From Ignavibacteria bacterium (GTDB taxonomy: Bacteria > Bacteroidota > Ignavibacteria > Tepidaquicellales > Tepidaquicellaceae), in assembly GCA_036262055.1 (NCBI GenBank), contig DATAJP010000002.1:950177-1014176 (forward strand): a stretch of DNA of 64,000 nucleotides. Direction: 5' to 3'. The notes beneath the pieces were generated by a model. It made no database searches and was not told the origin of the DNA. It worked only from the letters and a program-made list of their open reading frames with translations. A program made the translations under genes and the position numbers. Numbering within the stretch: position 1 is the first letter of the stretch; each line of letters opens with the position of its first letter. Shown here piece after piece: positions 1 through 64,000 of the stretch.

Positions 1-437
1 ATTCCGCCGTCTTCTTCGATGATTTCCTGTGCCTTCAGCACTGATGCATAATGTCTTCTATTGTAAGAGAGAAAAACTTCAGCATTATTTTCCTTTGCAA
101 GTTCATTTAATTTTTTAATGTCTTTAGCAAATAATGCAGAAGGTTTTTCTACAAGAATATTTTTAACTCCGTTTTCTAAAAGAAGAGAAGTCATTGCAAA
201 CAACTGGTCAGCGGAAGTTGCAATAACTGCTGTATCAGGTGAAAATTTTTTTATTATTTCAGAAGTTAAACCGCCTGCAAGAACCTCAGCGTCGGCAAAT
301 AATGCTTTAAATTCATTTGTCTTTTTTTCACCTCTGCCAACTACAAGCAAATCATGGTTATCCCTTAAAACTTTAGCGTAAATTCTGGACATCTTTCCGG
401 TTCCGACCAGTAATATTTTTTTTAAGTTATCGGACAA
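1..437 (-). CDS. Gfo/Idh/MocA-family oxidoreductase, N-terminal part (cut by window edge)
   Basis: Translating the reverse strand gives an open frame from a TTG at 437 to the left edge. It opens with a Rossmann nucleotide-binding stretch (ILLVGTGKMSRIYAKVL) and carries the family's EKP motif in ILVEKPSALF. Both are typical of NAD(P)-dependent sugar-modifying oxidoreductases. Only about 145 residues are visible and the C-terminal substrate domain is missing. The TTG start is chosen because no ATG precedes the Rossmann strand and a GGAG lies about a dozen bases upstream. It overlaps the preceding gene's stop by 16 bp, as do other junctions in this block. Last visible gene of the leftward glycan operon; probably oxidises or reduces a nucleotide sugar there. 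Exact substrate cannot be told. Confidence 0.8.
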   Translation of the reverse strand, partial: MSDNLKKILLVGTGKMSRIYAKVLRDNHDLLVVGRGEKKTNEFKALFADAEVLAGGLTSEIIKKFSPDTAVIATSADQLFAMTSLLLENGVKNILVEKPSALFAKDIKKLNELAKENNAEVFLSYNRRHYASVLKAQEIIEEDGG

Positions 438-1390
438 AAGCTTATGTCTTCTCCTCTCTTCGTTTTATAAAATTCAAAAATCGATTTTAAAAATTGTTTA
501 TGAATGTAAAATGATTCTTTGTAATCAGTTAATTTGCAGCTTCCTTCTTTGATTATTTCCTCAACAATCAGATTTGTTAATGCGCTTTGCATCGGATATT
601 CAAACGCACCGGTCTGATACTCCCAGTTGTTTTCTTCAAATGATTTTATTACCTGTCTTTTTCCTTCTTCTATAAAATACCTGTAACGCGGCGTCTTGAT
701 TTCTATCACCGCAGGAGCATTCCCGGTATTGTAAGAAGTTAACATAAAAATATTTTTATCTGCCTTTGCGATAATTGTTCCTTTAAATTCGACATATGAA
801 TCTCTTTTTGCTTTTAATAAATTTGCATCTAATCCTGTTGAATCTATGTCAAGTTTAAAACTGCCGCATAAGTATGAGAAAAGGTCAAGATGATGAATTG
901 AATTAGATGCCGGTCGTAAATTATATCCATTATAATTATAAGAAATATATTCTTCTCCTGAAATTTGGTTTTTTATGGAGTTATAAAAATCATATGCCCG
1001 CCTTACACAGTTAACCCATGCGCCTTTGCATTTTTCTGATATTAGTGTTTCTATTGCACTGTAATCTTCAAGCGAAGGAAACAAAAATTTTTCAATAATT
1101 AAATAATCAACTTTTACTGAATTTAAAAGTTTTTCAATGACTTCACGTCTTTGAAGAGAATTTGTGGCGATAATTGCAATATCAAGCTTGTCTTTTATGT
1201 CTATTTCTTCTGAAAAAAATATTTTTTTTGTATTGGAGTGTTGAATTTCATCAAAACGCTGCATGGCAGTTTCCAATGATTCCTTTGAGGGATCTATTAC
1301 GTATATGTTATTTTCAATATTAAGTCTTGCAAGCCCCTGCAAGTGTCTGCTTCCTAACTGCCCCGCACCTATTACTGCAATGTTAATCAT
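422..1390 (-). CDS. Gfo/Idh/MocA-like oxidoreductase, divergent
   Basis: 322 residues. The N-terminus has a clear Rossmann dinucleotide site (AVIGAGQLGSRHL, residues 5-17), and a middle SIHHLDLFSYL segment resembles the family's catalytic histidine region. The usual EKP motif is replaced by IIEKFLF, so the proline that shapes the cofactor pocket is absent. The protein may therefore be a divergent or altered member. It overlaps the upstream formyltransferase gene by 4 bp (ATGA type) and the downstream Gfo gene by 16 bp, so all three are probably translationally coupled. Two consecutive oxidoreductases of one superfamily suggest successive redox steps, or a paralogous pair, in sugar tailoring. 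Substrate unknown. Confidence 0.75.
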   Translation of the reverse strand: MINIAVIGAGQLGSRHLQGLARLNIENNIYVIDPSKESLETAMQRFDEIQHSNTKKIFFSEEIDIKDKLDIAIIATNSLQRREVIEKLLNSVKVDYLIIEKFLFPSLEDYSAIETLISEKCKGAWVNCVRRAYDFYNSIKNQISGEEYISYNYNGYNLRPASNSIHHLDLFSYLCGSFKLDIDSTGLDANLLKAKRDSYVEFKGTIIAKADKNIFMLTSYNTGNAPAVIEIKTPRYRYFIEEGKRQVIKSFEENNWEYQTGAFEYPMQSALTNLIVEEIIKEGSCKLTDYKESFYIHKQFLKSIFEFYKTKRGEDISFCPIT

Positions 1391-2178
1391 TCTACTATCG
1401 GATATAATTTTATTTTTTCTTCTTTGCTGTTTAAGTATTCCGCAATCATCCCGGAATCAAAATTTTCATAAAGCTGTTTTATTCCTTCCGTTGTTAAATC
1501 TTTACGCTTATATACCAGCCCTTTTTCAAGGTTTTGTCTGATTGGTTTTCTGATTCCTTTCTCATATTCTTTCACCACATCAGGAATATTTTCAATTGCT
1601 TTGATAATTGTTTTATTTCCTAAATCATGCGGTCCATCGGCTGCATTAACATCCGGTCTTACTTGCTTCAATATATCGCCTGCATCCACTTTTAAAACCG
1701 CAAGATGTATTGTGCCTCCGACAAGTTCCGGCTGTTTATTCACAAGAGGCCAGAAATTTGTGCCGCCTCCTCTGTAGTAGGGAGATAACCCAAGATGAAG
1801 GTTGATAATCTTGTTTTCATAATAACTAATCAAAGGTTCTTTTATCAGACTGCAGCCGAACAGAAGAATATAATCGGGGTTTTTATTTTTTACCCATTCA
1901 AAAACTTCATGGGAATTAACTGTTCCGTTTTTGATGTCAAGCAACTCAAAATCGAATTCAGATTTTATTTTATCTTTAAAAAATTTTTCTTCCGACTTCT
2001 TTCTGCTCTCAAAATGTTTTTGAGCAACATTGAACTCATCTGCATTTTCTTTGAATTTATTTGCCTGATAAATTTTTTCTTCACGCACCGCACCAACGAC
2101 ATCCAGCTTTTTCGATATTTCGCTGATGTAGTAATTATGTCTTAACTCATTGCCCGTAAGTATCACGATTTTACTCAT
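1387..2178 (-). CDS. Formyltransferase-family protein (probable sugar N-formyltransferase)
   Basis: 263 residues. The formyltransferase core is recognisable: an N-terminal Rossmann half, the catalytic neighbourhood IINLHLGLSPYYRGGG (Asn and His of the family's N-x-H pattern), and a downstream DAGDI segment with the catalytic Asp. The fold is shared by methionyl-tRNA formyltransferase and by sugar N-formyltransferases that use 10-formyl-tetrahydrofolate. Lying inside a nonulosonate/glycan operon, without the usual def neighbour and lacking the C-terminal tRNA-binding domain, it is more likely a sugar amine formylase. It overlaps the deacetylase gene upstream by 8 bp. A deacetylase followed by a formylase could swap acetyl for formyl, but that is inference. 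Confidence 0.75.
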   Translation of the reverse strand: MSKIVILTGNELRHNYYISEISKKLDVVGAVREEKIYQANKFKENADEFNVAQKHFESRKKSEEKFFKDKIKSEFDFELLDIKNGTVNSHEVFEWVKNKNPDYILLFGCSLIKEPLISYYENKIINLHLGLSPYYRGGGTNFWPLVNKQPELVGGTIHLAVLKVDAGDILKQVRPDVNAADGPHDLGNKTIIKAIENIPDVVKEYEKGIRKPIRQNLEKGLVYKRKDLTTEGIKQLYENFDSGMIAEYLNSKEEKIKLYPIVE

Positions 2179-3142
2179 ATTTCCATTCGTTTACCGGAAG
2201 ATGATTAAAAAAATTATTATCGGAATATTTATATCCTTTTGCCAGAGGCATATCTGTGCAGGAAAATCTTGATAAATAAAACGGCTGAGAAAAATCCGAA
2301 ACAATCCCGCGTTCCATCGTAAAAGCAAAATTAAACCCGCTGTGTTTCAGAATCTTTGCAATGCCTTTTGTAGCTTCATAAGTACCATACGGGTAACTGA
2401 AAGAATAAATTTCACCAGCGGCTATTTTCTCCAAAATATTCTTAGAAGTCTTTATGTCTGATTCTATAATTTTTTCACCGGATAATGCAAGGGGAGTATG
2501 CTCATGACCGTGGCATCCCAGATATCCTTTTTTATATAAATCTTTTATGGCTTCTTCATTCATATAAAGTCCGGAACAAATTTCTTCTTCCTTTCCCGGA
2601 AAATATTCATTAAAAATTTTATTTATTGCTTCGTTTTTTTCTTCTTCAGAAAGAAAAAAATTTAAAATATATTTTGTTCTTGCTGTAGCTTCATCATCAT
2701 ACTTGTAAGTCAACTTTGATTTTTTAACCAATTCTTTTTCGTTTATTTCCTGATGTAAATATTGTTTTATGAATGTAAATAATTCATCGGAGGAAATTTC
2801 CGAGCGTATTATGTGGATTTTATGAACATTCAGGATTTTTTTTTCAATCAACGGCAAAGTATTGACAAAAAAAACTGCAGGTATGTTATGTCTTTCAAGA
2901 ACCGGTAGTGCAAGTTCATATTGCTCATTGAGACCGTCATCGAAAGTAATTAAAATACTTTTTTCAGGTAAAGCTTTTCCGTTTGTAATATATTCATTTA
3001 AGTCTAATTGGCTAATGAACTCTCCAAACTTTGAAAGTTCTAAAAGCTGTTTTTCAAACTGTTCAGGTGTTTCACCAAAAATACTCGGATATTTATAATC
3101 GAAATTTTTTCTTATGTAGTGATAATTTACTGCTGCTAACAA
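2171..3142 (-). CDS. Polysaccharide deacetylase (CE4/NodB-type)
   Basis: 323 residues. The CE4 signature is present: ILITFDDGLNEQY with the metal-binding Asp pair at residues 68-69, then a histidine motif in CHGHEHTPLAL equivalent to the family's H-x3-H, and a late FSYPYGTY segment matching the catalytic Arg/Pro-Tyr region. Members are metal-dependent N- or O-deacetylases acting on glycans, peptidoglycan or sugar intermediates. No signal peptide is visible, so it probably works in the cytoplasm on a precursor. It lies 3 bp after the cytidylyltransferase gene and overlaps the next gene, firmly within the operon. An insertion of about 100 residues between the two motifs makes it larger than minimal family members. 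Confidence 0.85.
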   Translation of the reverse strand: MLAAVNYHYIRKNFDYKYPSIFGETPEQFEKQLLELSKFGEFISQLDLNEYITNGKALPEKSILITFDDGLNEQYELALPVLERHNIPAVFFVNTLPLIEKKILNVHKIHIIRSEISSDELFTFIKQYLHQEINEKELVKKSKLTYKYDDEATARTKYILNFFLSEEEKNEAINKIFNEYFPGKEEEICSGLYMNEEAIKDLYKKGYLGCHGHEHTPLALSGEKIIESDIKTSKNILEKIAAGEIYSFSYPYGTYEATKGIAKILKHSGFNFAFTMERGIVSDFSQPFYLSRFSCTDMPLAKGYKYSDNNFFNHLPVNEWKYE

Positions 3143-3145
3143 TTC

Positions 3146-3832
3146 TTATTCTTTTTTTAATTTCTTCTCTGCAATCTGCCACTCTTCAGGCGTGTCAATG
3201 TTAACTGATAAAGAAGTATCAATGAAATAGGGTACACATTTTTTTCCGTAAAAATTTTTTTCGTTAAGAAGAACACCTGTTTTTGTCAAAAAAATCGTTC
3301 CATCCCGTTTATATGCTCTTGGGACGTCCTGTCTTCTTTTAATATTTTTTCCTTCAGGTAAAAAGTAATCCAGATAACCATCTCCGTTGATTTTCATTAC
3401 ATAATGAGGGCTCATATCCTGCGGTATCTCTATTACACTGCAAACGGAATCATTATCTTTTAGTAAATCAATTGCTTCATCGATATGTTTCGCATTCCTC
3501 AATGGTGAAGTCGGCTGCAAAAGCATTACCGCGTCAGGTACGTAACCGGATTTGTTTAGTGTCTCCAATGCATGAATGACAGCATCAATCATGGGTGATT
3601 CGTCTTTTGCAAATTCATCCGGCCTCATAAACGGAACTTCAAGTCCGAAACTTCTTGCATTTTCTGCAATTTCATCGCTGTCGGTTGATAAAATTATTCT
3701 ATCTAAGTATTTTGATTTACTTGCGCTTTCGTATGCCCGCTGTATTAAAGATTTGCCTGCAAGCATTTTAATATTTTTGCCCGGGATTGCCTTTGAGCCC
3801 CCGCGGGCAGGAATCAATCCTAATATCTTCAT
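3146..3832 (-). CDS. neuA: Acylneuraminate cytidylyltransferase (CMP-nonulosonate synthetase)
   Basis: 228 residues from the chosen ATG at 3832. A GTG 15 bp further upstream is possible but lies inside the previous gene, whereas the ATG forms a TAATG stop-start overlap. The N-terminus ILGLIPARGGSKAIPGKN is the diagnostic nucleotide-binding loop of NeuA/LegF/PseF enzymes, which activate nine-carbon ulosonic acids as CMP sugars. LLQPTSPLRNAKHIDEAI is the second conserved block. With NeuB and NeuC homologues in the same operon, the pathway is complete from UDP-sugar epimerisation to CMP activation. Which nonulosonate (neuraminic, legionaminic or a variant) cannot be decided from sequence alone. 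Confidence 0.9.
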   Translation of the reverse strand: MKILGLIPARGGSKAIPGKNIKMLAGKSLIQRAYESASKSKYLDRIILSTDSDEIAENARSFGLEVPFMRPDEFAKDESPMIDAVIHALETLNKSGYVPDAVMLLQPTSPLRNAKHIDEAIDLLKDNDSVCSVIEIPQDMSPHYVMKINGDGYLDYFLPEGKNIKRRQDVPRAYKRDGTIFLTKTGVLLNEKNFYGKKCVPYFIDTSLSVNIDTPEEWQIAEKKLKKE

Positions 3833-4773
3833 TACTTTTTCATCCACTTCGTGCTTTGCACATATCTTATTTCTTCAAAATATTTTTCGATATAATTATC
3901 ATTATAATTTACATTCGGAGTCTCACCTGATAATTTGCAGACATACATTACAAGATGCTTATCCTTGCTAATGGATTTTTTTATGAATTTAAATCCAAAC
4001 TTTTTCAGAATTTTTTCAAAGCTGTTATCGGTAAAATAAAACGGATGATCAATTTTCACCGCTTCTTCGGTGCTCCAGAATTTCAGATAATTATGACGAA
4101 AATCAACTATATCGATAATAAATAACCCGTTATCTGTTAAGATATTTCTGATTTTTTCAAAAGTATTATTTATGTCAAGCAGATGGTCAACGGTCTGAAA
4201 CATTCCGACTAAATCAAATTTTTTCTTTCCGGGATTCCAATCTTCAAATAGTGAAGTAATCGTTTCAAGCCCCAGATTGTTTGCTTCGGCAATCTCATCG
4301 GGCGCAGGGTCAAGAATGGTCGCCTTAACATTAAATTTTTTTATTAAGCCCATGGCAACTATTCCTGTTGAACCTCCTATGTCAAGAAAAGACATACCGG
4401 GCTTATCTGCTAAATATTCATTCAAAAGTTCTATAACTTCATCGGTATATGTTAACTGATCTTTCTGAATTGTTTTAGCATCAAACAATCTTCCGTAATA
4501 TGCGCTCACAAGGGGTCTGTAATAATGCTCGTAAAATTTCGAGTAACCGTTCCCGTCCATTCTCGGATTCAAAAAAGTTAAACCGCAATTTGTGCACGCT
4601 GCGGCATTTGCAGGAAATCCATATCTGTCCGTATGCGATATTTCCAGAAAAACATTATTCCCGCATAACTGGCATTCACCTGCTCTTTGAAGCTTTTGGT
4701 TTGCATATTCAAAGCCGACAGCAGAAACTCTTTCCTCTTTGCTTAAATTTATATCTGTAATTTTTTTATCCAC
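3832..4773 (-). CDS. Class I SAM-dependent methyltransferase with N-terminal zinc-binding module
   Basis: 313 residues. Four cysteines (C34, C37, C60, C63) form a zinc site of the kind placed in front of NDP-hexose C-methyltransferases. A class I SAM motif follows (FLDIGGSTG, residues 129-137), with a second block LVGMFQTVDHLLD typical of the Methyltransf_23 group. Such proteins modify sugars or lipids in glycan loci. The start overlaps the 2-hydroxyacid dehydrogenase gene by 8 bp and the stop shares a base with the neuA start. The target atom and acceptor cannot be told. Confidence 0.8.
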   Translation of the reverse strand: MDKKITDINLSKEERVSAVGFEYANQKLQRAGECQLCGNNVFLEISHTDRYGFPANAAACTNCGLTFLNPRMDGNGYSKFYEHYYRPLVSAYYGRLFDAKTIQKDQLTYTDEVIELLNEYLADKPGMSFLDIGGSTGIVAMGLIKKFNVKATILDPAPDEIAEANNLGLETITSLFEDWNPGKKKFDLVGMFQTVDHLLDINNTFEKIRNILTDNGLFIIDIVDFRHNYLKFWSTEEAVKIDHPFYFTDNSFEKILKKFGFKFIKKSISKDKHLVMYVCKLSGETPNVNYNDNYIEKYFEEIRYVQSTKWMKK

Positions 4774-5716
4774 CTAATTCTTTTTTAATTTTTTGAGCAA
4801 TGAACATTTCTGTTTTATAAAAAGACTCATAAGTATTCCCGCCAATATGCGGAACGATTATTAAGTTATCATTATTGTTCATATACTCTATTAACTTATT
4901 TTCTTTGTTAGCATTGAATTCATTTTTCAAAACATCAATTGCGGCTCCTCTGATTTTTTTGCTCTTCAATGCTTCAAGCAGCGCATCTTCATCAACCAAT
5001 CCGCCGCGCGCAGTATTAATAAATACGGAATTTTTCTTCATCAAATCAAACTCACTCTTGGCAAACATATTCTCATTTTCGGGCTTATAATTAACATGCA
5101 AAGAAACCACATCGGAATTTTTTAAAAGCTCGTTTAATGAAACTTTTTCAGCACCTGAAAAATCTACATCGTTATTTATATCGTATGCACAAACATTCAT
5201 TCCGAATGCTTTAAAATACCCCGCGACGATTTTTCCTAATCTTCCATATCCTATTATTCCGGCGGTCTTACCGTAAAGCTCTGTTCCCCGAAATAAATCT
5301 CTGTTCCATATACCTTGTTTCACTGATTCATAGGCAGAGATAACATTTCTTATTAAAGCAAGTGTTAATGTTACTGTAAGTTCTGCAGTTGCGCGGATAT
5401 TTTTTAAAAATTCCGATTCTCCTTTTAAAGATAAAATCTTAATGCCTTTCCCGTTACAAGATTTTTCATCGAGATGATCAGTGCCTGTAACGTTTATAGC
5501 AATAAATCTGCACCGCGGGTTTTCGGGAATATCGTTCTTTGTAACTTTAAAGCCGAACCTAATCCATACAACGTCATAATTTTGTAAAGAGCTTTTTAGA
5601 TTCTCCTGCGAAAAGTTTTCCGCTATTTCAACATCAGAAAAAGTTTTCAGGTATTCGATTACATCTTTGCTGAAATCTTTTGTCTCAGTTAATAAAATTT
5701 TATGTTTGTAAGGCAT
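4766..5716 (-). CDS. D-isomer-specific 2-hydroxyacid dehydrogenase
   Basis: 316 residues, normal for the family. The NAD site is GIIGYGRLGKIVAGYF (glycines 156, 158, 161), followed by the catalytic arginine in NTARGGLVDEDAL and a C-terminal catalytic histidine in VPHIGGNTYES. Family members reduce or oxidise 2-hydroxy acids; phosphoglycerate dehydrogenase is the best-known relative. The ACT regulatory domain of SerA is absent. Placement directly between NeuC and a methyltransferase, with no gap to the former, suggests a role in the glycan pathway, such as making or consuming a 2-keto acid. The substrate is not readable from sequence. Confidence 0.85.
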   Translation of the reverse strand: MPYKHKILLTETKDFSKDVIEYLKTFSDVEIAENFSQENLKSSLQNYDVVWIRFGFKVTKNDIPENPRCRFIAINVTGTDHLDEKSCNGKGIKILSLKGESEFLKNIRATAELTVTLTLALIRNVISAYESVKQGIWNRDLFRGTELYGKTAGIIGYGRLGKIVAGYFKAFGMNVCAYDINNDVDFSGAEKVSLNELLKNSDVVSLHVNYKPENENMFAKSEFDLMKKNSVFINTARGGLVDEDALLEALKSKKIRGAAIDVLKNEFNANKENKLIEYMNNNDNLIIVPHIGGNTYESFYKTEMFIAQKIKKELGG

Positions 5717-6889
5717 TTAATATTGCAACACCTTGTCGATTTTTAACTGCAGCTTTGTTATCAAGTCCGCAATTCTCTCACCGGCTTTACCATCGCCGTA
5801 AATCATTTCCTGATTATACGTTCCGTTTTTAAGGTGTTTTTTTACGGCATCAACTATTTCATTTCTGTTATATCCGACATCAATAACATTCTTTCCGCGC
5901 TCTCTCTGATTTTGACGTGAGCCGATGTTAACTACCGGAATTCCAAGAAACGAAGATTCTCTTATGCCAACGCTGGAATTCCCAACAAGACACGAACTGC
6001 ATTTTATCAATTTAAGAAAATCCGTTGGTTCCATATTTTTGAAAAAATGGAAACGTGAAGCATCTTCAAATTCTCTGAAAGTTCTTATTCCTTTTGAAGT
6101 GCCGTCAGCACCTGCATCGAGATTTGGCCAAAACCATAAAACCGGCATTTGTAATTTCTGCATAGCCCACAATGTTTCTTCAATGTGAACTCGTGATTTT
6201 TCATATTCGGTTGTTACCGGGTGCTGAAGCACAACAATATATCCTTTAGATAAATCCTGAAGATTGCCAACGCCTCCGTATTTTTTGAACGGGTCGAAGT
6301 CAAGCTTATTATAATTTGCAATATCAACAGCAAGGTCAATGGAAGGACAACCTGTTAAAAAAACAGCTGCCGGGTCTTCACCCATTTTAATCAAACGTTC
6401 CTCTGCTTTTTTAGATGATGGAAAATGAAAATCCGCAAGTTTTGAAATTGCATGGCGGACTTTTTCATCGATGTTTCCGGTTACTTCACCGCCCTGTATA
6501 TGCAGCAAAGGTATGTTCATAAACGATGCCGATATCGCAGTCGCCATTGTTTCATATCTGTCTGCAATTGTTACGACAAGGTCGGGTTTCAAATTATCAA
6601 AGACAGTTGAAAGCTCTAATATTCCGATTCCGGTTGTCTTAGCCATAGCAGTAAGATTTTCACCGTCGAGAACATTAAACACCTGAGCAGTTATATCAAA
6701 GCCGTCTTTCTTTATGTAGTTGACCGCAGTGCCGTACCTGTCAAGAAGTGCCGATGAAGCAACAACAAGCTGCAGCTCAAGGTCTTTATGTTTTTTAATT
6801 GCATCAAGAGCAGTTTTTATTCTGCTGTATGTCGGTCTTGCTGTGATTACAACACAAACTTTTCTTTTTGATTTATTCGCTTTGTTCAT
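5717..6889 (-). CDS. neuC: UDP-N-acetylglucosamine 2-epimerase, hydrolysing (NeuC/LegG type)
   Basis: 390 residues, typical length. The N-terminal VVITARPTYSRIKTAL resembles the NeuC opening, and VVTIADRYETMATAI, LLHIQGGEVTGNIDE and GNSSVGIRESSFLGIPVVN are core motifs of the GT-B-fold hydrolysing epimerases. The enzyme releases UDP while epimerising C2, giving ManNAc or, in the LegG branch, a 2,4-diacetamido-trideoxymannose. The product feeds NeuB, whose gene ends 6 bp upstream. NeuC and LegG cannot be separated by eye. Presence of separate aminotransferases nearby would suit LegG, but the LegB-type dehydratase is not in the window. Confidence 0.9.
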   Translation of the reverse strand: MNKANKSKRKVCVVITARPTYSRIKTALDAIKKHKDLELQLVVASSALLDRYGTAVNYIKKDGFDITAQVFNVLDGENLTAMAKTTGIGILELSTVFDNLKPDLVVTIADRYETMATAISASFMNIPLLHIQGGEVTGNIDEKVRHAISKLADFHFPSSKKAEERLIKMGEDPAAVFLTGCPSIDLAVDIANYNKLDFDPFKKYGGVGNLQDLSKGYIVVLQHPVTTEYEKSRVHIEETLWAMQKLQMPVLWFWPNLDAGADGTSKGIRTFREFEDASRFHFFKNMEPTDFLKLIKCSSCLVGNSSVGIRESSFLGIPVVNIGSRQNQRERGKNVIDVGYNRNEIVDAVKKHLKNGTYNQEMIYGDGKAGERIADLITKLQLKIDKVLQY

Positions 6890-6895
6890 TGTATG

Positions 6896-7903
6896 CTACT
6901 CCAAATCCTGTAATTTAATCTGTTCATTTATTTTTATATCTCTCTTTACTTTCCTGCCTAAGACGGAATCAATTTTATTAGGCGTTAACCCTGTTCCCGG
7001 TTTTTTAAATGCGAGCAGTTCTTCACTCAGCACACTGTTAACGGGAATGTTTGTTCCTGCTACGATACTTTTGTTAAATATGCTTCTTAATTCTTTTAAT
7101 TCATCTGCAATTTTATCTTTGTCAACGGGATGCTTCAATGCTTTTTCTATAAAAGCCACACCTTCGACAAGTGATTTAAGTTGTTCAAAATCTAAAGATA
7201 CCGGAACATCCGGTCCGAACATTTTTTTTGAAAACGTTATGTGCGCTTCAATAACATCGGCACCAAGCGCTGCTGCGGCAAGACTGCTGTAAATATTTCC
7301 CGAATGGTCTGACAATCCTGATTTGCATTTATATCTTTCTTTGAAAAGCTGAATCATGTTTAATCCAAGCTTCTCAGGTTCAGTCGGATACATTGATGTG
7401 CATTGAAGAACGGTTAATTCAAGATTGTTCTTTTTTATTATATTAACTGCCTCATCTATTTCTTTTAAGGAACTCATTCCTGTCGAAAGCAAAACAGGTT
7501 TTTTTGTTTTTGCAATAGCATTGAACAGTGGTGTATTTGTAACCTCGCCCGATGCAATCTTCCATTCTTTCACGCCTATTTTATCGAGCATTTCAACCGC
7601 TTTGATTGAAAAAGGACTGCTCATAAATTCTATTCCGCGTTCATCACAATGCTGTTTCAATCCAATCCATTCAACTTCAGTGAACTCCATGCGTTTCCAA
7701 TAATCAAATCTTGTTTTATCCTGCTTGCTGAACTTCACTCTCCAGGGCTCATCAATAGAGCTCTCCTCATCGGCAATGTGTGTCTGAAATTTTATAATAT
7801 CCGCACCGGCATCTGCTGCCAAATCAATGAATGAATGAGCCATACCCAGGCTGCCGTCGTGCGCCTGCGCAACTTCCGCAATGATTTTTATCTTATCAGA
7901 CAT
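6896..7903 (-). CDS. neuB: N-acetylneuraminate synthase family protein (NeuB/LegI)
   Basis: 335 residues. The N-terminal barrel starts with IIAEVAQAHDGSLGMAHSFI, close to the family's EIG-x-NH-x-G strand. ADIIKFQTH, ILLSTGMSSLKEI and GLSDHSGNIYSSLAA are conserved NeuB blocks, and the last 60 residues form the SAF (antifreeze-like) domain. The reaction condenses phosphoenolpyruvate with a six-carbon N-acyl sugar to give a nine-carbon nonulosonic acid. It overlaps the ABC-transporter gene by 8 bp and precedes neuC. The usual Asn before the catalytic His reads as Ala (QAHDG), a substitution seen in some NeuB-like branches. Confidence 0.9.
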   Translation of the reverse strand: MSDKIKIIAEVAQAHDGSLGMAHSFIDLAADAGADIIKFQTHIADEESSIDEPWRVKFSKQDKTRFDYWKRMEFTEVEWIGLKQHCDERGIEFMSSPFSIKAVEMLDKIGVKEWKIASGEVTNTPLFNAIAKTKKPVLLSTGMSSLKEIDEAVNIIKKNNLELTVLQCTSMYPTEPEKLGLNMIQLFKERYKCKSGLSDHSGNIYSSLAAAALGADVIEAHITFSKKMFGPDVPVSLDFEQLKSLVEGVAFIEKALKHPVDKDKIADELKELRSIFNKSIVAGTNIPVNSVLSEELLAFKKPGTGLTPNKIDSVLGRKVKRDIKINEQIKLQDLE

Positions 7904-9707
7904 TACTGCTTATTGTAGCTAATTCTTTAAACCGTTCATTTCTGAAAAGCAAATCTTCATATCTTCCTGAATCCGTAATTTTTCCATTTTCAAAATAATA
8001 TATTATATCGCATTCTTTTACTGTACTCAACCTATGAGCAATTATAATTATGGTTTTTTTGTGCGACAGATTATTGATTGCATCCATCACAGCGTATTCG
8101 GTTAAGTTATCAAGAGAGCTTGTTGCTTCATCGAGAATAAGCAGTTCGGGATTCGTATATAAGGCTCTTGCAATTCCGATTCTTTGTCTCTGACCGCCGC
8201 TTAATCTTACTCCTTTTTCTCCAACAACCGTATCAAAACCCTCAGGCAAAGTCATAACAAAATTATAAAGGTTCGATATTTTCGATGCCTCGATAACTTC
8301 ATTCATTTTTATTTTATCCGAAGGAATTCCAAAAGCAATGTTTTCGGCAATTGTACTGTCGGTCAAGTAAATTTGCTGGGGAACATACCCTAAATTTTGC
8401 TGCCAGCTTTTCATGTTATCCGGATTCACTATAATATTATCGACGTTTATGCTGCCTTTTTGCTGTTCAAGAAGCCCTAGGATTATATCTATGAAAGTCG
8501 TTTTTCCGCATCCTGTACTTCCGACAAAACCAATAGTTGTGTTTGGTTCAATTTTTAAATCGATTCCTTTAATTACCCAATCCGGCGATGACGGATATTT
8601 AAAAAATATATCTTTAAGCTCAAGAGAATTTTTGAAATGAAGTTTCTCAACAGGTTTTTCATCTTTAAATTTGAAATCATAATTAAAGCCGCCGTTTTCA
8701 TTAAAGTCACGGTAAATCGAATTCAATGCAGGCGTATAAAATTTTATTCTCGCGCTTGCCGTGAACATTGCCTGAAGCGATGGCATTAACCTGTATCCGG
8801 CAAAAGCATATAAAGCAATTAAAGGCAATACTTCGGCAACACTGCTTCCTATATAAAGTAAATATAAAATTATGATTAGTATTCCACCGAAAGCAATAAC
8901 TTCAAGTGCATATCGGGGAAGCATTGCTATTGACTGGTTGGATGCAAAATAATGAGATGTTTCTTTTGCGGGTTTTGAAAATAATCTAAGAAAAGAATTT
9001 TCTTTTCCGAGTAATTTTACGTCTTTAATTCCTCCAAACGCCTCAGCAGCAATTTTAAATTTTGCTCGCGCTGCCTCAATTCTTTTTTCTCCGGTATAAT
9101 TAAGCCGTTTCTGAACGGATTTATAAATTATAAAATAACAACCACCGAGAACGACAGATATGATTACTGCAAGAATCGGATTTACAACCAATAACAAAAC
9201 TAAAATTAAAAATGCGGTTACAAATTTTGAAGCAAGTTCAAGCAAAGGAATGGTTACACCGTTGATAACCTGGTTTATTTCGTTTAAAATATTTTTACTT
9301 AAATCAGAAGAATTTCTGTGAAGAAAAAAAACATACTTCTGATTGAGATATTTGCTAAACAAACGCATTGAGAAGGTATAGTTTCTGTTCCAGTTAAACC
9401 GGTACATTCTAAAATATACAAATGCTGTAAAAGAATTGCTCAAGACAAGAACCGTGAGAACTACAAGTCCTAAAAAGATGAGAAATGAGTTCGAACTTGA
9501 AAAATTAAGCGTCGTATAAATATAATTTAAATATTTGTTTTCGGTTATGAGCTCAGGTGAAGCTACAACTCCTATAAACGGCATTATTGTTGTAATGCCG
9601 ATAACGTCTATGCAGGATATTATAAATATTGCAAAGAAAAGAAAATATAATTTCTTTTTTTCGGAAGGTGATAAAAGTATAAATATTTTTTTTACTAAAT
9701 CCTTCAA
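7896..9707 (-). CDS. ABC exporter, fused permease-ATPase (MsbA/PglK-like flippase)
   Basis: 603 residues. About six membrane segments occupy residues 15-330. The ATPase follows, with Walker A GSTGCGKTT, the signature LSGGQRQRIGIARAL, Walker B LLILDEATSSLD and the H-loop IIIIAHRLSTV. Half-transporters of this layout flip lipid A, lipid-linked oligosaccharides (PglK/WlaB) or peptides. Between tyrosine autokinase and nonulosonate genes, a lipid-linked glycan is the likely cargo. No Wzx or Wzy is visible in the window, which favours an ABC-driven flippase, although those genes could lie beyond the left edge. The start is 2 bp from the kinase stop. Confidence 0.85.
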   Translation of the reverse strand: MKDLVKKIFILLSPSEKKKLYFLFFAIFIISCIDVIGITTIMPFIGVVASPELITENKYLNYIYTTLNFSSSNSFLIFLGLVVLTVLVLSNSFTAFVYFRMYRFNWNRNYTFSMRLFSKYLNQKYVFFLHRNSSDLSKNILNEINQVINGVTIPLLELASKFVTAFLILVLLLVVNPILAVIISVVLGGCYFIIYKSVQKRLNYTGEKRIEAARAKFKIAAEAFGGIKDVKLLGKENSFLRLFSKPAKETSHYFASNQSIAMLPRYALEVIAFGGILIIILYLLYIGSSVAEVLPLIALYAFAGYRLMPSLQAMFTASARIKFYTPALNSIYRDFNENGGFNYDFKFKDEKPVEKLHFKNSLELKDIFFKYPSSPDWVIKGIDLKIEPNTTIGFVGSTGCGKTTFIDIILGLLEQQKGSINVDNIIVNPDNMKSWQQNLGYVPQQIYLTDSTIAENIAFGIPSDKIKMNEVIEASKISNLYNFVMTLPEGFDTVVGEKGVRLSGGQRQRIGIARALYTNPELLILDEATSSLDNLTEYAVMDAINNLSHKKTIIIIAHRLSTVKECDIIYYFENGKITDSGRYEDLLFRNERFKELATISSNV

Positions 9708-9709
9708 AG

Positions 9710-11977
9710 CTAAATTTCTTCTGTCTTAGATTCTTTCTTTCTTCTTTTCTCCTCAGGCTTTGAATAGTAATAATAATAATTATAATAATATCCATAAGAT
9801 GTCTTGAATGAAAAATCATTTAAGACAACACCCAGCAAGTTATGCGGATTTATGCTGTATAATTTTTTATACGTTTTTGTGAGAATGTCTATAGGTGTTT
9901 TTTGAGCCTTAGCAATAATAATCGTTCCGTCGGTTATATTAAACAATATTTCAGAATCTGTCACCGAAATGAACGGAGGAGAATCAATTAAAACTAAATC
10001 ATATTCGGATTTCAACTTATTTATGAATTCTTTCATCTGTAATGAACCAAGCATTTCAGATGGGTTAGGTGGAATAGTTCCTGATGTAATGTAATTAAGA
10101 TTTTCAAGTTTTGTCTTGCGTACTATATCTTCAAATTTCATATTTGAAAAGAGATAATCACTCAATCCCGGGAATCTTTCCGTTTCAAATACATTATGAA
10201 TTCTCGGTTTTCTTAAGTCGCAGTCAACAATTATTACTTTTTTGCCGGTAAGCGCAAAGCTTCCTGCAAGGTTAACGGTAACAAATGATTTACCTTCCGA
10301 AGGAAGCGAGCTTGTAATTAAAATTGTCTTTAATGGGTCAGACTCAAGCTTTGAAAATGAAACTCTTGTTCTGAGTGCTTTGAATGCTTCCGATGCAGCA
10401 TCTTTTGTATTATTAACAATGATAAGTTCCGTTGTGGTATTTCTTGCTTCTTTAAGAATGTCGACCGTTGGTATCCATGCAAGAACACTGAGACCTTTTG
10501 CTTCAAGCTGTTCGGGTGTTTTGATTGATTTATCAAGAACGTTTCTTGTAAATGCGAACGCCAGACCTAATCCAAGCCCGATTAAAGCGCCGGTGAGCAC
10601 AATCAATTGACGGTTGGGTTTTACAGGTCCAAAATTATCCGAACCGGGATCAAGAATTGTTGCATTTCCTATTCTTGTTCGTTCGTTGATTAATGCTTCC
10701 TGATATTTTTCCTCAAGAGTCAGATAAAGTTTTTCATTTGAAAGCTTGTTTCTTTCAAGCTTAGCTAATTCCTGATTTTTTGCAGGAAGACCTGAAAATT
10801 CATTTTCATAATTTCTTATTACTGAAGATAAATTTCTTGATTTGGTTCTTAAAGCATCAGTAGCAAGTGAAGCATCAAGTATTCTGTTGGTCAGTGATTT
10901 AACTTCCTCAGGAGTTTCAGAAAGAATAGAGTTTCTCAGAATTTGGGTTTGTTCGTTTAATCGTCCTTCAAGCGCTGAAATCTTTTTGTCGTAATCCTGA
11001 GTAACTTTCTGGCGGACAAGCGGGTCGGTTGATTGCGTCAGGTCAACGTCTTTCTGAATTTCAAGTTTTGCAATTTCTTCCTGAAGTCCTTTTAAATAAG
11101 TTTGGTTTAACTGCGCTTCGACATAAGTATATAGATTAGGGTCAATGTTGTTGTATTCTCTTTTTAACCCATTAAGAACAAGTTCATTTGCTTTAAGGTC
11201 AAGGTCAACATTATTCTTTTGAGCATCGTATTCCGATATCGTATTTACGAGATTAGTTGCCTGAGCTTCGAGCATAAAGATGCCGTTCCGTTCCTGAAAG
11301 TTCTCAAGATTGCTCTCGGCAATGTTAAGTTCATTAAACTTTTTTTCTTTCTCCTGTTCAAGAAAATTCTTTACTCCTGTTATATCCTGACGGCTTATTT
11401 CTTTTGAGTAATTTTTATAAAATTCGGCGTATGTAGAGGTTATCAGCCTGTTTTCAACAAATGAAGGTCCTTCAACTATTATCTCAATAATGTCCAGCCC
11501 TTTTGACTGCTCAAAGCTGACGGCCCGTATAAGCTTCTTTCTAAGCTGTTCTGAGTTTGCGGGAGTTGTATTGCCTTCATCATCAGTTCGGGTTATGTAC
11601 ACCCATTCTTTTGTATTCGGATATCTCTTTAAAGAATCCAATAAAAGCTGCGCAACATTGTCTCTGAAATAGTAACTCTTTAAAACCTCTATTTCATTTC
11701 CGATAAATCTTTCCGCTTCGTATTTTAAGTTTTCGCTGAATTTTGTTTCGAGAATATTGCCTTCATTATTATCAACCTTCAGGGTTGCGGTTGAGCGGTA
11801 AATATCTATTGTCTGGGAAAGATAATAAAAAGTGATTAAGAGCGTTGATATGAATATTAATATTATCGGGATTAAATTATTGCGAAGAATATTTAAATAA
11901 TATTTTATATCAAACGAATCGAAGGCATCGTTTTCTAAGTTATTATCAAATTTATTCGAGTATCCGTTGCTTTGCAT
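9710..11977 (-). CDS. Polysaccharide copolymerase/tyrosine autokinase (Wzz-BY-kinase fusion)
   Basis: 755 residues. A Wzz chain-length domain begins with a membrane segment near residues 33-52, continues through a long coiled-coil region, and ends at a second segment (VLTGALIGLGLGLAFAF). The cytoplasmic BY-kinase follows: Walker A TSSLPSEGKS, Walker A' KVIIVDCDLRKPRI, Walker B YDLVLIDSPPF. The tail is a tyrosine cluster (SYGYYYNYYYYYSKPEE), the usual autophosphorylation site. Such fusions control polymer length and export across the inner membrane together with an outer-membrane channel. It sits between the SLBB protein and the ABC exporter, supporting a capsule or exopolysaccharide function. 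Confidence 0.93.
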   Translation of the reverse strand: MQSNGYSNKFDNNLENDAFDSFDIKYYLNILRNNLIPIILIFISTLLITFYYLSQTIDIYRSTATLKVDNNEGNILETKFSENLKYEAERFIGNEIEVLKSYYFRDNVAQLLLDSLKRYPNTKEWVYITRTDDEGNTTPANSEQLRKKLIRAVSFEQSKGLDIIEIIVEGPSFVENRLITSTYAEFYKNYSKEISRQDITGVKNFLEQEKEKKFNELNIAESNLENFQERNGIFMLEAQATNLVNTISEYDAQKNNVDLDLKANELVLNGLKREYNNIDPNLYTYVEAQLNQTYLKGLQEEIAKLEIQKDVDLTQSTDPLVRQKVTQDYDKKISALEGRLNEQTQILRNSILSETPEEVKSLTNRILDASLATDALRTKSRNLSSVIRNYENEFSGLPAKNQELAKLERNKLSNEKLYLTLEEKYQEALINERTRIGNATILDPGSDNFGPVKPNRQLIVLTGALIGLGLGLAFAFTRNVLDKSIKTPEQLEAKGLSVLAWIPTVDILKEARNTTTELIIVNNTKDAASEAFKALRTRVSFSKLESDPLKTILITSSLPSEGKSFVTVNLAGSFALTGKKVIIVDCDLRKPRIHNVFETERFPGLSDYLFSNMKFEDIVRKTKLENLNYITSGTIPPNPSEMLGSLQMKEFINKLKSEYDLVLIDSPPFISVTDSEILFNITDGTIIIAKAQKTPIDILTKTYKKLYSINPHNLLGVVLNDFSFKTSYGYYYNYYYYYSKPEEKRRKKESKTEEI

Positions 11978-11986
11978 TATAAATTT

Positions 11987-12508
11987 TTAATTTCTTGTTA
12001 TTGTTACTATCAATGATGCTATAGTTATAAGCGGCGTTAAAACCGTTAATACGTCTTTCACATTGTCCCAAAAAGTTCTCTCCAATTCGATCGGGACAAT
12101 CATAATATCTCCTGCTGACAATACGGGATTTCTGACTTCAAAGGATGTTCTCGGCTCTTTGCCAAAAAAAGGACGAAGATTTAAGTTAACAATCTCGCGT
12201 GTCTGCAGTTCCGGTGAATCTGATCTTAACTTTAATAATTTAATGTTTTCAAAAGAGCTTTCAAACAATGCTCCTCCTGCCAATGACAGCAAATCAACTG
12301 CTGTTATTCCTCTTGGCACAAGATATTTACCGGGGTTTCTGACTCCTCCAATAACTATTACTTCTATGTTAACTGCATTTTTATCACTGTAATTATAATA
12401 ATTGGCTCCCGTCTTCATAATCTCATCTATTCCGATTTTCAGGCTGTCACTCTGACCAACCGCAATATTTGCGCATAGTAAGGTAATAATTAATATCAGT
12501 CTTTTCAT
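11987..12508 (-). CDS. Short SLBB-domain export protein with C-terminal membrane anchor
   Basis: 173 residues. There is a signal peptide (MKRLILIITLLCANIAVGQ), then an SLBB beta-grasp domain (VIVIGGVRNPGKYLVPRGIT, LAGGALFESSFENIKLLKL). It ends in a hydrophobic segment, DVLTVLTPLITIASLIVTIT. Canonical Wza-type exporters have an N-terminal Poly_export domain before SLBB repeats, and that domain is missing here. The protein may be an accessory periplasmic component contacting the Wzz partner encoded 9 bp downstream. The full channel could lie elsewhere. Confidence 0.75.
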   Translation of the reverse strand: MKRLILIITLLCANIAVGQSDSLKIGIDEIMKTGANYYNYSDKNAVNIEVIVIGGVRNPGKYLVPRGITAVDLLSLAGGALFESSFENIKLLKLRSDSPELQTREIVNLNLRPFFGKEPRTSFEVRNPVLSAGDIMIVPIELERTFWDNVKDVLTVLTPLITIASLIVTITRN

Positions 12509-12529
12509 TAAGTAATTATTTTTTGAAAG

Positions 12530-12808
12530 TTAAAAAAGTTTTGAAAGAAAAAAACGGGCTAAAAAGAGCGATGCAATAATTATAATTATATATAAAAAAA
12601 CAGCTTTATAGCCGCCTCTTGCAATTTTATACTTAAATTTGACGCCCCTCCAGCCGCAATTCCGGCAACTGTAATATCTGAAAAAAAAGAGTTTAGCAAT
12701 TTTTTCAAAAGCATTTCTGTTGCGGGATTTTTTAAGAAATCCTATTTTATGACAATTGGGACAAAAAGATAATGTTCGGCTTTGTTGAATAAATACGTTT
12801 AGCTTCAT
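12530..12808 (-). CDS. Small zinc-ribbon membrane protein, unknown function
   Basis: 92 residues. Two cysteine pairs (FCPNCH near residue 17 and SCRNCGWRG near residue 53) can form a zinc ribbon. A single C-terminal membrane helix (AVFLYIIIIIASLFLARFFL) follows, with basic residues flanking the ribbon. It is the first gene of the leftward glycan operon, 21 bp before the SLBB gene, and should be co-transcribed. I do not recognise a named family. A membrane-tethered zinc ribbon could be an assembly or regulatory accessory, but that is a guess. Confidence 0.6.
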   Translation of the reverse strand: MKLNVFIQQSRTLSFCPNCHKIGFLKKSRNRNAFEKIAKLFFFRYYSCRNCGWRGVKFKYKIARGGYKAVFLYIIIIIASLFLARFFLSKLF

Positions 12809-13048
12809 GACTCATTATAAAGCAGAACTAATTCTAAGTTATTAAAATTACAAGCTATTAAATTACTTTCTCTATTTCATTTTTTCAATCTATAAATAAG
12901 CGATATAATGTAAAAAAGAGCCAAAAATCGCTGTTTATATAATTTCAAACTTCAAAAAAGTCCCTTAAAAATTAAATTTCAAACAAGCTTTTAAAACATT
13001 ATTTTTGTTAAATTTATTAATCTTAACTCATAATCTCATAATATTATA

Positions 13049-14263
13049 TTGATACATTTTTCTCCTCCCTTCATAAATCAGGAAATAATTGACGAAGTTA
13101 CAGAATCTTTAAAATCAGGTTGGATAACCACCGGTCCGAAGGTCAGGCAGCTTGAGGCAATGACCGCTCAGCTTGCGCAAGTTGAGAATGTTTTGTGTGT
13201 AAATTCCGCGACTTCAGGTCTGATGCTTGCTCTTCACTGGTTCGGAATCGGCAAAGGTGATGAAGTCATTGTTCCTGCCTATACTTATGCCGCAACGGCT
13301 CTTGCTGTTATGCATGTTGGAGCAACACCTGTTATGGCAGATGTGAATGAAGACTTTAATATTGACCCCGTAAAAATCCGCGAGCTTATTACAGAAAAAA
13401 CTAAAGCGATAATGCCCGTTGATATTGCCGGCTTTCCGTGCAGCTATGATGAAATTTTTTCCATAGTAAATGAAAAAGAGATTTTAAAAAAATTCATTCC
13501 GAAAACCGAAAGACAAAAAAAACTCGGTCGGCTTTTTGTGCTTTCCGATTCTGCTCACTCAGTCGGAGCAGTCTATAAAAATAAACCATCAGGTTCGATT
13601 TCCGATATTTCAATTTTTTCATTTCATGCTGTTAAAAATGTTACAACCGCAGAAGGAGGTGCAATATGCTTAAATCTTCCTTCACCGTTTAACAACAAAG
13701 AAGAATATGATTTTCTGCGTCTGATTTCTCTAAATGGTCAGACAAAAGATGCGTTTACAAAAACTGCTGGGAATAGCTGGAAATATGACATCGTTTATCA
13801 GGGTTTCAAAATCAATATGCCTGATGTTCTTGCCGCCATAGCAATAACTCAGATGAAAATTTACAAAAGCGAAATATTGAAAAAAAGAAAAAAAGTTTTT
13901 GATGCATATAATAATTTTTTTCTGCAAAAAGACTGGGCTTTGATTCCGCCGTCATCTGATGAAAGCAGAGAGAGCAGTTATCATGTATATTTACTGAGAA
14001 TAAAAAATATTACCGAACAAACCCGTGATAAAATTATGGAAGAAATTTATAAAAACCAGGTTGCAGTAAATGTTCATTTTCAACCTCTGCCTATATTAAC
14101 CTTGTTTAAAGAAAAAGGTTACAAAATAGACAATTATCCCGTGAGTTATAAAAACTATGCAGGTGAAATTTCGCTTCCTATTTATCCCCAGCTTTCAGAT
14201 GAAAATGTTAAAACTGTATGCGAAGCGGTTGAGTCAGCTTACAATAAAGTTGTACAAGCATAA
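13049..14263 (+). CDS. DegT/DnrJ/EryC1/StrS-family sugar aminotransferase
   Basis: 404 residues from a TTG start. No in-frame ATG lies before the conserved N-terminus (FSPPFINQEIIDEV and SGWITTGP), so the TTG is needed. The PLP lysine is K196 in SFHAVKNVTTAEGG, and SDSAHSVGA holds the aspartate that pairs with the cofactor nitrogen. These enzymes transaminate keto-sugar nucleotides. It is divergent from the leftward operon across 240 bp and is followed 5 bp later by the sugar-phosphate transferase gene. Together with the second DegT enzyme it likely supplies amino-sugar nucleotides for the glycan. The exact position aminated (C3 or C4) is not determined. Confidence 0.9.
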   Translation: MIHFSPPFINQEIIDEVTESLKSGWITTGPKVRQLEAMTAQLAQVENVLCVNSATSGLMLALHWFGIGKGDEVIVPAYTYAATALAVMHVGATPVMADVNEDFNIDPVKIRELITEKTKAIMPVDIAGFPCSYDEIFSIVNEKEILKKFIPKTERQKKLGRLFVLSDSAHSVGAVYKNKPSGSISDISIFSFHAVKNVTTAEGGAICLNLPSPFNNKEEYDFLRLISLNGQTKDAFTKTAGNSWKYDIVYQGFKINMPDVLAAIAITQMKIYKSEILKKRKKVFDAYNNFFLQKDWALIPPSSDESRESSYHVYLLRIKNITEQTRDKIMEEIYKNQVAVNVHFQPLPILTLFKEKGYKIDNYPVSYKNYAGEISLPIYPQLSDENVKTVCEAVESAYNKVVQA

Positions 14264-14268
14264 TTCGA

Positions 14269-14859
14269 ATGAAAAGAATTTTTGATTTTGTTGTATCTTT
14301 ATTAGGACTGATAATTCTTTCTCCTGTATTTCTTATCATTGCAATAATAATAAAACTGGATTCGAAAGGACCCGTTTTTTATAAACAGCTCCGCTCCGGA
14401 AAAAATTTTCAGGATTTTTATTTATACAAATTCCGTTCAATGAAGGTTGATTCGCACTCGAAAGGCTCAATAACAATAGGGAAAAGAGATCCTCGCGTGA
14501 CAAATGCGGGCTATTACCTGAGAAAATTTAAGCTTGACGAACTGCCGCAATTGATAAATGTTTTAAAAGGGGAGATGAGTTTTGTCGGACCACGTCCCGA
14601 GCTGAAAGAATATGTAGAGCTTTATGATGGTGAGCAGAAAAAAGTGCTATCGGTTAAGCCGGGCATTACAGATTATGCTTCCATAAAGTTCAGAAACGAA
14701 AATGAACTGCTTGCGCAGTCAGACAATCCTAAAGATTTTTATGTTAAGGAAGTTATGCCTGCAAAACTAAAACTTAATATAGATTACGTAAACAAAAATA
14801 ATTTTTTTTCCGACATTAAAATTATTTTTATTACAGTGTTCTCAATTTTCAGGAAATAA
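14269..14859 (+). CDS. Undecaprenyl-phosphate sugar-phosphate transferase (PglC/WbaP-like)
   Basis: 196 residues. The hydrophobic N-terminus (MKRIFDFVVSLLGLIILSPV) is the re-entrant helix of monotopic initiating transferases. YKFRSMKVD, the catalytic Asp-Glu pair in KLDELPQLINVLKGEMS and FVGPRPEL are diagnostic. It moves a sugar-1-phosphate from a UDP sugar onto undecaprenyl phosphate, the first membrane step of glycan assembly. The small single-domain form matches PglC, which usually uses UDP-diNAcBac, and a DegT aminotransferase lies immediately upstream. It converges directly on the next gene, with no gap and no obvious terminator. Confidence 0.92.
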   Translation: MKRIFDFVVSLLGLIILSPVFLIIAIIIKLDSKGPVFYKQLRSGKNFQDFYLYKFRSMKVDSHSKGSITIGKRDPRVTNAGYYLRKFKLDELPQLINVLKGEMSFVGPRPELKEYVELYDGEQKKVLSVKPGITDYASIKFRNENELLAQSDNPKDFYVKEVMPAKLKLNIDYVNKNNFFSDIKIIFITVFSIFRK

Positions 14860-16044
14860 TTACAAAGAATTGTAAGCGCTCTTCAATTCACTTACCACGG
14901 TTTTTATATCCTCATCAGACATTCCATAATAAAACGGCAGCGCAATGGAACACTTCTCAGCCATGTATGAATTAGGAAAATCTTTCGGCGAGTAATTATA
15001 TTTATTCTTGTAGTAATCTAAAAAAGGAGGTGCATGTGTGCCCTGACGCGTTGTGATTTCTTTTTTCTCAAGTTTATCCATAATTTCATTTCTCATATCA
15101 AAAAGTTTCTCGCAATTGCTCAGTGTCAGTTCTTCCGGTTTAAATAAAACTGCATAAGACTGATAGCCGTGAAAATAATCTTTGTGTTTGTAAGGAAGCT
15201 GGAGCCAATCTAAATCTTTCAGTAAATCATCATAAACCAAAGCAAGATGTTGTTTTCCCTTCACGATAGTTTCTGCTTTTTTCATTTGTGTTGTTCCGAG
15301 AGATGCCTGAATGTCTGTCATTCTGAAATTATATCCCAGATGTTCATATTTAGAAAGCAAAAAAGAATATTGCTTTTTTTCTTCTTCATTTTTTTGTCTC
15401 TGGAAATCAGATTTTGAAGCGCCGATGTCTTTCAATGAACGGCAGAGTTTGGCAAGTTTTTCATCATTAGTAACTATCATTCCGCCTTCTCCTGTAGTTA
15501 TAGACTTTCGCGGATGAAACGAAAAACATCCGAGCTCGCCGAACGTTCCGGAATGTTTATTTTTAAATTTGCTTCCGAACGCGCAGGCGGCATCTTCTAT
15601 GATTATGAGATTATGCTTTTTGGCTATGGCAGTAATTTTATCCATATTAACACATAAACCAAACTGATGCACGGGAATAATCGCTTTTGTTTTTGATGTT
15701 ATCTTCTCTTCAATTTTATCAACGTCAATATTAAAAGTTCTTAAATCTATATCGACGAATACAGGTTTAGCATTAACATATTCGACGCAGTTTGCTGTTG
15801 AGAGCCAAGTGAATCCGGGAACTATAACTTCATCATCTTCCTTTATTCCTGCAGCAATGACTGCAATGTGTAGTGCAGTTGAACCCGAAGAAACAGTCAC
15901 TGCATGTTTTGCGCCTGTCCATTTGCAGAACATATCTTCAAACTCTTTAACGTACTTTCCCTGAAGAACCCAGCCCGACTTAAGCGGCTCCTGAATGATT
16001 TTTAAATCTTCATCATCGAAATATGGTTTTGATACCGGTATCAT
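14860..16044 (-). CDS. DegT/DnrJ/EryC1/StrS-family sugar aminotransferase
   Basis: 394 residues. K180 in SFHPRKSITTGEGG is the PLP lysine, and IIEDAACAFGS supplies the cofactor-anchoring Asp. The N-terminus IPVSKPYFDDEDL and SGWVLQGKYVKEFE match perosamine- and bacillosamine-type aminotransferases. It stands alone on the minus strand, tail-to-tail with the sugar-phosphate transferase gene, and 12 bp after the stop of an OsmC gene. Being a second, distinct DegT enzyme, it may act in the nonulosonate precursor (LegC-like) or in an N-acetylated 4-amino sugar. Motifs alone do not assign it. Confidence 0.88.
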   Translation of the reverse strand: MIPVSKPYFDDEDLKIIQEPLKSGWVLQGKYVKEFEDMFCKWTGAKHAVTVSSGSTALHIAVIAAGIKEDDEVIVPGFTWLSTANCVEYVNAKPVFVDIDLRTFNIDVDKIEEKITSKTKAIIPVHQFGLCVNMDKITAIAKKHNLIIIEDAACAFGSKFKNKHSGTFGELGCFSFHPRKSITTGEGGMIVTNDEKLAKLCRSLKDIGASKSDFQRQKNEEEKKQYSFLLSKYEHLGYNFRMTDIQASLGTTQMKKAETIVKGKQHLALVYDDLLKDLDWLQLPYKHKDYFHGYQSYAVLFKPEELTLSNCEKLFDMRNEIMDKLEKKEITTRQGTHAPPFLDYYKNKYNYSPKDFPNSYMAEKCSIALPFYYGMSDEDIKTVVSELKSAYNSL

Positions 16045-16056
16045 TTATCCGAACTC

Positions 16057-16491
16057 TTATTTGTTTTCTTCTTTATCTTTCTTTACTTCAACTGACCATG
16101 TGACTTCGCATCCCGATTTCTCAAGCATTGCCGATGCACTGCAATATTTCTCATGTGAAAGCTCAACTGCCTGCTGAAGCTCCTCGATTTTAGCATCGGG
16201 GCTATACAAAACGTATTTCATGTGAACTTTTATATAAACTTTTGGATAATCTGCGGCGCGTTCGCCTTCTATAGAAATTTTTAAATCGTTAACCGTTCTT
16301 CTTTTTTTGCGTATGATGATCAAAACATCTATTGCAGAACATGCGCCTGCTGCCTCAAGGAAAACCGCCATTGGCGAAGAAGCGGAACCTTTTCCTCCGT
16401 CTGATTCTCCTGCATCAAAAAAAGTTTCAAGTCCTTTATCATCTTTCCCCTTTAAACGCATTCCTGATTCTAACGACAGTTCAACTTTCAT
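16057..16491 (-). CDS. OsmC/Ohr-family peroxide-handling protein
   Basis: 144 residues, typical. The two redox cysteines are visible: C51 in AAGACSAIDVLIII and C117 in HEKYCSASAML. Proteins of this family reduce organic peroxides in the cytoplasm; the OsmC branch is often linked with osmotic or oxidative stress. SSPMAVFLEAAGACSAIDVL is longer than I can quote as one motif, but its core fits the YhfA/OsmC group. It lies between a cupin gene (17 bp) and an aminotransferase gene (12 bp), all leftward, possibly one transcript. Confidence 0.88.
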   Translation of the reverse strand: MKVELSLESGMRLKGKDDKGLETFFDAGESDGGKGSASSPMAVFLEAAGACSAIDVLIIIRKKRRTVNDLKISIEGERAADYPKVYIKVHMKYVLYSPDAKIEELQQAVELSHEKYCSASAMLEKSGCEVTWSVEVKKDKEENK

Positions 16492-16507
16492 AATGTGCTA
16501 ATTAAAA

Positions 16508-17005
16508 TTAAGTAAGTTTAATTATTATGTCTTTATGCTGTGGAAATTCTTTCAATAATTTTTCACGTTCACCCATTTCAAAATCAAGAAAATCGAACCC
16601 AGGTGCGACAGCACAACCGACCAGTGAAAACGAATCAGGTTCGTTTACGTATGCGCCAAACCATAAACCTTTAGTTATTATTGCCTGCGGCTGTTCGCCA
16701 TTTTCTATGTTTAATCCGACTTTATGTTCTTCGAGTTTTCCATTGTCATCAATCGTTACAACCGTGCACGAACATCCCGCATGAAAATACCAAAGCTCGT
16801 CGGATTTTATTCTGTGAAACTTCGACCTGTTGCCTGTCTCAAGTAAAAAATAAATCGAAGTAGCATGATGCCTGTGTCCGCCATATCTTTCAGGCAAATG
16901 GTCTTTGTGAATCTTTTCTTCGCTCTTATAAATTTCTTTAAAGAACCCGCCCTCAGGATGTGGAAGAAGATTTAATTTCTCTATATAATATTTTGATGAA
17001 TGCAA
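16508..17005 (-). CDS. Cupin-fold DUF985 protein
   Basis: 165 residues. LLPHPEGGFFKEIY, the His-rich GGHRHHATSIYFLL, FHRIKSDELWYFHAG and the late CAVAPGFDFLDFEMG are hallmark segments of the DUF985 cupins. The beta-barrel carries several metal- or ligand-binding histidines. Biochemical function is not established for most members; a small-molecule or sugar-acid binding enzyme is often assumed. It precedes the osmC gene on the same strand and follows a palindromic repeat that separates it from the ppx gene. Confidence 0.85.
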   Translation of the reverse strand: MHSSKYYIEKLNLLPHPEGGFFKEIYKSEEKIHKDHLPERYGGHRHHATSIYFLLETGNRSKFHRIKSDELWYFHAGCSCTVVTIDDNGKLEEHKVGLNIENGEQPQAIITKGLWFGAYVNEPDSFSLVGCAVAPGFDFLDFEMGEREKLLKEFPQHKDIIIKLT

Positions 17006-17022
17006 AATTGTTAATTATTGGA

Positions 17023-17042
17023 ATTCCCGCCTTCGCGGGAAT
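17023..17042. repeat. Palindromic intergenic repeat, family A
   Basis: ATTCCCGC-CTTC-GCGGGAAT, a perfect 8-bp stem with a 4-base loop, followed by GAC. Equivalent hairpins occur at 32738, 33876 and 42170, always between genes. It could also stop transcription of the ppx-side genes, but no T-run follows. Confidence 0.85.
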
Positions 17043-17055
17043 GACTAAGTTAATT

Positions 17056-17979
17056 TTAATTTTTTGTTAGAAAAAGAAACACTCCATAACGAAGTCCTTT
17101 TGATGAAACGGTTATTTCTTCAAAACCGAAATAATTCATAAACTCAAGAAGAATCAATGCCCCGGCAGTTATTATATCGGCGCGTCCTTTCATAAAATCA
17201 CCAAGCTCCAGAATCTGCTGTTCGTTCATTCGCGACAAACGGTTGAACAAAATATCAACATCGTTTACTGCTAAAATGCTCTTATGAACTTTCTCTTCAT
17301 TAAAGGTTTTCAGGTTTTGATTAAGAGCAGAAAGTGTTGTCATAGTTCCCGCAACTCCGATAAGTGTGCGATGCTCAAGATTAAGAAAATTTATTTCGAG
17401 AAATTTTTCGCTAATGAAATTTTTTGCCTGTTCTATTGATTTAACATTTATTCCATTCTTAAAAAATTTTTCCGTTACTCTTACGGAACCTATATCTATG
17501 CTTTTTGAAAAAAACTTTCCGTCATCAATATAAGAATTTTCCGTGCTTCCGCCTCCTATATCCAGCACCGTATAATGCTCTGAGTTGCCATCCTCAAAAT
17601 CAAACACCGCCCCGAAATATCCGAACTTTGCTTCGGTGAATCCGTCAAAGACTTCTATTTGCAGGTCAAGCTTCTTTCTAAAATAAGAAATAAACTCATC
17701 CTTGTTTTTTGCATCACGCACGGCGCTTGTTGCAAACGCAAACATTCTGTCAGCTTCATAAGTATGAGAAAACCGTAAATACTCTTTTAAAATTTTATTA
17801 AGCCGCTGAATCGAACTGTTTGAAATTATTTTTGTCTCATCAACTCCTTCGCCTATTCTGGGAAATTCGGTATGCTCGAAAATTTTCATGAGCTTGCCGT
17901 CAATCAGCTCTGCAATCAACAAGATGCAGGTGTTTGTGCCTATGTCAATTACTGCTATCCGGCTGCTTTTTGATTGCAT
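17056..17979 (-). CDS. Ppx/GppA phosphatase family protein
   Basis: 307 residues, the short form with only the two actin-like subdomains. AVIDIGTNTCILLIAE is the phosphate-1 loop. AFATSAVRDAKN and VLDIGGGSTENSYIDD (phosphate-2, with the catalytic-site glycines) and GVAGTMTTLSAL follow in the family order. Members hydrolyse polyphosphate or convert pppGpp to ppGpp. Length does not discriminate. Its start lies 35 bp inside the end of prmA; no other methionine precedes the conserved N-terminus, so the overlap appears real and suggests coupled translation. Confidence 0.88.
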   Translation of the reverse strand: MQSKSSRIAVIDIGTNTCILLIAELIDGKLMKIFEHTEFPRIGEGVDETKIISNSSIQRLNKILKEYLRFSHTYEADRMFAFATSAVRDAKNKDEFISYFRKKLDLQIEVFDGFTEAKFGYFGAVFDFEDGNSEHYTVLDIGGGSTENSYIDDGKFFSKSIDIGSVRVTEKFFKNGINVKSIEQAKNFISEKFLEINFLNLEHRTLIGVAGTMTTLSALNQNLKTFNEEKVHKSILAVNDVDILFNRLSRMNEQQILELGDFMKGRADIITAGALILLEFMNYFGFEEITVSSKGLRYGVFLFLTKN

Positions 17980-18805
17980 ATATCCCGAGCCATTCGGCTT
18001 TGTAATATTTTTTTAGTATCTCAAAATCATTTTTCTCAAGCTTGTCAGTAATGTCTCGTTCTTCAACTTTCAAAATCCCCGTTGCAAACAATTTCCCATT
18101 GTTGACTAATCTTCCATAAATCTCCGGAAGGTTTTCTATGATGACACCGCTGATAATGTTAGCGCAGATAACATCAAAGTTTCCTTTCTTAAGCTCTTTT
18201 ATGTCAGATTTTAGAAGCCTGATGTTTTCAGTCTCATTTATTTTAAAATATTCTTTTGCATTTTCAATTGAGATTTCATCAATTTCAATTGCAGTAACTT
18301 TTTCTATTCCCATTTTGGCTGCGGCAATTGCAAGAATTCCCGTCCCGCTTCCGAAATCGAGAAGCTTTTTTTCTTTACCGTCGAGATTTTCAGCCATCAT
18401 TTCGAGAATAATCTGTGTTGTTTCATTATGTCCCGTTCCAAAAGACATTTTCGGGTCAATCTCAATTAGAATTTTATCTTTAGTATCTTTAAGCTTATTT
18501 TTCTTCCAGGATGGATAAACAATTATTTTATTCTTAATAAAAACCGGCTCGATGGTTTTTTCCCATTCTTTGTTCCAGTTTTTATTCTCAACTTTTTTAA
18601 TTACAAAATCTTTTTCGGGAATGATGTTGGTATTGGTGAGTGTATTACGGAGCTCCTCGATTTTCCATTTGAGGTTATCCTCAATGTAAATTTTCAGAAA
18701 ACCTTCTTCTTCAAGGATATGCTGAACGCCGTTATAATACAAAACGTTATAAAGCTGTTCGTAGTTTTTCTTATTAAAAAATATATCTATTTCGTAGTAA
18801 TGCAT
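17945..18805 (-). CDS. prmA: Ribosomal protein L11 methyltransferase
   Basis: 286 residues. The N-terminal L11-binding ferredoxin-like part is followed by IDPKMSFGTGHNETTQIIL and the SAM motif KLLDFGSGTGILAIAAAKMG. VICANIISGVIIENLP is the catalytic-site block typical of PrmA. The enzyme trimethylates lysines and the N-terminus of L11 in the cytoplasm. The ppx start overlaps its end. Confidence 0.92.
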   Translation of the reverse strand: MHYYEIDIFFNKKNYEQLYNVLYYNGVQHILEEEGFLKIYIEDNLKWKIEELRNTLTNTNIIPEKDFVIKKVENKNWNKEWEKTIEPVFIKNKIIVYPSWKKNKLKDTKDKILIEIDPKMSFGTGHNETTQIILEMMAENLDGKEKKLLDFGSGTGILAIAAAKMGIEKVTAIEIDEISIENAKEYFKINETENIRLLKSDIKELKKGNFDVICANIISGVIIENLPEIYGRLVNNGKLFATGILKVEERDITDKLEKNDFEILKKYYKAEWLGIYAIKKQPDSSN

Positions 18806-18852
18806 ATCTGCTGTATAAATCTACCATAAATTTACAAAAATTAACACAGATT

Positions 18853-19755
18853 TTACTGACTATAAATAGCTTTATTTCTTGAATCCAAAGTGTTTTTCAT
18901 AAGCATTGCAATTGTCATTGGTCCGACACCGCCGGGAACAGGCGTTATCAATGAACATTTTTCATAGCAGTCTTTAAAATCAACATCCCCCGTTATGCGG
19001 TAACCGTTTTTTGCATTCGCATCTTCGACCCGGTTAATGCCCACATCGATAATCACGCACCCTTCTTTAATCATATTGGCTTTTACGAAGTCAGCTTTGC
19101 CGATTGCCGCAATTAGTATATCAGCATTTTGTGTATAAAAATTCAAATCTTTCGTTGCGCTGTGGCAAATAGAAACAGTTGAGTTAAATTCTTTCTGAAT
19201 CATCAAGTTCGCAATGGGTTTCCCCACAATGTTGCTTCTGCCAATAACCGTAACGTTTGCTCCGTTCGTTTGAACATTATATCTTTTTAAAAGCTCGGTG
19301 ATGCCATATGGAGTGCATGGAATAAAACTTTTCAATCCTGAAACAAGCCGTCCCGTGTTTTCAGGGTGAAAACCGTCAACATCTTTTTTGTAATCTATTG
19401 ATTCAATTATTTTCTGTTCGTTAATGTGTTTCGGCAAAGGAAGCTGAACAAGAATGCCATCGATTTTATCGTCAACATTATACTTCTGAACGAGTTTTAT
19501 TAAATCTGTTTCTGAAGTATTTTCAGGAAGTTTTTCAGTAACGGAATAAAATCCAATTTCTTCACACGCTTTGCCTTTGCTTCGTACATAAACAACCGAT
19601 GCAGGATTTTCACCGACAATAATAAACGCGAGTCCGGGGACACGTTCACCGTTAGCTTTTAATTTATCAACTTCGGCTTTTACTTCGGCTTTTATATCCG
19701 CAGAAGTTTTTTTGCCGTCAATAATTTTATCAAGTAATTTTTCGGATGAGCTCAT
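18853..19755 (-). CDS. folD: Bifunctional methylenetetrahydrofolate dehydrogenase/cyclohydrolase
   Basis: 300 residues. The tyrosine/lysine active site lies in SVVYVRSKGKACEEIG, and DGILVQLPLPKHINEQ, DVDGFHPEN and VTVIGRSNIVGKPIANL (NADP site) are FolD signatures. TPVPGGVGPMTIAML closes the protein. It interconverts 5,10-methylene- and 10-formyl-tetrahydrofolate. The latter is also the donor for the formyltransferase of the glycan locus. It lies 20 bp downstream of carA on the same strand. Confidence 0.95.
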   Translation of the reverse strand: MSSSEKLLDKIIDGKKTSADIKAEVKAEVDKLKANGERVPGLAFIIVGENPASVVYVRSKGKACEEIGFYSVTEKLPENTSETDLIKLVQKYNVDDKIDGILVQLPLPKHINEQKIIESIDYKKDVDGFHPENTGRLVSGLKSFIPCTPYGITELLKRYNVQTNGANVTVIGRSNIVGKPIANLMIQKEFNSTVSICHSATKDLNFYTQNADILIAAIGKADFVKANMIKEGCVIIDVGINRVEDANAKNGYRITGDVDFKDCYEKCSLITPVPGGVGPMTIAMLMKNTLDSRNKAIYSQ

Positions 19756-19775
19756 TAAATTTTAAGTAAGGCAGG

Positions 19776-20867
19776 TTAATTCTTGTATGAATCCACAATT
19801 TTCATAAAATCCTCAAACAGATACTTGCTGTCATTTGGTCCGGGTGATGCTTCCGGATGATATTGCACTGCCATCACGGGGAATTTTTTATGCCGCAATC
19901 CTTCGTTTGTCCCATCGTATAAATTTGTGTGTGTAACATCAACGATGTCGGGATTTAAAGTTTTTTCATCGACTGCAAATCCATGATTTTGAGAAGTAAT
20001 TTCTATTTTATCGGTTAATTTATTCTTCACGGGATGATTTGCTCCGCGATGTCCGAATTTTAGCTTATATGTATCGGCGCCAAGGGCAAGTGAAATAATC
20101 TGATGACCAAGGCAAATCCCAAATATAGGAATTCCCGTATTGATTAAAGCTCGTGTATTCTCAATTGCATAATTAAGAGCGGCAGGGTCGCCGGGTCCGT
20201 TAGACAAAAAAATCCCGTCAGGTTTGTATTCAAGAATTTCTTTAGGAGCGGTGTTAGCATTAAAAACTTTCATTGCCGCATCAAACTTTTCAAATTCTCT
20301 CAAAATGTTTTTCTTAATCCCAAAATCATATACTGCAAGTTTGTATTTGGGGTTGTCGGGAGATACCAGATAATTCTTTTTTGTTGTGACATACTTAACC
20401 AAATCTGCACCTTCCATTTGCGGAGCATTCAAAACTCTTTCAAGCAATTCTTTATCGCTGATTTTTTCTGTAGTGATTAATCCTCTCATTGCGCCTTCGC
20501 TGCGAACCATCTTTGTTAAAGCGCGTGTATCGATTCCCGCAATTCCCGGAATGTCATTTTCCTTTAAAAAATCTCCGAGTGATTCGAGTCCTTCAAAGTT
20601 GCTCCATTCATCCTCATAGTTTCCAACTACAAAGCCGCTGACCTGAGCTTTTATTGATTCTGAATCTTTAAGATTTGCGCCATAGTTGCCTATGAGCGGG
20701 TAGGTCATTATTACTATTTGTCCGTAATATGAAGGGTCGGTGAGTATTTCCTGATAGCCGCTTAGCGAAGTATTAAAAACCACTTCGCCGGTTGTTTCTT
20801 TTGTGCTTCCAAAAGAATAACCTTCAAATATAACTCCGTTTTCTAAAACTAATTTTGCTTTCTTCAA
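19776..20867 (-). CDS. carA: Carbamoyl-phosphate synthase small (glutaminase) subunit
   Basis: 363 residues, full length. The N-terminal CPSase-specific domain includes NTSLSGYQEILTDPSY. The class I amidotransferase domain has its catalytic triad at C252 (GICLGHQ), H337 and E339 (QYHPEASPGP). It hydrolyses glutamine and channels ammonia to CarB for arginine and pyrimidine synthesis. carB is not in the window, so the two subunits are encoded apart. The downstream neighbour is folD. Confidence 0.95.
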   Translation of the reverse strand: MKKAKLVLENGVIFEGYSFGSTKETTGEVVFNTSLSGYQEILTDPSYYGQIVIMTYPLIGNYGANLKDSESIKAQVSGFVVGNYEDEWSNFEGLESLGDFLKENDIPGIAGIDTRALTKMVRSEGAMRGLITTEKISDKELLERVLNAPQMEGADLVKYVTTKKNYLVSPDNPKYKLAVYDFGIKKNILREFEKFDAAMKVFNANTAPKEILEYKPDGIFLSNGPGDPAALNYAIENTRALINTGIPIFGICLGHQIISLALGADTYKLKFGHRGANHPVKNKLTDKIEITSQNHGFAVDEKTLNPDIVDVTHTNLYDGTNEGLRHKKFPVMAVQYHPEASPGPNDSKYLFEDFMKIVDSYKN

Positions 20868-20897
20868 ATAAAAGAATAAAAAATTAAGTATGTATCG

Positions 20898-20951
20898 TTG
20901 GATTCTTCGTCACTTCATTCCTCTCCAAAAAAGTCCTTCGGACAGAATGAC
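20898..20951. repeat. Intergenic repeat, family B variant
   Basis: Holds GGATTCTTCGTCACTTCATT, then a stem-like AGTCCTTCGGACAGAATGAC. The ends GGATTCTTCG and CAGAATGACA match the family B copies at 29382 and 32776, but the middle is expanded. It lies between carA and the SPOR lipoprotein gene. Confidence 0.6.
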
Positions 20952-20957
20952 ACGCTG

Positions 20958-21401
20958 TTAAAATCTTTTCGTTCTTGTAAATGCATCGGTGAATCCGCGT
21001 CCGATAACAGTTGTCAGATAATTATTTGCTGTCTGAACGTCATCAAATGTTCCGACAGTAACTTTATAAAGTCCATCGAGCGGATCTAAAGTAACATCTA
21101 CTCTCAAATCAAGCTTTCCTCTTGCGTTTGCAGCAAGCCCGTCTGCATAATTTCTGTCTCTGAAGGCACCAATCTGAATTGTAACTTTATATGGAACCAC
21201 CTCTTCAACGATAACAGGGGGCATTTTAATTGTATCCTGAACATAAACCGGGTTTCCATCCGGTCCCAAAAGCTCACCGTTTGGTCCTACCATCAAATCA
21301 CAATCGGGACATGATGTGCCGCAGGAATTAAAAATTAATGCTGTCAGAGAAAGCAATAGAACAGGAAGCAGTAAACTAATTTTAGAATAAATGTTTCTCA
21401 T
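20958..21401 (-). CDS. SPOR-domain lipoprotein
   Basis: 147 residues. The lipobox is LIFNSC with lipidated C27; two further cysteines (C31, C34) follow closely. After a short linker comes a SPOR-type repeat (VTIQIGAFRDRNYADGLAAN, YKVTVGTFDDVQTANNYL). SPOR domains bind denuded glycan strands of peptidoglycan, commonly at division sites. It therefore probably tethers or senses the cell wall from the outer membrane. The gene is 5 bp downstream of the S9 peptidase gene, likely one transcript. Confidence 0.82.
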   Translation of the reverse strand: MRNIYSKISLLLPVLLLSLTALIFNSCGTSCPDCDLMVGPNGELLGPDGNPVYVQDTIKMPPVIVEEVVPYKVTIQIGAFRDRNYADGLAANARGKLDLRVDVTLDPLDGLYKVTVGTFDDVQTANNYLTTVIGRGFTDAFTRTKRF

Positions 21402-21406
21402 TTTTT

Positions 21407-23242
21407 TTATCTTAAATATTTATCTAAAAACTCAAGTTGTGTTTTAAAAGCTTTAATTGTGTTTGTAACTTTCGAGAACCCGTGTCCTTCATCCTCAAAG
21501 AGAACATATTCCACTTCTTTTCCGTTCTTTCTCAGCTTATCGACTATCTGAACAGATTCGTTTTCCACCACACGAGGGTCATGTTTACCCTGCATCACAA
21601 GCAGAGGACACTTTATGTTATCGATATAATTTATCGGCGAACGTTCTTCAAGAAACTTTCTATCTTTCTCAACGTCGCCGACTAATCTGGCAACTCCTTC
21701 TTTCCAGTGTTCCGGAACAGAATTAGCAAATGTTACAAGATTGCTGGGTCCGAAAATATCAATTGCGCATTTCCATAAATCGGGAGCTCGCGTAATACAG
21801 GTAAGAACCATAAATCCGCCAAAGCTTCCCCCGACGATTGCAACCTTTCCCATATTAACATAACCCGATTTTTCGAGAACTTCCATACTTTTAAGAACGT
21901 CCAGATATTCAGCGCCCCCGAAGTCACGGTATATCATTTTCTGGAAATTTTTGCCGTATCCAGTACTTCCTCTGAAATTTGGTGCAATGACAATATAACC
22001 ATTATTACAATAAATCTGAATATATTTGCTAAAATTATGCATTTCCTGCGCCTCAGGTCCGCCGTGAGGCCATAAAATCGCAGGATTTGAACCATCTTTT
22101 TTTAATCCTTTAGGAATATATAATAATGCATGTATTTCAAGGTCATCAAAACTTTTATAATAAACATCCTTAGGTTTGGTAAATGCTTGTTTGTTTATTC
22201 CGCCGACAAGTGAAAATGTTATCTGTTTAAGTCTTTTTGTTTTTATATTGTAGGTATAAATATCAGACGGGTTCAGCGGACTATCCAGAATAAAGACAAG
22301 CTTTTTATTATCAGAAGTAATATTAACGTTGCTATAATTTCCCTTTGGCAGTCTTAATTTTACTTTCTTTCCTGTTTTGAGATTTATCAGATGCGGGGTC
22401 TTGCTCGCATTTTTATTCACTACATAAACCATATACTTCCCATCTTTAGAAATTTTGTAAACTTCGATGTTGCCTCCGGATTTCAGAAACCATTTCGAAG
22501 AGTCTTTTTTAATATCGTAATATTTTATCCCTATAAATTCTCTTCCGCTGTCTGACAAATAATAAAACCCCGTCCCCTTATTATTGAATTTTGCATTTGA
22601 GTTAACTCCTCTTTCTTCTCCGTCAATTCCCGTTATCTGTTTGAACGAATCGTTATCGATATCATATAAAAACAAATCATGTTCAGAGTTTGAATAAACT
22701 TTGCTGTAAACTATATGCTTTTCATCAGGACTCCAGGCACTCGGCTCACAAATAACCTTTTCATCGAATGCTCTTACAAGTTTGTTTTCACCTGATTTTA
22801 AGTCTTTAATATAGGTATCGAAATTATATTTTAAACGCTTATTGGAAATAAATAAAAGCTTGTTGCCTTTTTTATTGAAGTCGGTATAAAAAGTCTGTGA
22901 ATCCTCAAAACCGTCTGAAAGATATTCAACTTCACCGCCTTTGTTAGAAGTCATAAAAATCTGATGATTCTCATTTCCGTCACGGTCACTGAGAAATAAA
23001 ATATTGTTTGTACCCGGCGAATGCATCAAATCCCTTACCGGCTGGTTCCACAACGTAATCTGGGTTGCCCATCCTCCGTTTACCGGAATAGACCATATTT
23101 GCGGAGAGCCTGTTGTATTTGTTATATAATAAATGGTTTTATTATCAGGTGACAGTGTATACCCTGTGATAGTTCTTACAGAATAAAACTGTTCTACAGG
23201 GTATTTTACTACACTTTCTTTCTTTTTCTTCTTGGTTGACAT
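21407..23242 (-). CDS. S9-family serine peptidase (prolyl-oligopeptidase/acylaminoacyl-peptidase type)
   Basis: 611 residues. The N-terminal beta-propeller has repeated strands such as GNKLLFISNKR, HIVYSKVYSN and KGTGFYYLSDSG. The C-terminal alpha/beta-hydrolase carries the triad Ser473 (VGGSFGGF), Asp555 (QGKHDPRV) and His587 (EDEGHGFSK). LWPHGGPEAQEMH forms the oxyanion region. No signal peptide is visible and the N-terminus is lysine-rich, so it should be cytoplasmic and trim peptides. It is divergent from the RodZ-like gene, with 168 bp between them. Confidence 0.92.
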   Translation of the reverse strand: MSTKKKKKESVVKYPVEQFYSVRTITGYTLSPDNKTIYYITNTTGSPQIWSIPVNGGWATQITLWNQPVRDLMHSPGTNNILFLSDRDGNENHQIFMTSNKGGEVEYLSDGFEDSQTFYTDFNKKGNKLLFISNKRLKYNFDTYIKDLKSGENKLVRAFDEKVICEPSAWSPDEKHIVYSKVYSNSEHDLFLYDIDNDSFKQITGIDGEERGVNSNAKFNNKGTGFYYLSDSGREFIGIKYYDIKKDSSKWFLKSGGNIEVYKISKDGKYMVYVVNKNASKTPHLINLKTGKKVKLRLPKGNYSNVNITSDNKKLVFILDSPLNPSDIYTYNIKTKRLKQITFSLVGGINKQAFTKPKDVYYKSFDDLEIHALLYIPKGLKKDGSNPAILWPHGGPEAQEMHNFSKYIQIYCNNGYIVIAPNFRGSTGYGKNFQKMIYRDFGGAEYLDVLKSMEVLEKSGYVNMGKVAIVGGSFGGFMVLTCITRAPDLWKCAIDIFGPSNLVTFANSVPEHWKEGVARLVGDVEKDRKFLEERSPINYIDNIKCPLLVMQGKHDPRVVENESVQIVDKLRKNGKEVEYVLFEDEGHGFSKVTNTIKAFKTQLEFLDKYLR

Positions 23243-23410
23243 TAAAACACGCAGGGATTTGTAATTCCCGAAAATTACAAAATTTAATCATAAAAATAAG
23301 TTCATTATCCACAAAGATTCATAGTATTTTATTTAAAATTTACGTCAAAATGAATTTCTTTAAAGAAGCATATCAGTTAATTTGGTTAATTAATTAAACA
23401 AAATATTTTA

Positions 23411-24637
23411 ATGCTTAAAAACTTCGGAGAAGATTTAAAAAAAATAAGAGAACGAAAAAAAGTTACACTTCAGGAAGTTGCTCTGAAAACACGTTTCGGT
23501 ATTCATATATTCGAAAAAATGGAATCGGGAGATTTCAGTTTTGAAATTCCTACATATATACGCGCTTACTTAAAACAATATGCAATTGCGTTAGACGAAA
23601 ATCCTGATGCTGTTTTAAAAGATTATGACTTAGCAAAAGCCGGAAAATACCAGACAAAAGTTTTTGAAGAAGTAAAGATTTCCGAAACTCCAAAAGTTGA
23701 AGAAAAAAAAGAAGAGACAAAGGAAGAAAAGCAAGAAGAACCAAAATCTGAACCGAAGCAGGAACCCAAAATTGAATTACCTAAGAAAGAAGAAATAAAA
23801 GAACCCGTAAAACAGGAAAAGGAAGAAGTTAAGCCTGTTGATAAAAAAATTGAGCCGGTTGAATTAAAAAAATCAGAAACGATTAAACATCGCGCAACAA
23901 ATGATGATAAGACAAAACAATCTGCTCAAAAAGATTACAAGATAAACATTACCCCTAAAGCGGATGTCCGCGAACCGTCTTCGTTCAAAGTTGACAGCTC
24001 GATTATGAAATCATTGATGATAATTGTATTCATAATTCTTGGGGGAGCGGGATTATTCTTTTTAATTACGTCAGTATTTTCAAGCAAGGGTGATGTAGAA
24101 ATCGTAAGACAAAATTTTGATGAAATAGTTCAGGAGAATGAAAAAAATATTTTAGGTAAAAAAACTCCGGCGGAAATCGCAGACTCAATCAGAAAAGCTG
24201 AAGAGGAGGCAAGATTATTAGCGGCATCGCAGGGCGATTCTCTTTCACTAATGATAATCGGAACGAACTATGGCGAGATAATTATTATTCCCGATTCCCT
24301 TGGAATAAATGACAAAGAAATTATTTCTTTCGGGAAAAACGATACGGGAATATTTAAAGCGTCAAAGTTTTTTCTCATAACAACCAGCAATTCTGAGGCG
24401 TTTAAAGCGGTTTTAAACGGAAAAACTCTTGAATTCGACAGGAGAAAATTTAGCAATCTTCGTATAAATAAAGACGGAATCATTCCTCAGACAAGCGGTT
24501 CCACAACACGAACACGAACAACTCAAAGAAGTAATGATGAGAATAATAATACGCGAAATAATAATTCAAATACTGACAGAAACGATACACGAACCAATAC
24601 TCCCGGCAATACACCAAACGAAACTACTCAACCGTAA
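23411..24637 (+). CDS. RodZ-like transmembrane helix-turn-helix protein
   Basis: 408 residues. The N-terminal HTH_25 domain (FGEDLKKIRERKKVTLQEVA through IPTYIRAYLKQYAIAL, residues 5-60) matches RodZ, which links MreB to the membrane. A Lys/Glu-rich linker (about 90-165), a membrane helix (SLMIIVFIILGGAGLFFLIT, near 200-220) and a periplasmic C-terminal domain (about 275-350) follow. The last 50 residues are Thr/Asn/Arg-rich and disordered. Architecture, not just the HTH, supports a cell-shape role rather than classical transcription control. ligA starts 6 bp downstream. Confidence 0.78.
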   Translation: MLKNFGEDLKKIRERKKVTLQEVALKTRFGIHIFEKMESGDFSFEIPTYIRAYLKQYAIALDENPDAVLKDYDLAKAGKYQTKVFEEVKISETPKVEEKKEETKEEKQEEPKSEPKQEPKIELPKKEEIKEPVKQEKEEVKPVDKKIEPVELKKSETIKHRATNDDKTKQSAQKDYKINITPKADVREPSSFKVDSSIMKSLMIIVFIILGGAGLFFLITSVFSSKGDVEIVRQNFDEIVQENEKNILGKKTPAEIADSIRKAEEEARLLAASQGDSLSLMIIGTNYGEIIIIPDSLGINDKEIISFGKNDTGIFKASKFFLITTSNSEAFKAVLNGKTLEFDRRKFSNLRINKDGIIPQTSGSTTRTRTTQRSNDENNNTRNNNSNTDRNDTRTNTPGNTPNETTQP

Positions 24638-26653
<2,016 letters not shown>

Positions 26654-26654
26654 A

Positions 26655-27686
26655 CTAAATCGCTCTGTTAATCATAAACATAACATTTTCATTTGCATTC
26701 ATCGGCATTATTTTTATTTGCGGATGACTTGATTGCCAGACTCTGAAAATTTCATCTGCAAAACCTTGCCCTATCTCATTTATATTTTTAAAATCCAGAA
26801 TTATTACATCAAATTTTTCCAATCCGTTTAATACCCGCTTCGCTTCCGATCTTGATATAAAATGCTTATTCTGTTCAAATAATTTTATCCATATTTTTGA
26901 TTTATTGAACTTTGCAGAATCATCAGTATAAAATTTAAACAATTCATTAAGGGTTTTGTTAGAATCTGCTGAAAGCACAAAGGTAATGAAGGTTCCTTTA
27001 ACGTTTTTAGAATTTTTAATTGACACATCATTTAATAAATTATTAAAAGTTAGAGTTTTCCCGTAACTTTTTATTATAAATATATCCGCAATTTTCGACG
27101 TAAAAAAAATACCTTCGCCGGTATGTCTCTTGGGATCAGTTGTAAATTTACCCTTGGTTAAGTTCTGGATTGCATCCATAATAGATTTTAATCTAAGCTT
27201 ATGTTTTAAATTATTAAAGATTCCAATGCCATTATCTTTAATTTCAAACCTTAATTGTTCTTTAGTCCTCTCTGTTAAAACATTAATATATCTTGCATTA
27301 GAATGTTCTATAGCATTATTCATTATTTCGGTAAAAGCATATTCAAATATAGTTTTAATATTATCATGTAATTTAGATAATATCGCAGTTTGAGAAACAA
27401 TTTCATTTAAACATTCGTCTTCTTTTAAATTAACATTAATGTATCTTCGTTTAAAAGAATGAACTTTACTAAAAAATTTTTTTATTCTTTTGCTATCTGA
27501 TTTTAAATATTTAGTGTTTTTCCCTTTTCCCGTTTTAATAACCTTGCCTTCGGCAATTAATTCTGTCAGTTTTCGATGTATATAGGCTCTTGTAAAACCT
27601 GTTTCCGAAACAATATCATTAACAGATATTGTTTCCTTTTTATCTAAAAAATTAAAAATTATTTTTTCCAAGTCTGATTTATTCAT
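26655..27686 (-). CDS. Winged-helix / HATPase / STAS-like (DUF4325) regulatory protein
   Basis: 343 residues in three parts. Residues 1-65 are a winged helix (ISVNDIVSETGFTRAYIHRK). Residues about 95-225 are a GHKL ATPase with N-box EIMNNAIEHSNARY and G1 box IKDNGIGIF. Residues about 245-343 form a STAS-like DUF4325 domain (FDVIILDFKNINEIGQGFAD). There is no histidine-phosphorylation domain, so it is not a classical sensor kinase. Members of this class are thought to be stand-alone regulators. Four GTATAC-like boxes begin one base upstream of its ATG, suggesting autoregulation. Convergent with ligA, 1 bp apart. Confidence 0.8.
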   Translation of the reverse strand: MNKSDLEKIIFNFLDKKETISVNDIVSETGFTRAYIHRKLTELIAEGKVIKTGKGKNTKYLKSDSKRIKKFFSKVHSFKRRYINVNLKEDECLNEIVSQTAILSKLHDNIKTIFEYAFTEIMNNAIEHSNARYINVLTERTKEQLRFEIKDNGIGIFNNLKHKLRLKSIMDAIQNLTKGKFTTDPKRHTGEGIFFTSKIADIFIIKSYGKTLTFNNLLNDVSIKNSKNVKGTFITFVLSADSNKTLNELFKFYTDDSAKFNKSKIWIKLFEQNKHFISRSEAKRVLNGLEKFDVIILDFKNINEIGQGFADEIFRVWQSSHPQIKIMPMNANENVMFMINRAI

Positions 27687-27687
27687 T

Positions 27688-27750
27688 GTATACGAATAAT
27701 GTGTGTATGCAAGTTAACAATAAGTATACTAAAAATCAATATTTGTATAC
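27688..27750. promoter_or_regulatory. Four phased GTATAC-like boxes upstream of the winged-helix ATPase gene
   Basis: GTATAC occurs at 27688-27693, 27724-27729 and 27745-27750, and GTATGC at 27705-27710, with start-to-start spacings of 17, 19 and 21 bp. Each GTATAC is itself palindromic. The boxes cover the likely promoter and leader of the 26655-27686 gene, which encodes a winged helix. Operator sites for that protein are the simplest reading; this is inference. Confidence 0.5.
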
Positions 27751-27804
27751 ATATCTATTTATGGAAATTTGCTATAAAACAAAAGAGTGGTTTTGGTAAA
27801 ATAA

Positions 27805-27837
27805 AAACAGGTTACTGTTTTCAACAATAACCTGTTT
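27805..27837 (-). terminator. Rho-independent terminator of the beta-barrel gene
   Basis: A 10-bp inverted repeat (AAACAGGTTA / TAACCTGTTT) with a 13-base loop lies 30 bp past the stop of the 27867-28544 gene. On the minus strand the stem is followed by TTTTATTTT. It insulates the winged-helix gene region from the upstream one. Confidence 0.75.
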
Positions 27838-27866
27838 AAATTTTTTAAGTTTTAAATGAGAATTTA

Positions 27867-28544
27867 TTATTTGCGGGAGATGAAATCCATTCCGAACGTA
27901 AACTGCAATCCGCCGACATCTTTAATCGGAGTATTATACAAGCTGTTTACTTTTTTTCCTATTACAGGCAGATAAGAATAACTGACGGTAAAGTTAAAAG
28001 CCAAAGCTTGACTTTGCATAAACTGCAGACCTATTCCGGCATAAGGACCCATTGCAAAAGCTGCATTCATATATCCGAGCGCATCAAAATAACTTTTGGA
28101 ATACGGATTAGTTAAAACCAAGGACGGCATTACCCCTGCTTTAACATAAGGACGGAAGCTTCCGTCAAGGTCTTCAGAAAACATAAAATGCTGAATACCT
28201 ATAGTTGCAGGAATCATAAAAATTCTGTTTTCTTTGTTGCTTACAATTGTGTTACCATAACGGTCGACTTCTTCAAATTCACGCGAATCGGAAAATCCGC
28301 CGATCGAAATATTAGCAGTAAGATTTGTATTTTCACTGAGCTTAAAATACAATCCGGAAGTTAAACCTACACCCTGTTCGGTATAATTAACGCCAAAACC
28401 CCAAGTATTTTTGAATGCAGTTAAATCGTTAAGGTTTTTAAGCATCTTATTACTTTCGTTATATACCTGGCTGTAAGCATTTGAGGAAAATAATAGTGAA
28501 GCAAATAATAGGAATGTTAATACAAAAAATGATTTATTTTTCAT
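27867..28544 (-). CDS. Outer-membrane beta-barrel protein (OmpA-like N-terminal fold)
   Basis: 225 residues with a signal peptide (FVLTFLLFASLLFSSNAYSQ). The mature part alternates amphipathic strands typical of eight-stranded porin-like barrels, such as WGFGVNYTEQGVGLTSGLYF and PYVKAGVMPSLVLTN. It ends with the aromatic-containing strand GLQFTFGMDFISRK. No enzymatic motif is seen. It is monocistronic, with its own terminator and a 210-bp upstream region. Function unknown; a structural or adhesion role is possible. Confidence 0.75.
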   Translation of the reverse strand: MKNKSFFVLTFLLFASLLFSSNAYSQVYNESNKMLKNLNDLTAFKNTWGFGVNYTEQGVGLTSGLYFKLSENTNLTANISIGGFSDSREFEEVDRYGNTIVSNKENRIFMIPATIGIQHFMFSEDLDGSFRPYVKAGVMPSLVLTNPYSKSYFDALGYMNAAFAMGPYAGIGLQFMQSQALAFNFTVSYSYLPVIGKKVNSLYNTPIKDVGGLQFTFGMDFISRK

Positions 28545-28754
28545 AAATTAATAAATTAAAGAAATTAATTAAAACACTTTTTTAAATTTCACGCCATAAA
28601 TTGTATCTGTCCTGTAGCACAACTTATGGTCTTTGTCTTTAAAGAGGTAAAGAAACGGGGTCTATAAATTTAAAATTAATTTACGAAATTTTTTTGTATC
28701 ATTGTTTTTAACAAAAAAACTCAGTCACGAGTTTCAAAAACATAATAAAAATTT

Positions 28755-29375
28755 TTGACAGAAAAAAGATATAATAAGATTAAAAACGTTGTTGAGAAAA
28801 GACAACCGGAATTAACTGTTGTGCTCGAAAATATCACTGATCCGCATAATGTTAGCGCAATCCTTAGAACTGCAGAAGTAGCGGGAATTGACGAGGTTTA
28901 TTTAATCTATAATTCGGGAGAATTTCCCAAAATCGGCAAAAACTCCTCTGCAAGTGCTAAAAAATGGGTGGAATTACATAAATTTGATAGTGTAAAAGAT
29001 TGTTTTGATGAACTTCATAATAGAGGATTCAATATTTTTTCGACAGCAATTGTCGAAAATGGCGAAAATTACTCATTATATGACCTCGATTTTTCACAAA
29101 AATCAGCTATTGTCTTGGGAAATGAAGTTATGGGTGTATCTGAAGATGTTATTAGGAATGCTGATAAAAATTTCCTGATTCCGATGTTCGGAATGATTCA
29201 GTCTTTGAACGTTTCGGTGACAGCGGGCATTTGTATTTTTGAGGCAGTGAGACAAAGGTTAAAAGCAGGGAAATATGATGAATCAATGCACAACGAAAAT
29301 GAATTAAATTTAAAGCTTCAAAAATATATCTTAAAAGCTGACAGATACGGACTTCCGCCAATTACCAATGATTAG
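28755..29375 (+). CDS. trmH: SpoU/TrmH-family tRNA 2'-O-methyltransferase
   Basis: 206 residues from a TTG start; no ATG is available before the conserved N-terminus. All three SPOUT motifs are present: motif 1 ENITDPHNVSAILRTAEVAG, motif 2 IVLGNEVMGVSEDV and motif 3 IQSLNVSVTAGICIFEA. The C-terminal extension resembles TrmH, which methylates G18 in tRNA D-loops. An rRNA-targeting relative cannot be excluded. A family B repeat separates it from kdsA. Confidence 0.85.
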   Translation: MTEKRYNKIKNVVEKRQPELTVVLENITDPHNVSAILRTAEVAGIDEVYLIYNSGEFPKIGKNSSASAKKWVELHKFDSVKDCFDELHNRGFNIFSTAIVENGENYSLYDLDFSQKSAIVLGNEVMGVSEDVIRNADKNFLIPMFGMIQSLNVSVTAGICIFEAVRQRLKAGKYDESMHNENELNLKLQKYILKADRYGLPPITND

Positions 29376-29381
29376 TAGAGT

Positions 29382-29407
29382 GTCATTCTGAGCGAAGCGA
29401 AGAATCC
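29382..29407. repeat. Intergenic repeat, family B
   Basis: GTCATTCTGAGCGAAGCGAA followed by GAATCC, directly after trmH. A near-identical reverse-oriented copy lies at 32776-32801 and a variant at 20898. The element is not coding in any conserved frame. Confidence 0.8.
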
Positions 29408-29439
29408 CCTGACTGTTGGCAAAATAGATTGACTAATTA

Positions 29440-30252
29440 ATGATAGACTATAAAACCCTAAAAAACAAAAAAACATTTTTTCTAATTGCAGGACCCTGCG
29501 TGGTTGAAAGCAAGGATTTGGTATTTAAAGTCTGCAATGAGCTGAAAAAAATTACAGACAAACAAAAAATTCCGTTTATATTCAAAGCATCATATTCTAA
29601 AGCAAACAGGACATCTGCAAAATCTTTCAGAACAATCGGAGTCGATAAAGCCCTTGAGATTTTATCAAAAGTTCGTAAAGAGTTTGATGTTCCTGTTTTA
29701 ACCGATGTTCACAGTGAGCTTGATGTCGAGCTTGCAGCAGATGTTGTCGATGTTTTGCAGATACCTGCGTTTCTTTCACGACAAACCGAACTCCTTGAAG
29801 CTGCCGGTAATACAGGAAAAATTGTCAACATAAAAAAAGGACAGTTTCTTTCACCGTTTGATATGCAATATCAGGCAGAGAAAGTTGCATTAACAGGAAA
29901 TAAAAAAATAATGTTAACTGAACGCGGCTCGACATTCGGCTATAACAATCTAGTTGTTGATTTTCGCGGATTGCCTGTAATGAAAAATTTCGGATATCCG
30001 GTTGTGTTCGATGCGACGCATTCTGTTCAGATGCCTTCAAAAGAAAACGGTGTGAGCGGAGGAAATCCCGAGTTTATCGAACCGCTTGCAAAAGCTGCAC
30101 TCGCGGCTGGCGCAGAAGGAATTTTTATTGAAACACATCCGAACCCTTCCAGAGCATTAAGTGACGGAAGCAACATGATAAAACTAACCAACGTTCAAGA
30201 TTTATTAATTAAACTGAAAAGAGTATTTAATGCCGTCAATAGCAAAGATTAA
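29440..30252 (+). CDS. kdsA: 3-deoxy-8-phosphooctulonate synthase
   Basis: 270 residues. FLIAGPCVVESKDLVFKV, FKASYSKANRTSAKSFR, TDVHSELDVELAADVVDVLQ and IPAFLSRQTELLEAAG are diagnostic. The late FIETHPNPSRALSDGSNM contains catalytic-site residues. It condenses arabinose-5-phosphate and phosphoenolpyruvate to Kdo-8-phosphate for lipopolysaccharide core, so the organism has, or descends from a lineage with, an LPS-bearing outer membrane. The next gene starts inside its last 23 bp. Confidence 0.96.
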   Translation: MIDYKTLKNKKTFFLIAGPCVVESKDLVFKVCNELKKITDKQKIPFIFKASYSKANRTSAKSFRTIGVDKALEILSKVRKEFDVPVLTDVHSELDVELAADVVDVLQIPAFLSRQTELLEAAGNTGKIVNIKKGQFLSPFDMQYQAEKVALTGNKKIMLTERGSTFGYNNLVVDFRGLPVMKNFGYPVVFDATHSVQMPSKENGVSGGNPEFIEPLAKAALAAGAEGIFIETHPNPSRALSDGSNMIKLTNVQDLLIKLKRVFNAVNSKD

Positions 30253-32665
30253 ACAAAAAAAACAAATCATAAACCCTGCAAATTATGCGGGAATATTCTT
30301 AATCGCCTCATCAACTTTACTCCTTGAATTCACACTTACAAGAATTCTCTCAATTGTTCTCTGGTATCATTTCGCGTTTATGGTTATCAGCGTTGCGCTT
30401 CTCGGTTATGGTATCAGCGGGACGTTTCTGGCAATCAACAACAAGCTGCGTGATTATAATATTGACAAACTCTTAACGTGGCTTTCGCTTGTCTTCGGGG
30501 TAAGCGTTTTGTTTATTTTTATTCTGATGAATAAAATTCCTTTTGACCCGTTTAGTTTATTCAGCGACAGCGTGCAGTTCTTTTATCTTCCGGTTTATTA
30601 TTTATTAATAACATTACCTTTTTTTATTTCGGGACTTATAATTTCTTTGCTGTTAACAAAGTTCAAGGGTGACATAAATAAATTATATTCTTATGATTTA
30701 ATTGGCGCAGGGCTTGCCTGCTTTGTGTTTGTTCTTGTGATGCCTGCATTCGGCGGAAACGGAACGATTGTGTTCGTAGCTATGGGCGGATTTTTAGCAG
30801 CTATTGTATTTGGAATTCAAAATCATAAGTGGCTCTCGCTTGTAAATTTTTTCTTAATCGGTTTTTGTTTCTTGTTTTTGGCTGACCGTGATAACATGCT
30901 TCCGATAAATTCGTCCCCGAATAAAATCTACGGCAACTTCTTAAAGCAAAATCCCGATAAAAAGCTTTTAACCGAATGGAATATCTTTTCCAAAGTTGAT
31001 GTAATGAAAGAAGACGGACCTTCTGAGGACGGTATCGATGTTTATACTGCAATCATAGATGACGGAAACGCAACAACCACGATTCCTAATGTTAAAGCTC
31101 TACCATTACCCAACAAACCCGCAGACGCATCTAACATGGCTTTTGCTCCGCTCGACTCTATTAATAGAGTGTTCATAATAGGTTCTGCAGGCGGCGGAGA
31201 AATTCTCACTAGTTTATATCATGATGCAAAAGATGTAACCGCAGTAGAGATAAATGGAGCAATAAATGATATTATACAAAATAAACTCCGTTATTGGACA
31301 GGACCCTTAATTAACGGTAACAAAAATGTTCGACTGATTACCGATGATGCGCGAAACATAATGAGCGGAAAAAGAATTGTTTATGATGTAATAATTTCAG
31401 CGCATACAATCTCTTCTTCGGCAATTTCAAGCGGAGCAATGAGCCTGGTTGAAAATTATATCTTGACACAGGAAGCAGTCGAAGAATATTTATATCATCT
31501 GAATAACAACGGCGGAGTTTTATATATTACAAGACCTGAAACACAAGTGCCGAAACTAATAACAACACTTCGCAAAGCACGAGAGAAAACTAGTCAGGGA
31601 ATTGAAAACAGCAAAAATTGTTTTATAATTTTCCGCAGACCACCGTCTGAATTCGAAGGTGAAAAAAGTTTTATGGGCGGGGTGCTTTATAAGAAAAACG
31701 GTTTTACCGAAGATGAAATCATTCGCGTAAAAAATGAAGCGGCATCGTTGAGTTTGAATATAGAATATGACCCGACCTCAAAACAGGAAGGACCATATAA
31801 AGAGTTAATAGAGACTGATAATCTTGATGGTGTAATAGCAAATTATAAAACCAATATTCAGCCGGCAACGGATAACAAACCTTATTTTGACGACAATCTT
31901 GGATTCGGAAGTTTATCCTGGGAAAACATGAGTGAGGTATTTAAGCAAAACGATAAGGCAATTCTTGCTTTGAAAGACAGACCCGTTGCGCAGACAACTT
32001 TGATTGTAATTTTAATTCAATCAATTGTCGCTGCTGCGTTTTTCATTTTGCTTCCTTTGAAATTCATAAAAGACAAAGGCGATAAAAAATTTAATAAGAG
32101 CTATCTGGTTTATTTTGCTTGTCTTGGGCTTGGATATATAATGATACAGGTCAGCATGATTCAGAAGTTCACGCTGTTTCTCGGACAGCCTGTTTATACA
32201 TTGCTGACTGTTATTTCAACGATGTTGATATTTTCAGGTTTTGGGAGCATGTTCTCAACTAAATTTTTCAAGGGCTCAAATAAAAAACTTATAATTATTT
32301 TCAGCATAATAGCACTGTTTGTAATAGCAATAGGAATTTTAAACCCGATTTTATTTTCATCATCGGTTAGAATGGAAATTCATTGGAGAATATTAATCAC
32401 TGTCGCAATGATTGCACCGCTTGGCTTCTTTATGGGAATGCCATTCCCGATTGGCTTATCGCTCATTGGCGATAATCAGAAAAAGTTTGTTGCTCTCTCA
32501 TGGGGAGTGAACGGATTTTTCAGCGTCATCGGAACTGTTATGACTATTATGCTTGCAATGACAACAGGATTTATGTTTGTGTTTATCCTGAGCGCGTTGA
32601 TTTATGCAATAGCAATGATTTTTATTTTAAAACAAAACAGGTTTGTGATACAAACTCAAGGTTAA
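30230..32665 (+). CDS. Spermidine-synthase-like membrane protein
   Basis: 811 residues. About six N-terminal membrane helices (roughly 15-220) are followed by a soluble Rossmann domain, with a SAM-site-like GSAGGGEILTSLYHDAKDVT and acidic VEIN at strand 2. About six more helices follow near the C-terminus (residues 590-800), such as GFFMGMPFPIGLSLIG. The layout matches MFS-fused spermidine-synthase homologues, which often lack proven aminopropyltransferase activity. It overlaps kdsA by 23 bp, so coupling to an envelope pathway is possible. Its acceptor and biological role are unknown. Confidence 0.75.
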   Translation: MPSIAKIKQKKQIINPANYAGIFLIASSTLLLEFTLTRILSIVLWYHFAFMVISVALLGYGISGTFLAINNKLRDYNIDKLLTWLSLVFGVSVLFIFILMNKIPFDPFSLFSDSVQFFYLPVYYLLITLPFFISGLIISLLLTKFKGDINKLYSYDLIGAGLACFVFVLVMPAFGGNGTIVFVAMGGFLAAIVFGIQNHKWLSLVNFFLIGFCFLFLADRDNMLPINSSPNKIYGNFLKQNPDKKLLTEWNIFSKVDVMKEDGPSEDGIDVYTAIIDDGNATTTIPNVKALPLPNKPADASNMAFAPLDSINRVFIIGSAGGGEILTSLYHDAKDVTAVEINGAINDIIQNKLRYWTGPLINGNKNVRLITDDARNIMSGKRIVYDVIISAHTISSSAISSGAMSLVENYILTQEAVEEYLYHLNNNGGVLYITRPETQVPKLITTLRKAREKTSQGIENSKNCFIIFRRPPSEFEGEKSFMGGVLYKKNGFTEDEIIRVKNEAASLSLNIEYDPTSKQEGPYKELIETDNLDGVIANYKTNIQPATDNKPYFDDNLGFGSLSWENMSEVFKQNDKAILALKDRPVAQTTLIVILIQSIVAAAFFILLPLKFIKDKGDKKFNKSYLVYFACLGLGYIMIQVSMIQKFTLFLGQPVYTLLTVISTMLIFSGFGSMFSTKFFKGSNKKLIIIFSIIALFVIAIGILNPILFSSSVRMEIHWRILITVAMIAPLGFFMGMPFPIGLSLIGDNQKKFVALSWGVNGFFSVIGTVMTIMLAMTTGFMFVFILSALIYAIAMIFILKQNRFVIQTQG

Positions 32666-32668
32666 TTT

Positions 32669-32725
32669 AGTAAGACATACATTCCTGTCTGTCTGGACAG
32701 GCAAAAATGCCTGTCCTACTAAAAT
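32669..32725. repeat. Intergenic repeat, family C (left of pfkA)
   Basis: About 55 bases, from AGTAAGACATACATTCCTGT to GCCTGTCCTACTAAAAT. It contains two imperfect palindromes (ACAT..TGTC and GGACAGGCA..TGCCTGTCC). Its reverse complement recurs at 33904-33960 with only a few changes, and a shorter copy lies at 43724. Confidence 0.85.
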
Positions 32726-32737
32726 TTTTTTGAAGTC

Positions 32738-32757
32738 ATTCCCGCGCAGGCGGGAAT
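32738..32757. repeat. Palindromic intergenic repeat, family A
   Basis: ATTCCCGC-GCAG-GCGGGAAT, a perfect 8-bp stem, preceded by GAAGTC exactly as at 33876. Confidence 0.85.
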
Positions 32758-32775
32758 CCCAGTATTAGAACGAAT

Positions 32776-32801
32776 GAGATTCTTCGTTTCGCTCAGAATG
32801 A
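32776..32801. repeat. Intergenic repeat, family B (reverse)
   Basis: GAGATTCTTCGTTTCGCTCAG followed by AATGA. The reverse complement matches the 29382 copy apart from a single base in its shared core. It ends about 17 bp before the pfkA start codon. Confidence 0.75.
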
Positions 32802-32817
32802 AAAAGGAAATATAATT

Positions 32818-33861
32818 ATGAAAGTTGGAATATTAACATCAGGGGGTGATTGTCCGGGACTTAATGCGGTTCTTCGCGCAATCGTGAGAAAAGGAATGGA
32901 ATATAAATTCGACTGCATAGGCATACTAAACGGCTGGCAGGGAATTTTTGACGAAAAGTATCTTCATCTCGGAAGCAAGGAAGTAAGCGGAATAATCGCA
33001 CGCGGCGGGACGATTCTTGGTACGTCAAGATTCAGCCCGTTCACTGTCGAAGGCGGTAAAGAAACCCTGATGAAAAAAATTTATAAAGCCGACTTCGATG
33101 CAATCATTGCAATAGGCGGCGAGGGGTCTATGCATGTAGCCCAACTCGCGTATGAAGCGGGCGTTCATATTGTTGGTGTGCCGAAAACAATAGACAATGA
33201 CATCTACGGAACTGATTTTACTTTTGGTTTTGATACTGCCGTGAGCATTGCGACCGAAGCCGTTGACCGTCTGCACACGACTGCAGAGTCGCATCACAGG
33301 GTTATGGTGCTTGAGGTGATGGGCAGGCATGCAGGATGGATTGCGGTATATTCGGGAATTGCCGGAGGTGCAGATGCAGTTTTGATTCCTGAGTATCACG
33401 TTTCAATCGATGAAGTTGTAGATGTAATTAAAAACCGCTACACAAAAGGAAAGTTATTTTCCATCATTGTAGTTGCTGAGGGCGCGACATATATCGAAGA
33501 TGAAATCAAAGCAATCAAATACGACAAAAAAGAATTTGAGAAAAAAGATGACTTCGGAAGAAACCGTTTAGGCGGTATAGGGTATCTGCTTGCGGAAGAA
33601 ATCGAAGCACGCTCGGGATTTGAAACCCGCGCAACGATTCTGGGATATGTTCAGCGCGGAGGAATACCGACTGCATTCGACAGGATGCTCGGCACACGCT
33701 ACGGTGTTTATGCAATGGAAATGGTTCACGATAAAAAATTCGGAAGAATGGCAGCGATTCACTCGACGCAACTCACTGACATTCCAATTACCAAAGCAAT
33801 CAGCAAGCTCAAAACCGTCGATGAAGAGACATACAAAATAGCCAAAGTGTTTTTTAGGTAA
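32818..33861 (+). CDS. pfkA: 6-phosphofructokinase, group III-like (donor uncertain)
   Basis: 347 residues. LTSGGDCPGLNAVLRAIV, AIGGEGSMHVAQLA, VPKTIDNDIYGTDFTFGFDT and MGRHAGWIAV are phosphofructokinase motifs. At the two donor-discriminating sites it has Gly103 (ATP-like) but Lys123 (in PKTIDND, as in PPi enzymes), and GGEGS replaces GGDGS. This mix is characteristic of the group III/X clade, whose members may use either donor. The enzyme phosphorylates fructose-6-phosphate in glycolysis. The gene is bracketed by palindromic repeats on both sides and has a weak AAGGAA before ATG. Confidence 0.92.
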   Translation: MKVGILTSGGDCPGLNAVLRAIVRKGMEYKFDCIGILNGWQGIFDEKYLHLGSKEVSGIIARGGTILGTSRFSPFTVEGGKETLMKKIYKADFDAIIAIGGEGSMHVAQLAYEAGVHIVGVPKTIDNDIYGTDFTFGFDTAVSIATEAVDRLHTTAESHHRVMVLEVMGRHAGWIAVYSGIAGGADAVLIPEYHVSIDEVVDVIKNRYTKGKLFSIIVVAEGATYIEDEIKAIKYDKKEFEKKDDFGRNRLGGIGYLLAEEIEARSGFETRATILGYVQRGGIPTAFDRMLGTRYGVYAMEMVHDKKFGRMAAIHSTQLTDIPITKAISKLKTVDEETYKIAKVFFR

Positions 33862-33875
33862 TCTTTTGTGAAGTC

Positions 33876-33895
33876 ATTCCCGTGCAGGCGGGAAT
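33876..33895. repeat. Palindromic intergenic repeat, family A
   Basis: ATTCCCGT-GCAG-GCGGGAAT. One base breaks the stem found in the other copies, giving a G-T wobble. It is in the same orientation as the 32738 copy. Confidence 0.8.
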
Positions 33896-33903
33896 AAAAT
33901 AAA

Positions 33904-33960
33904 TTAGTAGGACAGGCATTCTTGCCTGTCCAGACAGACAGGAATGTCTGTCTTACTTAG
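33904..33960. repeat. Intergenic repeat, family C, inverted copy (right of pfkA)
   Basis: Starts TTAGTAGGACAGGCATTC and ends GAATGTCTGTCTTACTTAG. It is the near-perfect reverse complement of the 32669 copy. It supplies the false upstream start (33944) of the permease gene. Confidence 0.85.
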
Positions 33961-33967
33961 CATCATT

Positions 33968-35395
33968 ATGCCAAAGGTTAAAGAAGAATTTATTCATTAC
34001 TCGGGGCTTGCAACACGGCTTGGACTTTTCACTGCTCTGCTGATTGTAATAAGCTCGATGATTGGTTCGGGTGTTTTCAAAAAGCTCGCGCCGATGACCG
34101 ACGGACTTGAGTCAGGCGGACTTGTTCTTCTGGCATGGCTGATTGCAGGTATCATAACCTTGTTCGGCGCGGCAACGAATGCCGAAGTCGCCGGACTAAT
34201 CGCCGAGCCGGGCGGACAGTATGTTTACTTCAAAGAAATGTTCGGGAAAGCATTTGCTTTTTTATACGGATGGTCATGTTTTTCCGTTATTCAGTCTGCT
34301 TCAATTGCATCGATTGCTTATGTATTTGCTGAGTCGGTTAATGTCATTCTTCCGCTTCCGCATTTGTCGCCTGATTTAGAAAGTTTTTCAATTCTCGGAA
34401 TTTTCAATCCGCTGAATAACTTTGGCGTAAAGATGCTGACGATTGTTACGATTTTATTTTTAACATCCGCGAATTATCTTGGTGTAATTTTCGGTGGATA
34501 CATCTCGAATATTTTTACGATTCTTAAAGTAACGGGAATTTTTGTAATCATAATTCTCGGCTTAACCATAAGCGGCGGCTCGGTTGAAAATCTTGCGCCA
34601 ATCGGAGAAAATCCTGGAGCGGCATATAACGGCACTTCACTCGGACTTTTCGGAGCTATGTTTGCGGCAATGCTTGGTGCGTTCTGGGCTTATGACGGAT
34701 GGAATAACATCGGCTATCTCGGCGGTGAGGTGAAAAATCCCAAACGAAACATTCCTATCGCGCTCTTCGGAGGAGTTAGCATCGTAATATTTATTTATCT
34801 GCTTATAAATTTTGTTTATTTGTATGTTCTGCCGGTTGATATGGTAATAGAATATGCAAATCGCGAAAACACAATCATTGCTGTTGAGGTTATGCGAAGC
34901 TTCACGGGGAATTACGGAGCATTTTTTATTTCGCTGCTGATTATGGTTTCAACTTTCGGAACAACAAACGGAAGCATACTTGCATCATCGAGAATTTATT
35001 TTGCAATGGCTCGCGACAGATTATTTTTTAAATCAGCCGCAAAGGTTCATCCGAAATTCAGAACTCCTTATACTTCACTTGTCATTCAGGGAGCATGGGC
35101 AAGCGTGCTTACACTCAGCGGAACGTTTGACCAGCTTACAGACATGCTCATCTTTGCTTCGTTTATTTTTTATGGAGCAGGCGCGCTTGGTGTGTTTGTT
35201 CTCAGAAAAAAAATGAAAGACCAGCATCGCCCGTATAAAGTCTGGGGCTATCCGTGGATACCCGGAATTTTTGTGCTGTTCTGCGCAGTGCTTGTGGTCG
35301 TAACAATCATTCAAAACCCGCGCGACGCAGGAATCGGTCTCGTACTTGTGTTAATCGGAATACCGTTTTATTATATCTGGAAAGAAAAAAAATAA
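33968..35395 (+). CDS. APC-superfamily amino-acid permease
   Basis: 475 residues from the ATG at 33968. An ATG at 33944 is in frame but lies inside a family C repeat, so the later one is preferred. About twelve membrane helices are visible. The first contains SSMIGSGVFKKLAPM, the unwound substrate-binding Gly motif of APC transporters. WLIAGIITLFGAATNAEVAG and AMLGAFWAYDGWNNIGYLGG (helix 6) also fit. Relatives of this length are LAT/YfnA-like exchangers or symporters for neutral amino acids. The substrate is not determined. Confidence 0.88.
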   Translation: MPKVKEEFIHYSGLATRLGLFTALLIVISSMIGSGVFKKLAPMTDGLESGGLVLLAWLIAGIITLFGAATNAEVAGLIAEPGGQYVYFKEMFGKAFAFLYGWSCFSVIQSASIASIAYVFAESVNVILPLPHLSPDLESFSILGIFNPLNNFGVKMLTIVTILFLTSANYLGVIFGGYISNIFTILKVTGIFVIIILGLTISGGSVENLAPIGENPGAAYNGTSLGLFGAMFAAMLGAFWAYDGWNNIGYLGGEVKNPKRNIPIALFGGVSIVIFIYLLINFVYLYVLPVDMVIEYANRENTIIAVEVMRSFTGNYGAFFISLLIMVSTFGTTNGSILASSRIYFAMARDRLFFKSAAKVHPKFRTPYTSLVIQGAWASVLTLSGTFDQLTDMLIFASFIFYGAGALGVFVLRKKMKDQHRPYKVWGYPWIPGIFVLFCAVLVVVTIIQNPRDAGIGLVLVLIGIPFYYIWKEKK

Positions 35396-35406
35396 TCGAA
35401 AAGTAA

Positions 35407-36270
35407 CTACTTCTTATAATACCTCGGTCTTGAGAGCGAGTTCATGTAATTTGCTATCTGATAAGCTTCTTCGGTTGTTAAGCTTCCTCTGTCGTTATAA
35501 GGCATTTCATGATAAAGAAATTTCGCTGACTTTTCCAATGTATGCATTCCTGCTCCGTTATTATAGCTGTCGGGTCCTGCAATAGGAGGGATTATATAAA
35601 CATATCCATCAGGATGTTCATCAAGATTGTTAGGTGCGCCAAGCCCTTCCGAACCGTGGCATGTCATGCATTTTCTTATGTACATTTGTTTCCCGACTGC
35701 AGTATCTAATGTTCCCGTGAACGGCTTTATATCGGGTATTCCTTCATACTGCACTTTCACGTGTGCAGGAATATCTTGGCTAATGAAATTGAGATATGCA
35801 ATTATGGATTTCAGTTCATAGCTGTCAGAAGGAAGAGCTCTTCCGTTCAAGCTTCTTTCAAAACAATTGTTTACTCGTTCAACCAAATCCAATGTATCAT
35901 TAAATCTAGCTATATATTGCGGATATCTTCCCACAACACCGACAAGATTAAGTGTATTTTTCTCAGTTCCTGCTCTGAAATGACAGTTTGAGCAGGTCAG
36001 GTTATTTCCCGCATATTTTAAAGAAGGATTTTTTGCATGTGGTCCGACTATTTTAGCCGTATTCATCAGAATCTCATTGCCGTATTTTATCATTTTTCCG
36101 GAATCGCTGTTAAGGTCTAACCGCTTGATGTTTGGATAAACCCATGCAGCAAGTGAGTCATTAACCATTCCGGGTTTCGGTACATTCAAAACATTGCTTT
36201 TTATGATTATGTATGCCAGAAGGACAACAACAAAACAAATAAGAATAATGTGGAATTTGTCTAATTTCAT
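35407..36270 (-). CDS. tsdA: Dihaem c-type cytochrome, TsdA-like thiosulfate dehydrogenase/tetrathionate reductase
   Basis: 287 residues from the ATG at 36270. An upstream start at 36309 adds 13 residues before the membrane anchor and is less likely. The anchor is ICFVVVLLAYIIIKS. Haem 1 binds at C93-SN-C96-H97 and haem 2 at C201-MT-C204-H205. Cys136, in NNCFERSLNGRALP, aligns with the unusual cysteine axial ligand of TsdA, and GVVGRYPQYIARFND and HEMPYND (M256) also match. The family oxidises two thiosulfates to tetrathionate, or the reverse. No Sox genes are nearby. Periplasmic, membrane-anchored. Confidence 0.82.
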   Translation of the reverse strand: MKLDKFHIILICFVVVLLAYIIIKSNVLNVPKPGMVNDSLAAWVYPNIKRLDLNSDSGKMIKYGNEILMNTAKIVGPHAKNPSLKYAGNNLTCSNCHFRAGTEKNTLNLVGVVGRYPQYIARFNDTLDLVERVNNCFERSLNGRALPSDSYELKSIIAYLNFISQDIPAHVKVQYEGIPDIKPFTGTLDTAVGKQMYIRKCMTCHGSEGLGAPNNLDEHPDGYVYIIPPIAGPDSYNNGAGMHTLEKSAKFLYHEMPYNDRGSLTTEEAYQIANYMNSLSRPRYYKK

Positions 36271-36408
36271 AAGGCAAAAAATGAAATAAAGTTGTGTTAA
36301 AAAAGGCAAATAAAATTTAAAAAAACAAGTGAGTAAATTAATAATCCCTTAATAATAACTTTAAAACTAAATTTCTAATAGGTATTTTGTTTAAACCAAA
36401 ATCCAAAC

Positions 36409-37053
36409 ATGAAAATATTTATCGATACCGCCAATCTTGATGAAATAAAAGAAGCTGCCGCTATGGGAATTCTTGACGGTGTCACTACAAACCCTTCGCT
36501 CGTCTCAAAAGAAGGACATAAAGACTTCCGCGCAATGCTTGAAAAAATTTGTTCGATTGTTGATGGCGATATCAGCGCTGAGGTGATTTCTACAAAAAGC
36601 GAAGACATTCTAAAAGAAGGACGTGAGCTTGCAAAAATTCATCCGAACATTGTAGTTAAGGTGCCCTTGATAAAAGAAGGATTAAAAGCTGTAAAAGTTT
36701 TTTCATCAGAAGGGATAAGAACAAACGTTACTCTTTGTTTCTCTGCATCGCAGGCACTTCTTGCCGCGAAAGCAGGAGCATATATAATTAGCCCCTTTGT
36801 CGGACGGCTTGATGACATCTCACAAAACGGTATGGAGCTTATTGCGCAAATCGTGAACATATACAGAAACTATGATTACCAGACACAGGTTTTGGTTGCA
36901 TCGGTCAGGCACCCGCTGCATTTTGTTGATTCTGCAATGATGGGAGCAGATATTGCAACAATGCCTTTTAAAGTCATTGAAATGCTTGTAAAACACCCTC
37001 TAACTAATATCGGTCTTGAGAAATTCCTAAGCGACTGGAAGAAAAATCAATAA
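36409..37053 (+). CDS. tal: Transaldolase / fructose-6-phosphate aldolase (TalC-like, short form)
   Basis: 214 residues, the small decameric form. [30 protein letters not shown], the Schiff-base lysine K84 ([14 protein letters not shown]), [16 protein letters not shown] and SPFVGRLDD are all present. It transfers dihydroxyacetone units in the pentose-phosphate pathway or cleaves fructose-6-phosphate. The short form does not separate the two activities. hicB starts 3 bp after its stop, so the TA pair may share its transcript. Confidence 0.93.
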
Positions 37054-37056
37054 AAT

Positions 37057-37281
37057 ATGATATATAATTATAGAACTCTTTTAAGGAAAGAACCTGAAGG
37101 TGGATATACAGTTTTTATTCCCTCACTTCCCGGATGTATAAGCTATGGTGAAACCATGGAAGAAAGTATAAAGAACATTAAAGAAGCAGTTGAATTATAT
37201 ATTGAAACTAAAAATGAATTAGGTGAAGAAATTCCAACGGAAGAGGAAACTTTTGAATACAATATAAAAGTTGAAGTCTAA
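37057..37281 (+). CDS. hicB: HicB-family antitoxin
   Basis: 74 residues. The RNase H-like HicB fold is visible in GGYTVFIPSLPGCISYGETM followed by EESIKNIKEAVELYIE. There is no C-terminal helix-turn-helix or ribbon-helix-helix, so this short form may not bind DNA itself. It lies directly before the toxin gene with no gap, in the B-A order. Confidence 0.85.
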   Translation: MIYNYRTLLRKEPEGGYTVFIPSLPGCISYGETMEESIKNIKEAVELYIETKNELGEEIPTEEETFEYNIKVEV

Positions 37282-37485
37282 TTGAAACCAAAAGAATTAA
37301 TAAAAATTTTGGAATCAAAAGGATTTTATCTCAAACGTTCAAAAGGAAGCCATCAAATTTTTAGAAATGATGAAACCGGAAAAATGACAGTTGTTCCTGT
37401 TCATAATAGAGATTTACCCATTGGGACCTTTAATGAAATTTTAAAGCAAGCCGGAATCACTAAAGACGATTTAACCAAAAAATAA
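37282..37485 (+). CDS. hicA: HicA-family mRNA interferase toxin
   Basis: 67 residues. The dsRBD-like fold contains the catalytic histidine H24 in KRSKGSHQIFRND, plus VPVHNRDLPIGTFNEILKQA. It begins with TTG immediately after the hicB stop. HicA cleaves mRNA independently of the ribosome until HicB binds it. gcvT starts 4 bp downstream. Confidence 0.85.
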   Translation: MKPKELIKILESKGFYLKRSKGSHQIFRNDETGKMTVVPVHNRDLPIGTFNEILKQAGITKDDLTKK

Positions 37486-37489
37486 AATT

Positions 37490-38575
37490 TTGAAAAAAAC
37501 AGCATTTTACTATATACATAAAAAACTTGGTGCGAAGATGGTTGACTTCGTTGGATTTGAAATGCCTATTCAATACGAAGGCATCATTGCCGAACATAAA
37601 GCTGTGAGAAATTCGGTCGGAGTATTCGATGTTTCCCATATGGGCGAGGTTCAGGTTCACGGTCCTGACGCCGCAAAGTTTGTTCAAAAGATTACAACGA
37701 ATGATGTTACGAAACTTAACGTTGGTGACGTGCAGTATTCGGCTATGTGCTATGAAAACGGATGCGTGGTTGATGACCTGCTGGTTTATAACTGCGGTGA
37801 TTATTTTATGCTTGTAATAAATGCATCGAATATTGATAAGGACATAGACTGGATAGAACAAAGCATAACCGATGAAGATGTTCATCTGAAAAATATTTCT
37901 GATGAAACTTCATTGCTTGCGGTTCAGGGACCAAACTCAATGGCAACTTTGCAAAAACTGACTGACGTTGATTTATCATCGATGCCTTATTATACTTTTA
38001 AGTTCGGACAAATGGCAGGTCAGGATGTTATCATTTCGAGAACAGGTTATACAGGTGAAAAAATTTGTTTTGAAATTTATTCTTCTTCAAACAAAGAAAA
38101 ATCAGAAGCATTATGGAACGCAATTTTTGAAGCAGGAAAAGAATTTGACATAAAACCAACCGGACTTGGCGCAAGAGATACGCTCAGGCTTGAGTACGCT
38201 TTCAGATTATACGGAAATGATATGGACGAGAACATAAACGTTTTAGAAGCAGGGCTTGGATGGATAACAAAGCTTGACAAAGGTGATTTCACGGGAAGCG
38301 AAGCTTTAAAAAAAGCAAAAGCTGATGGCTTGAAAAGAAAAGTTGTCGGGTTTATTATTGATGACAGATTAATTGCCCGCCATGGTGCCGAAATTTATTC
38401 AGGCGATAAAAAAGTTGGAGTTGTAACAAGCGGAAATATTTCTCCTATGCTTAACAAAAACATAGGGCTTGCTTTGCTTGATGAAGGTTACAATAAAATC
38501 GGAACCGATATCGAGATTGATATAAGAGGTAAAAAGATTAAGGCAAAGACTGTAAAGACGCCATTTTTAAAATAG
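37490..38575 (+). CDS. gcvT: Aminomethyltransferase, glycine cleavage T protein
   Basis: 361 residues from TTG. MVDFVGFEMPIQYEGIIAEH, VGVFDVSHMGEV, the VQKITTNDVTKL segment and YTGEKICFEIY belong to the folate-binding core. GLGARDTLRLEYAFRLYGND is the T-protein signature that separates it from YgfZ. It passes the methylene group of glycine to tetrahydrofolate. gcvH and gcvP are not nearby. HicA lies 4 bp upstream. Confidence 0.94.
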   Translation: MKKTAFYYIHKKLGAKMVDFVGFEMPIQYEGIIAEHKAVRNSVGVFDVSHMGEVQVHGPDAAKFVQKITTNDVTKLNVGDVQYSAMCYENGCVVDDLLVYNCGDYFMLVINASNIDKDIDWIEQSITDEDVHLKNISDETSLLAVQGPNSMATLQKLTDVDLSSMPYYTFKFGQMAGQDVIISRTGYTGEKICFEIYSSSNKEKSEALWNAIFEAGKEFDIKPTGLGARDTLRLEYAFRLYGNDMDENINVLEAGLGWITKLDKGDFTGSEALKKAKADGLKRKVVGFIIDDRLIARHGAEIYSGDKKVGVVTSGNISPMLNKNIGLALLDEGYNKIGTDIEIDIRGKKIKAKTVKTPFLK

Positions 38576-38587
38576 AAACTATAAATA

Positions 38588-39400
38588 ATGCTCAACGCGA
38601 CAATTTATTTAACTCATTCATTGGTTAATGATGAGCTGACTTTAAAAGATAAAAATGTAATAATAATAGATGTATTGAGGGCAACTTCAACTATAAACGT
38701 TGCGCTTTCAAATGGAGCAAAAGAAGTAATTCCTGCCGATACACCGACAAAGGCAGCCAGAATAGGCAAAGGAGCGGGCAATTCATTGCTTTGCGGTGAA
38801 AGAAACGGAAAAATTGTCGAGGGATTTAACCTTGGAAATTCACCGCTTGAATACACTTCTGAAATCGTTAAAGACAAGGTTCTTGTTTTTAGCACGACAA
38901 ACGGAACGATGTCAATTCTGAAAGCTAAATATGCTAAGACATGCGTGCTTGCAAGTTTTCTAAACATTAACCGTGTTGTTGAATTCATTGAGAATCTGAA
39001 TGAAGATTTTGTAATTATATGTTCAGGCAAGCTTAATAATTTCTGTATAGAAGATACTGTTTGCGCGGGAATGATTTTGCGCAAGCTCAAGAAAGATAAA
39101 ATTGAGCTGGCTGTTAATGACCCCGAGGTAACTTCGGAGGTTCTTGCAAAGCATTATCTAAAAGATGCATCGAATGCACAGGATGATGCGGTTCTGAAAA
39201 TGCTTAAAGAAACTGAACACGGAAAATATCTGATAGGAATTGGTTTTGAAGATGATTTGAATCTTTGTTCTAAATTAAATTCATATCCTGCGCTTCCGAT
39301 GTATCAGAACGGTTTAATAAAATTAAAAGAAGCCTTTGATGCCGAAGCAGTTCAGAAAGCTGCGATGAAGAAAACAGTTATTCACGATTCGGCTGCGTAA
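38588..39400 (+). CDS. comB: 2-phosphosulfolactate phosphatase family protein
   Basis: 270 residues. IIIDVLRATSTINVALSNGA, LLCGERNGKIVEGFNLGNSP and VLVFSTTNGTMSILKAK are the signature blocks of ComB, a Mg-dependent phosphatase first known from methanogen coenzyme M synthesis. Homologues are widespread in bacteria that do not make coenzyme M, where sulfolactate or another phosphoester may be the substrate. It starts 12 bp after gcvT. No ComA or ComC is present here. Confidence 0.88.
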   Translation: MLNATIYLTHSLVNDELTLKDKNVIIIDVLRATSTINVALSNGAKEVIPADTPTKAARIGKGAGNSLLCGERNGKIVEGFNLGNSPLEYTSEIVKDKVLVFSTTNGTMSILKAKYAKTCVLASFLNINRVVEFIENLNEDFVIICSGKLNNFCIEDTVCAGMILRKLKKDKIELAVNDPEVTSEVLAKHYLKDASNAQDDAVLKMLKETEHGKYLIGIGFEDDLNLCSKLNSYPALPMYQNGLIKLKEAFDAEAVQKAAMKKTVIHDSAA

Positions 39401-39458
39401 TTATCTTGTTACAGTTAAATATTAATTTAATATTAAAACATCTTTAAGTTTTAAATAG

Positions 39459-42056
39459 ATGGCAAAAACGTCTAAAGACGAAGATTTTAACATTTCGGTT
39501 GAAGCAAAAAAACAGATTCTTGGTTTCTTTGTTTTAATAGCAGGAGTTCTTCTTTTACTCTCAATTTTTTCTTACACTACAAACGACGAAGCAACGCTCG
39601 AAAAACTGAATTTTTTCTCGATTTTCAGACAGGAAACATATTCGGGCACTTATCCTATCCAAAACTGGCTTGGAATTGCAGGCGCTTTTGTGTCGCAGTT
39701 TTTCATTAATAATCTTTTCGGATATTTTTCATCGATAATAGGCCTTCTCGTAATCTTTGCAGGCATTCTTTTGATTGCAAAGAAAAAATTCCGTCCTTAC
39801 TTATTTTATTTTTCTTATTCCGTATTGTTAATGGTGCTTCTTGGAAGCGCGTTGGGTTTGTTGAGAATTTTATCCGGTGCAGGAGCAATATCATCAAAGC
39901 TCAGCGGAACAGGAGGGGATTTTGTCGCAACAATATTTTATAAGACGACAGGAAGTGTCGGCGCAACCGTAATAATTTTTTTGCTTTTGTTTGTAAATAT
40001 ATTCCTGCTCATTAATGGAAGTTTTTATAAATCATTTGAGCGTTTAAAAGCTTTTGTAAATTATTTAATTGGAAAGTCCAAAGATTTCAGGGAAAGCCAA
40101 AAACAAAAAGCGGAAGCGAAAAAAGAATTACAGGAACAACTTAAAAAAGAACAGGAAGAAAAAGCAGTTTTACTTCAGGAGGAAGCAAATAAAAAAACTG
40201 CATTCACGGAAGCTCTGATAAAAGAAAAAGAGAAACTGAAAAAAATTAAGTATGCAAAAGAAGAAGATTTGATTTTAGAGGAACAGGTTATCGAAGAAAT
40301 TGAAGATCCGAAAGTCGAGCCTGAAATCGAGCCCGAGGTTGAAGAGGAAGAACCTATAAGGGAAACCGAAATAAACAGACCTAAACCTGTTGAGATAGCC
40401 GAAGTAAAAGAAACTAAAAAAGAAATTATTGCTAAACCCAAGCAGGAAAGCGATGCCGATTTAATTGTTGTTAAAGAAAAGAAAACGGAAGTCTCGGAGA
40501 CAGACATAAATCCTGAAAACTCAAATGAAACCGAGGCCTTATCAGGAATTGATGAAGACGATTACATAGAAGAAACGCTTGATGACTATAATACTCCGGG
40601 CACCGACATTCTGACACAGCCGACAAGAGAAGAGCTTGAGAACGTTACTGATGAAGAGCTTACTACAAACGGCAGACTGTTGCAAGAAAAACTCCTGAAG
40701 TTCGGAATCGAAATTGAAAAAGTTACCGCAACTCCCGGACCTGTTGTAACACTTTATGAGCTTGTTCCTGCAGCAAACGTGAAGCTTTCAAAAATCGAGT
40801 CGCTGCAAGATGACATTGCGCTTGCATTGAAAGCACGCGGCATCAGAATGATAATCCCGATTCCCGGCAAAGGAACTGTCGGCGTTGAAATTCCGAACAG
40901 CAAGGCACAGATTGTCCGTATCAAATCAATTCTTGAATCACCAAAATATAAATCGTCAAATAAAATTTTACCTATTGCATTCGGAAAAACAATCGACGGT
41001 GAAGTCTTCATCGATGACCTTGCAAAGATGCCGCACTTGTTAATTGCAGGCGCGACAGGTTCAGGAAAAAGCGTCGGCATAAACACGATTATTGCAAGTT
41101 TGCTTTATAAATTACATCCATCCGATTTAAAATTCGTGATGGTTGACCCGAAAAAAATCGAACTGAATTTATATTCGAAGTTAAAGAAGCATTACCTCGC
41201 AACAACAAAAGATATAAACGAAAGCATTGTAACAAGTCCTTCGAACGCGGTTTCGGTTTTGAAAAGTTTGGTAAGCGAAATGGAAAAGCGCTACGATAAG
41301 CTTGCAAACGCAGGTGTGCGAAACATCGAAGCATATAACGTGAAATATAAAGACGGCAAGCTGAAAGACAACGATGCAATCCGGCACAAGAAAATGCCGT
41401 ATATAGTTGTCATCATAGATGAGCTTGCTGATTTAATGATTACTGCAAAGCGTGAAATCGAAGAACCGATTGCGCGTCTTGCGCAGATGGCTCGTGCTGT
41501 CGGCATTCATCTGATTGTCGCGACACAGCGTCCGTCGGTTGATGTTATTACCGGTGTTATTAAAGCAAACTTCCCGGTTCGTATTGCTTATCAGGTTGCA
41601 TCGAAAATCGACTCGCGGACAATTCTCGACATGGGCGGTGCCGATGCGCTTCTTCGCAACGGTGATATGCTTTACCTTTCTTCCGCTTCACCGAAGCCGA
41701 TTCGTATTCAGAATGCTTACATGTCAACAGAAGAATGCGAACTTATGGTAGATTATATCGGCGACCAGGACGGATTTAAAAAGCTCCACCTGCTTCCTTC
41801 AACTCAGGAGAACAGAAAGTTCGGAGGTGACGATGATGACAGGGATATTATGTTTGATGATGTTGCAAGAATGATTCTGAGCATGCAAACTTGTTCAACT
41901 TCTGTTATTCAACGAAGAATGAAACTTGGTTATGCACGCGCAGCAAGAATCGTTGACCAGCTTGAACGCGCAGGCATCGTCGGTCCCAACAATGGCGCTA
42001 AAGGACGTGACATTCTCGTCACCGAAGACGAGCTTGAAGATATTTTAAATGGATAG
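39459..42056 (+). CDS. ftsK: DNA translocase FtsK/SpoIIIE
   Basis: 865 residues. Four N-terminal membrane helices (about 25-190) are followed by an acidic/lysine-rich linker (200-375). The motor then has PHLLIAGATGSGKSVGIN (Walker A) and YIVVIIDELADLM (Walker B). The gamma winged helix (LGYARAARIVDQLERAGIVG) near the C-terminus reads KOPS-type polarity sequences. It segregates chromosomes at the division septum. The ATPase is complete. Confidence 0.96.
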   Translation: MAKTSKDEDFNISVEAKKQILGFFVLIAGVLLLLSIFSYTTNDEATLEKLNFFSIFRQETYSGTYPIQNWLGIAGAFVSQFFINNLFGYFSSIIGLLVIFAGILLIAKKKFRPYLFYFSYSVLLMVLLGSALGLLRILSGAGAISSKLSGTGGDFVATIFYKTTGSVGATVIIFLLLFVNIFLLINGSFYKSFERLKAFVNYLIGKSKDFRESQKQKAEAKKELQEQLKKEQEEKAVLLQEEANKKTAFTEALIKEKEKLKKIKYAKEEDLILEEQVIEEIEDPKVEPEIEPEVEEEEPIRETEINRPKPVEIAEVKETKKEIIAKPKQESDADLIVVKEKKTEVSETDINPENSNETEALSGIDEDDYIEETLDDYNTPGTDILTQPTREELENVTDEELTTNGRLLQEKLLKFGIEIEKVTATPGPVVTLYELVPAANVKLSKIESLQDDIALALKARGIRMIIPIPGKGTVGVEIPNSKAQIVRIKSILESPKYKSSNKILPIAFGKTIDGEVFIDDLAKMPHLLIAGATGSGKSVGINTIIASLLYKLHPSDLKFVMVDPKKIELNLYSKLKKHYLATTKDINESIVTSPSNAVSVLKSLVSEMEKRYDKLANAGVRNIEAYNVKYKDGKLKDNDAIRHKKMPYIVVIIDELADLMITAKREIEEPIARLAQMARAVGIHLIVATQRPSVDVITGVIKANFPVRIAYQVASKIDSRTILDMGGADALLRNGDMLYLSSASPKPIRIQNAYMSTEECELMVDYIGDQDGFKKLHLLPSTQENRKFGGDDDDRDIMFDDVARMILSMQTCSTSVIQRRMKLGYARAARIVDQLERAGIVGPNNGAKGRDILVTEDELEDILNG

Positions 42057-42111
42057 CTTTTCTTTCCCACAAATTTCACAAATTTCACTAAAATAATTTT
42101 TAAAGAAAATT

Positions 42112-42189
42112 CCCCTCTTGAGAGGGGTGTCCCGATTTATCGGGACGGGGTGTGTTTCAAAGAAATGGGATTCCCGCTTTCGCGGGAAT
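42112..42189. repeat. Cluster of palindromic repeats (family D plus family A)
   Basis: CCCCTCTTGAGAGGGG (42112-42127), GTCCCGATTTATCGGGAC (42129-42146), and family A ATTCCCGC-TTTC-GCGGGAAT (42170-42189). All lie in the convergent gap between ftsK and the aldehyde dehydrogenase gene. The stems could double as bidirectional terminators. Confidence 0.85.
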
Positions 42190-42253
42190 GACTTCATTGG
42201 GTTTTGTATTTTAAAAATTTGTGCTAATTCGTGTAAATTCGTGGCTAGGTCTC

Positions 42254-43708
42254 TTAACTCTTCAAATACGGCAGCAGTCCATGTAAGCCGCCTTCACGAC
42301 CGAAACCGCTTTCTTTGTAACCGCCGAAAGGTGAAGCAGGATTAAATTTATTAAACGTATTCGCCCATATAACTCCCGCTTTTATTTGTTTCAGAACTTC
42401 AAAAACTTTTGAACCTTTCGATGTCCATACTCCCGCTGATAATCCATAGAAAGTATTATTAGCTTTCTCGATTGCTTCCTTCGGAGTTCTAAAGGTCAGC
42501 ACCGATAAAACAGGTCCGAAGATTTCTTCGTTTGCAATTCTGTGTGCCTGTGAAACGTTTGTGAAAAACGTCGGCTTAAACCAAAAACCTTTTTCAGGCA
42601 ATTCGCATTGCGGCTGATAAATTTCTGCACCTTCGCTTACTCCCGCATCGACAAGCTCTGTGATTTTTCCAAGCTGCTGTTTTGAATTAATTGCACCTAT
42701 ATCGGTATTTTTATCAAGCGGGTCTCCAACTCGGAGATTGCGCATGCGCTGTTTTAACTTCTTAACGATAATTTCAGCAACACTTTCCTGAACAAGCAAG
42801 CGCGAACCCGCACAGCACACATGCCCCTGATTAAAATAAATTCCGTTTATTATTCCTTCGACTGCAGCATCAATCGGTGCATCTTCAAAAATTATGTTCG
42901 CCGCTTTTCCGCCGAGCTCAAGGGTAAGCTTCTTATCCGTGCCTGCAATGCTTTTCATAATCAGCTTTCCGACATCAGTAGAACCCGTGAACGCAATTTT
43001 ATTTACATTCGGATTATTTACAAGATACGAGCCTGTCTTTCCGTCGCCTGAAATTATGTTCACAACTCCCGGCGGCAAATCCGCTTCCTGAATAATTTCA
43101 GCAAGCTTATATAATGTAAGTGGTGTTGTCTCCGCAGATTTTATTACAACCGTATTCCCGCATGCAAGCGCGGGAGCGATTTTCCATGCCGCCATTAAAA
43201 GAGGGAAGTTCCATGGAATAATTTGCCCAGCAACACCAAGCGGTTCGGGTTTTTTGCGTGTTATGTATTCAAGCTTATCAGCCCAGCCCGCATAATAAAA
43301 GAAATGAGAAATCACGAGAGGAATATCAACAGATTTGGATTCGCGAATCGGCTTTCCGCCATTCATTGATTCAATTACCGAAAACTCACGAGCTTTCTCC
43401 TGTAAAATCCTTGCAATGCGGAAAAGATATTTTCCTCTTTCTGATGCAGGCAACTTTTTCCAGTATTTATCATAAGCATTTTTTGCAGAAGTAACAGTTT
43501 TGTCAACATCCTTCTCATTTGCATAAGCAACCTCAGCAAGAACTTTTTCATTCGAAGGATTTATCGTCGGAAAATATTTGTTCGTTTTCTGCCATTTGCC
43601 GTTTATGAATAAGTCATATTTTTTATTCAGCTGTATATGCTTTGAGTCTTCAATCGAAGATGCATATTTAATCGGTGATTTTTCTTTTATGGTTAAACTT
43701 TTCTGCAT
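42254..43708 (-). CDS. NAD(P)-dependent aldehyde dehydrogenase
   Basis: 484 residues. IIPWNFPLLMAAWKIAPALA, FTGSTDVGK (cofactor), the base E264 in TLELGGKAANI and the nucleophile C298 in NQGHVCCAGSR are intact. The family oxidises aldehydes to acids. It shares its strand and neighbourhood with deoC, 51 bp upstream, suggesting that it may handle the acetaldehyde released from deoxyribose-5-phosphate. Confidence 0.93.
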   Translation of the reverse strand: MQKSLTIKEKSPIKYASSIEDSKHIQLNKKYDLFINGKWQKTNKYFPTINPSNEKVLAEVAYANEKDVDKTVTSAKNAYDKYWKKLPASERGKYLFRIARILQEKAREFSVIESMNGGKPIRESKSVDIPLVISHFFYYAGWADKLEYITRKKPEPLGVAGQIIPWNFPLLMAAWKIAPALACGNTVVIKSAETTPLTLYKLAEIIQEADLPPGVVNIISGDGKTGSYLVNNPNVNKIAFTGSTDVGKLIMKSIAGTDKKLTLELGGKAANIIFEDAPIDAAVEGIINGIYFNQGHVCCAGSRLLVQESVAEIIVKKLKQRMRNLRVGDPLDKNTDIGAINSKQQLGKITELVDAGVSEGAEIYQPQCELPEKGFWFKPTFFTNVSQAHRIANEEIFGPVLSVLTFRTPKEAIEKANNTFYGLSAGVWTSKGSKVFEVLKQIKAGVIWANTFNKFNPASPFGGYKESGFGREGGLHGLLPYLKS

Positions 43709-43723
43709 GTGATAAGTTATATT

Positions 43724-43750
43724 GGACAGACAAGAATGTCTGTTCTACTA
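43724..43750. repeat. Partial family C repeat
   Basis: GGACAGACAAGAATGTCTGT followed by TCTACTA, in the 51-bp gap between deoC and the aldehyde dehydrogenase gene. It matches half of the 33904 element. Confidence 0.65.
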
Positions 43751-43759
43751 AAAATAAAT

Positions 43760-44692
43760 TTAATCTATTGTAAAATAATCTGCCGATTGATAATATCCGG
43801 TTTTTTGTTTTTGATACTGCATTAACAAATCATTCAACAGCGAGCTCGCGCCGATACGGAACATATTTGCATTCATCCAGTCAGCACCGAGTGTTTCATT
43901 CAACAATACAAGATACGCAATCGCATCTTTTGTTGTTCTTATTCCGCCTGCAGGTTTCATTCCTATCATTATGCCCGTTTCATCAAAGTAATCACGAATC
44001 GCCTCGAACATCACAAGTGTCACAGGCAGTGTTGCTGCCGGTTGAACTTTCCCCGTAGATGTTTTTATGAAATCTGCGCCTGCCATCATTGCAAGAAAAC
44101 TTGCAATGCGAACGTTGTCGAATGTTTCAAGTTCACCTGTTTCTAAAATTACTTTAAGATGAACATTGGTATTTAATTTCTTTGATTCCTCAACGCATGC
44201 TTCTTTCACTGCTTTTATTTCATTATACACAAATTCATAATCACCTTGCAAAAACTTTCCGCGTGAAATTACCATGTCGATTTCATCTGCCCCTTCTCGT
44301 ATTGCTTCAATTGTGTCCTTGATTTTCAGTTCAGTCGGATATTGCCCTGATGGAAACGAAGTCGCAACCGATGCAATGTGTATTCCACTTCCTATAAGAA
44401 ATTTTTTCGCAGAAGCAATCAGGTTCGGATAAACACAAACCGCCGCTACATGCGGAATATCGGTATTGCCCGGCATAGGGAACTTTGCCTTCTGGCATAA
44501 AGAAAAAACTTTACCAACGGTATCTTTTCCTTCGAGGGTCGTCAGGTCAATCATCGAAACCGCGAGCTTTATGAAATCAAGCTTTGTTTCGTTCTTTATG
44601 CTTCTCGATGCCAAAAACGCAGCACGCTCCTTTGTCCCTATTTCATCTATAGGATTATTAAACTTTTTTATGAAACTTGAGATGCTATTCAT
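43760..44692 (-). CDS. deoC: Deoxyribose-phosphate aldolase
   Basis: 310 residues, the long form. The Schiff-base lysine is in ADFIKTSTGKVQPAAT, and KPAGGIRTTKDAIAYL and DEIDMVISRGKFLQGDY are aldolase blocks. It splits deoxyribose-5-phosphate to glyceraldehyde-3-phosphate and acetaldehyde. The aldehyde dehydrogenase downstream fits a linked route to acetate. The start is 56 bp from the divergent secreted-protein gene. Confidence 0.93.
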   Translation of the reverse strand: MNSISSFIKKFNNPIDEIGTKERAAFLASRSIKNETKLDFIKLAVSMIDLTTLEGKDTVGKVFSLCQKAKFPMPGNTDIPHVAAVCVYPNLIASAKKFLIGSGIHIASVATSFPSGQYPTELKIKDTIEAIREGADEIDMVISRGKFLQGDYEFVYNEIKAVKEACVEESKKLNTNVHLKVILETGELETFDNVRIASFLAMMAGADFIKTSTGKVQPAATLPVTLVMFEAIRDYFDETGIMIGMKPAGGIRTTKDAIAYLVLLNETLGADWMNANMFRIGASSLLNDLLMQYQKQKTGYYQSADYFTID

Positions 44693-44748
44693 TTGTATAA
44701 AGCTAAATAAATTAATAATTTTATTATATTGATAAACAACTGCATAGA

Positions 44749-45351
44749 ATGAAAATTTTGCCGGTAATTGTATTTTTTTTGGCTACCCAATGCGCTTTCT
44801 CACAGACCGAACGTCTTCCTATCCCTGGAATATTTAATACGGGAGTAAACGGTAATAATCAATTATTAGCTGATGGCGAGGTGGATTTGCATTACAAATT
44901 GGTTTCAAGTGATGATTCACAATATCCCGGTCCCGATGCTTTTATCCCGGCATCCGATATATGGCCGATTGGACAGTGGATTCCAAACGGACCCGAATCA
45001 AAATGGATTGCTCCCAGATTCGATGCAGATAAATTTAATGCATCAGGATATTATGTTTACAGGTTAACTTTTGACCTAACCTCATTTCACTATAACACAG
45101 CCGAAATCGGAGGGATTTGGTCAACTGACAATAACGGAATGGATATTTTAATTAATGGTACCTCAACTGGATTTCAAACACCATTTGAATCATTCTATGG
45201 TATCTCACCTTTCTTTATTAATACTGGTTTTCAACCGGGACTTAATACTATAGATTTTATTGTTTACAACGGTCATGCTCCCACCGGTTTACGCGTTGAA
45301 ATAAAAGGCACAGCCGTGCCTTTGAATGTCGCATTTAATAATCAAAAATAA
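44749..45351 (+). CDS. Secreted beta-sandwich protein, unknown function
   Basis: 200 residues with a signal peptide (ILPVIVFFLATQCAFSQ). The mature part begins IPGIFNTGVNGNNQLLADGE followed by VDLHYKLVSS, an opening seen in PEP-CTERM-type and other surface proteins whose module resembles a carbohydrate-binding jelly roll. DMGD-like calcium motifs are absent. The C-terminus (GTAVPLNVAFNNQK) is not a sorting signal I recognise. It precedes the hydrolase cluster on the same strand by 95 bp, but no functional link is shown. Confidence 0.65.
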   Translation: MKILPVIVFFLATQCAFSQTERLPIPGIFNTGVNGNNQLLADGEVDLHYKLVSSDDSQYPGPDAFIPASDIWPIGQWIPNGPESKWIAPRFDADKFNASGYYVYRLTFDLTSFHYNTAEIGGIWSTDNNGMDILINGTSTGFQTPFESFYGISPFFINTGFQPGLNTIDFIVYNGHAPTGLRVEIKGTAVPLNVAFNNQK

Positions 45352-45446
45352 ATTAATAAGTTTTTTCATTTCTTTTTCAAAAACGTTAGTTTTTCTTTCT
45401 TAACAAATTTTTATTTATATTTATTATTCAAATAAAATTGAAACTA

Positions 45447-46541
45447 ATGAAAAAACTTTTAAGGGTGCTAAAGGTTTTACCTGTAATTTTATTTTTAAAC
45501 ACTTCTTTTTTATTCTCGCAAACACTTCCTGAAAAGCTCGATGCAGTGACCGATTCATTAATGACTGCAACAAAAATTCCCGGCATGATTGTTTCTCTTG
45601 TTTGCGGTGATTTCAAATGGGAAAAAGCAAAAGGTTTTGCTGATGTTTATGGCAATGTTCCGATGACTCTCGATAAAACATTCAGAATAGGAAGCGTTAC
45701 AAAAACATTTACAATTACAACTCTGCTTCAGCTTGTCGATGAAGGTTTATTAAAACTCGATGATCCTGTCAATAAATATTTTGATAATATTCCCAATGGC
45801 GACAGAATAACGGTGCGCATGCTTGCCGAAATGACAAGCGGGTTATATAATTATTCCGACACAAAAGATTTTGAGGATTCTTTAACGAATAATCCTCATA
45901 AAAGATGGAAAAATGAAGAGCTTCTTGAAATGGCTTTCAGATATCCGGTTTATTTTGAGCCGAATACGGATTTTCACTACTCGAATACCAATACCATTCT
46001 AATCGGAATGATTATCGAAAAACTCACAGGAAAAACAATAGGGCAAAACATAACAGAAAGAATTATAAATAAACTTGGATTAAAAAACACCTATGTCCCT
46101 GAAAATTATGTGATACCCGGTGATTATGCACACGGTTATAATAATATCGAAGATTCGATTACCATTCCATATGTTGATGTAACTGAAATGTATGACCCAT
46201 CATGGGCAGGTGCTGCAGGTGATATTATTTCAAATGTGAATGATTTAAAAATTTATATCCGCGCAATGGCTAAAAACCAGCTTTATTCTCCTCAAATGCA
46301 GGCAGAAAGAATGAAATGGACTCCGTTCATTCCTGCAAGCACAGGACTTAAATACGGATTGGGGATGTTCGAAATCGAAGGAAGCTATATCGGACACAAT
46401 GGAGGTATTCCGGGATTTGCAAATGTAACCGCTTATTCTCCTGTGCAGGATTGCTCTATAATAGTAATGTACAATGCAAAATCTAAACTTGCAGCTGACC
46501 CGCTTGCAAAACGAATTTTGCAAATTATGAATGGTAATTAG
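45447..46541 (+). CDS. Exported serine hydrolase, class C beta-lactamase fold (tandem copy 1)
   Basis: 364 residues from the ATG at 45447; a TTG three codons earlier is less likely. A signal peptide ends at LFSQ. The catalytic SxxK is S83-V-T-K86 (RIGSVTKTFT), then the tyrosine motif in HYSNTNTILIGMI and the late HNGGIPGF in place of KTG. The fold covers penicillin-binding proteins, esterases and D-amino-peptidases, so the substrate could be peptidoglycan or an ester. First of four paralogues; the next gene follows 120 bp later. Confidence 0.9.
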   Translation: MKKLLRVLKVLPVILFLNTSFLFSQTLPEKLDAVTDSLMTATKIPGMIVSLVCGDFKWEKAKGFADVYGNVPMTLDKTFRIGSVTKTFTITTLLQLVDEGLLKLDDPVNKYFDNIPNGDRITVRMLAEMTSGLYNYSDTKDFEDSLTNNPHKRWKNEELLEMAFRYPVYFEPNTDFHYSNTNTILIGMIIEKLTGKTIGQNITERIINKLGLKNTYVPENYVIPGDYAHGYNNIEDSITIPYVDVTEMYDPSWAGAAGDIISNVNDLKIYIRAMAKNQLYSPQMQAERMKWTPFIPASTGLKYGLGMFEIEGSYIGHNGGIPGFANVTAYSPVQDCSIIVMYNAKSKLAADPLAKRILQIMNGN

Positions 46542-46661
46542 AAATTAATAAATATTAGAAAGCAGTTTCTTTATATTGTTATATCCTGACTCAATTGTAC
46601 ATTTATACATTTGTACATTCATAAACCGGTCTCAATTTTTATTCACATTTAAAACCAAAAC

Positions 46662-47774
46662 ATGAAAAACTTTATTTATTCCGCAGTAATAATTTTCACT
46701 CTTATTTTTATGGGGAACATTTTTTCATGTTCACAGCCAAAAAACACAGACCGGCTAAATGCTATCTTAGATTCCGCAATGGCAAATGCCAATATCCCGG
46801 GATTGATGGTATCAATTGTTTGCGGTGATTTCAAATGGGAGCAGACACGCGGATATAGTGATTTCAATAACAAAACCCCGATGGATTTAAATAAAGTTTA
46901 TAGAATCGGGAGCATTACAAAAACTTTTACCATCACTGCTGTATTTCAGCTTATCGATGAAGGAAAGCTTTCGCTTGATGATAAGATTAATCAATATTTG
47001 GATGGAATACCGAACGGGGATAAAATAACGATAAGGCAGCTTATGAACATGACATCGGGATTATATAATTATTCCGAGTCAAAAGATTTTTCTGATACTT
47101 TGAAATCTAATCCCGGAAAACAATGGACTCCCGATGATGCTCTTGCAATGGCTTTCAAGTATCCTGTATATTTTGAACCCGGAACCGGCTTTCATTATTC
47201 AAATACAAACACAATTGTTTTAGGCAAGCTTCTTGAAAAGCTCACGGGAAAAACCGTTGCAGAAAATATCACCGAACGAATAATAAAACCGCTTGGACTT
47301 AAAAATACTTATGTAGTAAATAAAACCACGATGCCTGCAGAGTATATTCACGGTCACAGTGAAAGCTTCACTAATCCCAAAGAATATTATGATGTATCCG
47401 AAGTTTATAATTCCTCTCTCGCTGGCGCAGCGGGAAACATTGTTTCCAACATCAATGATTTAAATATATATATTCGAGCTCTTGCAAAAGGCAAGTTAAT
47501 TTCCGCGAAAAGCCAGGCAGAAAGAATTCAATGGACTCCGCTTGATAAGGATGACCCAAATTCGCAATATGGATTGGGAATGGCAAATTTTTTCGGAGGC
47601 TATTACGGACATAATGGAGGTATTCCCGGATTTGTAGATATTGCCGTTTATTCACCGGAAAAAGACTGTTCTATTGTTATGATGTATAATATATTTACAA
47701 TGTTTGGCAATCAACTCCCAAATCCTTTTCCTGATGCAGTCGCAAAACAATTGCTTGCGGCAATAGGCAAATAA
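46662..47774 (+). CDS. Serine hydrolase lipoprotein, class C beta-lactamase fold (tandem copy 2)
   Basis: 370 residues. Unlike the other copies, its signal ends in a lipobox-like IFSC (C23), so it is probably lipidated. SxxK is S84-I-T-K87 in RIGSITKTFT, the Tyr motif is HYSNTNTIVLG, and HNGGIPGF is kept. A SIVCGDFKWEQTRGYSDF block aligns closely with copies 1 and 3. It lies 10 bp before copy 3, so the two are likely cotranscribed. Confidence 0.9.
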   Translation: MKNFIYSAVIIFTLIFMGNIFSCSQPKNTDRLNAILDSAMANANIPGLMVSIVCGDFKWEQTRGYSDFNNKTPMDLNKVYRIGSITKTFTITAVFQLIDEGKLSLDDKINQYLDGIPNGDKITIRQLMNMTSGLYNYSESKDFSDTLKSNPGKQWTPDDALAMAFKYPVYFEPGTGFHYSNTNTIVLGKLLEKLTGKTVAENITERIIKPLGLKNTYVVNKTTMPAEYIHGHSESFTNPKEYYDVSEVYNSSLAGAAGNIVSNINDLNIYIRALAKGKLISAKSQAERIQWTPLDKDDPNSQYGLGMANFFGGYYGHNGGIPGFVDIAVYSPEKDCSIVMMYNIFTMFGNQLPNPFPDAVAKQLLAAIGK

Positions 47775-47784
47775 AAAAATACTC

Positions 47785-48885
47785 ATGAAAAAAATAGTAT
47801 TTGTGTTAAACTTTTTTCTGTTGGTTTTATTTTTAAATGTCACCCAGGTATCTTCCCAGACAATTACCGAAAAGCTAGATGCATTGACTGATTCCGTATT
47901 GGCAAATTCCACTCTTCCCGGTATGATAGTTTCGGTTGTATGCGGAGATTTCAAGTATGAAAAAGCAAAGGGATATGCAGATGTTCTAAACAAAATTCCC
48001 ATGACGCTTGATAAAACATTCAGAGCAGGTAGCATGACAAAAACTTTTACGGTAACAGTGCTTATGCAGCTAGTCGATGAAGGTAAGGTATCTCTTGATG
48101 AAACAATCAGCAAATATTTTTCAGGGATTCCAAACGGAGATAAAATTACTATCAGGATGCTTGCCGGAATGACAAGCGGATTACCTAACTATTCTGTTTC
48201 AAAAGATTTTGCAGATACTTTAAATAATAATCCTCATAAAAAATGGACAAGTGATGATGCGCTTGAAATGGCATTCAAAAACCCTGTTAATTTTGAACCC
48301 GGAACGAATTATGATTATTGTAATACTAATACAATAATAATAGGAAAACTTATTGAAAAGCTTACAGGAAAATCACTTAGAGAAAACACATATGAAAGAA
48401 TCATAAACCCTCTCGGATTGAGAAACACATATATCCCTGAAAGTTATCAAATACCGGGAGACTATGCGCACGGCTATGATAAAAAAGATAATGCGGTTCT
48501 TGTTGATGTTACCGAAACATATGACCCTTCATGGGGTGGCGCAGCGGGTAACATAGTTTCCAATGTTCACGATTTAAATATTTATATCCGGGCTCTTGTA
48601 AAAGGACAGCTTCATTCATCGCAGATGCTGGCAGAAAGAATGAAATGGAATTCCTTTGATATGGATAACCCTATGGAAAAATATGGATTAGGAATGTTTA
48701 TTGCCAATGATAAGTATATCGGGCACGATGGTGGGATTCCCGGTTTCAGCAACATAACAGTCTATTCACCGGAAAAAGATTGTTCAATGATTATAGTATA
48801 TAATGAATATACTCTTTATGCAGGCCTCAAAAATCCCGTTCCTAACTTTTTAGTTGAACCGATAGACAATATCATTAATAAATAA
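47785..48885 (+). CDS. Exported serine hydrolase, class C beta-lactamase fold (tandem copy 3)
   Basis: 366 residues with a Sec signal ending near VSSQ. SxxK is S83-M-T-K86 (RAGSMTKTFT). The tyrosine motif reads YDYCNTNT where others have HYSNTNT, and the late triad is HDGGIPGF rather than HNGGIPGF. Both changes sit at the active site, suggesting altered specificity. Copy 4 starts 9 bp downstream. Confidence 0.9.
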   Translation: MKKIVFVLNFFLLVLFLNVTQVSSQTITEKLDALTDSVLANSTLPGMIVSVVCGDFKYEKAKGYADVLNKIPMTLDKTFRAGSMTKTFTVTVLMQLVDEGKVSLDETISKYFSGIPNGDKITIRMLAGMTSGLPNYSVSKDFADTLNNNPHKKWTSDDALEMAFKNPVNFEPGTNYDYCNTNTIIIGKLIEKLTGKSLRENTYERIINPLGLRNTYIPESYQIPGDYAHGYDKKDNAVLVDVTETYDPSWGGAAGNIVSNVHDLNIYIRALVKGQLHSSQMLAERMKWNSFDMDNPMEKYGLGMFIANDKYIGHDGGIPGFSNITVYSPEKDCSMIIVYNEYTLYAGLKNPVPNFLVEPIDNIINK

Positions 48886-48894
48886 AAAAAAATT

Positions 48895-49974
48895 ATGAAA
48901 AAACTTTTCCTCACAATTGTAATTTTATTTTTTAGTATTTCAGTTGTTTCTGCACAAACGCTTACAGATAAAATTGATGCTGTTGCTGATTCCGTTATGG
49001 CGAATACCAATCTTCCGGGAATGATAATATCGGTTGTTTGCGGTGATTTCACTTATGAAAAAGCAAGAGGATATGCCGATGTTATGAATCAGCAGCCGAT
49101 GACTCTCGGTAAAACTTACAGAATCGGCAGCGTTACAAAAACATTTACCATTACAGCTCTGCTTCAGCTTGTTGATGAAGGCAAGTTAAAGCTTGATGAC
49201 CCGATAAGCAAGTTTTTTCCTGATTTTCCAAACGGAGATAATATAACCGTAAGGATGCTGGCAAATATGACAAGCGGCATTTATAACTTTACCGAGACAG
49301 AAGAATTTAATGATACATTGGAAAATCGCCCATTAAAAAAATGGACTGAAGAAGACGCTCTTGAGCTTGCCATAAAATATCCACCGTATTTTGCGCCCGG
49401 AACTGATTTTCATTATTCCAATACCAATACAATTATGATTGGAATGATTATTGAAAAATTAACAGGCAACAGTCTTGCTGATGAAATCAACAAAAGAATA
49501 ATTGCTCCTCTTGGCTTAAAAAACACCGTAATACCAACTAACCAATACATTCCCGGAGATTATTCTCACGGTTATAATGCAGGGGATTCGCTTGTTCTTC
49601 CATATGATGACAACACGACAAAATATGACCCTTCATGGGCAGGCGCTGCAGGAGACATAATTTCAAACATCGAGGATATTAAAGTTTATATAAAAGCACT
49701 TGGCAGCGGCTCTATGATTTCAAAAGAAATGCAGAATGAAAGATTGAAATGGGCTGCATCGCTGATGGGCGGTCAAATGGGATACGGGCTTGGAATTTTT
49801 AAAGTTCGGGATAACTATTACGGACATAACGGAGGCATTCCCGGTTTTACAAATTTAAGCGTATATTCTCCTGAAAAAAATTGTTCTGTCATCGTAATGT
49901 ATAATGTGCAGATTAGTAATTTATCACCTGATAGGCTGGCACTGAGAATTATTGACATAATGAACGGTCAATAA
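48895..49974 (+). CDS. Exported serine hydrolase, class C beta-lactamase fold (tandem copy 4)
   Basis: 359 residues. The signal peptide ends at VVSAQ. S79-V-T-K82 (RIGSVTKTFT), HYSNTNTIMIGMI and HNGGIPGF are intact. It shares the long blocks of the other copies but is shorter between the catalytic motifs. It ends the tandem array; a convergent leftward small membrane-protein gene follows after 18 bp. As with the siblings, the substrate is not known. Confidence 0.9.
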   Translation: MKKLFLTIVILFFSISVVSAQTLTDKIDAVADSVMANTNLPGMIISVVCGDFTYEKARGYADVMNQQPMTLGKTYRIGSVTKTFTITALLQLVDEGKLKLDDPISKFFPDFPNGDNITVRMLANMTSGIYNFTETEEFNDTLENRPLKKWTEEDALELAIKYPPYFAPGTDFHYSNTNTIMIGMIIEKLTGNSLADEINKRIIAPLGLKNTVIPTNQYIPGDYSHGYNAGDSLVLPYDDNTTKYDPSWAGAAGDIISNIEDIKVYIKALGSGSMISKEMQNERLKWAASLMGGQMGYGLGIFKVRDNYYGHNGGIPGFTNLSVYSPEKNCSVIVMYNVQISNLSPDRLALRIIDIMNGQ

Positions 49975-49992
49975 ATTAACAGGCCAAAATCA

Positions 49993-50175
49993 TTAATCGT
50001 TCTTCAGAACTTTTATCATCAGCATTATTAACCCGAAGCTTACAACGATAAACGTTGATGCAATTACTAAATCTGATTTAAGCTCATCACTGAAGCTGAC
50101 CGGGACATTGAGCAGAAAGAACAAGCCAACTACAGTGATGACAAACGCAGGTATTACAAAAATTAATGTTCTCAT
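49993..50175 (-). CDS. Small two-helix membrane protein
   Basis: 60 residues: helix one FVIPAFVITVVGLFFLL, a short acidic loop, helix two VIASTFIVVSFGLIMLMI. A Shine-Dalgarno TAGGAG lies about 7 bases before ATG, unlike most genes here. Last gene of the leftward stress-like operon. Function unknown. Confidence 0.6.
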   Translation of the reverse strand: MRTLIFVIPAFVITVVGLFFLLNVPVSFSDELKSDLVIASTFIVVSFGLIMLMIKVLKND

Positions 50176-50202
50176 TTTTTTCTCCTATAAAATGATTATA
50201 AA

Positions 50203-50367
50203 TTAGTTTTTAAACATTCGTATTATCAAAGCGATAACCGCAACTATTGCTATGACGATTATTATCCCGACCCAGATGCCTGCTTTAAAAATATCACCGA
50301 TGAGTTCGCAGCCCGGATAACAAAGCGCGCTTAAAAATAAAATTGTGTATAATATTAGTCTGTTCAT
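50203..50367 (-). CDS. Small membrane (lipo)protein, 54 residues
   Basis: The ATG at 50367 is preferred over the upstream in-frame one (50421), because the latter lies inside the previous gene and adds a charged stretch before the signal. MNRLILYTILFLSALCYPGC looks like a lipobox signal with C20, then a single helix from WVGIIIVIAIVAVIALII. Tiny proteins of this pattern (CELIGDIFKAG then WVG) are common in Bacteroidota. Function unknown. Confidence 0.6.
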   Translation of the reverse strand: MNRLILYTILFLSALCYPGCELIGDIFKAGIWVGIIIVIAIVAVIALIIRMFKN

Positions 50368-50371
50368 TTTT

Positions 50372-50836
50372 TTAATTTCCCGATTTAATTTTTTGATTAT
50401 GTCTGTTTTCTGCTTCTTCAATTGAATGTGATTCTGTTATATGAACTTCCTTTCCATATAACTTCGAAAGTTTTATGTAATGAGATTTTAATGTCTGCAA
50501 ATCTTTTTCATTTAAATCTTCTGCATCAATGAGACGGTTGCTTGCGCCGTTTATTGCCGCAATTATTTCATTCAATTTGAGCTGTACTGCAAGCGAATCT
50601 TTATTTTGAGTCCTCTGAATTAAAAATACCATAAGAAAAGTAATTATTGTCGTGCCGGTATTTATTACTAATTGCCATGTTTCGGAAAATCCGAACATTG
50701 GTCCTGTTAAAGCCCATACAATTACTATTGATAAGGCTAAAATAAATGCTGTAGTTCCTCCGCTAAACTTAGTTAGCATAACGGCAACTTTTTCAAAAAA
50801 ATTATCACCTTTTTTAATTGTTGAATTCTTAGCCAT
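50372..50836 (-). CDS. Low-affinity iron permease family membrane protein (PF04120-like)
   Basis: 154 residues. Two helices (TTAFILALSIVIVWALTGPM and LVINTGTTIITFLMVFLIQ) precede the family-typical QRTQNKDSLAVQLKLNEIIA and a soluble tail. Iron transport is only the family name; activity in bacteria is not well established. Its start overlaps the dehydrogenase gene by 8 bp, so it is coupled to the stress-like operon. Confidence 0.82.
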   Translation of the reverse strand: MAKNSTIKKGDNFFEKVAVMLTKFSGGTTAFILALSIVIVWALTGPMFGFSETWQLVINTGTTIITFLMVFLIQRTQNKDSLAVQLKLNEIIAAINGASNRLIDAEDLNEKDLQTLKSHYIKLSKLYGKEVHITESHSIEEAENRHNQKIKSGN

Positions 50837-51698
50837 TTACAATTTCCCCTCCGTTTGGATGCAGAATTTGACCTGTCATATAAGTCGAATCATCGGAAGC
50901 CAAAAACACATAGCACGGAGCAACTTCTTCAGGCTGACCCGCCCTTCCCATAGGTGTGTCCGAGCCAAAAGTTGCTACGTGCTTTGGAGGAAAACTTGAA
51001 GGAATCAAAGGCGTCCAAATAGGACCAGGCGCAACACCATTTACACGAATCTTCTTTTGGGCTAAAGATGATGCTAATGAACGGGTGAATGATACAATAG
51101 CACCTTTAGTTGAAGAATAGTCAAGCAAATTAGCGCTGCCCCGGTAAGCTGTTACCGACGTAGTGTTAATTATGGAAGCACCTTCCTCTAAATATTTTAA
51201 AGCAGCTTTCGTAATGTAAAAGTATGAAAATATATTTATTTCAAATGTTTTAATTAACTGCTGATGTGTAATTTTCGTTAAATCTTTTTGCGGAAATTGC
51301 ACGGCAGCATTATTTACTATTATATTCAACTTTCCGAATTTTTTATTAATTCTATCAATTGCTTTTTTACAGAAACTTTCTTCGCGAATGTTGCCTGAAA
51401 TTAATTCGCATCTTTGACCCTCATTTTCAACGTGCTCTTTAGTGATTTTTGCATCTTTGTGTTCATCCAGATAAACAATGCCAATGTCACACCCTTCCTT
51501 TGCAAAAGCAACGGCAACAGCCCTTCCGATTCCGCTGTCACCGCCTGTTATAACCGCAGCTTTGCCCTTAAGCTTACCGCTTCCATGATACTCAGAATTT
51601 TCAAATTCCGGCAAAGGTTTCATCTTTGACTCTATGCCGGGCTGACGTTGCTGAGATTGTGCTGAACGCAGTGTTTTTTTCTTATTCGATTTTTGCAT
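50829..51698 (-). CDS. Short-chain dehydrogenase, GSP39/YhdG type
   Basis: 289 residues. A 40-residue N-terminal extension (QQRQPGIESKMKPLPEFENS) precedes the Rossmann motif VITGGDSGIGRAVAVAF, typical of Bacillus general-stress dehydrogenases. The catalytic Tyr and Lys are in LLDYSSTKGAIVSF, and GQILHPNGGEIVNG closes the protein. Substrates of this group are uncertain. It sits in the operon below a sigma-54-like promoter. Confidence 0.88.
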   Translation of the reverse strand: MQKSNKKKTLRSAQSQQRQPGIESKMKPLPEFENSEYHGSGKLKGKAAVITGGDSGIGRAVAVAFAKEGCDIGIVYLDEHKDAKITKEHVENEGQRCELISGNIREESFCKKAIDRINKKFGKLNIIVNNAAVQFPQKDLTKITHQQLIKTFEINIFSYFYITKAALKYLEEGASIINTTSVTAYRGSANLLDYSSTKGAIVSFTRSLASSLAQKKIRVNGVAPGPIWTPLIPSSFPPKHVATFGSDTPMGRAGQPEEVAPCYVFLASDDSTYMTGQILHPNGGEIVNG

Positions 51699-51717
51699 CT
51701 AACGGAATATTAATCAA

Positions 51718-51873
51718 TTAGTCATCGATAGGATTTCGTCCGCGAATTAACCGAATTAATATTACAACAATTGCAATTACCAATAAAATATGGATATAAC
51801 CGCCCATTGTATTTGACGATACTATACCCAACAGCCAAAGAACCAAAAGTATTATAAATATTGTCCAGAGCAT
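51718..51873 (-). CDS. Lmo0937-like small membrane protein (DUF5670 type)
   Basis: 51 residues, found by reading the reverse strand between two annotated genes. MLWTIFIILLVLWLLGIVSS, then HILLVIAIVVILIRLIRGRN and a short tail. Two tryptophans near the N-terminus, GG in the loop and the basic end fit this small family, which is stress-induced in several bacteria. AGGAG lies 10 bases before ATG. Located between the DUF948-like and dehydrogenase genes. Confidence 0.78.
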   Translation of the reverse strand: MLWTIFIILLVLWLLGIVSSNTMGGYIHILLVIAIVVILIRLIRGRNPIDD

Positions 51874-51897
51874 TTCTTTTTCTCCTATGTTATTTTT

Positions 51898-52335
51898 TTA
51901 ATAAGAACTTGGTTTACTTAAACTTTTTAATTCAAGAGATGGACGCTTCAACTTATGGAAAAATTCCCTAACGCCGCTGCCTATTCCTGATATAATTCTC
52001 ATTCCTTTGTTAATATAATCAGAGCCAAAATTCTGCACCTTATCGACTGTATTCAGTATTTCATATCCTTTCTCTACAACTGCATCCGATAACAATTCTA
52101 CCTTCCGTATTTTCAATTTTACATCGTCAGATATTTCTTTAATATCATCAATTACGTAATTGGCATCGGTTATAAAAGATGAAACAGACATGGAAGTTTT
52201 TTCCACCTCCATTTCAATTTTTTCAACCGAGCTTGTGATACGCTTTAATGAAGATATTAAGTATATAGCGAGTATAATCGCAGTGATGTAGAAAATAATC
52301 TGGAATATAGTAACTATTAAATTGAGAGTGTCCAT
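51898..52335 (-). CDS. DUF948-like membrane/coiled-coil protein
   Basis: 145 residues. One N-terminal membrane helix (IIFYITAIILAIYLISSL) and then a predicted amphipathic coiled coil (ITSSVEKIEMEVEKTSMSV onward). DUF948 and similar proteins are membrane-anchored and often adjacent to ytxH, as here. No enzymatic motif. Member of the leftward stress-like operon. Confidence 0.7.
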   Translation of the reverse strand: MDTLNLIVTIFQIIFYITAIILAIYLISSLKRITSSVEKIEMEVEKTSMSVSSFITDANYVIDDIKEISDDVKLKIRKVELLSDAVVEKGYEILNTVDKVQNFGSDYINKGMRIISGIGSGVREFFHKLKRPSLELKSLSKPSSY

Positions 52336-52363
52336 CTCGATAGCTTTGAAATTAATTTAACAT

Positions 52364-52738
52364 TTATTTCTTCGAATAAAGATAACCCGAATTTACATCT
52401 TCATTAATGTCTGAAATCATTTTACTTCCGTTGTCTTTATTCGATTTCAATAAATGTCCGGCTTTTTTGCTGATTTCTTCAGCCCTTTTTACTGCTTCAT
52501 CAATTATGGTTTCTGCTTTCTTTCTGCCGTCCGTAATCATTTTTGATGCCTTATCTTTTGTTGCCGCAATATAATGCTCAACATCATCCACAATATCGTC
52601 CTTCTTTTCCATAATATCTCTTCGCAGTCTTTTACCGCTTTTTGGTGCATAAAGCAGCGCTATTAAACCGCCGACTACGCCGCCGGTTATTACGCCAAGC
52701 ATAAAGCTTTTTACTGATGATGATTTTTCTTCTAACAT
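52364..52738 (-). CDS. YtxH-domain protein
   Basis: 124 residues. The glycine-rich helix FMLGVITGGVVGGLIALLYA followed by PKSGKRLRRDIMEKKDDIVD is diagnostic of YtxH. The remainder is a long charged helix. Family function is unknown but linked with general stress in Bacillus. ACAGGAGG lies 8 bases before the ATG, a strong Shine-Dalgarno that the housekeeping genes here lack. Second gene of the operon. Confidence 0.85.
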   Translation of the reverse strand: MLEEKSSSVKSFMLGVITGGVVGGLIALLYAPKSGKRLRRDIMEKKDDIVDDVEHYIAATKDKASKMITDGRKKAETIIDEAVKRAEEISKKAGHLLKSNKDNGSKMISDINEDVNSGYLYSKK

Positions 52739-52753
52739 TTTATACCTCCTGTG

Positions 52754-53383
52754 TTAATGCTTTAAATTACAAAATGATTTTATATTCCATTTGCTGTTGG
52801 AATGTAAACTCTTGACCATTATATCATCTTTCGGCTTTGAAAGAAATGACAGCATCTTCCAGATTAAAAAAGATTTTGCCGATGATGACATTGATATTAT
52901 AATACAGCTATTGTTGTTTCTTAAGAGCTCAACAGCTTTTTGTATGTTTTTTTTAATTGTTAATAATTTAAAATAATAGAGACTCTCGTTAAAAATTATT
53001 GTATCGTAGTTTCTTGAACCGTTAAATGAATCAAAGTCAGTGACTTCAAAGACAGGTTTATTTCCAAATCGTTCTCTTGCCATCTTTATTGCCTTTTGTG
53101 AAAAATCAATTCCGTGATAAGAAATTGAATCATGTGTTATGAGTTCATATAATGAACCATTGCCACAACCTACATCAAGCACATTATGTTTTTCATCACC
53201 GGTTTTTGACGAGAGTAATCCGGATAGAATATAATTCCTTGGCTGCTGGTCGACGCTGTCCATTTTTTCTGAGTAATTCTGTTCATACATTTTATCCCAA
53301 AGTTTATTAGTATTGTTAAGGTATTTATTATATACATTAAATATTCCTCTATTTACAATTTGTGCTGTGTTTAGTAAATTCAT
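52754..53383 (-). CDS. Class I SAM-dependent methyltransferase
   Basis: 209 residues. NVLDVGCGNGSLYELI is SAM motif I, FEVTDFDSFNGSRNYDTIIF is in the motif II/III region and IISMSSSAKSFL is late. Substrate unknown. It is the first gene of the leftward block running to 49993 and is preceded by a -24/-12-like promoter on the minus strand. It could be independent of the small membrane proteins, but 15 bp separates it from ytxH. Confidence 0.8.
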   Translation of the reverse strand: MNLLNTAQIVNRGIFNVYNKYLNNTNKLWDKMYEQNYSEKMDSVDQQPRNYILSGLLSSKTGDEKHNVLDVGCGNGSLYELITHDSISYHGIDFSQKAIKMARERFGNKPVFEVTDFDSFNGSRNYDTIIFNESLYYFKLLTIKKNIQKAVELLRNNNSCIIISMSSSAKSFLIWKMLSFLSKPKDDIMVKSLHSNSKWNIKSFCNLKH

Positions 53384-53421
53384 ATTGCTCAGGTTTGAAC
53401 TTCAAATATATTATTATTTTT

Positions 53422-53436
53422 TCAATTATTATGCCA
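53422..53436 (-). promoter_or_regulatory. Candidate sigma-54 promoter for the leftward operon
   Basis: On the minus strand: TGGCAT-AATAA-TTGA, matching TGGCAY-N5-TTGC except the final C. About 40-50 bp before the methyltransferase start. CCATTT-C-AAATGG (53434-53446) overlaps the -24 element and may be an operator. Confidence 0.6.
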
Positions 53437-53496
53437 TTTCAAATGGTGTATTTTGAATTATATTTTAATAAAAATTGTTAAAAATTATTGCATTTC

Positions 53497-53520
53497 TGAC
53501 AAATTTGACTATTTTTGTCA
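53497..53520. promoter_or_regulatory. TGACAAA-N10-TTTGTCA inverted repeat
   Basis: A 7-bp perfect inverted repeat with a 10-base spacer in the divergent region between the methyltransferase operon and the histidine kinase gene, roughly 60-85 bp upstream of the minus-strand -24 box. It may be a regulator site. Its half TGTCAGAAATG on the minus strand resembles the palindrome at 59623. Confidence 0.45.
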
Positions 53521-53540
53521 TAAAAAATTGACCTATTTCA

Positions 53541-56500
53541 ATGATTGTACCTTCAAAATTAAGAAGCTCTTTTAATAAAAATATTTCCGGATTCACGGCA
53601 AGACTGCCGTTAGAAAAATTTATTCCTGCAACATTTTTCGTTTTCCTGCTGTGCATTATAATAATGAGTATAATTATTTATAGAAACATTGATGAATACA
53701 GGACAAACATTAACAGGATAAATCACTCAAATGAAATAATGAAAGAAAATGCAGCTATAGGAATTTCAGCTGCATATCTGCCCGCTCTAAGACGTGAATA
53801 TATAAATTCCGGAAATGGAAAATTTCTTAATAATTATAATTCTCAAAAAGATTCTCTTCTTTCAAAAATCAGCCATATAAAAAAATTAACATCTGCCAAT
53901 CCGGTTCAACAGAATCTGATATGGATTTTAGATTCATTGATTAATTCAAACATACAAATTCTTGATAATTCGATATATCAATACCATCAGAATAACGGAC
54001 TTTCCTTAGCACAGGATGAAATAAATAATCTGATTAGGCATAAGCTGCTTGAAATAGCCGTGGTTACAAAAGCAATTGAAGATGAAGAAGCTCGTTTACT
54101 TCATCAGGAAATGTCAGAGTCGGAAAGAACAAACCGGAACTCACAGATATTTATCATAGCGACGAGTTTGTTTTCTTTTATTATTATTGGATTTTCGTTA
54201 TATGTATCCAACAAGCTAATAAAAAATAAAAATCAGACGGAACGTCTGCTTGTAAAATCATATGATGAGCTTGAAGACAAGGTTGATGAAAGAACTCATG
54301 AGCTAAAAATGTCAAATGAAAAATTAAAAGATGAAATTACGTCGAGAAAAAAAATTGAGGCATCATTAAGAGAGAGCGAAAAACGTTTCAGGACTCTTGC
54401 GGATTCTGCTCCTATTTTAATATGGATGGCAGACGAGGATAAATTATGCAATTACTTTAATAAAATTTGGCTGGACTTTACTGGAAGGTCGCTTGAACAA
54501 GAATTAGGAAATGGATGGGCTGAAGGTGTTCATCCGGATGATTTACAGAGATGCATGGATATGTATACAACTGCATTTGACAGGAGAGAAAAATTTCAAA
54601 TGGAATACCGGTTGAGAAATTATGCCGGTGATTATTGCTGGATATTGCATAAGGGTGTTCCTCTGTATGAAGGGAATGAGTTTATAGGATATATAGGCGG
54701 TTGTATAGATATAAACGAAAGAAAGAAAACTGAACAGTTCCTGAACATACAGTATATAATTTCTAAAATTCTGGCAGAAGAGCATTCGCTTGAGATTGCT
54801 TCAAGGAAAGTGCTTGAAGAAATTTGCCATGCAGTAGGTTGGGATTTCGGAATCTTATGGATTGTTGAAAACGAAAAACTAATAGTGGAAGCGCTCTGGA
54901 GCTCCGATAAAGATGAAAAATTAAAATATTCATTAATGGAAGACCGCAGCCGCGAAATCAATAAAGGCGACGGTCTGCTTGGCAGAGTCTGGGAAAATAA
55001 ATCTGCTTTATGGATTCCTGTTATTCATAAAGAACAACAATTCGTAAGGAAAAATGAAGTTATTGCAATGGGCTGGAATTCAGTATTTGCCACGCCTATT
55101 ATGAATGAAAACGCCGTTATTGCAATTATTGAATTTTTTAATAAAGACATATCCACTCCTAACAAGGAAATGATTAACGTGCTTGAGGCAATCGGCAGGC
55201 AAATAGGAAATTATATCGAAAGAAAAAAAGCTGAAGAACAGCTTAATTCATATCATGAGGACCTGGAAGGAAAAGTCAAAGAAAGAACTATTGAGCTTGC
55301 CAATACATTGCAAAAGTTAATAAGTGAGATTGATGAAAAGGAAAAAATCCAGAACAGGCTGAAATTATTTGCGCATGCCGTAAGGGGCATTAAGGAATGT
55401 ATTTACATAACAGACCTTAAGAATAATGTAATTTTCGTAAACAGCGCATTTGAAAAAATTTATGGATATTCGGAAGAAGAAACTAAAGGAAAAGAAATTC
55501 CTATTCTAACTGCAAAACATATTTCCGATGAAAAAAGGAATGAAATCCTTCAAGGCACTATGAAGGGCGGTTGGAAAGGCGATTTTTTAACAACAAGAAA
55601 AGATAACTCTGAGTTTTATGTTTCTCTATCGACAACAACTATCAAAAATGATGAAGGTGATATAGAGGCGATTATAGGCATATGCCAGGACGTAACGGAG
55701 AATAAGCAGAATCAAGAACTGATAAATAAACGTTATAGTCTTTTAAATCTGTTAAATGATGTAATGAAGGTTACAAATAAAACGTTTAACTTGAATGAAG
55801 CAATTCAACATGCTGTTAATAAAGTCTGCCAATATACAACCTGGGATATAGGTCATTGTTATTTATCTAAGAATAATCAACTGGAATCTTGTGCAATATG
55901 GAATGAAGATTTGAACCCGGTTTACAACGAGTTTAAAGTTCTGACAAGGGACATAATTTTTCAAAGTGGTGAAGGACTGCCGGGGGCAACTTTAGAAACC
56001 GGAAAACCTTTTTGGATAAAGATAGATGATTTAATCGACATTAATAAATATAAACGGGCGAAGTTAGCAAAATCTGCAGGATTATCAACCGGCATATGGG
56101 TACCTATTATTAAACAAAATGAAACTGTTGGTGTTCTGGAATTCTTTAAGAAAGACAAATATAATCTTGATAATGAAATGCTTGAATGCCTCGTAAATAT
56201 TGGCTTGGAAATAGGAAGCGTGCTTGAAAGAGATGAAATTATAACAAAAATCAGAGAGAGTGAAAAATTGCTTATTGATGCTCAGCATATTGCCAAACTT
56301 GGAAGCTGGGAATGGGATGTTCAAAACAATACGGTTTCTTGGTCAAGCGAACTTTATGAAATTTATGAACGTAAGCCCGAAGACATTGATTTGGACTATG
56401 AGTCATTCCTATCGGTTAATCATCCTGACGACGTAGAATATACAAAACAAATTATCGGCAAAGCATATCTTGACAAAGAACCGTTCGATTATTTTCATAG

Positions 56501-57395
56501 GATTGTCACACCGGACAATAAAGTAAAAACAGTAAAGTCTACCGGTGAAGTATTTACCGATGCTGAAGGCAATATTACAAGGATGTTTGGAACGTGTCTG
56601 GATGTAACAGAAATAAAAGAAACTGAAAAAAAATTAAGAGAAAGTGAAGAAGAACTTAGAAAAGCTAACATAAAATTAATCGAAACACAGAAGGAACTTA
56701 TTCATAATGAAAAGCTTGCTGCGCTCGGAAGATTCTCATCGGGTATAGCTCACGAAATCAGAAATCCTCTTGCAAACATAAGAGGATTGGCACAGATGGT
56801 TTCACGCGCAAACGTCGATGAAAAGCTTGAAAAACATCTGAATTACATTATGATAAATGTCGATTTAGCAAACAACATTATAAAAGATTTATTGGACTTT
56901 GCCTCGCCTGAAGACTTAGCTTTTAGGGAAGAAAACATTCGTGAAATTATAAATAACATAGTTGAAAGCGTAAAACCTGCTTTCTCTGAAAAAAATATAA
57001 ATATAATACTGGATATTCCGGATAATCTTCCGAATATTGAAGTAGATAAATTAAAGCTTGAGAATGCATTTTTAAATTTTGTATTTAATGCAAAAGATGC
57101 AATGCCTGACGGAGGTAAGATTACAATAACCGTGAGACATGATAAAGATACCGATGAATTAATACTTTATTTCACAGATACGGGAATAGGAATTGCGCAG
57201 GAAAATCTGGATAAAATTCTTGAGCCGTTTTTTACAACTAAAAACACCGGAACAGGTTTGGGCTTAAGTCTTGCTTACCAAACTGTTAAATCGCATGACG
57301 GCGGATTCAACATCAGGAGCGCCGTTGGAAAAGGAACACAGATAGAAATTAAATTACCAATAAAAAATAATAATGGAAAAAATATTAATAGTTGA
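53541..57395 (+). CDS. Large hybrid-input sensor histidine kinase (2 TM, 3 PAS, 2 GAF)
   Basis: 1284 residues. Order: helix about 28-48, a periplasmic segment resembling CHASE3 (50-200), helix about 203-224, a coiled coil, PAS1 (about 280-395), GAF1 (about 405-562), coiled coil, PAS2 (about 605-720), GAF2 (about 735-895), PAS3 (about 905-1035), then HisKA with H1071 ([14 protein letters not shown]) and HATPase ([25 protein letters not shown]). No receiver domain is attached. It should autophosphorylate and donate to the NtrC-like protein encoded by the next gene, whose start overlaps its last 23 bp. The many input domains suggest integration of several signals. Confidence 0.93.
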
Positions 57396-58728
57396 TGATA
57401 ATGAATATTTAAGATTTACTTTGTCAGAGCTTCTCGAAGGCGCGGGATTTGCTGTAACAGCCGTTGAGGATGGCGGCGATGCAATACGGCAGGTGAAAGA
57501 ACAGCCGTATTCTCTTGTCATACTTGATATGAAGCTGAAAGAAATGGACGGGAGTGAAGTGCTGAGGAGAATTAAATCAATAAAAGAATCTCTCCCTGTA
57601 ATAATACTTACAGCGTTTGGTGATATTAAAAGCGCTGTAGAGACCATAAAGATGGGAGCAAATGATTATATCACAAAGCCCTTTGACAATGATGATATGC
57701 TTAAAGTTATAAGGAAAACCCTCGAAATGAATTATCTCAATCAGGAAGTTAATATATTGAGAAAAAAGATGGAGGAGGCATATAAATCGGGCGACGTTGT
57801 CGGCAAAAGCAAGGTTATGCTGGACGTATTTGAGCAAGTTAAAATAGTTGCGCCGACTAACTTAACTGTTATGATTGAAGGTGAAAGCGGAACAGGAAAA
57901 GAAATTATTGCAAACATGATTCACAGATTAAGCGACAGAAATAAAAATGCTCTCATTTCAGTTGACTGCGGTGCAATTCCCGACACTCTCATTGAAAGCG
58001 AGCTTTTCGGTCATGAAAAAGGAGCTTACACAGATGCGAAAAATATGAAGGAAGGAAAGTTTGAGCTTGCTAATAACGGAACAATCTTTCTTGATGAGAT
58101 TACAAACCTTTCAGATTCAAACCAGATAAAGCTTTTAAGAATCATTCAGGAAAGAAAAGTTACGCGCCTTGGTTCCAAAAAGCCGATTGATTTGAATGTA
58201 AGAATCATTGTTGCATCAAATATACGTTTGAGCGATGCTGTAAACAATAAAACTTTCCGTCATGACTTGTATTATCGTTTAAATGAATTTCATATTGACC
58301 TTCCGCCCCTTCGTGAAAGAAAAGATGACATCCCTTTGTTTGTTGAATATTTTATTAAAGATGCAAATAAAGAACTTAATAAATCTATCAGAGAAGTATC
58401 ACCGGTTATAATGGAAAAATTGATGAATCATAGCTGGCCCGGTAACGTGCGTGAGCTTAGAAATGTGATTAGAAGGTCTGTCTTGCTTTCTCTAACTCCT
58501 GTTATTAATACGATTCAGATACCTGATGATATTATGCGTATGCCTCAACAGGAATCTGCCGTTGAAAACGATAAATTTTCCATTAAACATTCAACCAAAG
58601 CTGTTGAAAAAGAATTAATTATTAAGGCACTTAATGAAAGCGGAGGAAATAAATCGAAAGCCGCTAAAATTCTCAATATGAATGAGCGGACATTTTACAG
58701 AAGACTAAAAAGTTTGGGGATTGAATAA
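57373..58728 (+). CDS. Sigma-54-dependent NtrC-family response regulator
   Basis: 451 residues. Receiver with phosphoacceptor D52 (LVILDMKLKEMDG), AAA+ domain with Walker A GESGTGKE (170-177), Walker B TIFLDEI, and a Fis-type helix-turn-helix (GGNKSKAAKILNMNERTFYR). The sigma-54-contacting loop is GAYTDA (217-222) instead of GAFTGA; Tyr is tolerated, Asp at the fifth position is unusual. It activates promoters of the -24/-12 class, several of which I find nearby. Translationally coupled to the kinase. Confidence 0.94.
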   Translation: MEKILIVDDNEYLRFTLSELLEGAGFAVTAVEDGGDAIRQVKEQPYSLVILDMKLKEMDGSEVLRRIKSIKESLPVIILTAFGDIKSAVETIKMGANDYITKPFDNDDMLKVIRKTLEMNYLNQEVNILRKKMEEAYKSGDVVGKSKVMLDVFEQVKIVAPTNLTVMIEGESGTGKEIIANMIHRLSDRNKNALISVDCGAIPDTLIESELFGHEKGAYTDAKNMKEGKFELANNGTIFLDEITNLSDSNQIKLLRIIQERKVTRLGSKKPIDLNVRIIVASNIRLSDAVNNKTFRHDLYYRLNEFHIDLPPLRERKDDIPLFVEYFIKDANKELNKSIREVSPVIMEKLMNHSWPGNVRELRNVIRRSVLLSLTPVINTIQIPDDIMRMPQQESAVENDKFSIKHSTKAVEKELIIKALNESGGNKSKAAKILNMNERTFYRRLKSLGIE

Positions 58729-58765
58729 GCTTTAATTTATTTAAATGACTTTTATATAAGAGAGG

Positions 58766-58797
58766 AAGCCCGTTACGATTTGATTCGTAACGGGCTT
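58766..58797 (+). terminator. Rho-independent terminator of the kinase-regulator operon
   Basis: A 13-bp perfect stem (AAGCCCGTTACGA / TCGTAACGGGCTT) with a 6-base loop, followed by TTG. It lies 37 bp beyond the response-regulator stop and before the convergent beta-barrel gene. Confidence 0.9.
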
Positions 58798-58855
58798 TTG
58801 TGTGAAGAATAACTACAGGACAACTCTTCTTTGATTATTTTTTTATAATTATGTT

Positions 58856-59485
58856 TTAGTCTAAGAACTTAATGTTAATTCCACCCATTGTTGTAATGAA
58901 ACTTGAACTTCCGTTAGGTGAAAATACCATGTGATACTTTGATTTTAATGATATATCAACATTATCACTTACCCCAAGTGTTGCACCTAAACCTGCATTA
59001 ACACCTGCTCTTGTTTCGTCAATCTGCGGAATTACTGTACCTGATGGATCTGCAGGATTCACAAAACTTGCCTGATTGAAACTATATCCACCAACACCAC
59101 CTTCAACAAACAACGATGACTTTAAACTCGGATGTGTAAAATAATATCTCGGACCAACACTGAATTCTATGTATTTACCAACCGGTGCTGATGCCTGTGA
59201 TGATGAAATAAAATAATATCCTAAGTCAAGAAAGAATCCAACTTCTTTATTTACTCTATATCCTAAATCCAATCCGATGGTTGCATTAGGTTTGAAAGTT
59301 TCACTTAATTGAAACAATGGAAATATAACACCACCACTCGGGTTAATTGAAAAATAAGGATATGTTGTTTTCTTTACTGTTCTAGTTGTCGTAGCAGTTG
59401 TTGTTGTTGTGCTTTGACCAAAAGCAAAATTATTCACACACATTGTAAAAATTAATACTGTTAAAAATGATTTTACGAATCTCAT
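58856..59485 (-). CDS. Outer-membrane beta-barrel protein
   Basis: 209 residues with a signal peptide (SFLTVLIFTMCVNNFAFGQ), a Thr-rich linker (STTTTTATTTRTVKK) and a barrel domain (TIGLDLGYRVNKEVGFFLDL, YIEFSVGPRYYFTHP). The final strand ends in GGINIKFLD. Its upstream region has an AGGAGG Shine-Dalgarno 8 bases before ATG and a near-consensus -24/-12 promoter, so it is likely sigma-54-dependent. Function unknown. Confidence 0.8.
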   Translation of the reverse strand: MRFVKSFLTVLIFTMCVNNFAFGQSTTTTTATTTRTVKKTTYPYFSINPSGGVIFPLFQLSETFKPNATIGLDLGYRVNKEVGFFLDLGYYFISSSQASAPVGKYIEFSVGPRYYFTHPSLKSSLFVEGGVGGYSFNQASFVNPADPSGTVIPQIDETRAGVNAGLGATLGVSDNVDISLKSKYHMVFSPNGSSSFITTMGGINIKFLD

Positions 59486-59534
59486 TTTGTTAACCTCCTA
59501 TAAGTTAATTGTTTTTACTGCTACCATATAAATT

Positions 59535-59549
59535 ACAATTGGCGTGCCA
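59535..59549 (-). promoter_or_regulatory. Candidate sigma-54 promoter of the beta-barrel gene
   Basis: Minus strand CTGGCACGCCAATTGTAA: TGGCAC-N5-TTGT, matching the extended consensus YTGGCACG-N4-TTGC at all but the last C. About 50 bp from the start codon. Confidence 0.75.
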
Positions 59550-59622
59550 GTAAAAAATCTGCAAATTTAAAATAAATATTCACTTTTTTAGTTAAATACC
59601 GCTCGGACATCCCTGACCTTCT

Positions 59623-59637
59623 TGTCAGTAAATGACA
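59623..59637. promoter_or_regulatory. TGTC-N7-GACA palindrome between divergent sigma-54 promoters
   Basis: TGTCAGTAAATGACA, a 5-bp inverted repeat around five bases. It lies about 75 bp from the minus-strand -24 box and about 50 bp before the plus-strand one. A second copy at 60431 has the same arrangement. Likely activator-binding site, by inference. Confidence 0.55.
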
Positions 59638-59686
59638 TAGGGTTAAAATTTTATATTAAATATAAATTTATTATTAAGGGAATTCA

Positions 59687-59703
59687 TTGGTATGAGTTTT
59701 GTT
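59687..59703 (+). promoter_or_regulatory. Candidate sigma-54 promoter of the DUF3347 lipoprotein gene
   Basis: TTGGTATGAGTTTTGTT: TGGTAT-N5-TTGT, two deviations from consensus. The predicted start of transcription (about 59713) leaves a 23-base leader before the ATG at 59736. It excludes the upstream start at 59622. Confidence 0.55.
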
Positions 59704-59735
59704 TTAATATTATAGAACATCAAAAGGAGACATAT

Positions 59736-60404
59736 ATGAGAAAGTTAAAATTTTTAATCGCATTTATTTTTATTTTAGGATTTATTTCCTGTAATAAACA
59801 GCAGCAAACTAATTTGGAAAAAGAAGTTGATACTGCAACAACAAAGGTAAGAAAAGAACTGGATACTTTGATTTCATCAATTAAAAGCGGGGATACGATT
59901 TTTAACAATGTAAAAATAACACAGGTTGATACAGCAAAACTTTCGTCTCCCGAGCTTCGAGAAAGCATAAATAACATTTTTTCTTACTATATAGATATAA
60001 AAAATGAGCTTGCAGATAACGATTCTGTTGATTCCAGAAGCAAAGCAAAAGAAATGATGAGTGTTGTTTTAACATCAATTGAAAAAATAGGTCCAAAAAA
60101 CATAGATAAAAAATGGAAATTTTCATCAGAAAAAGTTGAAAAAGCTGCCGCTGAAATTGAAGCAGCAGGAACACTGGAAAAACAACGGATATTGTTTGAT
60201 AAATTAAGCAAATCTGTTCTTGAAGCAATTCAACAATATGGCTTGGAAGATAAAACTATTTATCAATTGAGTTGCAGTGATGCGTTGTCCGGTAAGGGCG
60301 GAACTTGGTTATCGGATTCTAAAAATAGTGACAACCCATATTTAGGCGAGAATGCTTCTAATAAGAATTGCGCGAAAGTTGTTGCCGCCTGGAAATTTAA
60401 TTAA
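59736..60404 (+). CDS. DUF3347-domain lipoprotein
   Basis: 222 residues from the ATG at 59736, preceded by AAGGAGA. The signal ends in a lipobox (FISC), with Lys after the cysteine. The C-terminal half resembles DUF3347: WKFSSEKVEKAAAEIEAAG, AIQQYGLEDKTIYQLSCSDA, GKGGTWLSDSKNSDNPYLG. DUF3347 modules sit in metal-efflux adaptors or stand-alone periplasmic proteins, and the late cysteines could bind metal. A sigma-54-like promoter precedes it. Confidence 0.78.
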   Translation: MRKLKFLIAFIFILGFISCNKQQQTNLEKEVDTATTKVRKELDTLISSIKSGDTIFNNVKITQVDTAKLSSPELRESINNIFSYYIDIKNELADNDSVDSRSKAKEMMSVVLTSIEKIGPKNIDKKWKFSSEKVEKAAAEIEAAGTLEKQRILFDKLSKSVLEAIQQYGLEDKTIYQLSCSDALSGKGGTWLSDSKNSDNPYLGENASNKNCAKVVAAWKFN

Positions 60405-60430
60405 ATTACCTGCTGAAAATGAGACAGCTT

Positions 60431-60445
60431 TGTCGGATTCTGACA
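60431..60445. promoter_or_regulatory. TGTC-N7-GACA palindrome upstream of a sigma-54 promoter
   Basis: TGTCGGATTCTGACA, about 75-90 bp upstream of the -24 element at 60519, the usual range for an enhancer-binding site. Same half-sites and spacing as at 59623. Confidence 0.55.
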
Positions 60446-60518
60446 CGTGAATTGGCAGAAACAGCTTCAAAAAGATATAAATTAATTGCAAAACAAGTGA
60501 TTTTTTGAAGCTGTTGAA

Positions 60519-60534
60519 TGGCACGATAATTGAC
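60519..60534 (+). promoter_or_regulatory. Candidate sigma-54 promoter of the 89-residue protein / yciF operon
   Basis: TGGCACGATAATTGAC: TGGCACG-N4-TTG fits the consensus except for A in place of the -12 C. About 45 bp before the 60581 start codon. Confidence 0.7.
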
Positions 60535-60580
60535 AATATTTATATTAGAATTTCAACAAAAAATTTGAGGAGAAATTAAA

Positions 60581-60850
60581 ATGAGAAAAAATCCATATAA
60601 TCTTCCGCAGCATATGGAAGAAGATGATTTTCTCTATGCCATCAAAGACACCGAAGAAATCGAAATGGATATGAGACAGAGAGAAAATCAAAGCGAACCG
60701 GATTCAGAAACCCAAAGAACCGGTAATTCACCGCAAAAAAAAGATAAGTTGTTTGAGAATGAAAATGACAATGATGAGTCAGATGAAAATGAAAATAAAT
60801 CAAACAATGGTTACGACAATTTAGGAAGTGATTACATTAGTTTATTTTAG
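60581..60850 (+). CDS. Acidic low-complexity small protein, unknown function
   Basis: 89 residues, rich in Glu, Asp and Asn (for instance FENENDNDESDENENKSNNG), ending in DYISLF. Probably disordered; no family recognised. A Shine-Dalgarno GAGGAG stands about 10 bases before ATG and a sigma-54-like promoter is just upstream. Cotranscribed with the DUF892 gene, 41 bp later. Confidence 0.65.
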   Translation: MRKNPYNLPQHMEEDDFLYAIKDTEEIEMDMRQRENQSEPDSETQRTGNSPQKKDKLFENENDNDESDENENKSNNGYDNLGSDYISLF

Positions 60851-60891
60851 TGAACAATTAGTTTTTATAAAAATTTAAAATAAAAAAGAAA

Positions 60892-61392
60892 ATGGCAAAG
60901 TTAAAATCATTAGAAGATTTCTTCATTGAAGAATTAAAAGACCTTTATAGCGCTGAAAAACAAATTTTAAAAGCATTACCTAAGATGGTTAAAAATGCAA
61001 CTTCAGAAGAACTGAAAGAAGCGCTTCAAAATCATCTTGAAGAAACAGAAAATCAAGTTACAAGACTTGAACAAATTTCCAAAAATATCGGAAAAGGTTT
61101 GACAGGTAAAAAGTGCAAAGCCATGGAAGGATTACTGGAAGAAGGAAAAGAAGTTATGGAAGAAGAAGCTGAACCCGCAGTAAAGGATGCAGCTATAATC
61201 GCAGCAGCACAGAAAGTTGAACATTATGAAATCGCTTCTTATGGATGTGCAAGAACTTATGCAAAATTACTTGGAGACACAAACTCTGAAGAGCTGCTTC
61301 AGGAAACACTTGATGAGGAAGGAAACGCTGATAAAACTTTGACTTCTATAGCTGAAGAGATTAATATCGAAGCCCTCGAAGAAGAAGAATAA
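60892..61392 (+). CDS. yciF: YciF/DUF892 ferritin-like stress protein
   Basis: 166 residues. LEDFFIEELKDLYSAEKQIL, ALQNHLEETENQVTRLEQI and AAAQKVEHYEIASYGCARTY are the diagnostic helices with ferritin-like di-metal ligands (Glu and His). YciE/YciF proteins are induced by general stress in enteric bacteria; a metal or oxidative role is suspected. Second gene after the sigma-54-like promoter; an inverted repeat follows its stop. Confidence 0.9.
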   Translation: MAKLKSLEDFFIEELKDLYSAEKQILKALPKMVKNATSEELKEALQNHLEETENQVTRLEQISKNIGKGLTGKKCKAMEGLLEEGKEVMEEEAEPAVKDAAIIAAAQKVEHYEIASYGCARTYAKLLGDTNSEELLQETLDEEGNADKTLTSIAEEINIEALEEEE

Positions 61393-61449
61393 ACAAAAGA
61401 GTAGAATTAAATCGTTCTTTGGTATCTGCCACTTTTTTTACCCAAATTT

Positions 61450-61473
61450 ACCTGCCCGAAATTCCGGGCAGGT
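61450..61473 (+). terminator. Inverted repeat, probable terminator after yciF
   Basis: A 9-bp perfect stem (ACCTGCCCG / CGGGCAGGT) with a 6-base loop, followed by AATATTTATTT, a weak T-rich tract. It lies 58 bp past the stop. Confidence 0.65.
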
Positions 61474-61491
61474 AATATTTATTTAAACCAG

Positions 61492-61659
61492 ATGAATAAA
61501 ATTACTCATATAACTAAACAAAGCCATTCTTCAATCGGCAAAAAGAAATCCAACCCTAAGAAGAAACGACAATATAAACATATTCTTGATAATGATATTC
61601 AGGAAAGTTTAAGTGAAAAAATTTCAAAAAGGCTGGATTCTCTTCAGATAATCATCTGA
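61492..61659 (+). CDS. Small basic protein, 55 residues, unknown
   Basis: MNKITHITKQSHSSIGKKKS, a lysine-rich stretch (NPKKKRQYKHIL), and a charged C-terminus (SEKISKRLDSLQIII). It is found by reading the gap before the GH130 gene and ends 27 bp upstream of it. Coding potential is plausible (long for a gap this size, regular wobble) but unproven. A nucleic-acid-binding role is only suggested by charge. Confidence 0.45.
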   Translation: MNKITHITKQSHSSIGKKKSNPKKKRQYKHILDNDIQESLSEKISKRLDSLQIII

Positions 61660-61686
61660 CTTTCTTTCGTAACTAAACTGTATCTG

Positions 61687-62640
61687 ATGAAAGTTAACCA
61701 AAATCCATCTCAAGAAAGCATATTATTTAAACGATACAAAAATAATCCCATCCTTACACCAAACATGTGGCCTTATAAGGTCAATTCTGTTTTCAATGCC
61801 GGTGCAACAATTTATGATAACAAAGTTTTGCTCTTAGTTCGCGTCGAAGACATGAGAGGTTTTTCGCATTTATGCAAAGCCATAAGCAGGGACGGTTACA
61901 CAAATTGGGTTATTGATAAAACACCGACAATGCTTCCAAAACCAATGGAATTTCCTGAAGAAAAGTACGGCATAGAAGACCCGCGAATTATGAAACTGGA
62001 AGGTAACAGTACATACGCAATTGTATATACTGCTTATTCAGAAGGAGGTCCTTTAGTTTCGCTTGCAACTACAGAAGATTTTAAAACTTTCAGAAGATAT
62101 GGTGTAATAAGAACTCCTGATGATAAAGATGCTTCTCTATTTCCAAGAAAGTTTAACGGAAGATGGATTTTAATTCATCGCCCGTCACCGACACATTATT
62201 CTTTAGGCGCGCATATATGGATTTCATATTCTCCTGATTTAAAACATTGGGGAGACAGCACAATTTTGCTGCCTGCAAGAAGAGGAAGCTGGTGGGATGC
62301 TTATAAAGTTGGGTTAGGTCCTCAGCCGATTGAAACATCCGAAGGCTGGTTAATTATTTATCATGGCGTTAAAACAACTGCATCGGGTTCATTATATCGT
62401 CTTGGACTTGCATTATTGGATTTGGATGACCCGAGCAAAGTAATAAAACGTTGCGATGACTGGGTATTCGGACCGAGTGAAATTTACGAACGTGTCGGTG
62501 ATGTTCCCGACGTTACATTCCCCTGCGGAGCTGTTGTTAACAAAGATGAGCTTATAATGTACTATGGCGCAGCGGATACAACAATGGCAGTAGCAACTGC
62601 TTCAGTTAAAGATATTTTAAAATATATTAAAAAATGTTGA
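61687..62640 (+). CDS. GH130-family glycoside phosphorylase/hydrolase (mannoside-type)
   Basis: 317 residues. The five-bladed propeller has the GH130 landmarks NPILTPNMWPYKVNSVFNAG, VLLLVRVEDMRGFSHL, YGIEDPRIMKLEG and WILIHRPSPTHYS, and DVTFPCGAVVNKDELIMYYG near the end. Well-studied members phosphorolyse beta-mannosides. No signal peptide, so cytoplasmic. The GT4 gene starts in its last 7 bp, a conserved-looking pairing that suggests turnover or synthesis of the same intracellular mannoside. Confidence 0.9.
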   Translation: MKVNQNPSQESILFKRYKNNPILTPNMWPYKVNSVFNAGATIYDNKVLLLVRVEDMRGFSHLCKAISRDGYTNWVIDKTPTMLPKPMEFPEEKYGIEDPRIMKLEGNSTYAIVYTAYSEGGPLVSLATTEDFKTFRRYGVIRTPDDKDASLFPRKFNGRWILIHRPSPTHYSLGAHIWISYSPDLKHWGDSTILLPARRGSWWDAYKVGLGPQPIETSEGWLIIYHGVKTTASGSLYRLGLALLDLDDPSKVIKRCDDWVFGPSEIYERVGDVPDVTFPCGAVVNKDELIMYYGAADTTMAVATASVKDILKYIKKC

Positions 62641-64000
62641 AGTCAGATGACATTCATAAACCTTTCGGAATATCATTCATATCTTCCTTCGTTCCCCGCC
62701 AATGCGGGATAGCTACCTTTACAAACGATTTAGCCACATCAATTAACACAAACAGTGAGTACCATATAAACATCACTGCGCTAAATGATATTCCTGAAGG
62801 TTATAAATATTCTCCCGATGTTAAATTTGAAATCAAAGATAAAAGTGTCAATGATTTTAAAGAAGCCGCTTATTATCTGAACTTATCTGAATCCGATGTA
62901 ATAAACATTCAGCATGAATTTGGTTTATATGGCGGTGATGCCGGCTCAAATATTTTACATCTCGTAGAGCGTCTGAATAAGCCGTCTGTAGCAACACTTC
63001 ATACTGTACTTGAGAATCCCTCAAAGGAAGAACTGAAAATTATAAAGGAGCTTAGCGAACACACGAGCTTTCTTGTTGTAATGTCTCAACGCGCAGTTGA
63101 GATGCTGAATGAAATTTACGGCATCCCGATGGAAAAAATTAAATACATTCCTCATGGCGCGCATGATGTTCCTTTTCTTGATACGGCATATTATAAAGAC
63201 AAATTCCGCTTATCTGAAAAGAAGGTTATTCTGACTTTTGGACTTCTCGGACCGGGCAAAGGTCTTGAAGATGTAATAAATTCTTTACCAGTAGTAATAA
63301 AAAAATATCCCGACATAATGTATATCGTTTTAGGTGCAACACATCCAAACGTCAAACGTCAATTTGGTGAGTCTTACCGCAATTCTCTTGAAAATCTTGT
63401 TAAGAAAAATGAACTCGAAAATAATGTAATGTTCATTAACAGGTTTGTAAGCACAAAAGAGCTTCTTGAGTTTCTCTTGATGAGCGATATTTATGTGAGT
63501 CCTTACCATCATAAGGAACAGATTGTTTCGGGAACATTAACATATGCGCTTGCAAGCGGCAAAGCAGTTATCTCTACTCCCTATTGGTACGCTGAGGAAG
63601 CATTAAGCGAGGGCAGGGGAATACTTGTTCCTCCTAAAAATCCCGAAGCAATTGGTAAGGCTTTATCAGACTTGCTGCTCAATGAAAATAAACGCAATCG
63701 TTTCAGAAAGAAGGCATATGACTGGGGAAGACAAATGATCTGGTCAAACGTGGGCAAAATGTATTCGCAGACCTTTTATGAAGCAATCGAAGAGTTTAAA
63801 AGCAGGTCTATTCCTTATATCCGCCTGGCAAAAACAAAAACTTTACCGTCATTGCCGGATGTAAACTTAAATCATTTAAAAAATCTGACAGACGATACGG
63901 GAATTATACAACATGCGTCATATTCCATTCCAAACCCAAATGAAGGTTATTGCACTGACGATAATGCGCGGGCTTTGCTTACTGCTGTTTTATATAAAAT
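62634..64000 (+). CDS. GT4-family glycosyltransferase, N-terminal part (cut by window edge)
   Basis: The start ATG at 62634 overlaps the GH130 gene by 7 bp; no stop is reached by 64000 (over 450 residues). GT-B features are clear: SFVPRQCGIATFTNDLA, NIQHEFGLYGG, VILTFGLLGPGKGLEDVI and the donor-site SPYHHKEQIVSGTLTYALA. After about 420 residues a new segment begins (NPNEGYCTDDNARALLTAVL), resembling the start of an alpha/alpha-barrel domain fused to GT4 enzymes that accompany GH130. Mannosyl transfer is likely by association only. Confidence 0.85.
   Translation, partial: MLKSDDIHKPFGISFISSFVPRQCGIATFTNDLATSINTNSEYHINITALNDIPEGYKYSPDVKFEIKDKSVNDFKEAAYYLNLSESDVINIQHEFGLYGGDAGSNILHLVERLNKPSVATLHTVLENPSKEELKIIKELSEHTSFLVVMSQRAVEMLNEIYGIPMEKIKYIPHGAHDVPFLDTAYYKDKFRLSEKKVILTFGLLGPGKGLEDVINSLPVVIKKYPDIMYIVLGATHPNVKRQFGESYRNSLENLVKKNELENNVMFINRFVSTKELLEFLLMSDIYVSPYHHKEQIVSGTLTYALASGKAVISTPYWYAEEALSEGRGILVPPKNPEAIGKALSDLLLNENKRNRFRKKAYDWGRQMIWSNVGKMYSQTFYEAIEEFKSRSIPYIRLAKTKTLPSLPDVNLNHLKNLTDDTGIIQHASYSIPNPNEGYCTDDNARALLTAVLYK

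Follow-up and report, generated by a model that had tools for sequence, protein, structure and literature searches.

We consider it likely that four tandem genes in the window, the 64,000-nucleotide stretch of Ignavibacteria bacterium DNA analyzed here, arose by old local duplications of a gene that relatives carry as a single copy, and that they encode exported peptidase family S12 hydrolases that act through an acyl-enzyme, most likely on D-amino-acid peptides or amides. The initial annotation had described four paralogous, same-strand genes of about 360 residues, encoding exported serine hydrolases and separated by 9–10 bp between copies 2, 3, and 4, and this description held (Table 1). The gaps between copies 1/2, 2/3, and 3/4 are 120, 10, and 9 bp, respectively, and an in-frame TTG is also present for copy 1 at 45438. 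The proteins (359–370 aa) are 50–61% identical across the six copy pairs (copies 2, 3, and 4 are 52, 61, and 61% identical to copy 1, respectively). A hydrophobic, signal-like segment is found at the N-terminus of all four copies, which, with the family matches below, supports their reading as putative exported serine hydrolases. Three of the sequence blocks listed as shared (TKTFT, TNT, and GGIPGF) were found in all four copies. The remaining block, VVCGDFK, does not stand as a common block, being exact in copy 3 only and taking the forms LVCGDFK, IVCGDFK, and VVCGDFT in copies 1, 2, and 4, respectively.

Table 1. Features of the window discussed in the text, by position; residue numbers are those of each protein.
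Feature	Position	Strand	Length or remark	SxxK, YxN, and HxG motifs
Genes with homologues near the G003 orthologue	16057-23242		some 22-30 kb from the array	
Genes with homologues near the G017 orthologue	16057-18805			
ORF	30230-32665		811 aa; no Pfam match at E 0.001	
Protein upstream of copy 1, signal-like start	44749-45351		200 aa; no Pfam or NCBIfam match at E 0.001	
Promoter-like site (10 of 12)	45400-45427		shortly before copy 1	
Copy 1, S12-type serine hydrolase, signal-like N-terminus	45447-46541	+	364 aa	SVTK (S83, K86), YSN (Y178, N180), HNG (H317)
Gap between copies 1 and 2	46542-46661			
Copy 2, S12-type serine hydrolase, possible lipoprotein	46662-47774	+	370 aa	SITK, YSN, HNG
Copy 3, S12-type serine hydrolase	47785-48885	+	366 aa	SMTK (S83, K86), YCN (Y178, N180), HDG (H314)
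Copy 3 YxN codons (Y178-C179-N180)	48316-48324	+	calculated from residue numbers	
Copy 3 HxG codons (H314-D315-G316)	48724-48732	+	calculated from residue numbers	
Copy 4, S12-type serine hydrolase	48895-49974	+	359 aa	SVTK, YSN, HNG
Large sensor kinase	53541-58728		CHASE3, GAF, several PAS, HisKA, HATPase	

By profile, by motif, and by fold (the last from the model of copy 3 only), the array belongs to peptidase family S12 (PF00144, the class C beta-lactamase fold) as AmpH-type class C PBPs. PF00144 matched all four copies (E 4.5e-58 to 1.5e-60) over most of each protein's length, with scores of 197–206 bits against a curated cut-off of 27. This family is common, and matches were found in 39 of the 40 relatives searched. 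Scores for two equivalog models from NCBIfam fell far below their cut-offs (76–91 of 415 bits for the class C beta-lactamase model NF033085 and 86–102 of 443 bits for the D-aminopeptidase model NF009622), which argues against labeling the copies as AmpC beta-lactamases or as D-aminopeptidase equivalogs. By sequence, the solved structures nearest to the array are those of alkaline D-peptidase (4y7p, 1.5e-62) and the R61 DD-peptidase (about 4e-60).

The SxxK, YxN, and HxG motifs, as defined in PMC4570186, are intact in all four copies. The strings YDYCNTNT and HDGG had been read correctly in copy 3, but the active-site drift proposed from them is mostly wrong, as the catalytic residues of this copy are complete and its variants recur among homologues. 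We compared 164 homologous rows, an uneven sample drawn from similarity-fetched loci (80 of 181 confirmed) and from loci found in genome searches, in which identical proteins were counted once and L031–L034 and L161, from the same genome and overlapping the window, were omitted. YCN was found in 14 of the 164 rows and HDG also in 14 of 164, with copy 3 counted in both and a gap at HxG in 16 rows. Only one row besides copy 3, L113 from Pseudonocardia acaciae, combines the two. YCN and HDG are ordinary family variants that affect the middle letters of the motifs only, and variation of this kind should not be taken for active-site decay.

Real decay, with copy 3 (or copy 2) catalytically impaired and serving as a regulator or binder, is very improbable. 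Copy 3 does carry YCN, HDG, and SGLP where the other copies have YSN, HNG, and SGLY or SGIY, and Tajima tests with three outgroups found more changes in copies 2 and 3 than in copy 4. The excess of copy 2 over copy 4 gave chi2 values of 9.9, 30.4, and 11.9 and that of copy 3 gave 9.0, 9.9, and 0.65, so that copy 3 exceeds copy 4 with two of the three outgroups; copy 2 also exceeded copies 1 and 3 clearly with two outgroups and weakly or not at all with the third (L041). Against decay, the motif Ser, Lys, Tyr, Asn, His, and Gly are all there, the variant motifs recur as counted above, and none of the four reading frames is broken, dN between copies being 0.28–0.44 against a dS of 1.2–1.9 that is itself near saturation.

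Judged from their synonymous sites, the duplications are old. Copy pairs are 0.34–0.47 identical at four-fold degenerate sites, where about 0.34 is expected at saturation from codon usage, and this rules out the recent duplication that the initial annotation had favored. Pairs 1–4 and 2–4 (both 0.47) are somewhat above the saturation level, so we describe these sites as near saturation. Protein identity between the paralogues is only slightly above that to same-family orthologues of other genera (40–57%), and the copies are nearly as far apart as they are from those orthologues. The orthologues of genomes G006 and G018, which belong to a neighboring genus, share 82% of their protein sequence, yet their identity at four-fold degenerate sites has already fallen to 0.43. 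We do not claim gene conversion among the copies: the longest identical run was ordinary in five of the six pairs (permutation p 0.21–0.39), and the 25-base run shared by copies 1 and 2 (p 0.004) depends on collapsing the gap columns, measuring 17 bases in the gapped alignment.

A profile built from the four copies gave ten matches in the genome. The array copies matched at E <= 1.3e-202, scores raised by their own presence in the profile, and the next best match was at 2.3e-39. Orthologues from other genera scored between 2.9e-149 and 3.3e-116 with the same profile, so the gap to the genome's other six family members is not due to profile construction alone. In a 60-row tree, the four copies and the genes of G006, G018, G003, and G017 formed one starred group of eight, and the other six members of the genome were placed outside of it; relative to these six, the copies did not fall apart as independent origins would have them do. 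At E <= 1e-60, 23 of 44 genomes of the order (source genome included) had a match to the array profile. A close orthologue (E <= 3.3e-116) was present in 11 of these genomes, one in each, and the other 11 had weaker matches, G005 with two on different contigs. In a sample of 391 genomes from the class, matches at E <= 1e-85 were found in 24, and only the source genome had more than one, a count in which up to five candidates were scored per genome under a strict threshold and weaker second copies elsewhere would be missed. No such fourfold local expansion turned up in the relatives searched, and the local duplication claimed at the outset is lineage-restricted across these 44 genomes of the order and 391 of the class.

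Clusters of family members do occur elsewhere, which makes the arrangement of the array not unusual in kind. Locus L062 of G006 has two neighboring family genes on one strand, as in the array, and L107 has four, the latter of mixed subgroups; both clusters differ from the array in lying outside its group of eight. Three neighboring family genes were found in L140, one of them on the opposite strand. The pair in L062 (57–2877) is a separate tandem pair belonging to another subgroup of the family. A literature search, judged by titles and the starts of abstracts, gave nothing on point concerning members of this family that are arrayed in tandem or expanded in number.

A more careful tree joined copy 1 with copies 2 and 3 (moderate support of 84/92, below the star level of the tool) and left the order of branching between copy 4 and the orthologues unresolved. 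Constraining the four copies to one clade was 6.2 log units worse and narrowly escaped rejection (p-AU 0.056), and such a clade occurred in none of 200 bootstrap trees. Part of the duplication may therefore predate the split from the sister genera, with losses there. In its full form this becomes an ancient array, in which copy 4 separated from the lineage of copies 1–3 earlier than the genera of the family diverged and losses then reduced the relatives to a single gene, and we consider it possible but somewhat unlikely. The position of copy 4 outside copies 1–3 and the near-saturated synonymous sites fit such a history, as does the quick 60-row tree, which put the G006/G018 gene beside copies 1–3 (support 90), and the picture was similar when copy 2 was dropped and copies 1, 3, and 4 were constrained to one clade (p-AU 0.19). 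Repeated losses would be needed, however, as the 11 genomes that carry a close orthologue show no further match at E <= 1e-60. Holding copies 2, 3, and 4 together was likewise not rejected (p-AU 0.0795, 16.5 log units), so the branching order within the array is weakly known. We prefer old local duplications within the source lineage, which would have started from the gene that is single-copy in relatives. Copy 4, which has the highest identity of the four to each of seven orthologues compared, is possibly the founder.

Copy 2 is the most divergent member of the array. Its end branch is the longest of the four (0.63, the others being 0.26–0.30), and it has a Leu in place of a nearly constant pocket Trp. 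For the R61 enzyme, PMC4570186 assigns Trp233 to the lining of the P1 pocket, Arg285 to binding of the C-terminal carboxylate, and Thr299 and Thr301 to the P1' pocket. Copies 1–4 have W, L, W, and W in the Trp233 column, F, A, F, and F in the Arg285 column, N, N, D, and N in the Thr299 column, and G throughout in the Thr301 column. The replacement of Arg285, Thr299, and Thr301 in all four copies means that a specificity like that of R61, a D-Ala-D-Ala carboxypeptidase, is not supported. In the first two columns, each of the 11 close orthologues reads W and F. Among the 112 rows scoring above 200 bits, the Trp233 column holds W in 99 and L in two, copy 2 being one of the two; the Arg285 column, which has a gap in 16 rows near indels, holds F in 28, A in 27, and R in one. 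The Leu of copy 2 is thus rare in the family and its Ala common, unusual only within the close group, which weakens one of its two pocket changes as evidence. We infer that copy 2 is the best candidate in the array for a changed substrate preference, and its pocket is a better sequence hint than the copy 3 motifs at the possible division of labor that the initial annotation had proposed.

The N-terminus of copy 2 may also set it apart. Its signal-like segment ends in a Cys (IFSC followed by SQP), and similar boxes (FISC, FNSC, and FFGC) were found among candidate lipoproteins selected by an ad hoc rule in the window and four other loci. In the orthologues of G006 and G018, however, a similarly placed Cys (SASC followed by FSQ and FAQ, respectively) comes just before an apparent ordinary signal-peptidase I site. 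A lipoprotein is plausible for copy 2. An elaboration that we think unlikely holds that the copies are periplasmic D-peptide hydrolases with divided specificities, in which copies 1, 3, and 4 would have a narrow P1 pocket with Trp, copy 2, possibly membrane-anchored and without both pocket aromatics (Trp to Leu and Phe to Ala), would take bulky D-residues, and copies 2–4 would share one transcript.

A pair of cysteines was observed elsewhere in the proteins. Cys53 and Cys336 (numbered as in copy 1) are both present in seven of the 164 rows, C336 occurs alone in 10, and C53 alone in none. In the copy 3 model, these residues are at the end of strand 46–53 and the start of strand 333–339, and a cross-strand disulfide between them is possible in the predicted structure. 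The orthologue in G018 has Ser at 53 and keeps C336.

The short gaps between copies 2, 3, and 4 are compatible with their co-transcription, as first proposed, and it is this spacing that suggests a single transcript. Simple scans of 44650–50500 gave no excess of promoter-like sites (25, with 25.0 in shuffled sequences) or terminator-like sites (three, with 4.1 in shuffled sequences). One of the best-scoring promoter-like sites lies immediately before copy 1, all three terminator-like sites are within copy 2, and the gap between copies 1 and 2 contained neither kind of site in these scans. The Bacteroidota-type promoter pattern is TTTG/TAnnTTTG. A scan of the window for this pattern found four sites, with 5.4 expected by chance, and none was near the array.

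The flanking genes give no pointer to a shared pathway. Beyond the 200-residue protein upstream of copy 1 are genes for a DeoC-family aldolase and an aldehyde dehydrogenase on the other strand, and the genes that follow the array downstream encode a member of the low-affinity iron permease family and a short-chain dehydrogenase, also on the other strand. No homologues of the flanking genes (ORFs of at least 100 aa) were found around the orthologues in G006, G003, G018, and G017, where the G018 contig ends about 200 bases past the gene and the G017 contig is only 8.7 kb. The orthologues in G003 and G017 (loci L157 and L159) are instead near homologues of window genes that lie well upstream of the array (Table 1), the G017 contig being short. 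The window also contains a long ORF without a Pfam match and a large sensor kinase, whose ORF has a 23-bp overlap with the start listed for the ORF of a sigma-54-dependent response regulator.

The four copies are most likely active exported D-stereospecific peptidases or amidases. The signal sequence would probably be removed, and each enzyme would act at the cell surface or within the periplasm. Ser83 would attack the substrate carbonyl to form an acyl-enzyme, helped by Lys86, Tyr178 (numbered as in copies 1 and 3), and the HxG histidine, after which water would free the product. The substrates would most likely be short D-amino-acid peptides or amides, either peptides from peptidoglycan turnover or scavenged D-peptides. 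Activity is not readable from sequence, because the fold is common to esterases, ClbP, LACTB, and DltE, and the predicted fold of copy 3 alone does not give its substrate. CcEstA, another family member, is described as an esterase in PMC5131357. The copies could accordingly be esterases or other acyl hydrolases or transferases rather than D-peptidases, a reading made conceivable by this shared fold, which extends to a macrolactin acyltransferase, and by the loss of the carboxylate-binding Arg285 of R61. We judge it improbable, as the best sequence and fold matches are D-stereospecific peptidases and amidases, the HxG motif is as in D-stereospecific enzymes, and the Trp233 column is kept in copies 1, 3, and 4.

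With four intact paralogues in one genome and single-copy orthologues as a reference, the array forms a natural series in which to follow how specificity changes among S12 hydrolases. It is otherwise an ordinary paralogue family, in which an old local expansion to four copies has left the active sites of a known type of enzyme intact.

We compared the AlphaFold2 model of copy 3 (32 sequences, mean pLDDT 92.1) with solved structures using VIA-align, treating rows within one Z unit as tied. The R61 enzyme (3pte; Z 45.0, 1.8 A, 329 residues) and the alkaline D-peptidase ADP (4y7p; Z 44.9, 2.0 A, 329 residues) tied for the best match. Other D-stereospecific hydrolases and amidases came next (Z 43–44), then a phage tail protein (40.9), and esterases, LACTB, ClbP, and AmpC were lower matches; the top ranks from Foldseek agreed.

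ADP from Bacillus cereus DF4-B shares with the array the family, the SxxK/YxN/HxG tetrad, and the fold as predicted for copy 3, to whose model it is 33% identical in the structural alignment. PMC4570186 gives Met, Tyr, Gly, and Ser in ADP at the positions of R61 Trp233, Arg285, Thr299, and Thr301, so copies 1, 3, and 4 resemble ADP in having an aromatic residue in place of Arg285, whereas copy 2 differs with its Ala. ADP also differs in having Met245 at the P1 position, where copies 1, 3, and 4 have Trp and copy 2 has Leu, and in having HGGS where the array copies have HNGG or HDGG. The R61 DD-carboxypeptidase/transpeptidase of Streptomyces (3pte, 1ikg) has the same family, tetrad, and fold (copy 3 model) in common with the array, and is further alike in its YSNTN block (YCNTN in copy 3) and in the Trp233 of copies 1, 3, and 4, but differs from all four copies at Arg285, Thr299, and Thr301. 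The remaining D-stereospecific relatives, dHy1 (9s7k), the Streptomyces sp. 82F2 enzyme (3wwx), and the Ochrobactrum D-amino acid amidase (2dns, 2drw), belong to the same family, match the fold at Z 43–44, and are 28–33% identical to the copy 3 model.

Follow-up and report, generated by a model that had tools for sequence, protein, structure and literature searches.

The closest described systems are those of NtrC, AtoC, ZraR and DVU1063/FlbD, where, as at the locus analysed here, a receiver-AAA+-Fis HTH regulator lies beside a kinase and inverted-repeat enhancers are found upstream of -24/-12 promoters. In Pseudomonas, the half-site of PilR is TGTC, near -80 to -120. For PilR, which Pseudomonas and Geobacter have in common, one paper characterises the sites by GTCT elements close by and by the sequence TGT-N11-AGA (PMC6058289); the likeness to the present operator is one of motif only, and, as a difference, no pilus genes were seen among the proteins scanned in the cluster. 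Validated NtrC-type regulators of Desulfovibrio bind inverted repeats of 4-6 bp, 3-8 bp apart, and the validated DVU1063 site, GGCA-N4-TGCC (PMC3333781), has the same geometry as the GACA-N4-TGTC described here. The site of LuxO, another NtrC-type regulator, is also a short dyad, TTGCA-W3-TGCAA, and in vibrios sigma-54 promoters drive the Qrr noncoding RNAs (PMC10162802). The locus very probably holds a system of a known kind, a standard NtrC/sigma-54 switch with predicted binding and transcription, which differs from the NtrC-type systems in its half-site (TGACA), its stress/envelope targets and its lineage.

The window, i.e. the whole stretch of DNA analysed, comprises 64,000 nucleotides of an Ignavibacteria genome of 2.87 Mb (G000). 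Its features, and those of related stretches, are collected in Table 1. From its sequence, the product of 57373-58728 is an NtrC-type (group I) sigma-54 activator, with a receiver domain (PF00072, 109 bits), a sigma-54 AAA+ domain (PF00158, 223 bits) and a C-terminal Fis-type HTH (PF02954, 52 bits). The phospho-acceptor Asp52 is invariant in 15 orthologs, which share 60-66% identity and a nearly invariant HTH, and the AAA+ loop, GAYTDA, is a variant of GAFTGA, with GAFTDA or GAFTGA in the orthologs (pattern GA(F/Y)T(D/G)A). Identity with AtoC, NtrC, ZraR or the PEP-CTERM regulator was rejected on the NCBIfam cut-offs (423.7 vs 714, 379 vs 559, 375 vs 760 and 365 vs 503 bits, respectively). Around the kinase-regulator pair lie genes for an outer-membrane (OMP) beta-barrel, DUF3347, DUF892 (YciE-like), YtxH, DUF948 and SDR proteins, as well as a low-affinity iron permease, a GH130 protein and a glycosyltransferase; much of this set recurs at orthologous regulators in two families, the kinase-regulator-OMP-DUF3347-YciE-YtxH neighbourhood being conserved. 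Elsewhere in the genome, a paralogous regulator (C2:22105-23448) has an exact sigma-54 box in its vicinity (L054:1499, minus strand; G000 C2:21981), and the candidate operator at -60 from this box, TGAGAATTTTCTCA (TGAGA-N4-TCTCA), differs from that of the window; this paralog is possibly a sister specificity.

Table 1. Positions of the genes, promoter boxes, operators and RNA candidates (window numbering unless a locus is named)
Feature	Position	Strand	Remark
Sensor histidine kinase	53541..57395	+	CHASE3, PAS, GAF, HisKA, HATPase_c; 23-bp overlap with regulator gene
NtrC-type response regulator	57373..58728	+	Receiver, sigma-54 AAA+, Fis-type HTH; proposed operator-binding protein
Methyltransferase, YtxH and DUF948 genes	51898..53383	-	Predicted target; promoter 53421 38 bp upstream
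Outer-membrane beta-barrel protein, 209 aa	58856..59485	-	Predicted target; promoter 59534 49 bp upstream
DUF3347 protein	59736..60404	+	Predicted target
89-aa ORF and DUF892 (YciE-like) gene	60581..61392	+	Predicted target
Sigma-54 -24/-12 box TGGCATAATAATTGAA	53421..53436	-	Upstream of methyltransferase/YtxH/DUF948 genes
Sigma-54 -24/-12 box TGGCACGCCAATTGTA	59534..59549	-	Upstream of beta-barrel OMP gene
Sigma-54 -24/-12 box TGGTATGAGTTTTGTT	59688..59703	+	Upstream of DUF3347 gene; weakest of the four
Sigma-54 -24/-12 box TGGCACGATAATTGAC	60519..60534	+	Upstream of 89-aa ORF and YciE-like gene
Operator A core TGACCTTCTTGTCA	59614..59627		N4 core 59615-59626; GACC-N4-TGTC, one mismatch to GACA-N4-TGTC
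TGTC-N7-GACA at operator A, TGTCAGTAAATGACA	59623..59637		Right half-site 59623-59626 plus third half-site GACA 59634-59637
Operator B core GACAGCTTTGTC	60423..60434		Exact GACA-N4-TGTC; centred -90 from 60519 promoter
TGTC-N7-GACA at operator B, TGTCGGATTCTGACA	60431..60445		Operator B right half-site plus third half-site GACA 60442-60445
Operator C core (minus-strand letters AGTCAAATTTGTCA)	53497..53510		N4 core 53498-53509; one mismatch; centred -67 from 53421 promoter
~330-nt RNA-like copies	L136:1718-2056, L142:1685-2019, L141:1540-1934, L156:1500-1850	-	
~330-nt RNA-like copies	L145:542-880, L135:994-1363, L087:1646-1972, L131:1179-1530	+	
150-nt RNA candidate	L129:3288-3450 = G000 C2 about 1016287-1016449	-	~2.3 kb outside window

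An earlier note on this DNA had drawn attention to a TGTC-N7-GACA palindrome repeated at enhancer distance from sigma-54 promoters. Both copies are exact, and their surroundings are as claimed: the first lies between two divergent -24/-12 boxes, its centre being ~81 bp upstream of the -24 box T of the omp promoter and ~58 bp from that of DUF3347, and the second, for which about 75-90 bp had been given, is centred ~81 bp upstream of the -24 T of the 60519 box. The bare motif is unremarkable. With one mismatch it occurs 13 times in the window against 14.3 expected, and genome-wide it has 26 places where the reversed pattern, taken as a control, has 32, so that the motif alone is enriched in neither count and its placement, rather than its frequency, is the non-random feature.

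The element conserved among promoters and species is an overlapping palindrome, TGACA-N4-TGTCA, which has one half-site in common with the N7 pair; each reported palindrome consists of the right half-site of an N4 core plus a third half-site. For 46 strong intergenic sigma-54 boxes, which came from the window cluster and from 19 related stretches, the preceding 200 bp were examined. There, GACA-N4-TGTC was counted 23 times against 0.04 expected (maximum of 1 in 200 shuffles), and TGTC-N7-GACA 9 times against 0.03, a count in which divergent promoters enter twice and which amounts to ~7 independent sites in five genomes. Both arrangements exceed chance in these regions, the N7 one being the weaker and secondary, yet non-random. 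The consensus from 54 distinct exact N4 sites is TATGACA-N4-TGTCATA. Operator A is common to two divergent sigma-54 promoters, and its centre lies at about -71 relative to the -24 box of omp and at -67 relative to that of DUF3347. At operator C a further half-site TGTC is found at 53516-53519; the "weaker relative" reported near 53.5 kb (TGTCAGAAATG, minus strand) proved to be one half of this operator, the centre of which precedes the 53421 promoter by 67 bp.

The N4 and N7 dyad centres are 9.5 bp apart, which places both on nearly the same face of the helix. This near-equal phase, together with the excess of N7 pairs over chance and the perfection of both window palindromes, would also suit a dimer sitting on TGTC-N7-GACA, with the half-site spacing of NtrC, the N4 arrangement then being the junction of adjacent dimers. 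Nevertheless, an N7 partner accompanies only ~3 of the 54 exact N4 cores, and the flanks outside TATGACA-N4-TGTCATA carry little information; this arrangement of the dimer is considered fairly improbable, the N4 dyad being its more likely seat.

The four boxes of the window, predicted sigma-54 promoters, all have the -24 GG and the -12 element at the fixed spacing, the consensus in relatives being TGGCAYRNNWWTTG. Counted upstream from the -24 box, the N4 operators mostly have their centres at 57-59, 66-69 or 78-82 bp, positions spaced by roughly one turn of the helix, and a phasing near 11 bp, averaged over 17 target families, gave Rayleigh-type p values of 0.006-0.015 (periods 10.5-11.5). The dyads are thus located at phased distances upstream and are common to several promoters, as is characteristic of upstream activating sequences, which they putatively are. 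The interval from operator B to the 60519 box also contains a perfect 14-nt inverted repeat (AACAGCTTCAAAAA/TTTTTGAAGCTGTT, 60460-60473 and 60502-60515) without a poly-T tail.

The link with the regulator was assessed in 44 genomes of the order, searched for the operator+promoter pattern and for a regulator ortholog. The pattern was found in 17 of the 19 genomes with the ortholog and in 1 of the 25 without it (p=4e-9) and, among those at least 90% complete, in 15/16 versus 0/21 (p=1.7e-9), values which treat genomes as independent when the whole gene cluster is inherited together. Both regulator states occur inside the genera g2, g7, g8 and g17, and the operator tracks them. G000 itself was counted through one distant site (C3:873747), because its own best site (60519, gap 84) lies beyond the gap range searched. 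The exceptions are G013, where the regulator is present but the strict pattern is missing and the best site has N5; G024, 67% complete; and G041, 75% complete, which shows the pattern with no regulator found. Moreover, six OMP homologs from five regulator-less genomes have neither a sigma-54 box nor the operator upstream, and a search of 12 regulator-less genomes for the DUF892 gene, at E 1e-25 and without a positive control, gave no match. Four pattern matches (L084, L085, L104, L133) occur in G052 and G054, which belong to other families of the same class and have no close regulator ortholog; these were left out of the support and may be due to chance or to a distant relative of the system.

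These results bear on which protein would bind. The operators could be real and yet be read by another co-inherited sigma-54 activator, as the genome holds ~22 matches to the regulator, hence many related activators, and the tie to the 57373-58728 product is correlational, the whole cluster travelling together. Against this, the presence or absence of the ortholog tracks the operator inside several genera, no sigma-54 activator besides the 57373-58728 product was seen among the conserved neighbours, and the paralog mentioned above has a different candidate operator nearby; a binder other than this product is judged improbable.

A matrix of operator plus promoter was trained on the relatives, with G000 left out. 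Its four top sites in the window were the four promoters themselves (60519+, 33.6, by way of operator B, the best-scoring site; 53421-, 32.1, with operator C; 59534-, 31.2, and 59688+, 22.4, which have operator A in common), the fifth-ranked site scoring 9.3. When the entire window was shuffled 60 times with its dinucleotides preserved, the highest score reached was 21.5. A further site just outside the window (L129:3460-, C2 about 1016459) scored 30.9, with a zinc-ribbon gene downstream that resembles the one linked to the operator in G032 and G039. An explanation by chance, in which an AT-rich genome yields palindromes that happen to lie close to sequences resembling sigma-54 boxes, would account for the lack of enrichment of TGTC-N7-GACA alone, but hardly for a matrix from relatives that sets the window sites apart from all shuffles, nor for an operator and promoter conserved in two families, and is given next to no credence. 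The earlier note had named two outcomes as speaking against it, a random occurrence of the motif across the genome and its non-conservation in relatives: the former is what was seen for the bare N7 pattern, while the latter was not, operator and promoter being conserved. Just as negligible is the idea that the operators belong to a palindromic repeat dispersed in G000, GACAGACATTCYTGTCTGTC, which contains GACA-N4-TGTC and makes up most of its genome matches, since the operators lack its outer arms and its copies in the window lie elsewhere (32696, 33911, 33933 and 43726). This repeat (GACAGACATTCYTGTCTGTC/GACAGGCATTCCTGCCTGTC) is present at many further G000 loci (L114, L116-L118, L120-L123, L125-L127), and it is largely because of it, unrelated as it is, that GACA-N4-TGTC alone shows no enrichment in G000 (55 vs 56 for the control).

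Position and helical phasing, the recovery of the window sites by the matrix from relatives, the co-occurrence with the regulator and the upstream regions of OMP homologs in regulator-less genomes all support the earlier reading of these elements as NtrC-type activator sites, although that reading put its emphasis on the wrong dyad; very probably, the boxes serve the 57373-58728 regulator as upstream activating sequences (enhancers). In the course of events that we infer, the adjacent kinase would sense a stress or envelope signal and phosphorylate Asp52 of the regulator. Its Fis-type HTH dimer would read TGACA half-sites in the arrangement TGACA-N4-TGTCA; in some cases an additional half-site lies about a turn of the helix away, and TGTC-N7-GACA results. 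The regulator would then oligomerise on the operator, ~80-115 bp ahead of the transcription start, and contact the sigma-54 polymerase by DNA looping, so opening the promoters of the OMP, DUF3347, YciE and methyltransferase/YtxH genes, with operator A serving two divergent ones. In relatives, the genes that follow the operator encode a single-domain receiver with an OMP, other OMPs, secreted proteins, a zinc-ribbon protein and YciE-like proteins, among others, and the types of target genes suggest that the regulon has a role in the general stress or envelope response.

The outputs may include RNA. In seven genomes of the related genus g17, no ORF follows operator and promoter; their place downstream is taken by a stretch of ~330 nt that looks like a transcript, is highly similar among these genomes and has a terminator-like hairpin at its end. 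G034 carries an eighth copy, which has diverged, with an exact GACA-N4-TGTC and a CGGCAC -24 box, so that the operator lies upstream of the element in 8/8 genomes of this genus, the only one in which the element was found. Of the 76 pairs in the consensus fold of the element, 17 show compensatory changes, and no Rfam family matched at gathering score. It is not present in the regulator-less G031 and G035, a plasmid search gave no match, and neither did a search of G000 by sequence with its core. In G000, a 150-nt candidate sits between the operator-linked promoter L129:3460- and the zinc-ribbon gene; its structure (fold z -6.3) is closed by a terminator-like stem, GGCGAGAC/GTCTCGCC, followed by a T run, and BLAST returned nothing but itself above noise. 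Both RNAs are predictions. The likeness to LuxO-Qrr lies in the NtrC-type regulator, the sigma-54-dependent RNAs and the short dyad site, and the difference in an RNA of ~330 nt, with no Rfam family, seen in a single genus. We lean slightly towards a kinase-regulator pair acting through proteins and RNA, as LuxO does with the Qrr RNAs, the operator controlling stress/envelope genes together with a new structured ncRNA family (~330 nt, eight genomes) and possibly also the 150-nt hairpin RNA of unrelated sequence.

Within the literature searched, in which few subscription papers were covered, the motif, the regulon and the RNA appear to be undescribed. No paper was found on Ignavibacteria with sigma-54 and enhancer-binding protein, nor any match on PilR with TGTC and promoter; the matches to TGACANNNNTGTCA all concern plant WHIRLY proteins, and no such motif is printed in the text of the Desulfovibrio sigma-54 regulome paper. 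The present work offers a predicted regulator-operator-regulon assignment for a sigma-54 system of the Ignavibacteria, a group for which no described enhancer-binding regulon was found, and provides a precise predicted binding motif which can be mutated. Furthermore, a covarying RNA family absent from Rfam has come to light, and since its control is already predicted, its function is testable. For the Ignavibacteria, the results suggest that a two-component/sigma-54 switch controls genes of the DUF892/YciE, YtxH and SDR types, like general-stress genes elsewhere.
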